A stretch of 31,408 nucleotides of DNA from a virus (IMGVR_UViG_3300017958_000037:1-31408); one strand, 5' to 3'. Shown: positions 1-31,408, counted from the first letter of the stretch. Numbers and translations: made by a program. Notes: a model not told the origin generated them from the letters alone.

Positions 1-570
1 AATAATGAGTTTATCCCAATCGACCCAAGGACGTGGAACACAAATTTTGACGTATCCACAAATGTCGCGCTTGGCCGAGGCACTGATACCGAGCGTATGA
101 TGATGCTGCGTCAGATTGCGGAGATGCAGAAAGAGGCCATGTCAACAATGGGTCCAATCAATCCGCTTACGGATATGTCGAAGTTAGCTAATACATTGAA
201 GGCGATGACAGATCTAGCGGGCTTCAAGGACACATCACAATTCTGGGGTGACCCGACCAAGTTCCAGCCTCCGCCAGAGGATGACAAGCCGGATATTAAT
301 GAGCAGTTAATCGCTGTCCAGATCCAGCAAATCCAAGCTGATATCCAAAAGAAAGTTGCCGAGTTACAGCTTGAGCGCGAAAAGATGATGATGGAAGACG
401 ACCGGAAGCGCGACGAGCTTGAAGCTGAGCTGTACGTTAAAGCTGAAGAAATGAAAGCTAAGTATGGCACGCAGCTAAACGTCGAGAAAATCCGATCAGA
501 CATGTCTATTAACCGTGAGGTTATGAAGGCACAGGCAGACATAATTAAAGAGGCTGCGCGTGAAGAGTAG
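1..570 (+). CDS. Portal protein, C-terminal part (cut by left edge)
   Basis: The reading frame is open from base 1, so this is the last 189 residues of a longer protein. The opening residues FIPIDPRTWNTNFDVSTNVALG match the conserved stretch near the end of P22-like portal proteins, where a PxxW segment is followed by a beta strand and a glycine-rich turn. The rest is a long charged helix (about residues 95-185), typical of the portal barrel or crown region. A portal forms the dodecameric DNA channel at one capsid vertex and docks the terminase. The next genes are scaffold and capsid, as expected. The stop codon overlaps the GTG start of the next gene. Family assignment is by remembered motif and gene order; the diagnostic clip and stem regions lie outside the window. 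Confidence 0.85.
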   Translation, partial: NNEFIPIDPRTWNTNFDVSTNVALGRGTDTERMMMLRQIAEMQKEAMSTMGPINPLTDMSKLANTLKAMTDLAGFKDTSQFWGDPTKFQPPPEDDKPDINEQLIAVQIQQIQADIQKKVAELQLEREKMMMEDDRKRDELEAELYVKAEEMKAKYGTQLNVEKIRSDMSINREVMKAQADIIKEAAREE

Positions 571-802
571 ACAGCAAGTCATAGATGACGGCAGGGAGGC
601 GAAGCGCCTCCTTGAAGATACAGATCTCCAAAAGTTTATGGATGAATTCGAGCGAGATTGTTGGGAGCAGTTTACTAAATCTGCCCCTGACGACCAAGGC
701 GGGAGAGAGGGTTTATACATGAAACTGCAAGGCTTAGAGGCTTTCCGCCAAAAGCTGCGCGCAATGGAAGATAACGCGACTATTGAAAAAAATAAAAAGT
801 AG
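560..802 (+). CDS. Small charged protein between portal and scaffold
   Basis: An 80-residue, highly charged, mostly helical protein of unknown function. The GTG start at 560 overlaps the portal stop by 11 bases and has AAAGAGG six bases upstream, so translation is probably coupled to the portal. The position between portal and scaffold is common for small helper genes in marine podoviruses. It has no signal peptide, membrane segment or recognisable motif. It could be a minor assembly factor, but nothing in the sequence proves that. Confidence 0.7.
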   Translation: MKSRQQVIDDGREAKRLLEDTDLQKFMDEFERDCWEQFTKSAPDDQGGREGLYMKLQGLEAFRQKLRAMEDNATIEKNKK

Positions 803-824
803 CCGCATAATATGGAGTTAACGC

Positions 825-1826
825 ATGTCAGAAACCAACAACCCTCTTGGGACTGATCTGAACACCGCACAAAATGCAATCAAGGCACTACTCACACCTG
901 AAGAGGATACTGTGACAGACCCTGATGCGCTTGAGGCTGAAGCCGTAGAGGCGGAAGCCGAAATGCCAGAACACGATGAAGAGTACTCTCAAGAGTACGA
1001 TTCAGAGTACGATGGCGATCTTGAAGCTGAAGGCGACGCCGAAGAGCTTGACGACACATCCTTTGACTTACTGTCGGCCACGGTCGAGGTAGATGGAGAA
1101 GAGATTACCGTCGAAGAGTTAAAACGCGGAAATCTAAGGCAGCGAGATTATACACGCAAAACTCAAGAACTGGCCGAAGCTCGAAAGCAGATGGAGGCGC
1201 AATTTGAGGATATAGAGCGTGAACGGGCTCAATACGCACAAATGCTCCCTGCACTGCAGGCGCGTTTGGAGCAGCCGGTTGAACAGGAGCCAGATTGGGA
1301 CACTCTGTATGATGCAGACCCAAGGATGGCAGCAAAGGCAGAACGTCAGTGGAAAAAGCGGCAAGAAGAGCGCGAAGCTCAATTGCAAGCTGTACAAGCT
1401 GAACGTCAGCGCTTAGCCGAGATGGAGCAGCAAAAGATGCATCAAATGCAGGCTCGCTACTTTGAGGAACAGCGTAATATTCTGCCGGATATCATTCCAG
1501 AGTGGCGCGATAATACCGTCGCCGCGAAAGAGGCCAAGGATCTTAGAGCTTTCCTTCTAAATGAAGGTTTTAGTGAAGAAGATGTAAACGGCCTAACGAA
1601 TGCAACGCTTGTGAAGTTAGCGAGGAAAGCAATGTTGTACGATAAAGGTCAGACACGCGCAACGGAGGCTCGGAAAAAGCCGAAGACGCAGAAGACCAAG
1701 ACACTCAAAGCTGGATCTCGTAACACGCAGCCTAAACCGAAGAGTTCGCAGCAACAGGCGCTACAGCGCGTACGTCAAACTGGCCGTGTGCAAGATGCCG
1801 CGGCTGCAATCAAATCTCTACTTTAG
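825..1826 (+). CDS. Capsid scaffolding protein
   Basis: The 333-residue protein starts with a very acidic region (residues about 1-85), followed by a segment of the type DGEEITVEELKRGNLRQRDY, which recurs at this place in phage scaffolds. A long alanine/glutamine/glutamate-rich coiled coil follows (about 105-210). The end is lysine- and glutamine-rich, with a basic tail (about 280-310) and a short terminal helix. An acidic head, rod-like middle and basic capsid-binding tail are the normal plan of scaffolds, which template the procapsid and are then lost. The gene lies directly before the major capsid gene. GGAG seven bases before ATG supports the start. No protease domain is visible, so maturation by proteolysis is not indicated. 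Confidence 0.82.
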   Translation: MSETNNPLGTDLNTAQNAIKALLTPEEDTVTDPDALEAEAVEAEAEMPEHDEEYSQEYDSEYDGDLEAEGDAEELDDTSFDLLSATVEVDGEEITVEELKRGNLRQRDYTRKTQELAEARKQMEAQFEDIERERAQYAQMLPALQARLEQPVEQEPDWDTLYDADPRMAAKAERQWKKRQEEREAQLQAVQAERQRLAEMEQQKMHQMQARYFEEQRNILPDIIPEWRDNTVAAKEAKDLRAFLLNEGFSEEDVNGLTNATLVKLARKAMLYDKGQTRATEARKKPKTQKTKTLKAGSRNTQPKPKSSQQQALQRVRQTGRVQDAAAAIKSLL

Positions 1827-1835
1827 GAGGCCATT

Positions 1836-2828
1836 ATGGCAATCGTATCAAACACCTTTACGTCTTTTGACGCAGTGGGTATCCGTGAGAGCTTGGCAGA
1901 TATTATCTCAAATATTTCGCCTGAAGAAGTTCCACTTCAATCTAACATCGGTTCAGAAAATGTGTCTAACACATATTTTGAATGGCAGACTGACTCACTT
2001 TCGGCCACAGACACAACACCACGCATAGATGGTGATGATGTGACATCTTTTGATGCCACAACAGCAACAACTCGCGTTGGTAACTACACGCACATCCTAC
2101 GCCGCACATTGATTGTTTCAGACAACATGGGCGCACAGGATTTGGCGGGCCGCAATGATGAGTTTAGCTATCAGTTGGCCAAGCGCGGCAAAGAACTCCG
2201 TAGGGATATAGAAGCTACCCTTACGGATAATAACGCGCAAAATGCCGGCAACTCAGCGCTGGCGCGTGAGACAGGTGGTCTAGGCGCGTGGATTGCGACA
2301 AACGACGTTTTCGCAACCGGCGGTACAACTGACGGTGCTTCACCAGCAGGCAACGGCACAAACGCTCGTACAGACGCGGCTGACACTGCCGACGCAACAC
2401 ACGACGGTAAGGTCGCGTTCACCGAAGCGATGCTAAAAGATGCAATGCAAAAAGCATTTACATCTGGCGGTCAGCCAAGCATCTTGATGGTAGGCCCGCA
2501 CAACAAGACAGTTGTGTCAGGCTTCGCGGGTATCGCGGCACAGCGTTACCAAGCGCCATCAGATAGCCCAACCACTATTATTGGTGCGGCTGACGTATAC
2601 CTGTCCGACTTCGGGACTTTGTCAGTCACGGCTAACAGATTTCAGCGTGAGCGTGATGCGTTCCTACTCGACCCAGAGTACGCATCTGTGTGCTACCTAC
2701 GTCCGATCCAGAATGTCGCATTAGCGAAAACTGGCGACGCAGAGAAAAGTATGGTCTTGGCCGAATTCGGCTTAAAGGTGACTAACGAGGCGGCGCACGC
2801 TGGTGTGTTCGACCTACGCACATCATGA
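1836..2828 (+). CDS. Major capsid protein, SU10 type
   Basis: The 330-residue protein forms the capsid shell. The opening (MAIVSNTFTSFDAVGIRESL), the segment SNTYFEWQTDSL and the motif RVGNYTHILRRTLIVSDN are characteristic of the SU10-like major capsid family (formerly DUF5309), which has the HK97 fold. Further support comes from the helix with ELRRDIEATL, the region AFTSGGQPSILMVGPHNK, and the terminal ALAKTGDAEKSMVLAEFGL. The length is normal for the family. AGGAGG lies eight bases before the ATG. A strong hairpin directly after the stop (2837-2856) may end or stabilise part of the transcript, which would fit the high demand for this protein. Confidence 0.93.
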   Translation: MAIVSNTFTSFDAVGIRESLADIISNISPEEVPLQSNIGSENVSNTYFEWQTDSLSATDTTPRIDGDDVTSFDATTATTRVGNYTHILRRTLIVSDNMGAQDLAGRNDEFSYQLAKRGKELRRDIEATLTDNNAQNAGNSALARETGGLGAWIATNDVFATGGTTDGASPAGNGTNARTDAADTADATHDGKVAFTEAMLKDAMQKAFTSGGQPSILMVGPHNKTVVSGFAGIAAQRYQAPSDSPTTIIGAADVYLSDFGTLSVTANRFQRERDAFLLDPEYASVCYLRPIQNVALAKTGDAEKSMVLAEFGLKVTNEAAHAGVFDLRTS

Positions 2829-2836
2829 GTTTAGGC

Positions 2837-2863
2837 GGGGCGGCTTCGGTCGCCCCACTACTT
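2837..2863 (+). terminator. GC hairpin with UUCG tetraloop after the capsid gene
   Basis: Bases 2837-2844 (GGGGCGGC) pair with 2849-2856 (GTCGCCCC) around a TTCG loop. This gives eight pairs, one of them G-T, closed by the very stable C(UUCG)G tetraloop. The sequence after it is ACTACTTTT, a modest T-run. It is probably a partial terminator or mRNA 3' end stabiliser behind the major capsid gene. Downstream genes must still be expressed, so read-through is expected. Confidence 0.6.
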
Positions 2864-2875
2864 TTGGAGGGATAC

Positions 2876-3175
2876 ATGAAACGTCTTTTCAGCCAAGATC
2901 CAGTGACCGGCATCACTAAATACTGGCATGTCACCGACAAGGGAGAGTATGTCGTTGAAACGCAGCAAGATGTTTCATCAATTGCGGCATCAAATAGGCG
3001 CCAGTACAACGACACCCCAGATAGATATGGTGACGTCAACAAGGTAGCTTCTATTCCGCTTTCAGTGTATTATGAGCTGAAGCGCAAGGGGATTGCAGAC
3101 GATCCGAAAGCGTTTCGCAAGTGGTTGAATGACCGCGACAACCAAGTATTTAGGACAAGGGCGGGTACGCTGTGA
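2876..3175 (+). CDS. Small protein between capsid and adaptor, putative head completion
   Basis: A 99-residue protein. An ATG at 2825 in the same frame overlaps the capsid stop, but I chose 2876. It has GGAGG five bases upstream, while the sequence between the two ATGs is occupied by the capsid hairpin. The protein begins MKRLFSQDPVTGITKYWHVT and contains a short helical C-terminal half (YELKRKGIADDPKAFRKWLN). Its place between major capsid and adaptor is common in SU10-like and marine podoviruses, which suggests a head-completion or decoration role. No catalytic motif or membrane segment is visible. Confidence 0.72.
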   Translation: MKRLFSQDPVTGITKYWHVTDKGEYVVETQQDVSSIAASNRRQYNDTPDRYGDVNKVASIPLSVYYELKRKGIADDPKAFRKWLNDRDNQVFRTRAGTL

Positions 3176-3789
3176 GCATTACAACCTACGCAGAATTACA
3201 ATCGGCCATATCTAACTGGCTAAACCGCAGCGATTTAGACGCGGTTATTCCGGACTTTATCGCGTTGACCGAAGCTGACATGGACCGCAAGGTGCGCCAC
3301 TGGCGCATGGAAGAGCGAGCCACTGCAGACATCGACGCGCGCTACACGCAGCTTCCCAGCGGCTTTCTAGAGGCTGTACGCTTTCACCTAGACGTTGACG
3401 AGCGCTCAATTGACTTAGTCACGCCGGTCTACATGCAGAAGCAGCGCAACGGCAATAATGACGCCACTGGGCGCCCGAGGTATTACTCTATCATCGGTGG
3501 CCAAATAGAAGTCTGGCCAACCCCTGACGGGACGTACAGCGGGGAGTTGTACTACTACGCCAGAACTGCGCCATTAACTGACTCAAACACGTCAAACTGG
3601 ATATTGCAGTATTTCCCTGACGCTTACCTATACGGCGCTCTCATGCACGCAGCGCCGTACCTTGTAGATGACCAGAGAACACAAGTTTGGGCGCCGTTGT
3701 ATCAACAGGCTATTGCTGGTATAAATGCAAATAACGAAACTGCTAAATTTGGCGGATCCGGCTTGCGTATGCAAGTGAACACATTCTAG
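3172..3789 (+). CDS. Head-tail adaptor protein (SU10/P22 gp4-like)
   Basis: The 205-residue protein has the organisation of the phage adaptor family found in SU10-like phages. It starts with a short helix (YAELQSAISNWLNRSDLDAV), then a helix IPDFIALTEADMDRKVRHW, then the recurring LPSGFLEAVRFHLD and a beta-rich segment ending in GGQIEVWPTPDG. After YYARTAPLTDSNTSNWIL it closes with FPDAYLYGALMHAAPYL. Adaptors form a dodecameric ring under the portal and connect it to the nozzle. The GTG start overlaps the previous stop (GTGA). Portal, capsid and adaptor are present in the normal order. Confidence 0.85.
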   Translation: MSITTYAELQSAISNWLNRSDLDAVIPDFIALTEADMDRKVRHWRMEERATADIDARYTQLPSGFLEAVRFHLDVDERSIDLVTPVYMQKQRNGNNDATGRPRYYSIIGGQIEVWPTPDGTYSGELYYYARTAPLTDSNTSNWILQYFPDAYLYGALMHAAPYLVDDQRTQVWAPLYQQAIAGINANNETAKFGGSGLRMQVNTF

Positions 3790-3798
3790 GAGATAAAG

Positions 3799-4176
3799 AT
3801 GGCAACCATTGCAGATTATGTGTTAGATGCAGCGCTTGATAAACTTGATCAGGAAGCAAACCGCATTGATATCACATCACAAGAAGCCACAGATGCTACT
3901 GAAGCAAATACTACTTATTCGCTTGGTAACAGCACTTCAGTAAATTTTGGGCCTCCTACAGATGGCGACACATCTGGCCGTAAGGTCACATGTGCTGCTA
4001 TTTCTGATGGATCAGTTACCGGATCTGGAACGGCGACACATTTTGCTATTACAGACACAACAGCAAGCCCTCCTCGACTTTTGGTTACGGGTACACTCAC
4101 AACTCAGCAAAGCGTAGTTTCTGGCAACACATTTACAGTTGCCGCATTTGACGTAGAAATTCCAGACCCAGCGTAG
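3799..4176 (+). CDS. Unknown virion-region protein
   Basis: A 125-residue protein I do not recognise by name. The first 40 residues are helical and acidic, with two DATEANT-like turns. The rest is threonine-, serine- and glycine-rich beta-type sequence ending in TFTVAAFDVEIPDPA, which looks like a small beta-sandwich. GGAG sits nine bases before ATG. It lies between the adaptor and a tail appendage gene, and small beta proteins of this kind in related phages are virion components. A structural role is likely but inferred only from position and composition. Confidence 0.72.
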   Translation: MATIADYVLDAALDKLDQEANRIDITSQEATDATEANTTYSLGNSTSVNFGPPTDGDTSGRKVTCAAISDGSVTGSGTATHFAITDTTASPPRLLVTGTLTTQQSVVSGNTFTVAAFDVEIPDPA

Positions 4177-4182
4177 GTTTAA

Positions 4183-4521
4183 ATGGCTAAGTTATTTAGT
4201 AGAGTTAGAGTTGAAACCTCGACAACTGGAACCGGTGATGTCACGATTGGGGCGCCCGTTGCGGGTTTTACTAGCTTTGCTAATGCAGGCGTAGTAGATG
4301 GCGACACTGTATCATACGTCATTGAAGATGGCGCAGGCTACGAAATTGGTACTGGTGTCTACACAGCTTCAGGCACAACATTGACAAGAAATGTCATACA
4401 GAGCAGCAACAGTAACAGCGCTTTAAGTTTAACCGGAAACGCGGAACTATTTCTATCTTTAAATAGTAATGACGTTTACACTCAAGACCAAGCTATTGGC
4501 ATTACGATCGCGTTAGGATGA
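4183..4521 (+). CDS. Small beta-structured tail/appendage protein
   Basis: The 112-residue protein follows a pattern widespread in phage virion genes. It opens with SRVRVETSTTGTGDVTIG, then has a GFTSFANAGVVDGDTVSY segment and a strand with GAGYEIGTGVYTASGTTLTR, and closes with a strand of type NSALSLTGNAELFLSL. The same layout occurs alone or as an adaptor domain at the front of phage fibres, so this is probably a small fibre-base or decoration protein. Only six bases separate it from the gene before, and five from the giant tail gene after it, suggesting that they act together. Confidence 0.75.
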   Translation: MAKLFSRVRVETSTTGTGDVTIGAPVAGFTSFANAGVVDGDTVSYVIEDGAGYEIGTGVYTASGTTLTRNVIQSSNSNSALSLTGNAELFLSLNSNDVYTQDQAIGITIALG

Positions 4522-4525
4522 AAAG

Positions 4526-7500
4526 ATGGCAAAAAAGATAGTCTTCAATTACGAGTTCGACGCTGACGAACAAAAGATTACCCTACTTGATGACGTTTAC
4601 CCAAAGCGCCGTTTGCTGATGATAACAAACGTGACCAGCGGGGAAATTATTTATCTTTTCAATGACGCCACCAAAAGTGGTACGTTCGCGTTCGATTACG
4701 ATGACTACACTACAACCATCACGCTTGACTACGACACCACCGCAATGGATGATGCAGACGAGCTGCAAATTTTTGTGGAGTGGGATAACCAGACGGTAGA
4801 CTTTGATGAAAGTTACGTTGACCCAGTTTCAAAAATTAGGGTGTCCCAGCCAGAGAACCTAATTGACACTGACTTTGAATATGGGCTTCAGTCAACTAAG
4901 TGGGAAACGCTTGAACTTACTAAAAACATTCCGACGTTTTACAGCCGTAACGGAGATTTATCTTTTGAGATAGATGATATTACGGTGCAAAGCGGCAGTA
5001 ACACTGTAACAGTTGTTACTGTTTCAGAGCATGGCCTTCAGCGTGGAACACCTATCCTAGTGCAAGGCACGGCGTCTTCATTGTGTGATGGCGGTTTTAC
5101 AAGTTTATCTGTTATCAATGATACGACTTTTACTTATCAGGCTAAGTCAAATTTATCTTTTAGTGGAAGCATAAAAACAACCAATACCCAAGTATTCCAA
5201 GGTTCAATATACTCCGGTACTGAATTTAAAATCAGAAGTATTGCCGGTATTACTTCAGACGGAGTGGCAGAGGGTTCGACCTTAACGGTGACCACCGAGT
5301 ATCCAACAGACTTTGTTGCTGGAACAAAATTTGCCTTAACAAATAGCTTCGCTTCAGCCGGCAGAACATTTAGCACGGCTAATGTTGATATAGAAAATGT
5401 ATCAACTGACACTAAGACAGTAACCATAGGCTACACGTCAGAGGCTTCGAGTAATACCTCCCAAGCAATGACCACAATACAGCCATACAATTACTCCGCA
5501 AAAGATAATAGATCAATTTACATTGACCCAAACGATGTAACTGTGAACAACGGAGATATTTATTTTACAAATGGCCACGGCAGGCCATTCAATTCTGATA
5601 CTGGCGTTACTGATAATATGCAAAGCGCACAATTTACATTCTACTATGACATTCCGTTTGGTGAAACGCCTATCTCCCCTCTACAAAGAGGTAGATTTTA
5701 CATTGCTAGATATATTGACGCAAACCGCCTTAGAGTTTTCCCATATGTAAACAATACTGGGAACTCAAGTGATTCGTACCCTTATTACAGCGACATATTT
5801 GCATATTATGCACAATACAATTTTAATAAAATTAACATTACTAGCATTCCAGCTAGGTCTACCTATAAGCACGCATTCTTAGGTGGTTACTTTACAAACA
5901 GATCAGATCGCACCCAAGATCGTTTGCACATGTATTACAACAGATATATTGCCTACAACTTTAATTGGCCGTCCAGATCGCACATTAATACATTCACAAC
6001 TAGTGATAATTCCTACGACTTCTCTGACAACGACGGAATACACTTAATTGCGGGTGACACCAGTAATAGTGCGTCTATAGATAATGGTTTATGGTCTAAC
6101 GGAAGTAGCGCTGCTGAGTTTAGAAGCCTATCGGTGGGCAGCTCAAGCCTTACTTATGTTTACGGCGGTTCAAGTAACACATCCTACATTCCTAGCCGCT
6201 TTGGCACTTATAGGATGTCGTTAGCAACCGTTAATGCGATTGACCATGTTTCTATACCCCTACAGTTAAACAATAACAGGAATACTATATTTTTAAGTAA
6301 CCACGGCTTTTTGTCAGGTGACACTGTAGTCTACACTCTTACCTCTGGAACCCAACCTTCTGGACTAGTTAGTGGTAGAACCTACATAGTTACTAGAATT
6401 AGTAGTGATAGATTTAAGTTAAATTACAATGGCTCTGAAGTTGATCTATCGACCCATGGTAGCATTGGGGCTGTTTTAAATTTTAGCGTAACATCTATAA
6501 ACCCAAATGCTGACACTATAGAAATTGCAGAAAATACCTTTCAAGAGGGTGACGCGGTTCTCTACACTGACGGCGGCGGAACTGCTATTGGGGGCTTAGT
6601 TAGCGGCGATACATATTACGTTTACAGAAAATCTGGGGATAGATTTAGACTAGCCTCAGACCCAAACCTAGTTACAGGCGTTAGTGTTAGTATGGGTAGC
6701 ACCAGATCTTGGAACACTACTTACTTCAGAACTGACAACACTATTAGACCTTATTTTTTTAACACACATGGGTTCACTACTGGCAATGCTATTTTGTATA
6801 CACAAACATCTGGAAATCCTGTCGGCGATCTAAAATCTGGTAATATCTATTACGTCAGGGCGATCAGCTCTGTGTATTTTGCTCTATATTCATCTCGCTC
6901 AGACGCTTTAAGTGATACTTCTAGAATAAGAATTTCTATTCCTAGTGGGTTCCCGCTTTTTACGGAAAATTATGCAGTTGACTTTACGAGTAAGCCGTCG
7001 CCAGATGAAGATCACGTTTTGGGTAGTTCATTCGTAGGCGCGGCAGATGGTAACTATACTCTTGCTACTACGTCTGCAGACCAAATGTCTTTTACACTTT
7101 CTTCCAACTCAACAATCTTGGGCAGGCAGATTGAAACGACTGTGCAAAATTCGTTTATTGAAAACGAAGATGCGTTTTACTACAGGGATCATGGGTTCGC
7201 CACTGGCGCGGATGTAGTTTACACATCATCCCAACTGCATTTTAGCGGCCTGACAAGCGGCGCAACTTATTACGTCATACCATTAGACAGAAACCGCTTC
7301 CAACTTGCTACGTCGCAAGACAATGCATCACAGGGCATTGCTGTAAGCCTGTCGTCTAGTGGGAGTTCATCTAGCCCTATAACTGACGTTATATCGTTTC
7401 AGGGTAATAGTATTGTCGCAGCGGCGGCTGGCAACGGAACTATTGCGTTCAGTAATGGCGGAATAGTAGTCTCCGGCGACGGGACATTATTCAACTCTTT

Positions 7501-9958
7501 ATTTAAATCTGGGGATACGATAAAAGTGTCGCCCGAGACTACAGAGTTTGGCTATGAGGAGAATTCAAATTCAATCATTACAACAGTAGCTGGTAGCTCA
7601 ACTCCTACCAGTCATAACATGAACACTGGAGACAGTGTCGCTTTTAGGCTTGTATCCGGCGCGTTTCCAGACGGCGATTTGCTTGAGAACAGAGTGTATT
7701 ATATTCGTGATCTTGGTAGTACGACTATTGCGCTTTACTACACAAGATCTGACGCCATAGCCGGTACAAACCAGATTATTTTAAGTGGCACTGGATATTA
7801 CTCTAATGTAAGAATTATCCCTCTAGATAGAGGAGAAATTATAGAAAGAGTTGTTGATTATGTTAATAGCAACACGCAATTAGAGGTCACTGATCCTTTT
7901 GAAACTTCTGCGACATCAGGAACATATTTTATCAATAGCCAACTTCTACTTAGACCTGACGGATTTGCTTTACACCGCCCATATGACGGCGGCGTTGAGC
8001 TAATTCCGCCCACCAATCCAGACAGCCAAATGATACGGCAAACTCGTAAATACTTTCGGTATCAGTCTGGTAAAGGTATTCAGGTATCGTTTGCAGTAAA
8101 CTTTAGCCCTACAACTCAAGTTGACGACATGTATTACGACGGGTCTGGGGATTTGTACTTAAAGACACGTTTCCCCCACAGGTTGAGCGCGGGACTTGAG
8201 ATTGAAGTGTCAGAAGCAACAGGATCAAATGCTGACAACTTTAATGGCGTTAGGTCTGTTAGCTCTATTATTGATGACTACACGGCTGTCCTTGATACTG
8301 GCGTATCAGGTTCTGCGAATATTCAGATACAAGGTAACGCAGAATTTTATGTTAAAGGCTGGAACAATAGCTCATTAAAGTGTGGGCTATTTGACGACCA
8401 AAACGGTATATTCTTTAGTTATGACGGAGGGTCTTTATCTTGTAACGTAAGGTCTTCAATCCGCCAAATAGCCGGAACTTCACAACTTACATTTCGCAGT
8501 GGCGACGTTAACGGAACAGGGACAAAGTTTTTATCGCAACTTGTGAAAGGCCAATACGTCGTTATCAAGGGGCAGTCTTATCAAGTTACAAAAATATCAA
8601 GTGACACACTTTTCCATATTACGCCTAGCTACCGAGGCACAGACGCCCAAGGCGTAATTATTACAGTCACAGAAACTAACAGCACTCCGCAAGAACAGTG
8701 GAATTTGGATAAGGCTGACGGAACTGGGTACACAGGCTTCCAGCTTGATTTATCACGAATTCAAATGGCTTACATTGACTACTCTTGGTACGGCGCTGGT
8801 AAGGTGAGGTTTGGATTTAAGGACCAGCACGGTAAGGTGCAATATGTCCATGAGTTTGTGCATGGCAACTTTAAGACCGAGGCTTACATGCGCTCTGGAA
8901 ACATTCCGGCGCGGTACGAAATCCAAAATAACGGCTTACCCTCTTATGTTCCAGCGCTTGCGCACTGGGGTACGTCTGTAATTATGGATGGCCGGTTTGA
9001 CGACGACAAAGCATACGTCTTTAATGCGTCAGGTAATAACATCAGTACAACTGGCTCAAATAGTCTGACATTCACCGGTGAAATTGAAACACTTAAAAAG
9101 TATCGAGAGCCTGACAACGGTAACATATTTTTAAATTATGCTGTCCATGTTGAAGTGCCGGACGCGCAATTAAATGCAGCTTTTGCGAAGGTTGGCATAA
9201 CAGGCGCGGGGCTGGCATCAGGTACGGTTTTGGCGCTACCGGAAAGCACATCTGCGACATACTATCAGCCATACCAGCCTAGTGTGAAAACCAGAATTTC
9301 TGGTGAGGGTTCATCAACAGATAGGACTAGAACCCTTATGTTGATAGATAGAGCCCCAACAGCCTTACCTACTCCTGATCCTCAAACAGGGTTAACAACA
9401 AGTACATATACTCTTGATCTAGATGTTGGGGAAGGCGGAGCTGACGCATCACAAGTGACAAGAAATATCCCGCTGATTAGTGTAAGGCTGGCTCCTTCTG
9501 TTGATACATCTACAGTTGGAAAACTTGGTGAGCGTGAAATTATTAACAGGATGCAACTTATTCTAAGTCAGGTGTCTATTCTTACGACGCATACCGCTGA
9601 GATTAAGTTGATACTTAATGGACTTTTATCAACAAACGCTTGGCAGCGTGTTACAAACCCGTCACTTTCTGAGTTAATTTACCATGGCGGCAACGACACA
9701 ATTTCTGGGGGCGCTGCATTATTCTCCTTCCGAGCCTCTGGGGACACTGGGACAACCCGCTCGCAACAGCTAACCACTCAGGCGTTAGGCGACGTGGCGA
9801 CATTGGGTAACTCAATTCTGGGCGGCGACCAGCCGTTCCCAGATGGTCCAGATGTTCTAACGGTTGTGGCGACCCTCACAGAAGACCCGTCAACAGTAAA
9901 CTCATCAACGCCATTTAGCGTATCAGGTCGTATTTCATGGTCTGAGAGCCAAGCGTAA
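4526..9958 (+). CDS. Giant modular tail/appendage protein
   Basis: At 1,810 residues it is the largest gene, about 17% of the window. Around residues 164-1090 there are at least six divergent copies of a module seen as HGFxTGxxVxYT, then GLxSGxTYYVxxxxxDRFxL. They begin near residues 164, 581, 660, 738, 876 and 1014. The C-terminal third has motifs I know from structural proteins of T4-like cyanophages and pelagiphages: RKYFRYQSGKGI (about 1173), MAYIDYSWYGAG (about 1415), AYMRSGNIPARYE (about 1452) and LGEREIINRMQ (about 1665). I expect a host-contact appendage or fibre, but no enzyme motif is visible. It is serine-, threonine-, asparagine- and tyrosine-rich and looks more AT-rich than the replication genes, consistent with exchange of receptor-binding parts. 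Confidence 0.85.
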   Translation: MAKKIVFNYEFDADEQKITLLDDVYPKRRLLMITNVTSGEIIYLFNDATKSGTFAFDYDDYTTTITLDYDTTAMDDADELQIFVEWDNQTVDFDESYVDPVSKIRVSQPENLIDTDFEYGLQSTKWETLELTKNIPTFYSRNGDLSFEIDDITVQSGSNTVTVVTVSEHGLQRGTPILVQGTASSLCDGGFTSLSVINDTTFTYQAKSNLSFSGSIKTTNTQVFQGSIYSGTEFKIRSIAGITSDGVAEGSTLTVTTEYPTDFVAGTKFALTNSFASAGRTFSTANVDIENVSTDTKTVTIGYTSEASSNTSQAMTTIQPYNYSAKDNRSIYIDPNDVTVNNGDIYFTNGHGRPFNSDTGVTDNMQSAQFTFYYDIPFGETPISPLQRGRFYIARYIDANRLRVFPYVNNTGNSSDSYPYYSDIFAYYAQYNFNKINITSIPARSTYKHAFLGGYFTNRSDRTQDRLHMYYNRYIAYNFNWPSRSHINTFTTSDNSYDFSDNDGIHLIAGDTSNSASIDNGLWSNGSSAAEFRSLSVGSSSLTYVYGGSSNTSYIPSRFGTYRMSLATVNAIDHVSIPLQLNNNRNTIFLSNHGFLSGDTVVYTLTSGTQPSGLVSGRTYIVTRISSDRFKLNYNGSEVDLSTHGSIGAVLNFSVTSINPNADTIEIAENTFQEGDAVLYTDGGGTAIGGLVSGDTYYVYRKSGDRFRLASDPNLVTGVSVSMGSTRSWNTTYFRTDNTIRPYFFNTHGFTTGNAILYTQTSGNPVGDLKSGNIYYVRAISSVYFALYSSRSDALSDTSRIRISIPSGFPLFTENYAVDFTSKPSPDEDHVLGSSFVGAADGNYTLATTSADQMSFTLSSNSTILGRQIETTVQNSFIENEDAFYYRDHGFATGADVVYTSSQLHFSGLTSGATYYVIPLDRNRFQLATSQDNASQGIAVSLSSSGSSSSPITDVISFQGNSIVAAAAGNGTIAFSNGGIVVSGDGTLFNSLFKSGDTIKVSPETTEFGYEENSNSIITTVAGSSTPTSHNMNTGDSVAFRLVSGAFPDGDLLENRVYYIRDLGSTTIALYYTRSDAIAGTNQIILSGTGYYSNVRIIPLDRGEIIERVVDYVNSNTQLEVTDPFETSATSGTYFINSQLLLRPDGFALHRPYDGGVELIPPTNPDSQMIRQTRKYFRYQSGKGIQVSFAVNFSPTTQVDDMYYDGSGDLYLKTRFPHRLSAGLEIEVSEATGSNADNFNGVRSVSSIIDDYTAVLDTGVSGSANIQIQGNAEFYVKGWNNSSLKCGLFDDQNGIFFSYDGGSLSCNVRSSIRQIAGTSQLTFRSGDVNGTGTKFLSQLVKGQYVVIKGQSYQVTKISSDTLFHITPSYRGTDAQGVIITVTETNSTPQEQWNLDKADGTGYTGFQLDLSRIQMAYIDYSWYGAGKVRFGFKDQHGKVQYVHEFVHGNFKTEAYMRSGNIPARYEIQNNGLPSYVPALAHWGTSVIMDGRFDDDKAYVFNASGNNISTTGSNSLTFTGEIETLKKYREPDNGNIFLNYAVHVEVPDAQLNAAFAKVGITGAGLASGTVLALPESTSATYYQPYQPSVKTRISGEGSSTDRTRTLMLIDRAPTALPTPDPQTGLTTSTYTLDLDVGEGGADASQVTRNIPLISVRLAPSVDTSTVGKLGEREIINRMQLILSQVSILTTHTAEIKLILNGLLSTNAWQRVTNPSLSELIYHGGNDTISGGAALFSFRASGDTGTTRSQQLTTQALGDVATLGNSILGGDQPFPDGPDVLTVVATLTEDPSTVNSSTPFSVSGRISWSESQA

Positions 9959-9977
9959 ATTAAGGAGGCGTTAAGTT

Positions 9978-11147
9978 ATGTTAGGCTTTAATCCCCTAGC
10001 CGCTACGCCTCTTTCCTCGGCTTCAGTCGGTGATATAAACTTTAGCACCGTAAATTTTCAAGCTGACGACATCACCAGCTCAGCGCCGGTTATTGATATT
10101 GTTTCTATTTTTGAGGAAGAAACAGTACCGATTTCCGATATCACGCTTGGCGCACCAACGATCGGCGCCGTCACCGCGCTTTATACAGACGTACTATCCG
10201 CCGACGAAATTACACTCGCCACGCCGGTGGTGGACACGGCGTCTGTGTTTGAAGACGAAACGGTAACAGTCGATGACGTCATAACCGGATCCCCAGTAGT
10301 TGACGGGGCAACTCCGGTTTACACCGATGTCCTGTTTGCAGACGATATCACATCCAGCGTTCCTGTGGTCGATGGCGCGACGCCGCAATATACAGACGTT
10401 TTGGCCGCTAACGAAATCACGCTAGGGGTTCCAACGGTAGATACGGCTCCTGTGTTTGAGCGTGAAACTTGCGACGTTGATGATGTGACGCTAGGCGCAC
10501 CGTCTATTGAGACTGCGACGGTCGCTGTCATTTCCAACTTCTTCCCGCAGGGTGTAACCGCCGGCTCTCCAGATGTGGATACGTTATCGGTCTTTCAAGA
10601 GTATATATTGGCGGCAGACGATATCACAGCCGGCGTGCCGACGTTTGCGGTGCGCTTTACTTGGGACTTCCAAGAGCTTGTTGCTGAGAGTTGGCGTGAG
10701 GCTTACCCAAATCCGTTCCCGCCTTATTATGACAACCTAGTTACTAAGTATGCTCTGGTGGAGGGTGTGCTAAGGTCTGTAGTTGGGTTTCAGCCAGAAG
10801 AAGATTTATTTGTAAACACAATAGTTGGCGGTCGCTCTTTAGGCTCTGTGCATAACGGTAGCATAGGTTATGTTAACGCAAATGATGCAAATCGTATAAT
10901 TAGATACATATCTGGGGCCAGTATTAGCGAAGAAGCACTAGACTACATAGAAAACTATATGCTGCCTTATATGGCGGCTAACCCTGATCTATATTCTAAA
11001 TATTACACGGGCGACGGCACTTCTACTAGATTGCCTAATTGGAGCGAACAGGGAGAAAGCACAGACACTTGGACTGAGCAAGCTCCGCTAAGCGCAAGTT
11101 GGACAGAGGCTTCTGAAAGTGTTAAAGTTTGGACAAATGCCGCATAG
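9978..11147 (+). CDS. Tail protein with tandem 22-24-residue repeats
   Basis: The 389-residue protein has nine consecutive repeats between about residues 28 and 230. Each reads roughly ADDITLGxPVVDTATVFEDE, with conserved D, I/V, T, P and VD positions. Such acidic beta repeats occur in marine phage tail proteins and suggest a beta-solenoid or string of small strands. From about residue 231 a unique domain starts with TWDFQELVAESWREAYPN. The end has three W-x-E/W-T turns spaced by about ten residues (NWSEQ, TWTEQ, SWTEA). AAGGAGG lies ten bases before the ATG. A tail-fibre shaft or neck role is likely; no catalytic motif is seen. Confidence 0.8.
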   Translation: MLGFNPLAATPLSSASVGDINFSTVNFQADDITSSAPVIDIVSIFEEETVPISDITLGAPTIGAVTALYTDVLSADEITLATPVVDTASVFEDETVTVDDVITGSPVVDGATPVYTDVLFADDITSSVPVVDGATPQYTDVLAANEITLGVPTVDTAPVFERETCDVDDVTLGAPSIETATVAVISNFFPQGVTAGSPDVDTLSVFQEYILAADDITAGVPTFAVRFTWDFQELVAESWREAYPNPFPPYYDNLVTKYALVEGVLRSVVGFQPEEDLFVNTIVGGRSLGSVHNGSIGYVNANDANRIIRYISGASISEEALDYIENYMLPYMAANPDLYSKYYTGDGTSTRLPNWSEQGESTDTWTEQAPLSASWTEASESVKVWTNAA

Positions 11148-11156
11148 GAGACTTAG

Positions 11157-11741
11157 ATGGCTATAACGATTACAAAACCTACAGTCGGGGCGTCCGAGGA
11201 CACTTGGGGGACGCAGATAAACACGGCGCTAGATACAATTGTGTCTGAGGTAAACGAAAACGCTGATGGGACGAACCCTATAGTCTTAAAAGAAGGTGCA
11301 TTTCAAATTGGAACGACCTCTGCCGCCACGACAGTTGCAACTACGGGCGACGAGCTAAACGTTTTAGACGGTGATACTGTCGCGTCCTCTGTCGATGTGG
11401 CGACCACAGACCAAATCATACTGAACGACGATGGCGTTATGAAGCAAGTGACGGTTGCCACTCTCAGCGCTGCAATACCTTCAGAAGTTATTGACGACGA
11501 AACGCCGCAACTTGGCGGCAACTTAGACCTTAATGAAAGTGATATCACTGGCACTGGTAATATTAATATCACTGGCGGCTTAACCGCGACAGCGGCGACA
11601 GGATTGACGCTAGGAAATTGGACAATTTACGTTTCGGGGACTGACTTAAAGTTTAAATATGGGTCAACTGACCGCTTTAAGCTATCAAGCTCTGGAGCGC
11701 TTACTGTAGAAAGTAATGTAACGGCATATGGGGGTGCTTAA
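11157..11741 (+). CDS. Tail fibre-like protein
   Basis: The 194-residue protein opens with ITKPTVGASEDTWGTQINTA, a beginning I know from marine phage fibre genes, where it attaches a trimeric fibre. It then carries TTGDELNVLDGDT, the repeated TELNxLDG element of cyanophage fibres, and a segment TPQLGGNLDLNESDITGTGN typical of trimeric beta-helical tips. The end is beta-rich (WTIYVSGTDLKFKYGSTDRF). GGAG eight bases before ATG sets the start, and the stop overlaps the next start (TAATG). It is probably one part of a two- or three-subunit fibre built together with the next two genes. Confidence 0.8.
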   Translation: MAITITKPTVGASEDTWGTQINTALDTIVSEVNENADGTNPIVLKEGAFQIGTTSAATTVATTGDELNVLDGDTVASSVDVATTDQIILNDDGVMKQVTVATLSAAIPSEVIDDETPQLGGNLDLNESDITGTGNINITGGLTATAATGLTLGNWTIYVSGTDLKFKYGSTDRFKLSSSGALTVESNVTAYGGA

Positions 11742-12868
11742 TGGCTTTAGCTACCACAAATTTAAGTATGCTTAACATTCAGAATGAGTTTGGTGGCTCA
11801 ACTCCTATATCTTTGAGTGAATATTATAAAGGCGGCGGGCTTGTAAGCCCTGACGCAGTAGACCCGTATACTATTCCCACAGGGTCAGCCGGAACCACTA
11901 TTTCTATAGGAGATTTTAGGGGAGCTGAGCAATATATTGCGCCAACAACTTACACCTACACTTTAACAAGTAGCACTCAGGGTGAGTGGGATATGAGGGC
12001 AGCGGCAATAGCAGACGGCTGGGATGGCAGCTTACAGCTATTTGTAATCATAGACAGCGGCGTCTACGTCTGGTCTGATAACACGTCAACCCCTGCTATG
12101 TTGATAGCTGGATCCTTCCCCAACGGACTTACCGTGACAGTTAATGGGTTTATTATTGGGAAAGGTGGCGAGTCAGCAGTAAGAGCAGGCGTATATACTC
12201 AGTTAGGCCAAGCTGGTGGCCCTGCCATCGAATGTAACTCAAACTGCTCCATAAATATAGGAAGCTCAGGCTGGATCGGCGGCGGCGGTGGCAGTGGTGG
12301 AGGCTCCTATGGCGGCGGCGGTGCTGGTGGAGGTAATGGTAATATTGCATTTTCAGTTACCGCGGATGGCGGTGCAATTGGTCAAGAGGGCGACGATAAC
12401 GCGGGTGTTACGGGTTCAGGAGGTGGCGCAGGGGGCGCTGGTGGGGGCCAGATCGCAGGGACCAGCGCAAATTATGTGACACAAAACCAATACAACTCTG
12501 GTAATTATATTACCCAAGGGGCTGCCGGTGGCAGAAAAATAGGAACAGGTGCAACTGGTGGTAACGCGGCTGCGTTTACTACTCACGGCGCAAACGGCGG
12601 CGATGGCGGTGCAAATGGCAGTGCTGGCGATGATTCAGGTCCAGACGGTAGCCAATCTGGAATGTGCTTTGTCCAAGACGGAGGCTTTGCCGTAAACGGT
12701 TCAGGCGGTGGCGGTGGCTGGGGCGCTGATGGTGGTGATGGGTATTATAGGCAAAACTTTGGTGTGGCTGGGGTAAGAAAGGCCGGTGGATCAGGCGGTG
12801 CAGCTAAGATAGGCACAGGTTCGGTTACATGGTCAGGTTCAACTTCACATATATTAGGAGCTACATGA
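11741..12868 (+). CDS. Glycine-rich tail adhesin-like protein
   Basis: A 375-residue protein. Residues 1-70 resemble fibre-docking segments (LSMLNIQNEFGG, PISLSEYYKGGG, ISIGDFRGA). About 75-160 form a beta-rich domain. From about 170 on the sequence is dominated by glycine runs such as GGGGSGGGSYGGGGAGGG, alternating with non-glycine loops. This pattern is known from polyglycine-II sandwich adhesins, for example the gp38 adhesin of Salmonella phage S16, where the loops between glycine strands contact the receptor. It is therefore a good receptor-binding candidate. The gene overlaps its neighbours at both ends, indicating coupled translation. Assignment to the PGII class is inferred from composition only. 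Confidence 0.78.
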   Translation: MALATTNLSMLNIQNEFGGSTPISLSEYYKGGGLVSPDAVDPYTIPTGSAGTTISIGDFRGAEQYIAPTTYTYTLTSSTQGEWDMRAAAIADGWDGSLQLFVIIDSGVYVWSDNTSTPAMLIAGSFPNGLTVTVNGFIIGKGGESAVRAGVYTQLGQAGGPAIECNSNCSINIGSSGWIGGGGGSGGGSYGGGGAGGGNGNIAFSVTADGGAIGQEGDDNAGVTGSGGGAGGAGGGQIAGTSANYVTQNQYNSGNYITQGAAGGRKIGTGATGGNAAAFTTHGANGGDGGANGSAGDDSGPDGSQSGMCFVQDGGFAVNGSGGGGGWGADGGDGYYRQNFGVAGVRKAGGSGGAAKIGTGSVTWSGSTSHILGAT

Positions 12869-13248
12869 TGCAAGAAGAATACGGATACGGAGGTAATGTA
12901 TACGCTACCCAAGCAGAGGTGGATCAGGCTGTTATTGACTTAAAAAATGAGCTTGATAACCAGCCCACTGTTTACTGTAGGATTAAGCGCGTTACTGGAA
13001 GCGAAGAGGATGGCTGGACAGTCCCCGAAGAGCTTCTGACTGATCAAGAGATATTGTCTGCCACTGACGGTTTTTATAGCGCGTCATCTAGATACGCTTC
13101 TGAAAATCACATGGGATTAACGGCATCAGAAATGCTATCAAAAGTGGCTGAGTATAAAATTTTGCATGGACAACACAAGTTGGCGAACACTGTGTTATAT
13201 TATAGGAAAACAGCGCCAACCAACGAAGACATGTCAGGATATGTATAA
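12865..13248 (+). CDS. Small protein after the adhesin, possible fibre chaperone
   Basis: About 127 residues, acidic and mainly helical, beginning MMQEEYGYGGNVYATQAEV. A more upstream ATG in frame at 12829 lies deep in the adhesin gene. I prefer the tandem ATGs at 12865/12868, which have TAGGAG four to seven bases upstream and overlap the adhesin stop (ATGATG). Adhesin and fibre genes are often followed by a small assembly chaperone, and the helical charged character would fit, but no named chaperone motif is present. It overlaps the next start as TAATG. Confidence 0.7.
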   Translation: MMQEEYGYGGNVYATQAEVDQAVIDLKNELDNQPTVYCRIKRVTGSEEDGWTVPEELLTDQEILSATDGFYSASSRYASENHMGLTASEMLSKVAEYKILHGQHKLANTVLYYRKTAPTNEDMSGYV

Positions 13249-15191
13249 TGCCGCTCATACCTCTAAAAATCCCCGCCGGTTTTTATCGTACCGGCACAGA
13301 CCTTGATGGGTCTGGTCGCTGGCGCGATGGTTCACTTGTCCGGTGGCGTGACGGGTCGCTTCGGCCTGTAAAGGGGTGGAGGCAAAATGAAAATATTGAT
13401 GATATATCAGAAAACCCGCCGCGCGGGATGCACTCTTGGCAGACGCAAGACAACTCAAGATTTTTAGCCGCCGGCACTTATAATGAGTTGAAAGCCGCTT
13501 TAGCATCTGGCGCAGTCTACGACATTACGCCATCAAATCTCACAAGTGGATCTAAGGATGCGCAAGTCAACATTGGTTATGGCTACGCAGCATACGGGAC
13601 AGGCATTTACGGTGACCCTCGCCCAGACACCGGAAACTTAGTCGAGGCGACCACTTGGTCTTTGGATAACTGGGGCGAAAATTTGGTAGGGACGTCACCT
13701 GCAGACGGTAGGATTTGGGAGTGGTCTTTAGATACGGTCACTGGTTCTGAGCTTGTCCAGAATGGTACGTTTGACGTAGCTCCGACTTCGCCTGATTGGG
13801 TTCTTGGCACTGGCTGGGTTTACAGAGGATCCCCTGACTTTAAAGTTCGTTGGGATAAAAGCGCAGCGTCTGCAGTGACAAGTCTTGAGACATATGTTTT
13901 TGGGTTATCATCAGGGACAAAATACGTTGTCACATTATCTCTCCAAGACGTTGATGATTCAGATGGTATTACGCCATCAGTCAAAATTAAAGTAACTGGT
14001 CTTGCCACATTAACTGAACTTATTGTGGATGATCTAAAGGTTGGCTTAAATACCGTCGTATTTGAAAGCGACGACAGTAGTGCGAAGCTAGAAATTTATC
14101 CAAACACTGCCACAGAAGAAGACTTTGACATCGACACCATAAGTGTCAAGGAGGCCGTCGAGGCGCAGCAAGTCGCAAACTCCCCAACGTCTGTAGGATC
14201 TATTCTTGTTACAGAGGAGCGGTTCATATTTGCGCTTGGATGCACAAGCCAAGACCCAGTGACGGGTTATTCTCCGCGCTTAGTTAGGTGGTGCGACAGG
14301 GAAGATAACACGTCTTGGACGGCGACGGCTCTAAACCAAGCCGGTGAAATTGAGTTGCAAACTTCAGGCAAGATTGAAACCGGAATTCGCACACGCGGCC
14401 AAACCTTAATTATTACTGACGTTGATGCGCATATCGCAAGATACGTTGGCCCACCATATGTATATGGTTTTGAGCGTGTAGGTACTTCATGTGGTATTAT
14501 ATCACGAAAGGCGGCGGCTGATGTTGACGCCGGTACATTCTGGATGGGCAAGGGCGCGTTTTACCGATTTGACGGGAACGTCGTTTCGCAAATACCGTGT
14601 GACGTCCATGATTATGTATTCAACGATTTGAATACAAGCCAACGCAGTAAAGTTTGGGCTTGGACAAACGGCCAGTTCAGCGAAATTTGGTGGTTCTACC
14701 CGTCATCTAGCAGTACAGATAACGAAATTGATAAGTATGTCGCGTATGACTACCGCGAGGGGCATTGGCTTATTGGGGAGTTATCTAGAACGTCAGGCAC
14801 AGAACAGGGCGTGTTTGAGTATTCAATGTTGGCAGGCGCAGATGGCGCGGTGTACGACCACGAAGTTGGCCGCTCATACCTGAACGGCGCAGATCAGGCG
14901 ATTGTATACGCGGAAACAAGCGCGATCAGTTTAGGCAATGGCGACCAGATCATGCAGGTCACAGACCTTATTCCTGACGAAAAGACGCAAGGCGATGTGA
15001 GTATAAGTTTTAAAAGCAGGTACTATCCCAACGCCGAAGAGTTTTCGCACGGACCGTATACGCCGTCAAACCCGACGTCTGTTAGATTTTCTGGTCGCCA
15101 AATACGCATGAAGGTTCAGGGTAGTGACCCGTATACGGATTGGAACGTAGGTACGATGCGAGTTAATGCAAAGGCAGGGGGTACTAGGTAA
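13248..15191 (+). CDS. Tail nozzle/tube-like virion protein with inserted carbohydrate-binding-like domain
   Basis: The 647-residue protein starts PLIPLKIPAGFYRTGTDLDG with RWRDGSLVRW repeats, typical of a widespread family of virion proteins in marine podoviruses, probably a nozzle or tube component with propeller-like strands. Family sequence resumes at about residue 305 (SPTSVGSILVTEERFIFALG), with blade-like WTATALNQAGEIELQTSGKI and a terminal part ending RVNAKAGGTR. Between about 165 and 303 lies a foreign-looking domain. It begins ELVQNGTFDVAPTSPDWVLG and ends DFDIDTISVKEA, the hallmark opening and closing of CBM4/9-like jelly-roll domains. This insertion explains the larger size compared with the ~500 residues I expect. 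It may help adhere to glycans. The family role is by motif recall. Confidence 0.8.
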   Translation: MPLIPLKIPAGFYRTGTDLDGSGRWRDGSLVRWRDGSLRPVKGWRQNENIDDISENPPRGMHSWQTQDNSRFLAAGTYNELKAALASGAVYDITPSNLTSGSKDAQVNIGYGYAAYGTGIYGDPRPDTGNLVEATTWSLDNWGENLVGTSPADGRIWEWSLDTVTGSELVQNGTFDVAPTSPDWVLGTGWVYRGSPDFKVRWDKSAASAVTSLETYVFGLSSGTKYVVTLSLQDVDDSDGITPSVKIKVTGLATLTELIVDDLKVGLNTVVFESDDSSAKLEIYPNTATEEDFDIDTISVKEAVEAQQVANSPTSVGSILVTEERFIFALGCTSQDPVTGYSPRLVRWCDREDNTSWTATALNQAGEIELQTSGKIETGIRTRGQTLIITDVDAHIARYVGPPYVYGFERVGTSCGIISRKAAADVDAGTFWMGKGAFYRFDGNVVSQIPCDVHDYVFNDLNTSQRSKVWAWTNGQFSEIWWFYPSSSSTDNEIDKYVAYDYREGHWLIGELSRTSGTEQGVFEYSMLAGADGAVYDHEVGRSYLNGADQAIVYAETSAISLGNGDQIMQVTDLIPDEKTQGDVSISFKSRYYPNAEEFSHGPYTPSNPTSVRFSGRQIRMKVQGSDPYTDWNVGTMRVNAKAGGTR

Positions 15192-15847
15192 TGCCAATCC
15201 CCGTCCTCCCGCCAATTGGCTCCGACCTACGCCAGTGGGGTAGGCTTATTACGCAATACCTTAGATCAAACCTATCAAAGTTAGGCTTCAAAACGGATGA
15301 CGATAATCCGTCTGAAAATGGTGTCATACTTTGGGAAGAGACAAGCGGATACCCTGTTGTCTCAAAGAACGGTGAATTTGTACAAATTATACTTGAAGAC
15401 GGCCACGCAAATTTTATCAGGTCGTCCACGTTGACATATCCTAGCGGCTCATCGCCAATAGCAATTCTCTTTGATGACCCACTAAGCAGTAAAGGCATCA
15501 GTAAAGACGCCACCAACCCGACGCGCATTGTGTTCGACCAAGCCGGCGAATACCTTGTCATGTTTTCTGCGCAAATCTCCAGCAGCTCGTCTAGCACTGT
15601 AAACTTTTACTTTTGGGCTGCGATCAATGGCGTTGACGTGGCAAGCACAACTATGAAAAACACGTTGCACCAGAATGGCGCGACATTAGTTGTGTCTAGA
15701 TCTGCTAAGTTTGACGTTAACGCCGGTGACTACCTAGAGGCGATGACAGCGGTTGACAGTACAAGCGGTAGGCTAGAGGCGTTCACGCAGGCTTTCGCGC
15801 CAAATACGCCTGCGGCGACGCTTGCGATCACAAGGGTTCACGGCTAG
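15191..15847 (+). CDS. Virion protein with C-terminal C1q/TNF-like jelly roll
   Basis: The 218-residue protein has an N-terminal part (1-80) with PVLPPIGSDLRQWGRLITQY and NPSENGVILWEETSGYPVVS, which I associate with small structural proteins that accompany the nozzle gene in marine phages. From about residue 90 on, the strand pattern of TNF/C1q jelly rolls appears: TRIVFDQAGEYLVMFSAQIS, NFYFWAAINGVDVASTTM, and FDVNAGDYLEAMTAVDS. These domains form trimers and often sit on phage fibre tips or capsids. The start overlaps the previous stop (TAATG), so expression is coupled to the nozzle gene. Location on tail or head cannot be decided from sequence. Confidence 0.75.
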   Translation: MPIPVLPPIGSDLRQWGRLITQYLRSNLSKLGFKTDDDNPSENGVILWEETSGYPVVSKNGEFVQIILEDGHANFIRSSTLTYPSGSSPIAILFDDPLSSKGISKDATNPTRIVFDQAGEYLVMFSAQISSSSSSTVNFYFWAAINGVDVASTTMKNTLHQNGATLVVSRSAKFDVNAGDYLEAMTAVDSTSGRLEAFTQAFAPNTPAATLAITRVHG

Positions 15848-15857
15848 GGGTGTTAAT

Positions 15858-16310
15858 ATGGAAGATAATGTTGTACATTTATATCCAAAGCCGCGAGTGT
15901 CTGTGCTCCCACTACTAAAAGAAGACTTTGACCGTTTTCTTGATATGGGCTTAGAGATGATAGCGCCTGCAGTTGAGCGGCAGTCCAACAATGTCACGCT
16001 GAAGGATATTGAGGACGATATAAGAGATGAGGGATCGGTTATGTGGCTGGTCCGATTAGAGGACACGCTAGTTGCGGCCATAACAACGGTCGTTGTAAAG
16101 CACCCTCAAAGAAACAACCTAAAGATTGAGTTTATGGGCGGCACTAAGATGAGTGAGTGGATGAACGAAGCGATCGACGTTTTGTCCGGTTTAGCCAAAA
16201 AAGCTGAATTAGGCGCCCTAGAGGCAGATGGCCGTATTGGGTTCGATAAATATGTAGATGCGTCACCGTTCCGCGAAATCTACAGGCACTATGTGATGGA
16301 GTTATCATAA
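15858..16310 (+). CDS. GNAT-like / T7 gp13-like internal virion protein
   Basis: The 150-residue protein fits a small GNAT-type fold. Helices (LKEDFDRFLDMGLEMIAPAV) are followed by strands LVAAITTVVVKHPQRNNLKI, then EFMGGTK and a helix WMNEAIDVLSGLAKKAELGA. Then come GRIGFDKYVDASPFREIYRH and a final strand. This layout is shared with the T7 gp13-type internal virion family. I do not see a clear acetyl-CoA pyrophosphate-binding Q/RxxGxG/A loop, so an enzyme activity is doubtful. The ATG at 15858 has TAGGGG upstream; the upstream in-frame ATG at 15822 would overlap the previous gene by 26 bases. It precedes the ejection-type genes, which fits an internal virion role. Confidence 0.68.
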   Translation: MEDNVVHLYPKPRVSVLPLLKEDFDRFLDMGLEMIAPAVERQSNNVTLKDIEDDIRDEGSVMWLVRLEDTLVAAITTVVVKHPQRNNLKIEFMGGTKMSEWMNEAIDVLSGLAKKAELGALEADGRIGFDKYVDASPFREIYRHYVMELS

Positions 16311-17326
16311 TGGGTTCAAAGACAACAGAAACGCGGAGTATGCCAAAGTTTCAGGAAGACTTCCTGAGAAACACGGTGATACCGTTTGCAGAGGACTTTC
16401 TGGCAACCCCATATGAGAGCTACGGCGGTGACCGCGTTGCGGGGCTTACCGACTTACAGAAGGCGGCGCTTGCAGGGTATGGTGAATTAGACGACGGAAG
16501 CGAATTATACGGAGCCGCTAGTGATATTTACGGTGACCTAGGTGAGTTTGAAGCTCCAGAATTAGCCGGCACTACCATAGGCGACGTCGGTAGTATCGCT
16601 GATGTGGATATGGCAAAGTACATGTCGCCGTACACACAGGAAGTTATTAATCGCGGGATGGACGACATCTACCGCGCGCAGCAAAAGGGCATGGGCCAGT
16701 TAGGTGCAGCCGCAAGTAAAGCCGGCGCCTTTGGTGGATCTCGCCATGGCGTAGCAGAAGGCGTAGCCGCCGGTGAATACGGCAGAGCTGCAGGCGATTT
16801 CGCCGCGACGCAACGCGAGAAAGCATTCGCGCAGGCAATGGGTCTGGCTACAGGTGATATAAACCGAGAGCAACAGCGTGCCTTAACGCAAGCCGGATTA
16901 GACCAGAGAACAGGGTTGGCTAACCAAGCTGCGGCTTTAAGCTCTGCGCGATTGCGCGGCGCAGGGGCGGCGGGGTTAAGTGGACTAGCTGATAGCGGTT
17001 TACGAAATCAACTTGCGGCCTTAAACGCGCAAATGACAGCCGGTGAAGCGGAAAGAACGCTAAGCCAATCAGGGCTTGATGCCGGTTACCAAGACTACCT
17101 CGCCCGTATGAAGTATCCATTAACGCAGTTTGGCGTTCTAACTGGAACCGCTGGATCTATCCCGACAGGATACGGAACGACAACCACAGCCACAGGCGGT
17201 ATGGGGCCAACGCTAAGTGCGTTGGGTTCAATTGGTATGGGATTTGGTATGGCTGGTATGGGTCCGTTTGCGGGGATACAGAATTTTGCAGGTACTATGG
17301 ACAACCCCTTTAGTTGGATGAGATGA
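16310..17326 (+). CDS. Internal virion / DNA ejection-associated protein
   Basis: The 338-residue protein is rich in alanine and glycine. It contains YMSPYTQEVINRGMDDIYRA and GQLGAAASKAGAFGGSRHG (about residues 104-145), a combination recurrent in marine phage virion proteins found near ejection proteins. A long helical region (about 105-265) is followed by a glycine/methionine-rich hydrophobic tail (about 285-325) that could insert into a membrane. It starts at ATG overlapping the previous stop (TAATG). Placement between the gp13-like gene and two more helical proteins suggests that it is packaged in the head and released with DNA. No enzyme motif is visible. Confidence 0.72.
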   Translation: MGSKTTETRSMPKFQEDFLRNTVIPFAEDFLATPYESYGGDRVAGLTDLQKAALAGYGELDDGSELYGAASDIYGDLGEFEAPELAGTTIGDVGSIADVDMAKYMSPYTQEVINRGMDDIYRAQQKGMGQLGAAASKAGAFGGSRHGVAEGVAAGEYGRAAGDFAATQREKAFAQAMGLATGDINREQQRALTQAGLDQRTGLANQAAALSSARLRGAGAAGLSGLADSGLRNQLAALNAQMTAGEAERTLSQSGLDAGYQDYLARMKYPLTQFGVLTGTAGSIPTGYGTTTTATGGMGPTLSALGSIGMGFGMAGMGPFAGIQNFAGTMDNPFSWMR

Positions 17327-17337
17327 GGAGTTAAGTA

Positions 17338-18531
17338 ATGGGATTTCAAATAGATCCGGTAACAGGTAAGCTAGTCAGAACTCCTTCTATTATGCCGGAA
17401 GGAACCCAAGTTACGCCTCCAGATGTCCCGTTAAGTTTGCAAAATGACATATTTTCCGAGGGCTTTCCTACGGCGGATGACGCATCGTTAACGGTAGACA
17501 CTGGGCCAAAGCTAGTTGAGCCATTCCAAAATGTGAGCGCTTCGGTGACGCCCGCAAATAATAATGTGACGCCTTTAAATATGACAAATATTCAAGGCGA
17601 AGACCCTTTAGCGAGCAAGCCAGACACGTTACCTAACCCAAAATCGCGCACCGGAAATACATCATCTTTTGCGAGCTTGCTGAAGACGATGGGTGAGCTA
17701 GAAAACCCGATCCCGTTAGACCCGACGCAAAACCTGACAAAAAACCAACGTATGATTTTGGCGTTTGCCGCTCTTAAAGACGCCGGCATGGCGCTTCAGG
17801 GCGAAGAGGGAACGTCTTTCGCATCAACGCTAGAAGGGTTTAGAGAACGCCAAGATATGGAGCGTAAGCGTCAAGCGGCGTTAGCCCAGCGTAAAATAAC
17901 AGAGCGCATACTTGGCGGCGGAGAGGACGGCGCCGCAGGCGGTGGAGTTGGAGGCTTAACCGATGAGATGCTAATTAACGCAGCGGCGGCTGGGCTTATT
18001 GAGCCTGCAGCGGTTAAAATTGAGCTTGAGCGGCGCAAGGAAAAGCAAAACGATTTGCTAGATTTAGCGGGTAAGTACGGCACAATTGACTTAATTGATG
18101 CGTTAGAGGCACATCCAAATTTAGGCCAAATACTTGGGGCGGAAGGCACAATAAGAGGCGTGATTGATAAAATAGCGCCTGCGTTCCAAGAGGACTACAG
18201 CGAGTTAATGCGTCGCGTTGAGCAACTGCAAGGCGGTGTGTTTAAAGAGGCGTTCCAATCGCTTCGCGGCGGAGGGCAGATCACTGAGAAAGAGGGCGAG
18301 AAGGCTTCTGCAGCGCTCGCACGATTGAGCACAGCGCAAGGCGAAAAGGCATTCCGGCAAGCGCTTGCTGAATATAAATTCTACATTAGGCAGGGTATTG
18401 CTCGCCTAAATGGCGAAGATATTCCGCTTGATAACTTCTATGTTCCCGAAGAAACGGTATCGCCAGAGGCGGAAGCAGGCGCGGGCGATGATGTTATCAG
18501 CGATGAAGATTTAGAGAACATTTTTGATTAA
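17338..18531 (+). CDS. Internal virion / ejection protein with GGGQITEKEG motif
   Basis: The 397-residue protein has a proline- and threonine-rich first 120 residues and then long helices. LTKNQRMILAFAALKDAGMA (about 135) and GTSFASTLEGFRERQDMERK are followed by a glycine-rich linker (about 198-210). The C-terminal domain contains FKEAFQSLRGGGQITEKEGE, a pattern I know from many phage virion proteins near the DNA-ejection genes. GAGGAG upstream supports the ATG. Probably an internal or tail-associated protein; the precise role is unknown. Confidence 0.72.
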   Translation: MGFQIDPVTGKLVRTPSIMPEGTQVTPPDVPLSLQNDIFSEGFPTADDASLTVDTGPKLVEPFQNVSASVTPANNNVTPLNMTNIQGEDPLASKPDTLPNPKSRTGNTSSFASLLKTMGELENPIPLDPTQNLTKNQRMILAFAALKDAGMALQGEEGTSFASTLEGFRERQDMERKRQAALAQRKITERILGGGEDGAAGGGVGGLTDEMLINAAAAGLIEPAAVKIELERRKEKQNDLLDLAGKYGTIDLIDALEAHPNLGQILGAEGTIRGVIDKIAPAFQEDYSELMRRVEQLQGGVFKEAFQSLRGGGQITEKEGEKASAALARLSTAQGEKAFRQALAEYKFYIRQGIARLNGEDIPLDNFYVPEETVSPEAEAGAGDDVISDEDLENIFD

Positions 18532-18540
18532 GGTAAGGCT

Positions 18541-20277
18541 ATGGCGTCAGCATCAAAGATATACCAAAAGGCTCAAGAGGCATTTGATAAAATGCAAGAT
18601 GCTTTGGCTAACAACGACGAATCTGAAGCCCAAAAGTACCGCGACATAACGCAAAAACTTGTCGGACTTTACGAGCAGCAAAAAGAAATTGAAGCCAAAC
18701 GCAGAGGCTCGACTAAAGAGGCGGCATACTCAGCCGGTGCAGGCGCATTGCGCGGCGTTGGGGAGCTTGTTGAGTTTGGGTCTGGGATAGCTGAATTCCT
18801 ACAAACTGGAATGGCCGATAAGGTTTCCGATCTACTGCCAAGCCTGACGGGGGCGATTGGCGGTTCAAAGCCGATGCAGGCGGTGTCAGACGTTGTGGCT
18901 GATCTGCCAGTAAGTAAAGAGGCGGGTGACCCACGCACAATGCCGCGAATGATATCCGACGTCACTGGCGGTTATTCGGCCTACAAAAGTCCAACAACGC
19001 TTGGGCAATATGCCGGCACAGGCGGTGAGTTTGTTGGTGGCGCCGGAATAATGCCTATAGGCGGTATGCTGCGCTCCATGGGCCAATCTGTGTTGCCGTC
19101 TATCGCAAGCGAAACGGCAGGCCAAGTAGCGCAAAAGTATGCGCCTGAGTATGAAGACGCAGCGCGCTTCGTGGGCGCTTTAGGCTCGCCTGTCGTGACA
19201 GAAGGGTTGAAGGCTGGCACAAGAAAAATGCTATCTGGCGATACACGCATGGGCCTCGAAGGCTCCGAGCGCGCAAGAAGTGTCGCAACATTAGATGAGG
19301 CCGGCGTGCCTCTGACAACCGGCCAGAAGGTTGGCTCTGAGAAACTGATGCGCTTGGAAGGCGTTGAGGCCGCAGATATTAGCACGCTGGAAGGTATCTC
19401 AAAGCAAGTTATGATGCTAATGGGGTCTGACGCCCCGAAGGCGACACGTTCAGCTTTGAAGGAGCGTAAGGATAGCTTAGGCGAAGTTTTTGATAGAGCT
19501 GAGGCAGTCGCGGATGATGTCGCTACGCAGGGTGACATTGACGCATTGAACGGCGTCATATCAAGATTTGAAGACGCCGCAAGCGACGCCACAATCCCCA
19601 AGGCAGTCTCCGAGCTGTTGAAAAGATTTGAGAGTGGCAAGCAGATTAGCGGCGAGGCTCTAGCCAACTTTAGGACGCGGTTCAGTAATGTAATCGAAAC
19701 CTCAAAGGGCGACGAGCGCGCTGCAGCGGCGCTAGGCGCTAAGGAAATCTTGGATGATATTATCCAGCGTAGCGTTCAAGCGCAGGATCCTAAACTCTTT
19801 GACCAGCTAGTGCAGGCTCGCCAACAATACCGCACATACCTAACCGCAATGCGCGCGATAAACCGCCAAGGTGAAACATTCCGATCGGGGATTATATCAC
19901 CAAAGGCGCTAAGTAACGCAGCGCGCTTGCGTGAGGGGCAGAAATACCTGACAGGCGAAGGATCTCCGTTGGCAGATTTGGCATTTGCGGCAGAAGAAAT
20001 TGCGTCAAGCCTGCCAACAACCATGGAAGGTTCAGGCCGCTATCTTAAAGGCTTAGGAACAGTTGGCGGCGGGTTATTAGCTAGTCAGTTGGGCGATGCT
20101 GGAGTCGCTGAAATGCTTACCGGCGCGGCGCTTGGATACGCTGTGCCAAAGGCTACGCAGGCTGGTATTAGATCTGGGCCGGTGCAGCGCGGTTTGATGC
20201 CGCCAGAATACGCATTGCAGGCTCGCTTACTTGAGCGGCTTGCAGGCCAAACCGGCGGCTTACTTAATATCGACTAA
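18541..20277 (+). CDS. Large internal virion / ejection protein
   Basis: The 578-residue protein starts with a helical, charged segment (residues 1-60). A hydrophobic glycine/alanine-rich stretch follows (AAYSAGAGALRGVGELVEFG, about 60-85), then TSPTTLGQYAGTGG-like and GAGIMPIGGMLRS segments that could be membrane-active. The middle and C-terminal parts are long helices. As the last and longest of three helical virion genes, it matches the place of the large ejection proteins in podoviruses. There is no transglycosylase-like E-x-S motif, unlike T7 gp16. AAGG precedes the ATG. The stop overlaps by four bases the end of a gene on the other strand. Confidence 0.75.
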   Translation: MASASKIYQKAQEAFDKMQDALANNDESEAQKYRDITQKLVGLYEQQKEIEAKRRGSTKEAAYSAGAGALRGVGELVEFGSGIAEFLQTGMADKVSDLLPSLTGAIGGSKPMQAVSDVVADLPVSKEAGDPRTMPRMISDVTGGYSAYKSPTTLGQYAGTGGEFVGGAGIMPIGGMLRSMGQSVLPSIASETAGQVAQKYAPEYEDAARFVGALGSPVVTEGLKAGTRKMLSGDTRMGLEGSERARSVATLDEAGVPLTTGQKVGSEKLMRLEGVEAADISTLEGISKQVMMLMGSDAPKATRSALKERKDSLGEVFDRAEAVADDVATQGDIDALNGVISRFEDAASDATIPKAVSELLKRFESGKQISGEALANFRTRFSNVIETSKGDERAAAALGAKEILDDIIQRSVQAQDPKLFDQLVQARQQYRTYLTAMRAINRQGETFRSGIISPKALSNAARLREGQKYLTGEGSPLADLAFAAEEIASSLPTTMEGSGRYLKGLGTVGGGLLASQLGDAGVAEMLTGAALGYAVPKATQAGIRSGPVQRGLMPPEYALQARLLERLAGQTGGLLNID

Positions 20278-20459
20278 GACTTAGGCGCCTTACGCTTTGG
20301 CGCTGCCTTCTTCGGCGCCTTCAGCGCATCCAGCTCCGCATCCATTTTCTGGATTAGCTCTGCAGCATCTCTGCACGCCTTCATCATTGCCTGTGGGTTT
20401 GTGATCCGATGTGGCTGGCTGAGTAGCTGCACAAGGTTTGTTTGTTGGTCGTTTAGCAT
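20274..20459 (-). CDS. Small protein with basic Lys/Ala/Pro tail
   Basis: The 61-residue protein is encoded against the surrounding genes. Residues 1-45 form a helix with AMMKACRDAAELIQKMDAEL. The end LKAPKKAAPKRKAPKS is a histone-like basic tail, suggesting nucleic-acid binding. GGAGG is placed five bases before the ATG, which together with the normal amino-acid make-up supports a real gene. It converges with the ejection gene (four-base overlap), so read-through from the late operon would produce antisense RNA over it. Its promoter is not clear; an AGTTAACT palindrome sits upstream at 20480-20487. Confidence 0.68.
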   Translation of the reverse strand: MLNDQQTNLVQLLSQPHRITNPQAMMKACRDAAELIQKMDAELDALKAPKKAAPKRKAPKS

Positions 20460-20575
20460 ATCTTCCTCCGTTAAATATGAGTTAACTTTTACATGTATAA
20501 CTATTGCAAAGCAAATCTATATTTAGTAGTTTCAACTTGAATGCATACATGTTCCAGCATTCGCCTCTCTTCCCC

Positions 20576-20607
20576 TGCCCTGCGCGAAAGCGTGGGGCAT
20601 TTTTTTT
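20576..20607 (+). terminator. Rho-independent terminator of the late operon
   Basis: Bases 20576-20585 (TGCCCTGCGC) pair with 20590-20599 (GCGTGGGGCA) through ten pairs, two of them G-T, around a stable GAAA tetraloop. Eight T residues follow at 20600-20607. Stem, loop and T-run make this the clearest terminator in the window. It ends + strand transcription from the virion genes and isolates the next promoter just downstream. No matching A-run precedes it, so it should work in one direction only. Confidence 0.93.
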
Positions 20608-20628
20608 GCACTTTGCTGATATTTTTTC

Positions 20629-20657
20629 TTGTACATATGTTAACACTGTGTTAACAA
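20629..20657 (+). promoter_or_regulatory. Early promoter with 19-bp palindromic operator
   Basis: TTGTAC (20629-20634) and TAACAA (20652-20657) are spaced by 17 bases as in a sigma70-like promoter. A perfect inverted repeat, TGTTAACAC-T-GTGTTAACA (20638-20656), fills the spacer and runs into the -10 element. It can also be read as two TGTTAACA boxes 11 bp apart, one helical turn. GTGTTAACAAAATG here is identical to 24687-24700 in front of the ribbon-helix-helix gene. A repressor bound here would block the promoter. The promoter call is by eye; the palindrome is direct sequence fact. Confidence 0.7.
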
Positions 20658-20684
20658 AATGAAGAAAGCAAAAAGGAAATGGAA

Positions 20685-20918
20685 ATGAGATTAGATAAGT
20701 ACACAGCCATCAAAGAATTTTTAGAAGATGTCGGTGGTGCAGATGTTCGTGGCCGTAAGATGGCAGGAATGTTCAAGCGCAGTGAAGTGCGCAGCAAGAA
20801 ACACAACATGCTTGCAGTACGCTGGGATGAACTAGGCAACTGTTTTTGCTTATGCGCAGATGGCATTCGCCGTCAACTAACAGCAAAAGAGCTATTCAGC
20901 GGAAAAGCATTTTATTAA
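20685..20918 (+). CDS. Small early protein of unknown function
   Basis: About 77 residues, starting MRLDKYTAIKEFLEDVGGAD. ATG at 20679 is also in frame, but only two bases separate it from AAAGG; the ATG at 20685 leaves eight and is preferred. The sequence has a helical start, a basic middle (KMAGMFKRSEVRSKKHNMLA) and a beta-like end with two cysteines (NCFCLCADGIRRQL), and may be a small nucleic-acid-binding or host-takeover protein. It is the first gene behind the early promoter, a position often used by small anti-host proteins, but no function can be read from it. Confidence 0.75.
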   Translation: MRLDKYTAIKEFLEDVGGADVRGRKMAGMFKRSEVRSKKHNMLAVRWDELGNCFCLCADGIRRQLTAKELFSGKAFY

Positions 20919-20924
20919 TCAACA

Positions 20925-20940
20925 GGGGGCTACAGCCCCT
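20925..20940 (+). other. Short hairpin between early genes
   Basis: GGGGGC (20925-20930) pairs with GCCCCT (20935-20940) around TACA, five G-C pairs and one G-T. There is no T-run, so it is unlikely to end transcription alone; it may be a pause or mRNA-processing signal between the two early genes. Confidence 0.4.
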
Positions 20941-20957
20941 ACACACGGAGAAGAGAT

Positions 20958-21527
20958 ATGGCATACGACCCCACACATGAATACGAGCACCGCTACGAGC
21001 CAGCCATCCGCGCACGCAAGATGGCTAACGCCGCGCGCACAAAGCAACGCGAATGGATCGCGGCTGACGATCGCGCACAAGAAATCATCGACTTTCTAGA
21101 AGGCTACCCAGCGGAGCAAGACGCAGGCTTCTTCTGCGCGGTAAAGTATGGCATCCTTACCTTTGGCAAGCCAACCGACACCATGCGTGACAAGATGGTC
21201 GAGATATTAGACGATCGCAAAGCTAAGGCCGCTGAGTGGGCGGCTCAGGATGCCAAGTCATCATGGATTGGTGAGGTAGGTATGCGCGGTCGATTTACCT
21301 TTAATGTCACAATTGTCTCCAGTTGGGATGGCATGTATGGAACCACATATCTGCACGTTTGCCGTGACGATAATGGCAACATCATAATTTACAAAGGTTC
21401 AAACCCTTGGAACGCTGGCGACAAGATCACATGCATGGCCAAAGTGAAGGCGCATGAGCTGCGCGAAGGCGTCAAACAGACCGTCATCCAACGCCCCACA
21501 AAGGTAGAGATCAATGTGGCCCAGTAA
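20958..21527 (+). CDS. Protein with C-terminal OB-fold-like domain
   Basis: The 189-residue protein is basic and helical at the N-terminus (about 1-95, with repeated alanine/arginine residues). From about residue 105 it has a beta-domain starting WIGEVGMRGRFTFNVTIVSS, then GMYGTTYLHVCRDDNGNIII and a closing MAKVKAHELREGVKQTVIQR. That arrangement (VGxxGxR, YGTTxL, GNIIxY, VKxHExxxGVKQTVIxR) is a recurrent phage and bacterial domain which I interpret as OB-like and nucleic-acid-binding. A clear GGAG precedes the ATG. Its role could be in early gene control or DNA metabolism; no catalytic motif is visible. Confidence 0.75.
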   Translation: MAYDPTHEYEHRYEPAIRARKMANAARTKQREWIAADDRAQEIIDFLEGYPAEQDAGFFCAVKYGILTFGKPTDTMRDKMVEILDDRKAKAAEWAAQDAKSSWIGEVGMRGRFTFNVTIVSSWDGMYGTTYLHVCRDDNGNIIIYKGSNPWNAGDKITCMAKVKAHELREGVKQTVIQRPTKVEINVAQ

Positions 21528-21609
21528 CCTAGTAGATTTTATCAAAGCGCTGCACAACGTCGATGTTGTGTGGCGACCAACAACACCGGAAGAGGAGTGT
21601 CCGTTTTGA
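21514..21609 (+). CDS. 31-residue early protein
   Basis: A very short gene, ATG at 21514, with AAGGTAGAG upstream. It encodes MWPSNLVDFIKALHNVDVVW followed by RPTTPEEECPF. It overlaps the preceding gene by 14 bases, and its TGA overlaps the TTG start of the next gene (TTGA), a classic coupled junction. This overlap is the main reason to think that it is translated. No function known; two tryptophans and an amphipathic helix suggest a protein-protein contact peptide. Confidence 0.5.
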   Translation: MWPSNLVDFIKALHNVDVVWRPTTPEEECPF

Positions 21610-21824
21610 ATAGAGAAGAAATATTACACCAGATCGCATCTGAAGAACGCTTTATAACCAAGATGCAGCAAAAATATGATACAATAGCATCACTGGAAAC
21701 AGGGGTCCGTAGCTCATCAGTTAGCACAGACCTTGCAATGAACATGATAGCCAGAGACAACGCAGAAGGGCGAATAGAGGCGCTAAAGGCTAAGTTAGTG
21801 GAGCTAGACAATGAAAACACATGA
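21606..21824 (+). CDS. Small coiled-coil protein with TTG start
   Basis: A 72-residue helical protein beginning (M)NREEILHQIASEERFITK and ending EALKAKLVELDNENT. A GTG at 21570 is in frame but lies inside the preceding 31-residue gene. I chose TTG at 21606, with AGAGGAG nine bases before it and the TTGA overlap with the preceding stop. Heptad-like spacing suggests a coiled coil. Its stop overlaps the start of the next tiny gene by 14 bases. Function unknown. Confidence 0.62.
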   Translation: MNREEILHQIASEERFITKMQQKYDTIASLETGVRSSSVSTDLAMNMIARDNAEGRIEALKAKLVELDNENT

Positions 21825-21909
21825 AGCGTTTCTATTAGCCACTGTGTGCGCGCTGGGAGGCGCCAGCGTAGCGCACGCAATCGAAGTATTTTTGTTTGGA
21901 GTTATGTGA
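21811..21909 (+). CDS. 32-residue single-span membrane peptide
   Basis: ATG at 21811 gives MKTHEAFLLATVCALGGASV then AHAIEVFLFGVM. A 15-18-residue hydrophobic stretch and an AHA signal-peptide-like boundary suggest a small membrane or exported peptide. It lies in a tightly packed operon: it begins inside the preceding gene, and its TGA shares bases with the next ATG (TGATG). Such tiny phage membrane peptides can affect superinfection, but nothing here proves that. Confidence 0.5.
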   Translation: MKTHEAFLLATVCALGGASVAHAIEVFLFGVM

Positions 21910-22199
21910 TGTCTTTTACTTGGCCTAAAAATTTAATTCCCAGCGAAGATCGCTGGTTGGTATGTCTAGAGGAAATTAAGGAGATATGCGCAAGAGAAAA
22001 TAAAATTTTACAGAAGAAAGTAAACCTGTCTAACGCGCAACGCGCCGCCGGACTAAAGGGTGGCCGCAAGCGTAACGAGCGTCATTACCGGATCATCAGC
22101 GAGATGGCCGGAAATGGATATACGAATCATCAGATCGCGCGTAGGCTGGGTATCACATTACAGCGTTTATACGAGTTCAGGTCTAAGCACAAAATATAA
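21909..22199 (+). CDS. Small helix-turn-helix protein
   Basis: A 96-residue protein starting MSFTWPKNLIPSEDRWLVCL. The frame is open further upstream, but the ATG at 21909 overlaps the stop of the preceding gene as TGATG. After a basic AGLKGGRKRNER segment it has RIISEMAGNGYTNHQIARRL followed by GITLQRLYEFRSKHKI. This is a good helix-turn-helix of the resolvase/Hin type (helix, turn with G-Y-T, recognition helix after the GI). A DNA-binding regulator is plausible. No recombinase catalytic domain is present. Confidence 0.66.
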   Translation: MSFTWPKNLIPSEDRWLVCLEEIKEICARENKILQKKVNLSNAQRAAGLKGGRKRNERHYRIISEMAGNGYTNHQIARRLGITLQRLYEFRSKHKI

Positions 22200-22233
22200 A
22201 CGCATAACGGGAACCTCAGCGGAGGACGTAGCC

Positions 22234-22593
22234 ATTCCCTATGCATGTAAGGAGCGCCAAAGGGCGTATAATAAAGAATATCGCAAACGATATTACGAAA
22301 AAAATAAAAAGAAAATAAAGAAAAGGATATACGACAACCGGCGCAAGCAGAGAGAAAAGTTTCGTGAATGGAAGTCGACATTAGAGTGCGTAAAGTGTGG
22401 TCATTCACACGTCGCGGCTCTAGACTTCCACCACGTCGTAAAGAAGGCAGATAATCTGCGCGTGAATGATCTGGTGCGGAACGGTAGATTTGGCAAAGCA
22501 TACAAGGAAGCCGCCGAGCGCTGCATTGTCCTTTGCGCGAATTGCCATAGAGCGCACCATTGGGATGAAAAGGAGGCAAAAAATGGAACTTGA
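22234..22593 (+). CDS. HNH endonuclease with ATT start
   Basis: The 119-residue protein starts (M)PYACKERQRAYNKEYRKRYY, the usual opening of a small phage HNH family. A lysine-rich helix is followed by a zinc-binding HNH motif: C52-x2-C55, LDFHHV with H66-H67, and C101-x2-C104 followed by H105 and H108. Such proteins nick or cut DNA; many are free-standing homing endonucleases, some act in packaging. No ATG, GTG or TTG occurs in frame nearby. ATT at 22234 lies eight bases behind GCGGAGGAC, and codes exactly where the family begins. The alternative is an upstream ATG (22114 or 22060) inside the HTH gene, giving a foreign-looking N-terminus. Confidence 0.78.
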   Translation: MPYACKERQRAYNKEYRKRYYEKNKKKIKKRIYDNRRKQREKFREWKSTLECVKCGHSHVAALDFHHVVKKADNLRVNDLVRNGRFGKAYKEAAERCIVLCANCHRAHHWDEKEAKNGT

Positions 22594-22780
22594 TGAAGAT
22601 ATCTTGATCGCAGAAAAAATAGTAAATCGCGCCGAGCGCGGCTTACCACAAGACCGCTGGATGCGCGGCGACGCAGAACAATTGTCACTGGTGCGAGCCT
22701 ACATAATGACAAAGAATGCACTGTTTCAAATGCATCAAGAGATGATTAAACGCGGCTCAGACGCGATGGATATTGATTAA
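22583..22780 (+). CDS. Small acidic-helical protein
   Basis: A 65-residue protein, MELDEDILIAEKIVNRAERG onward, helical. The ATG at 22583 has AGGAGG six bases upstream and overlaps the HNH stop. The frame extends upstream to 22466 but that part is inside the HNH gene. Its end overlaps four bases of the convergent endolysin gene. No known motif; last gene of the early + strand block. Confidence 0.65.
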   Translation: MELDEDILIAEKIVNRAERGLPQDRWMRGDAEQLSLVRAYIMTKNALFQMHQEMIKRGSDAMDID

Positions 22781-23253
22781 ACGATCAGCTCAAAGTGAGG
22801 CATATCATTGAAACCGCGTTTCCCCTGCGAGCGCCGTAGGTCATGGTATGCCTCCCAACACTCTTTCATGTCAGTTTGCCAAAGTCGGCAGTCGTATGGA
22901 TACTTGTGATCCGGAACAGCCCAAGCCGCACCCCAACACAATGCGACGTCACAAACCTTAGCAGCTTGCTGCATGGCATCAGCGATTGGGAAGTATGCGC
23001 TCTCTTCCCAGCGGATCCCCGTGACGCTGTCGTAGGCGCCGAGATCGACCGCCAGCCCGTCGATGTGTTTTGACTTCATGGTCTGGCTATTGCCCTTCTG
23101 CACAAGCTCACGCTGACGTTCAATGGAACGTAAACCTTCCAGCACTGTGAAGTCGGCTTTAGAGATGCCAATAGCATATTTAACTACGGCGACTAGACGT
23201 TCATCAACGCCTTCAAGGCGCGACAGGCTACGCTTTCCTAACTTAAAACTCAT
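22777..23253 (-). CDS. Endolysin, M15-type peptidase
   Basis: The 158-residue protein has the zinc-peptidase signature of M15 endolysins (L-alanyl-D-glutamate or D-Ala-D-Ala peptidase type, like that of phage T5): SKHIDGLAVDLGA with H63 and D70, and PHFEL with H153. The opening GVDERLVAVVKYAIGISKAD and FTVLEGLRSIERQRELV match the family. It cuts peptide bonds of peptidoglycan at the end of infection. The frame extends beyond 23253, but the ATG there has GGAGG upstream and overlaps the stop of the holin gene (ATGA), so coupled translation is likely. No signal peptide is seen, so it depends on a holin. Confidence 0.9.
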   Translation of the reverse strand: MSFKLGKRSLSRLEGVDERLVAVVKYAIGISKADFTVLEGLRSIERQRELVQKGNSQTMKSKHIDGLAVDLGAYDSVTGIRWEESAYFPIADAMQQAAKVCDVALCWGAAWAVPDHKYPYDCRLWQTDMKECWEAYHDLRRSQGKRGFNDMPHFELIV

Positions 23254-23600
23254 TTCTTTCCTCCTAATCCTCGCATGGTTCTTATTCCGAAGCTGGCGGC
23301 AATCGACGCATACATGCCCCACTGAACCCAGAGGGGGGTTGTCTCAAGGTTAGCAAATCCCTGTGCCATGGTATCTTGTAGGCTAGGCACAAAGTTAGCA
23401 GCAAGGATAAGAACAAACACGATAGTCCAAAGTTCGTCCTTCCATGAGTTTTGTGCAGAACGTATAGCTTCAAGCTCCCAATCAATCTCGCCAGTTGCCT
23501 GTTTAAGTTTGATCTCTGCATTGGCTTTTTGAACCGCCGTTTTCCCATCAACCCAAGCAGTCGCTAGACCGCCTAGACTTCCTATAATCTGACCAATCAT
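23250..23600 (-). CDS. Holin, GTA-type three-TM family
   Basis: The 116-residue protein matches the 3TM holin family known from alphaproteobacterial gene-transfer agents and marine phages. A short amphipathic start (MIGQIIGSLGGLATAWVDGK) is followed by a charged helix. Then comes SWKDELWTIVFVLILAANFV as the first clear membrane span, and WVQWGMYASIAASFGIRTM as the last. Holins form lesions that release the endolysin. It is located directly before the endolysin, with ATGA overlaps on both sides. The ATG at 23600 lacks a strong Shine-Dalgarno, which fits translational coupling. Confidence 0.85.
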   Translation of the reverse strand: MIGQIIGSLGGLATAWVDGKTAVQKANAEIKLKQATGEIDWELEAIRSAQNSWKDELWTIVFVLILAANFVPSLQDTMAQGFANLETTPLWVQWGMYASIAASFGIRTMRGLGGKK

Positions 23601-23812
23601 ACAGAACCCCGATCTGTTTTAGCTTCTTTGTTCATCCAGATACCAAAGCATCCTGTCAGTGCGCCCATGCAGATCGAAACCAATCCGCTTTGCTGGACAC
23701 TTGGATCAGGTAAAGACATGTACCAGTGGACGCTTTGGTAAGTTAAAATCGTCACGACGAGCATCATCAGCCGTGGGAAAATTTTGTATTCGTCAATCAC
23801 TGTTGCTGGCAT
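23597..23812 (-). CDS. Two-TM membrane protein of the lysis block
   Basis: About 71 residues with two membrane spans (FPRLMMLVVTILTYQSVHWY and SGLVSICMGALTGCFGIWM) and short charged ends, typical of small holin or holin-regulator proteins. A TTG at 23824 is also in frame, but AGGA abuts it. The ATG at 23812 is better placed, 12 bases after AAAAGGA, and leaves a normal leader behind the promoter at 23842-23869. The stop overlaps the next start (ATGA). It could be a second holin, antiholin or pinholin; the sequence does not decide. Confidence 0.74.
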   Translation of the reverse strand: MPATVIDEYKIFPRLMMLVVTILTYQSVHWYMSLPDPSVQQSGLVSICMGALTGCFGIWMNKEAKTDRGSV

Positions 23813-23841
23813 ATTTATCTGCAATCCTTTTATTTGACGTG

Positions 23842-23869
23842 ATTATAACCACTTTTCCGTTTTTGTCCA
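23842..23869 (-). promoter_or_regulatory. Sigma70-like promoter of the lysis operon
   Basis: On the - strand TGGACA (23869-23864) and TATAAT (23847-23842) are spaced by 16 bases, with 5/6 and 6/6 consensus matches. Transcription would begin near 23835, just ahead of the AAAAGGA Shine-Dalgarno of the 2TM gene. It would drive the 2TM protein, holin and endolysin. A fragment of the adjacent repeat (ACCACTTTTCC, 23849-23859) lies in its spacer. Confidence 0.72.
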
Positions 23870-23880
23870 AAACAGTGTAC

Positions 23881-23930
23881 TTTACCACTTTTTGCCACTT
23901 TTTGCCACTTTTTGCTACTTTTTACCACTT
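23881..23930. repeat. Five helically phased 10-bp direct repeats
   Basis: Five consecutive units: TTTACCACTT, TTTGCCACTT, TTTGCCACTT, TTTGCTACTT, TTTACCACTT. Unit length equals one helical turn, so the same face repeats. The array lies about 12 bases upstream of the -35 of the lysis promoter and contains the stop codon of the upstream - strand gene. It may be a binding array for a regulator or an AT-rich UP-like/curved element, or an iteron-like replication element. Confidence 0.85.
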
Positions 23931-24374
23931 TTCCATGTAGACGCCCAAACCGTAAATTGCCGCGATCACACCGCCAAAAGCAAGGACGCCGGCTATGATA
24001 TATCCTATTAGCTCTATCATTTCTTCGCGCTGTTGTTGTGCAACGCGCTCTGCATCCTTACGCGCTTTGCGAGCTTGCGCTTGATACTTTAGCCAATCGT
24101 CTTTCAGCCCAATACGTCCTTGGTATACCATCAAAAGCTCTAAATCTTTTTCAGCTTGCTTTATGTCTTCGAGCGCCAAGAATTCTTCTAGGTCTGTCTC
24201 CACCTGTCTGGAGAACGGGTTGTTCTTACGCTTCTGAAGTTTCTTGTGGAGGTCATCTTTAGACTGCACCATCGTGCCAATAGACTGCGCACAGGAAGCT
24301 ATTTCCCGACCCGCTTTTACAGTCGCTTTTACGGTGGCATACGCCGCGTTGAATGCGGCAAGCTCGGCCAGCAT
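23922..24374 (-). CDS. Helical protein with C-terminal membrane anchor
   Basis: The 150-residue protein starts LAELAAFNAAYATVKATVKA and continues with SKDDLHKKLQKRKNNP, an alpha-helical body (DLEEFLALEDIKQAEKDLEL), and a basic stretch. The end is one long membrane span (MIELIGYIIAGVLAFGGVIA) followed by YGLGVYMEKW. This arrangement is common in small genes next to lysis genes of marine podoviruses, but I know no proven function. It lies with lysis genes on the same strand and is a membrane-anchored protein. AAGGAG lies seven bases ahead of the ATG. The stop is inside the first 10-bp repeat. Confidence 0.75.
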   Translation of the reverse strand: MLAELAAFNAAYATVKATVKAGREIASCAQSIGTMVQSKDDLHKKLQKRKNNPFSRQVETDLEEFLALEDIKQAEKDLELLMVYQGRIGLKDDWLKYQAQARKARKDAERVAQQQREEMIELIGYIIAGVLAFGGVIAAIYGLGVYMEKW

Positions 24375-24377
24375 GGC

Positions 24378-24620
24378 TCACTCCTTGAACGCCTTGACCT
24401 CATATCCCGCGCGCTGGACGCGGTTCATTATGGCTTTCAGCATCTCGTGGTTTTGTGTAATCATATCGTTAGTGTGTTTCATCTCACTCTCTATAACGGC
24501 GGTACGATTGTTGAGGTCCACAAGCGTTGATGTGGTCCAAGTTGTCCACTCTTTAAACACAAAGCCTAAGCTGGCAAAAACGCCGGCAACAATGATACCC
24601 GTTAAAACTTTCTGATCCAT
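24378..24620 (-). CDS. Membrane-anchored coiled-coil protein, spanin-like
   Basis: The 80-residue protein has an N-terminal membrane span (VLTGIIVAGVFASLGFVF) followed by a charged helix with heptad spacing (LVDLNNRTAVIESEMKHTND onward). This is the plan of inner-membrane spanins, which link membranes at the end of lysis, but no partner lipoprotein with a lipobox is visible, so the name stays tentative. It could instead be a holin-associated protein. There is no strong Shine-Dalgarno before the ATG at 24620. First gene of the lysis-strand block. Confidence 0.65.
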   Translation of the reverse strand: MDQKVLTGIIVAGVFASLGFVFKEWTTWTTSTLVDLNNRTAVIESEMKHTNDMITQNHEMLKAIMNRVQRAGYEVKAFKE

Positions 24621-24667
24621 GAAACCAGCTCACTAAATTTATTTACAACATATCACAACGACCGCTA

Positions 24668-24696
24668 TTGCGCTAGTTTATCATCCGTGTTAACAA
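24668..24696 (+). promoter_or_regulatory. Promoter and TGTTAACA box of the RHH gene
   Basis: TTGCGC (24668-24673) and TAACAA (24691-24696) are 17 bases apart, mirroring the early promoter at 20629. The TGTTAACA box (24688-24695) covers the -10 region, and the fourteen bases at 24687-24700 are identical to 20648-20661. A repressor made by the next gene could thus bind both places. The opposite-strand gene starts at 24620, so this 98-base gap is a divergent control region; I see no convincing promoter for the - strand. Confidence 0.6.
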
Positions 24697-24718
24697 AATG
24701 TGAAACGGAGGATAGACC

Positions 24719-24883
24719 ATGGTAATTAAGCAGATAGGGCCGCGAATTCGACAGGGCGTTTATGACGCCTTGCAGGCTTGTAGTAAAGAAGAACGGGTCA
24801 GCATGTCTGTGCTGGTAGAAAAAGCAATTAAAGATCTATTAGAAAAGAAGGGCTACGACCTTAAAAATGATAGCGGGAATTGA
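24719..24883 (+). CDS. Ribbon-helix-helix regulator
   Basis: A 54-residue protein. It shows the ribbon-helix-helix plan of Arc/CopG: a short strand (KQIGPRIRQ), helix one (GVYDALQACSKEE), a turn with RVSMS, and helix two (VLVEKAIKDLLEKKG). RHH proteins bind DNA as dimers or tetramers and usually autoregulate. GGAGG is seven bases ahead of the ATG. TGTTAACA boxes lie on its promoter and at the early and terL genes, making this the obvious binding candidate. It overlaps the next gene by 17 bases. No HTH or other domain is present. Confidence 0.75.
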   Translation: MVIKQIGPRIRQGVYDALQACSKEERVSMSVLVEKAIKDLLEKKGYDLKNDSGN

Positions 24884-25310
24884 TTGTGGATATCGCACCG
24901 GCGGCGTTGCGCTAGTCGGAGATGATTGGGCCGAGGTGCATGACTTACCCGTTTACGATGAAGGCGGAGTTGATGTCGCGGCGCTGATGGATATTCTTAC
25001 ATCAGTAGATCAGGTTGACCATATATACATAGAGAAGCAGCAAGCGATGCCTAAGCAGGGCGTTAGCTCGACATTTAAACTTGGCTACGCATTTGGGCAG
25101 ATTGTGACGACGTGTGCGTTATCGCGCACCCCATATTCACTTGTGACGCCAAACAATTGGAAGAGATCCTTAAACCTACCGCGCGACAAAGACGCGGCAC
25201 GCCGGCTGGCGCAGCAATGGTTTCCGGATTTATCCTCGCAACTAAAAAGGAAGAAGGACGAGCACAGGGCGGAAGCCTTGCTGATCGCATTATTTGGGAA
25301 GGGAAAGTAA
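24867..25310 (+). CDS. RuvC-like Holliday junction resolvase
   Basis: The 147-residue protein belongs to the RuvC/RNase H-like nucleases. Motif one has D6 in IAGIDCGYRTGG, motif two has E56 in HIYIEKQQAMP, and the C-terminal motif KKDEHRAEALLIAL carries D131 and E136. A KLGYAFGQIVT helix and VTPNNWKRSL match other phage members. It should cleave branched DNA formed during recombination or replication and help resolve concatemers before packaging. It starts inside the RHH gene and its stop overlaps the next start (TAATG), so RHH, resolvase and exonuclease form one transcript. The start lacks a strong Shine-Dalgarno. Confidence 0.87.
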   Translation: MIAGIDCGYRTGGVALVGDDWAEVHDLPVYDEGGVDVAALMDILTSVDQVDHIYIEKQQAMPKQGVSSTFKLGYAFGQIVTTCALSRTPYSLVTPNNWKRSLNLPRDKDAARRLAQQWFPDLSSQLKRKKDEHRAEALLIALFGKGK

Positions 25311-26104
25311 TGCCTGTAATATTGGACATGCCGAATGCGGAATATCACGCATCGACGCATTTATCATCATCCGGCGCTAAAACAATTGCGCTGCAGTCTC
25401 TAGCAGACTTTAAATATGCAGAGCGCAAGGAAACGCCGGCACTTTTGATCGGATCTGCCGCCCACACGCTTACGTTTGAGCCGCACCTTGTTGACACAAT
25501 TTGGCAATGGGATGGCCGACGCGCTGGGAAAGATTACAACGAATTCAAAGAAAGCGCAGACGCTGCCGGCGCGATCGTATTGAATACAGCGGAATACGAT
25601 AAGGTAAACCGAATTGCTGAGGCGGTGCGATCAAACCAAGCCGCCGCGGAGCTGTTAGCCGGTGACCTTGTGTGCGAGGCCAGCGTTTTCGCAACAGATC
25701 CAGACACAAAAGTTGACATGCGAGCCCGCCCAGACGGGTGGCGTCAGGATATCGCGTGCCTACTGGATCTGAAAACCACGATTGACCCGTCGCCGGAGGG
25801 GTTTGCAAAGCAGGCCGCAAACCTTGGCTACCACATCCAAGAAAGTTTTTATCGCAGGGTGCTGGAGCTAGACGGCCACGAAGTAGACGGTTTTATTTTC
25901 ATAGCAGTTGGAAAGGAAGCACCATACAAAGTTGGAATTTACGAACTCGACGCCGAAAGCCTGATGGAAGGGCAAATGGCCGTCCAGTACGCGCTGGAGC
26001 AGTATGCAATAGCGCAAGCAAACAACGAGTGGGGTTACAGCTACGGGGAGTTGATGACGATCCGTATCCCGCCTTACTCGTTCAAATTCACAGAGGCAAA
26101 TTAA
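25310..26104 (+). CDS. RecE-type PD-(D/E)XK exonuclease
   Basis: The 264-residue protein begins PVILDMPNAEYHASTHLSSS with a SSSGAKTIA helix and LLIGSAAHTLTFEP, the opening of exonuclease VIII-like phage nucleases. The PD-(D/E)XK core is visible: D136 in KVDMRARPD, D153-x-K155 in CLLDLKT and Q177 in YHIQESFY. It should resect dsDNA from 5' ends to produce 3' single strands for annealing. The frame continues far upstream, but the ATG at 25310 overlaps the resolvase stop (TAATG). The next gene, a putative ssDNA-binding protein, would be its natural partner. Confidence 0.88.
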   Translation: MPVILDMPNAEYHASTHLSSSGAKTIALQSLADFKYAERKETPALLIGSAAHTLTFEPHLVDTIWQWDGRRAGKDYNEFKESADAAGAIVLNTAEYDKVNRIAEAVRSNQAAAELLAGDLVCEASVFATDPDTKVDMRARPDGWRQDIACLLDLKTTIDPSPEGFAKQAANLGYHIQESFYRRVLELDGHEVDGFIFIAVGKEAPYKVGIYELDAESLMEGQMAVQYALEQYAIAQANNEWGYSYGELMTIRIPPYSFKFTEAN

Positions 26105-26120
26105 GTCAAGGAGACACATC

Positions 26121-26714
26121 ATGCCAATATCATTCGGATCTAGCGACAATACGAACACCGGAATTTACATTCGAGGAAATCTCCCCCAAAATAAGTGGTG
26201 GGCGAAAACGGAGGCCGGCGATGAAACTATCGACATGGAAAGAGGCTTTGCTATCGACATCAAAGAAGTTGTCTTTGGCTGGCTACATATCGACATTGGT
26301 GTGCGCGATTGGCAACCATGGCCGTCGACATCTCAGCGCACTGAGAAACCATCTGAAAATCACAAGCAAGGTTTCGAGGTTAAGTGCTGGCTTGCTGATG
26401 GCCGCGAGGCCGATTTTTCTGGGAATAGCTATGGCTTGGGGCAGTTTATCGCAAAGCTGTACAACCAAGCTGAGCAAAGTCCGGAATTCAATCAGGGCAA
26501 GATACCGGTTGTGCAGATTACGTCGTCGCAGCCGGTCGTCGTAGGCAAGGGAACAAGCTACGACGTCGGATTTAACATCCGCACTTGGATTGACAAGCCA
26601 TCGTCAAATTCTGCACCTGTACAAGAACCTGTACAGAATTGGGCGCCACCAACGACGCCTGCGCCTGCGCCTGAGCCGGCGCCTGCAGCCGAGGGCAACA
26701 ACTTCGGGTTCTAA
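26121..26714 (+). CDS. Putative ssDNA-binding protein
   Basis: A 197-residue protein with a beta-rich core (about 10-155, including KQGFEVKCWLADGREADFSG and SYGLGQFIAKLYNQA) and a proline/alanine-rich linker. It ends in EGNNFGF, which resembles the short aromatic tail of SSB proteins but lacks the standard DIPF. The position between exonuclease and primase-helicase fits a DNA-binding replication or annealing protein. AAGGAG lies before the ATG. I do not recognise a named family, and an alternative is a RecT-like or other annealing partner. Confidence 0.55.
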   Translation: MPISFGSSDNTNTGIYIRGNLPQNKWWAKTEAGDETIDMERGFAIDIKEVVFGWLHIDIGVRDWQPWPSTSQRTEKPSENHKQGFEVKCWLADGREADFSGNSYGLGQFIAKLYNQAEQSPEFNQGKIPVVQITSSQPVVVGKGTSYDVGFNIRTWIDKPSSNSAPVQEPVQNWAPPTTPAPAPEPAPAAEGNNFGF

Positions 26715-26727
26715 CAAAAGTAACAAC

Positions 26728-26761
26728 GCAAATGACGTGTTTTTCTAAACATGTCATTTGC
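26728..26761. repeat. 15-bp inverted repeat between two replication genes
   Basis: GCAAATGACGTGTTT (26728-26742) and AAACATGTCATTTGC (26747-26761) pair fully except one G-T, around TTCT. No T-run follows, so it is not a simple terminator. It lies 13 bases after the stop of the ssDNA-binding gene and 24 bases before the start of the primase-helicase gene. It may be an operator, an mRNA-processing site, or a translation control for the following gene. An in-frame ATG at 26732 lies in the repeat but is not the likely start. Confidence 0.8.
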
Positions 26762-26785
26762 ACTACGACGCATAGGGAAGAGAAC

Positions 26786-28987
26786 ATGTCACAATTATAT
26801 TTTGAAAAGGTTGTCGACAGCGCCGTCAGGGACGTTGCCGCATCCATCAAAGGCGGAAGAAACGAAAACCTAAATAAAGCTGCATTCTCAATCGGTCGCC
26901 ACGCGCACCTACATTCAGACGGCATCGACGGCGCGATCTTGCAGCTACACAGCGCGGCTAAGCAGATCGGCCTGAACGACATAGAGATCAAGGCTACCAT
27001 TGGATCCGGATTTAAGCGCGGCGGCGAAAACCCAAAGCAATTAGAGAACACGGATATACAGCCGTATATACCAAGTGAACTCGACAGTTTAATTGCGCGT
27101 CTGGCGCGCCAAGACTTGATCCTGCAGGACGAGGAAACGAGACAGCAGAAGATAGAGCGCGCGCAGAAGACTTGGGAGCGCTCCGTACCCATCACACGCG
27201 ATAACTTAGATAACGTGCGCCCAGCGCTCTTATATCTACGCTCACGCGCGCTCAAGGCGTCTACGGTGGTAGGCGTGGCGCGGTACAACCCAAATTTCCA
27301 CGAAGGTCCGGCGATTATCTTTCCAGCGTTCACGCCAGATGGAGATGTCGAAGGAATTCAGGGCGTACTTCTAACGCAAGACGGAAAGAAGCGCGAGCAC
27401 AACGGCATTGTGAAGTATTCACGCGGCGTCATAGCTGGCAATGTGATGCAGATAAACGAGATGCAGCCAGACAGGCCAATCATCATCACAGAGGGGCCAG
27501 AGGACGCGCTCAGCGTGCGTCAGGCGTGTGGGGACGAGGCGACGGTGATCTGTACGTTTGGCAAGGCTGGTATGGCGACGTATGTGCCGCCGCGGGCGTC
27601 AGATGTGACGATCTGCGCGGATCCGGATTTGGATGTGGAGAAATGTGCCGACGTCCTGTCCGGTGACGGTAGCACCGCGGTGTATGTCGTGCGCTTCAAC
27701 GCACTTGACATCGAAGGCGTGTCCGACGCCAACGATTATCTCCGAGCTCTTGGAAAAGACAAGCTGCGTGAAGCGCTCGCAACTGCTAAACCATACAAAG
27801 TTGAGGTGCAAGAACAAAAAGAGCTTGAGCGCCAGTGGCCAACAGAATTCGAGTTTGTTGACCCTGCGTCAATCCCGCCACGCCGCTGGATCTACGGGCG
27901 CCACTACATCAGAGGCTACGTCAGCGTGCTTGCGTCAATGGGCGGCGTCGGTAAGACGTCTATGCAGAACGTGGAGAGCGTTGCAATTTGCACAGGCAAG
28001 CCGCTGCTAGAGGAGGCCGTGCATGAGAGCGTCAACGTCTGGGTCATCAACGGCGAGGATCCGCTGGAGGAGATGCAGCGCAGATATGCGGCAATCTTTA
28101 TCAAGTACAACATCAAGCCGGAGGATATACGCGGGAAGCTGTTTCTTGACGCCGGACGTGAGCTTGGCATCCAGTTTGCGATAAGTACCCGCGACGGCAT
28201 CCTGACAGACGAAGACATGCTGCAGTACATGGTCGAAAAAATAAAACGTCACAACATCGGGATGGTTTTCATCGACCCGTGGGTTGGCTTCAATGACATC
28301 AACGAAAACGACAACGTGCAGATGAACAAAGCCGTCGCCGCAGCGCGCTGGGTCGCGGATCAGACCGGAGCTGCGATTGTGTTGACGCACCATGTACGCA
28401 AGACAAACGGCGACGAAGTCACAGTTGATAGCGTGCGCGGCGCCGGATCTCTGATCGGTGCAGCCCGTGCGGCGCGCGTCATAAACAAGGTTACCAGCGA
28501 ACAGGTAAAGAAAATCGGCATTAGCGAAGAAGATGCGCGCGGCCTGTTCAGGGTTGACGACGGCAAGGCAAACCTAGCGCCGCCGGCAGATAAGGCTCTG
28601 TACCGCCGTATGGAGGGCGTGGAGCTGCCAAACGGCGAGTGGGTGGGCGTGTGTGTGCCGTTCAAAATGCCTGACCTGTTCGACGGCGTATCGGTGCGCC
28701 ACGCAATGGACATGCAGCGCATGGTCGCGGCGCGGGCGGAGCGTGACGAGCCGTTCCTGTGGAGCGCGCAGGCGAGCGCCGCGAATTGGGCGGGGGCTGC
28801 GGTTGCGTCGATACTGGATCTAGACTTGGAGAAGCCGCACGAAAAGGCGAAGGCTAAGTCAATACTTGAGACATGGATAAAGACAGACGTGCTACGCAAG
28901 GAGGATTGGCATGACAAGCGACAAGGTAAAGAACGTCCGGCGGTATACGTCGGGGAGTGGATCAGAGCATCGGAGGTGGGACAGTGA
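26786..28987 (+). CDS. Primase-helicase with Toprim and RepA-like ATPase domains
   Basis: The 733-residue protein has an N-terminal helical domain (NLNKAAFSIGRHAHLHSDG, GSGFKRGG) resembling primase C-terminal helices. A Toprim-like domain has E236-G-P-E-D240 and D279-P-D281-L-D283. A RecA-like ATPase has G386-GVGKT391 as Walker A, MVFIDP with D497 as Walker B, and THHVRK. It should prime and unwind phage DNA with a borrowed polymerase. I see no zinc finger. The frame begins at 26732, but the ATG at 26786 has GGAAGAG before it. A GTGA overlap links it to the next gene. Confidence 0.88.
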   Translation: MSQLYFEKVVDSAVRDVAASIKGGRNENLNKAAFSIGRHAHLHSDGIDGAILQLHSAAKQIGLNDIEIKATIGSGFKRGGENPKQLENTDIQPYIPSELDSLIARLARQDLILQDEETRQQKIERAQKTWERSVPITRDNLDNVRPALLYLRSRALKASTVVGVARYNPNFHEGPAIIFPAFTPDGDVEGIQGVLLTQDGKKREHNGIVKYSRGVIAGNVMQINEMQPDRPIIITEGPEDALSVRQACGDEATVICTFGKAGMATYVPPRASDVTICADPDLDVEKCADVLSGDGSTAVYVVRFNALDIEGVSDANDYLRALGKDKLREALATAKPYKVEVQEQKELERQWPTEFEFVDPASIPPRRWIYGRHYIRGYVSVLASMGGVGKTSMQNVESVAICTGKPLLEEAVHESVNVWVINGEDPLEEMQRRYAAIFIKYNIKPEDIRGKLFLDAGRELGIQFAISTRDGILTDEDMLQYMVEKIKRHNIGMVFIDPWVGFNDINENDNVQMNKAVAAARWVADQTGAAIVLTHHVRKTNGDEVTVDSVRGAGSLIGAARAARVINKVTSEQVKKIGISEEDARGLFRVDDGKANLAPPADKALYRRMEGVELPNGEWVGVCVPFKMPDLFDGVSVRHAMDMQRMVAARAERDEPFLWSAQASAANWAGAAVASILDLDLEKPHEKAKAKSILETWIKTDVLRKEDWHDKRQGKERPAVYVGEWIRASEVGQ

Positions 28988-29430
28988 ATAGGCCAATGTA
29001 CGAAACCAAAGAAGACTTAGCAAACGAGCGCCGGATCCAAAATATAATTGAGAAGCGCTACGGATGCTTGCTGCGTAAGATGCCGATCAAGCTGCAGCTA
29101 GACTTCATGGCGTGGAAGGATGGCAAGGCAATCGGCTTCGTCGAGGCGAGGCAGCGCAAGACGCCTATGATGAAGTACCCGACATACATGATCTCGCTGC
29201 ACAAGGTTCTCATGGCGCAGCAACTCACGGCGACCACAAATTTGCCGTGTTACCTAGCCGTGCAGTTCAGCGATAAGCTGGCGATGTGTAAGCTGCCGCC
29301 GGATGACCCAAATAATTATGTGGACTTCGGAGGCAGCGATCGACGTGACGATCCACAAGACTACGAGCCTATGCTATACTTTGACATGTCTAACTTTAAG
29401 GAGGTGACACATGACAATGCCAATACGTGA
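28984..29430 (+). CDS. PD-(D/E)XK-like nuclease-fold protein
   Basis: The 148-residue protein starts at GTG (28984), overlapping the stop of the primase-helicase, with GGAGG upstream. It has an N-terminal helix with ERRIQNIIEKRYG, then D40 in LQLDFMAW and E54-A-R56 in GFVEARQRK. YPTYMISLHK and beta strand CYLAVQFSDKLAMCKL follow. This is the strand order of small PD-(D/E)XK nucleases, but the last position is arginine instead of lysine, so activity is uncertain. Role may be DNA processing during replication or recombination, or it may have lost catalysis. Confidence 0.6.
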   Translation: MNRPMYETKEDLANERRIQNIIEKRYGCLLRKMPIKLQLDFMAWKDGKAIGFVEARQRKTPMMKYPTYMISLHKVLMAQQLTATTNLPCYLAVQFSDKLAMCKLPPDDPNNYVDFGGSDRRDDPQDYEPMLYFDMSNFKEVTHDNANT

Positions 29431-29659
29431 AATCGAAGAAGACGAAAACAAGCTGGAGCTTGGGCGCATCGTATGGGACGAGGAAATCGGAGGCGCCGCG
29501 ATCGAGTGGTGCGCAGATGAAATGCCAATGATGTCATCAGCGGCGCTTGACTTGGCATTCGTAATGGAGGTGCTGCAGGGCATCGACATAGATGTGTCTA
29601 TGGCCAAGGCGCTTAATCAGGCGCTCCTTCTAGAGGGTAGCAATGGCACGATACACTAA
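29411..29659 (+). CDS. Small acidic protein with extreme Shine-Dalgarno
   Basis: An 82-residue acidic protein (about eighteen D/E against four K/R). The start is MTMPIREIEEDENKLELGRI, then WDEEIGGAAIEWCADEMPMM and a helix. TAAGGAGGTGA (29397-29407) is an eleven-base match to the full anti-Shine-Dalgarno and is six bases from ATG, the strongest ribosome site in the window. High expression is expected. Acidic early proteins can mimic DNA or inhibit host enzymes, but no known inhibitor motif is seen. It overlaps the end of the previous gene by 20 bases. Confidence 0.72.
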   Translation: MTMPIREIEEDENKLELGRIVWDEEIGGAAIEWCADEMPMMSSAALDLAFVMEVLQGIDIDVSMAKALNQALLLEGSNGTIH

Positions 29660-29660
29660 T

Positions 29661-29812
29661 CCTAACCTTCCTAACTTGTGGTGAGGAAAGGTGAGGAAGG
29701 CTAGGAGAATTAGCGTTTCAACCTTCCTCCTTACTACTTGCATATATTATATGCAGGTAAGGAGGATGAGGTGAGGCTAGGAAAAGTAAGTGAGGAAAGA
29801 GGAAGGAATATC
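29661..29812 (+). promoter_or_regulatory. Structured purine-rich leader
   Basis: Between two genes are two possible stem-loops and many GGTGAGGA-type elements. Stem A pairs 29661-29672 with 29694-29705 (twelve pairs with one mismatch). Stem B pairs CCTCCTTAC (29726-29734) with GTAAGGAGG (29757-29765), with an inner palindrome TGCATATA-T-TATATGCA (29739-29755). Stem B hides an AAGGAGG. The next ATG at 29813 has its own GAGGAAGGA. It may act as an RNA control or processing region; no terminator T-run is present. Confidence 0.6.
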
Positions 29813-30394
29813 ATGGCTAAGAAGAGAGTGAACTACAAGGACGCCAAGGCGAAGGGTACGCTGGCGGATCATGGTACTAAGATCAGTGCTGGCGTCTGGG
29901 GGCAGTTACGTCCACTAGATGAAAAGGCTAAGGAGAAGATAGCGAAGTGGGGTGATACGTTGCCTAACCTTGTGCATCCGGATCTGGCGGGGAGGTTTGA
30001 GGCTGCGTATGAAGCGCTGCACGACCGTGTCATGAGTAATGATGTCGTCGGCACAAATCAGATTGCGACGCAGCTTATGAGAGCGTGGGACGTGCTGGAG
30101 AAGTCTGCGATGGATGCAGGGCATAAGCCGCTACCGCCTCATGCGTATTGTGTGGAGATCGACGGAGATATCGTGTGCTTCGCATTGCATGGGTGGGCAG
30201 AGTTGCGGCGCGAGCATCCAAAGTGGATTGTGTATAGCTTTGAGGATGCCGCGCGTATCATCAGGTTCGATTGGACCGAGACATTTCTCAACAATGCATT
30301 CAACGCATTTCCGGACGCAAAGGTGACGCGCATGGTGCGTGACGGCGATGACCGGATTAACTGGGACTTAGGTGGAGATGAGATACCATGGTAA
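29813..30394 (+). CDS. Unknown protein preceding the small terminase
   Basis: The 193-residue protein begins MAKKRVNYKDAKAKGTLADH. The frame also runs from TTG 29738, but that part is the structured leader; GAGGAAGGA before 29813 sets the start. It has a basic N-terminus, a helical middle (RFEAAYEALHDRVMSNDVVG, QLMRAWDVLEKSAMDAG), then beta-rich YCVEIDGDIVCFALHGWAEL. The acidic end is DRINWDLGGDEIPW. The position before terS suggests a packaging or DNA-metabolism role. I do not recognise the family. It overlaps terS by seven bases. Confidence 0.7.
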   Translation: MAKKRVNYKDAKAKGTLADHGTKISAGVWGQLRPLDEKAKEKIAKWGDTLPNLVHPDLAGRFEAAYEALHDRVMSNDVVGTNQIATQLMRAWDVLEKSAMDAGHKPLPPHAYCVEIDGDIVCFALHGWAELRREHPKWIVYSFEDAARIIRFDWTETFLNNAFNAFPDAKVTRMVRDGDDRINWDLGGDEIPW

Positions 30395-30825
30395 AGGCAG
30401 TCGGTAAGGCGAAGGTCGCTGAGCTAGAGAAGATTGGAGAGGACCAGATCCTCGAAGATATCGCGCAAGGTAAGAGCGTGCGACAGATCATGCGTGAGCA
30501 TAACATTGGGTACAAGATATTCGGCGCGTGGTTAGACGCGAAGGTTGGACGGCGTGACAGATATCACGCCGCACAACTTGAGGCTGGTCACTACTATGCC
30601 GAGCGAGCGGTCGAGACTGCGCAGAACGCTGACCCTGCGACAGTCAACGTGTCTCGCTTGCAAGTCGATACGGACAAGTGGATGGCGTCTAAGCTGAACG
30701 CTCAGTACGATACGAGGCAGCGTGACGTCGCAATCAACATCAGCGTCAACGACTTGCACGCGCAAGCGGCTGCGTTGCTTGGCGACGTGATCGACGGTGA
30801 GGCGGAGGACGTGAGCGATGGTTGA
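30388..30825 (+). CDS. terS: Small terminase subunit
   Basis: The 145-residue protein has an N-terminal DNA-binding helix-turn-helix region (QILEDIAQGKSVRQIMREHN and GYKIFGAWLD, about residues 21-51), a central helical segment (HYYAERAVETAQNADP), and the terminal signature DKWMASKLNAQYDTRQRDVA, typical of small terminases. It recognises the packaging site and stimulates TerL. The stop codon is about 370 bases ahead of terL, with noncoding sequence between. GGAGATGAG precedes the ATG. Confidence 0.85.
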   Translation: MVKAVGKAKVAELEKIGEDQILEDIAQGKSVRQIMREHNIGYKIFGAWLDAKVGRRDRYHAAQLEAGHYYAERAVETAQNADPATVNVSRLQVDTDKWMASKLNAQYDTRQRDVAINISVNDLHAQAAALLGDVIDGEAEDVSDG

Positions 30826-30852
30826 GCGCGAAAACGCGGATCGGTCCACAGT

Positions 30853-30874
30853 CGCGCACGCGCGTGCGCGCGTA
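30853..30874. repeat. Alternating Pu/Py GC palindrome, Z-DNA-like
   Basis: CGCGCACGCGCGTGCGCG (30853-30870) is a perfect 18-bp palindrome, and alternation of pyrimidine and purine continues to 30874 (22 bases). It is unlike the surrounding sequence and may form Z-DNA or a cruciform, or mark a packaging or cutting site. Confidence 0.85.
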
Positions 30875-30990
30875 ACTGAACAAGCGTTCAATTGCAACCG
30901 GAATTGTTGCCGCGCTGCAGCAAGAACACTAGATGTTGTGGTTTGCGCGTAGTGCATAGGTTATTGTTCATACGCATCTCCTGTAAGTCG

Positions 30991-31020
30991 TTGAAAAGTA
31001 ACGCTTTTCACATAGATAAT
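30991..31020 (+). promoter_or_regulatory. Promoter-like element with inverted repeat before terL
   Basis: TTGAAA (30991-30996) and GATAAT (31015-31020) are spaced by 18 bases. TGAAAAG-N5-CTTTTCA (30992-31010) is a 7-bp inverted repeat covering the -35 and spacer, so a protein bound there would block it. It would give a long leader before terL. Identified by eye. Confidence 0.45.
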
Positions 31021-31192
31021 CACGAATTTAACATAATTCATCTTATACGACTTTGCTTTAGCCATGCGGTTTTTGCATACCTCGGCCTCCGGATCGCTTT
31101 CGGACCCCCCCTTTGTTCGATCGGGCCGGTGCAAATGCACATGACCCCATCACACCTCCCCGTCAAAAAATTTTACAAAAACAGGTGTTAAC

Positions 31193-31408
31193 ATGATCAC
31201 GCAAAAAAAATCTCAGGAAAACCCGTTCATCACGTTGATGCAGCGATACCGTGACGACCCCGTCGCGTTTGCTCAAGAGGTCATCGGGATCCAGCCTGAC
31301 GAGTGGCAAACGGAGCTGTTAGACGCTATCGCCGCTCCGGCGGTACGGCGCGTCACTGTTCGCTCTGGCCACGGCGTCGGCAAATCGACTGCAGTGGCCA
31401 TGGCGGCT
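31193..31408 (+). CDS. terL: Large terminase subunit, N-terminal part (cut by right edge)
   Basis: The first 72 residues are present, with the frame still open at the last base. It starts MITQKKSQENPFITLMQRYR and has the motor motif Walker A as G59-HGVGKST66, preceded by the adenine-binding region with IQPDEWQTELLDAI (the Q of that motif). TerL is the ATP-driven packaging motor and nuclease. Gene order terS, terL, portal fits: the portal remnant at base 1 should be the next gene. The ATG is touched by a TGTTAACA box, and a weak AGG lies upstream. Confidence 0.88.
   Translation, partial: MITQKKSQENPFITLMQRYRDDPVAFAQEVIGIQPDEWQTELLDAIAAPAVRRVTVRSGHGVGKSTAVAMAA

Follow-up and report, generated by a model that had tools for sequence, protein, structure and literature searches.

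A small ribbon-helix-helix protein as the probable autorepressor of paired TGTTAACA operators at early promoters of an uncultured phage lineage

Arc, a ribbon-helix-helix (RHH) protein of the Salmonella phage P22, serves the immunity region of a temperate phage. Its operator sites lie 11 bp apart, and Gln9, Asn11 and Arg13 are its DNA-contact residues. Among viruses of Archaea, SSV1 encodes the 6.3 kDa RHH protein F55, which binds tandem repeats located both at early promoters and at the promoter of its own gene (PMC5569661). SvtR acts as a repressor at the promoter of its gene, and AvtR is reported to activate or repress depending on its concentration (PMC5569661). Two RHH dimers of RelB sit on one face of the DNA and require a strict half-site spacing (PMC2812701). 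In the early regulon of SIRV2, a shared regulatory sequence precedes changing anti-defence genes (PMC11065993). RHH autoregulators with repeated sites are already known (Arc, F55, SvtR and AvtR), and what is new here is a case in an uncultured lineage.

Here, we analyzed a 31,408-base virus record from IMG/VR, the whole of which we call the window. We consider it probable, at roughly 0.8, that a 54-aa RHH protein encoded in the window is a phage autorepressor acting on paired TGTTAACA operators at early promoters, a reading drawn from sequence comparison and a structure model. The original prediction had located TGTTAACA at 20638, 20649, 24688 and 31186, in front of three transcription units, and had proposed an RHH-controlled circuit. 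An exact count over the whole window (one count covers both strands, because the box is palindromic) recovered these four copies and no others. Four copies against about 0.5 expected by chance at equal base composition is, taken alone, a modest excess; with one mismatch allowed, 20 copies are present and 13.9 expected. The first two boxes are 11 bp apart and, as had been claimed, form a perfect odd-length palindrome of 19 bp, TGTTAACA-CTG-TGTTAACA (20638-20656). The 14 bases GTGTTAACAAAATG are indeed read at both 20648-20661 and 24687-24700. All four boxes had been called noncoding; this is correct for three of them, whereas the box at 31186 reaches into terL by its final base, which supplies the A of the ATG at 31193.

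The proposed regulator is the first gene of the following operon:

24668-24673, plus strand: -35-like hexamer TTGCGC, 14 bp ahead of the RHH box (across boxes, TTGC is found most often at -20)
24688-24706, plus strand: RHH-operon operator, TGTTAACA-AAA-TGTGAAAC at 11 bp, supported by a weight matrix and the conserved tandem
24719-24883, plus strand: RHH gene, 54 aa, proposed autorepressor, supported by Pfam, PHROG and an AlphaFold2 model
24867-25310, plus strand: RuvC-like Holliday junction resolvase gene (PHROG 1770, 1.7e-27), overlapping the RHH gene
25310-26104, plus strand: exonuclease VIII-like / DUF3799 gene of the RHH operon (PHROG 412, 7.9e-74; Pfam DUF3799), with a provisional start codon
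26121-26714, plus strand: conserved replication-operon gene, with homologues in 20 of 21 records
26732-28987, plus strand: primase/helicase gene (Pfam Toprim_3 and AAA_25)

The product of 26121-26714 matched no family in Pfam or PHROG, and the position of its gene suggests an ssDNA-binding protein.

The RHH gene starts with an ATG at 24719, where the original prediction had placed it, and its product matches Pfam RHH_3 (4.9e-6, above the cut-off) and PHROG 3180, "Arc-like repressor" (5.2e-9). An AlphaFold2 model built on 34 aligned sequences (mean pLDDT 85) contains two helices, at residues 12-25 and 29-43; DSSP did not assign the N-terminal strand on this monomer model. Foldseek matches of the model were not significant (best E 0.1), which is not surprising for a fold of this size, and the leading PDB matches were RHH proteins, including operator-bound Arc. 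The best sequence match to any solved structure was weak (E 0.004). In VIA-align, residues 1-48 of the model superpose on residues 5-52 of Arc, ungapped and with an offset of 4 (Z 6.0, rmsd 2.2), and the model likewise superposes on SvtR (Z 6.3). This offset brings Q5, G7 and R9 onto Arc Gln9, Asn11 and Arg13; in the 34-sequence alignment Q5 and G7 never vary, and conservation at R9 is 90% or more. Two features that mark the RHH (Arc/MetJ/CopG) superfamily, a fold of some 45 residues built from an N-terminal strand and two helices and conserved alternating base-contacting positions in the strand, are thus recognized, and on the Pfam match and the model the 54-aa protein is assigned to this superfamily.

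The protein resembles Arc in fold and in size, with a superposition that runs ungapped over 48 residues. The two differ in sequence (about 17% identity, no evidence of orthology) and in genetic setting. Here the gene heads a replication and recombination operon, in records lacking an integrase or resolvase family match, and we rejected orthology with Arc on finding it ahead of ruvC, exonuclease and primase genes without the ant/mnt surroundings of the immunity region. The antitoxin of a toxin-antitoxin pair was rejected as well, as the downstream neighbour is the RuvC-like resolvase gene, usually overlapping, and no toxin gene is adjacent. A helix-turn-helix gene at 21846 was considered as an alternative DNA-binding candidate; it occurs in only 10 of 21 records, whereas a profile search found the RHH gene in all 21, including the very diverged G021 and G022 (weak scores, with operators just upstream).

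The exact tandem of the window lies at the early accessory operon, directly after the terminator of the structural operon:

20576-20599, plus strand: intrinsic terminator ending the structural gene operon (10-bp stem, then eight T), at the same position in relatives
20629-20634, plus strand: -35-like hexamer TTGTAC, 14 bp ahead of the second early box, with TTG at an equal offset in relatives
20638-20645, plus strand: early-promoter operator box 1, TGTTAACA, part of an 11-bp tandem conserved at the early operon of relatives
20649-20656, plus strand: early-promoter operator box 2, TGTTAACA, at the -10 position by sequence and promoter phase
20679-20918, plus strand: first gene of the early accessory operon, an open reading frame of 79 aa

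The first gene of this operon has a 56% identical homologue in L087, which likewise carries TGTTAACA about 50 bp upstream. At the RHH operon, the degenerate partner TGTGAAAC (24699-24706) begins 11 bp downstream of the 24688 box, and the operator as a whole scores 14.6 with the weight matrix, close to the 95% shuffle maximum of 15.2. The two-site arrangement that characterizes Arc-type operators, with sites about one helical turn apart over a promoter, is present in these 11-bp tandems. They differ from the Arc operator in that the boxes are exact palindromes and are used at several promoters.

In 21 dereplicated records of related phages, TTGC stands 20 bp before the start of the box at 19 sites. 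With a -35-like motif at about this distance, a -10 element at normal spacing would fall within the box. The -10 hexamer inside the box matches TATAAT poorly, these promoters went undetected on the plus strand in a generic sigma-70 scan, and we infer the promoter assignment from this phase. Weak -10 matches are typical of activator-dependent promoters, and RHH activators exist, so the RHH protein could bind the boxes and chiefly activate, or change from activation to repression with its concentration as AvtR does. We judge this quite unlikely: the boxes cover the spacer and the -10 position, where a bound protein normally blocks polymerase, and a box at the RHH gene itself is the usual sign of autorepression.

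Conservation across relatives links the paired boxes to the RHH gene. Using the primase and the RuvC-like protein as queries, we retrieved related loci (L005-L093), most of which encode a small RHH protein, 37-64% identical to that of the window, upstream of ruvC and usually overlapping it. Most loci have TGTTAACA, or a sequence close to it, 20-60 bp ahead of the RHH start, and a more degenerate copy (TGTGAAA, TGTTAAA, TGCTAAC) 11 bp downstream of that box. Diverged groups retain the 11-bp tandem with changed flanks, as in GCGTTAACTATGCGTTAACC of L040. Among 53 distinct RHH homologues, 49 are preceded by an 11-bp tandem, allowing at most 4 mismatches in 16 positions, compared with 0-15 for the other offsets from 8 to 30; on visual inspection L045 has no convincing operator, and scores are weak for a few others. 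The proposal would have suffered had relatives that retain the RHH gene lost the boxes, and at the RHH promoter such loss was not seen.

The same spacing emerges from the 21 dereplicated records as a whole (655 kb). No other 8-mer exceeds its expectation under a second-order Markov model by as much as TGTTAACA, with 65 copies against 8.8 expected, and this comparative result is far stronger evidence than the four copies of the window by themselves. Pairs of GTTAAC within 60 bp occur 17 times at 11 bp, twice at 22 bp and at no other distance. The best partners of the box, with at most two mismatches, lie at plus or minus 11 bp in 42 cases (22 at +11 and 20 at -11); the next-commonest offset is -10 (n=6), always in the terL context. 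The counted sequences share descent and many records are partial, so that the counts are not independent and the contrast between spacings is their informative part.

Across the whole viral collection, the exact tandem was found in 43 stretches at 10 bp, 110 at 11 bp and 91 at 12 bp. Members of this lineage, defined by core genes at 45% identity or more, account for 0 of 43, 29 of 110 and 0 of 91, respectively (Fisher p 4e-5 for 11 bp against 10 bp, and 4e-9 against 12 bp). The lineage uses the 11-bp form. Because 81 of the 110 exact 11-bp contigs lie outside the lineage, the tandem alone is not diagnostic. A record found afterwards and thus held out, the metagenome-assembled genome (MAG) contig L333 from a later RuvC search, agrees with the operator pattern: it carries TTGCAC-N3-box-N3-box twice in the early region and the RHH-operon tandem once. 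TGTTAACA is absent from four phages with 48-51% identical capsid proteins and no RHH gene (Sinorhizobium phage phiM5, Methylophilales phage Venkman, MW202711 and MW202496), a control weakened by the fact that their hosts may differ.

These distributions bear on whether a host transcription factor, borrowed by the phage, binds the boxes in place of the RHH protein. The promoters look host-type, with their TTGC -35-like motif, palindromic 8-mers are also host operator material, and the same tandem is found in the contigs outside the lineage. The 11-bp tandem upstream of nearly all RHH homologues speaks for the phage protein instead, as does the missing box in the capsid-related phages, subject to the same caution about hosts. 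We regard a host factor as very unlikely.

We propose the following mechanism for RHH autorepression. An RHH dimer would read the 8-bp palindrome TGTTAACA, and two dimers on boxes 11 bp apart, about one helical turn, would lie on the same face of the DNA as a predicted dimer of dimers. As the boxes cover the spacer and -10 of host-type promoters, the bound protein would block RNA polymerase; it is the position of the box over the -10 that leads us to infer repression. The predicted regulon comprises the RHH-ruvC-exonuclease-primase operon (24688), the early accessory operon (20638/20649) and a reverse-strand operon beyond terL. The RHH protein would be produced with the early replication genes, limit its own synthesis and turn down the early promoters as infection proceeds.

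Since the RHH gene is the first of a replication operon, and the RHH proteins ParG and omega act in partition, the boxes might alternatively be iteron-like replication or partition sites, bound by the replication machinery or by the RHH protein in a structural role. We give this almost no credence, given that the boxes are distributed over several promoters, hold a fixed position relative to a -35-like motif and are followed by short 5' leaders; no long iteron array was seen.

The fourth box calls for a different explanation than RHH autorepression:

31186-31193, plus strand: TGTTAACA at the terL start, judged to be start-codon context, overlapping the ATG at 31193 and missing in relatives where both TerL and the RHH gene are retained

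The box is exact, and 11 of the 21 dereplicated records, along with several shorter loci, share its context AGGTGTTAACATG unchanged; it could on these grounds be a true third RHH operator that acts as a roadblock over the terL start. There is, though, neither a -35-like motif or promoter nor a partner at 11 bp. In relatives whose TerL start regions are 78-86% identical, ribosome-binding sequences of the ordinary Shine-Dalgarno kind take the place of the box, for example TTTAGGAGACCCCCATG and CGGAGCCCCCACATG. G004, L034, G020, L040 and others lack the terL box while keeping the RHH gene, operators elsewhere and TerL, so that here the loss of a box beside a retained RHH gene was seen. Within the clade the flanking bases are as conserved as the box, and its conservation there proves nothing. 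We find a third operator unlikely, and the terL box is best explained, from its sequence context, as part of a translation start. Of the circuit of three units first envisaged, the RHH operon and the early operon are well supported by the conserved 11-bp tandem, the controls and the held-out record, and terL probably drops out.

A further, weaker candidate operator faces the opposite direction:

20469-20487, minus strand: weak tandem operator, reverse complement AGTTAACT-CAT-ATTTAACG at 11 bp, ahead of the gene at 20274-20459
20274-20459, minus strand: small gene of 61 aa behind this operator, with homologues in 17 of 21 records, the window counted

Its weight-matrix score of 10.1 falls below the 95% shuffle maximum of 15.2 and is not significant alone. 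Ten other records show this arrangement in front of their homologues of the 61-aa gene, and the site probably belongs to the RHH regulon. In the near-identical records L006 and L013, a reverse-strand operator lies beyond terL (L006:7200; reverse complement TAGTTAACTTAATGTTAACAG), from which it follows that the phage of the window has a reverse operator past the window end. Several relatives also carry operators ahead of reverse-strand genes beyond terL. The original prediction had overlooked this operator, the weak reverse site and the degenerate partner at 24699.

Like the viral regulators SvtR and AvtR, the RHH protein is small and has several predicted genomic sites. Those two proteins differ from it in reading other recognition sequences at archaeal promoters, and SvtR has its best site at a structural gene. 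Ahead of the structural genes of the window we saw no tandem operator. F55, likewise a small RHH protein, is similar in that its own promoter and early promoters carry tandem repeats. It differs in that it reads ATAGATAG repeats and serves to maintain the lysogenic state of an archaeal virus; the present lineage gave no sign of lysogeny. In 15 records we found no family match to a tyrosine integrase or a serine resolvase, and the RuvC query against bacterial genomes returned a single MAG contig. These results suggest a non-integrating phage, many records of the lineage being partial.

No megablast match linked the window to a named phage. Named phages contain only distant matches to RuvC (best 40%) and the primase, and capsid matches of up to 51%; the RHH gene was not found in any of them. 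Among 20 of the 25 papers containing the string TGTTAACA, titles and the beginnings of abstracts pointed to no related use.

The first genes behind operators other than that of RHH differ in almost every relative and are mostly singletons, in contrast to the RHH genes, 14 of which cluster. The genes downstream of the reverse operators have no Pfam family match (the L006 protein being represented by a 120-aa part). An early repressor together with a common regulatory sequence before poorly conserved early genes recalls the Aca and SIRV2 systems, with the difference that Aca8 is described as a predicted wHTH protein (PMC11065993). By analogy with the SIRV2 early regulon, the operator may tentatively be seen as a lineage-wide tag of early host-takeover or anti-defence genes, a possibility to which we give somewhat less than even odds. 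If it is true, scans for TTGC-box-N3-box promoters would expose new counter-defence genes in uncultured phages.

For a lineage in which no close cultured relative was found, the analysis provides a putative regulator, its recognition sequence, its target genes and a spacing rule. This lets the early genes be read and gives a handle on the accessory early genes. More generally, comparison alone can link a short palindrome that recurs in raw viral sequence to a candidate regulator.

In the diverged group of related phages represented by loci L163, L172, L134 and L140, the RHH gene is preceded by two neighbouring tandem operators. Of these, one apparently points towards a divergent gene. The near-identical phage L006, which extends beyond terL, carries a reverse operator at 7200, and downstream of this box on the minus strand lies a gene for a 190-aa protein. 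A 120-aa piece, covering part of this protein only, gave zero matches in Pfam. The homologue of the 190-aa protein in record G002 contains HEMAH, a motif that hints at an SprT-like zinc protease.

Between terS and terL we identified a noncoding conserved element (window 31129-31165) that occupies the equivalent position in relatives, where it reads GGTGCAAATGCAAATGACC...CCACGCACCCCC. Sequence comparison revealed that the element is still kept in relatives without the terL box. It may act as a late promoter, or else be a site used in packaging.

Three further open reading frames were noted in the window:
4526-9958, 1,810-aa ORF whose product is probably a tail fibre or appendage protein
21846-22199, HTH-like ORF
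22060-22593, HNH endonuclease ORF
The latter two overlap in different frames, and their homologues occur in 10 and 12, respectively, of the 21 dereplicated records of related phages.

The arrangement TGTTAACA-N3-TGTTAACA is also present in four viral contigs (L136, L192, L206 and L232) in which a search for genes of the RHH-phage lineage found none. In some of these, a TTGACA- or TTGCGC-like sequence directly precedes it. The operator may be read by other regulators too.
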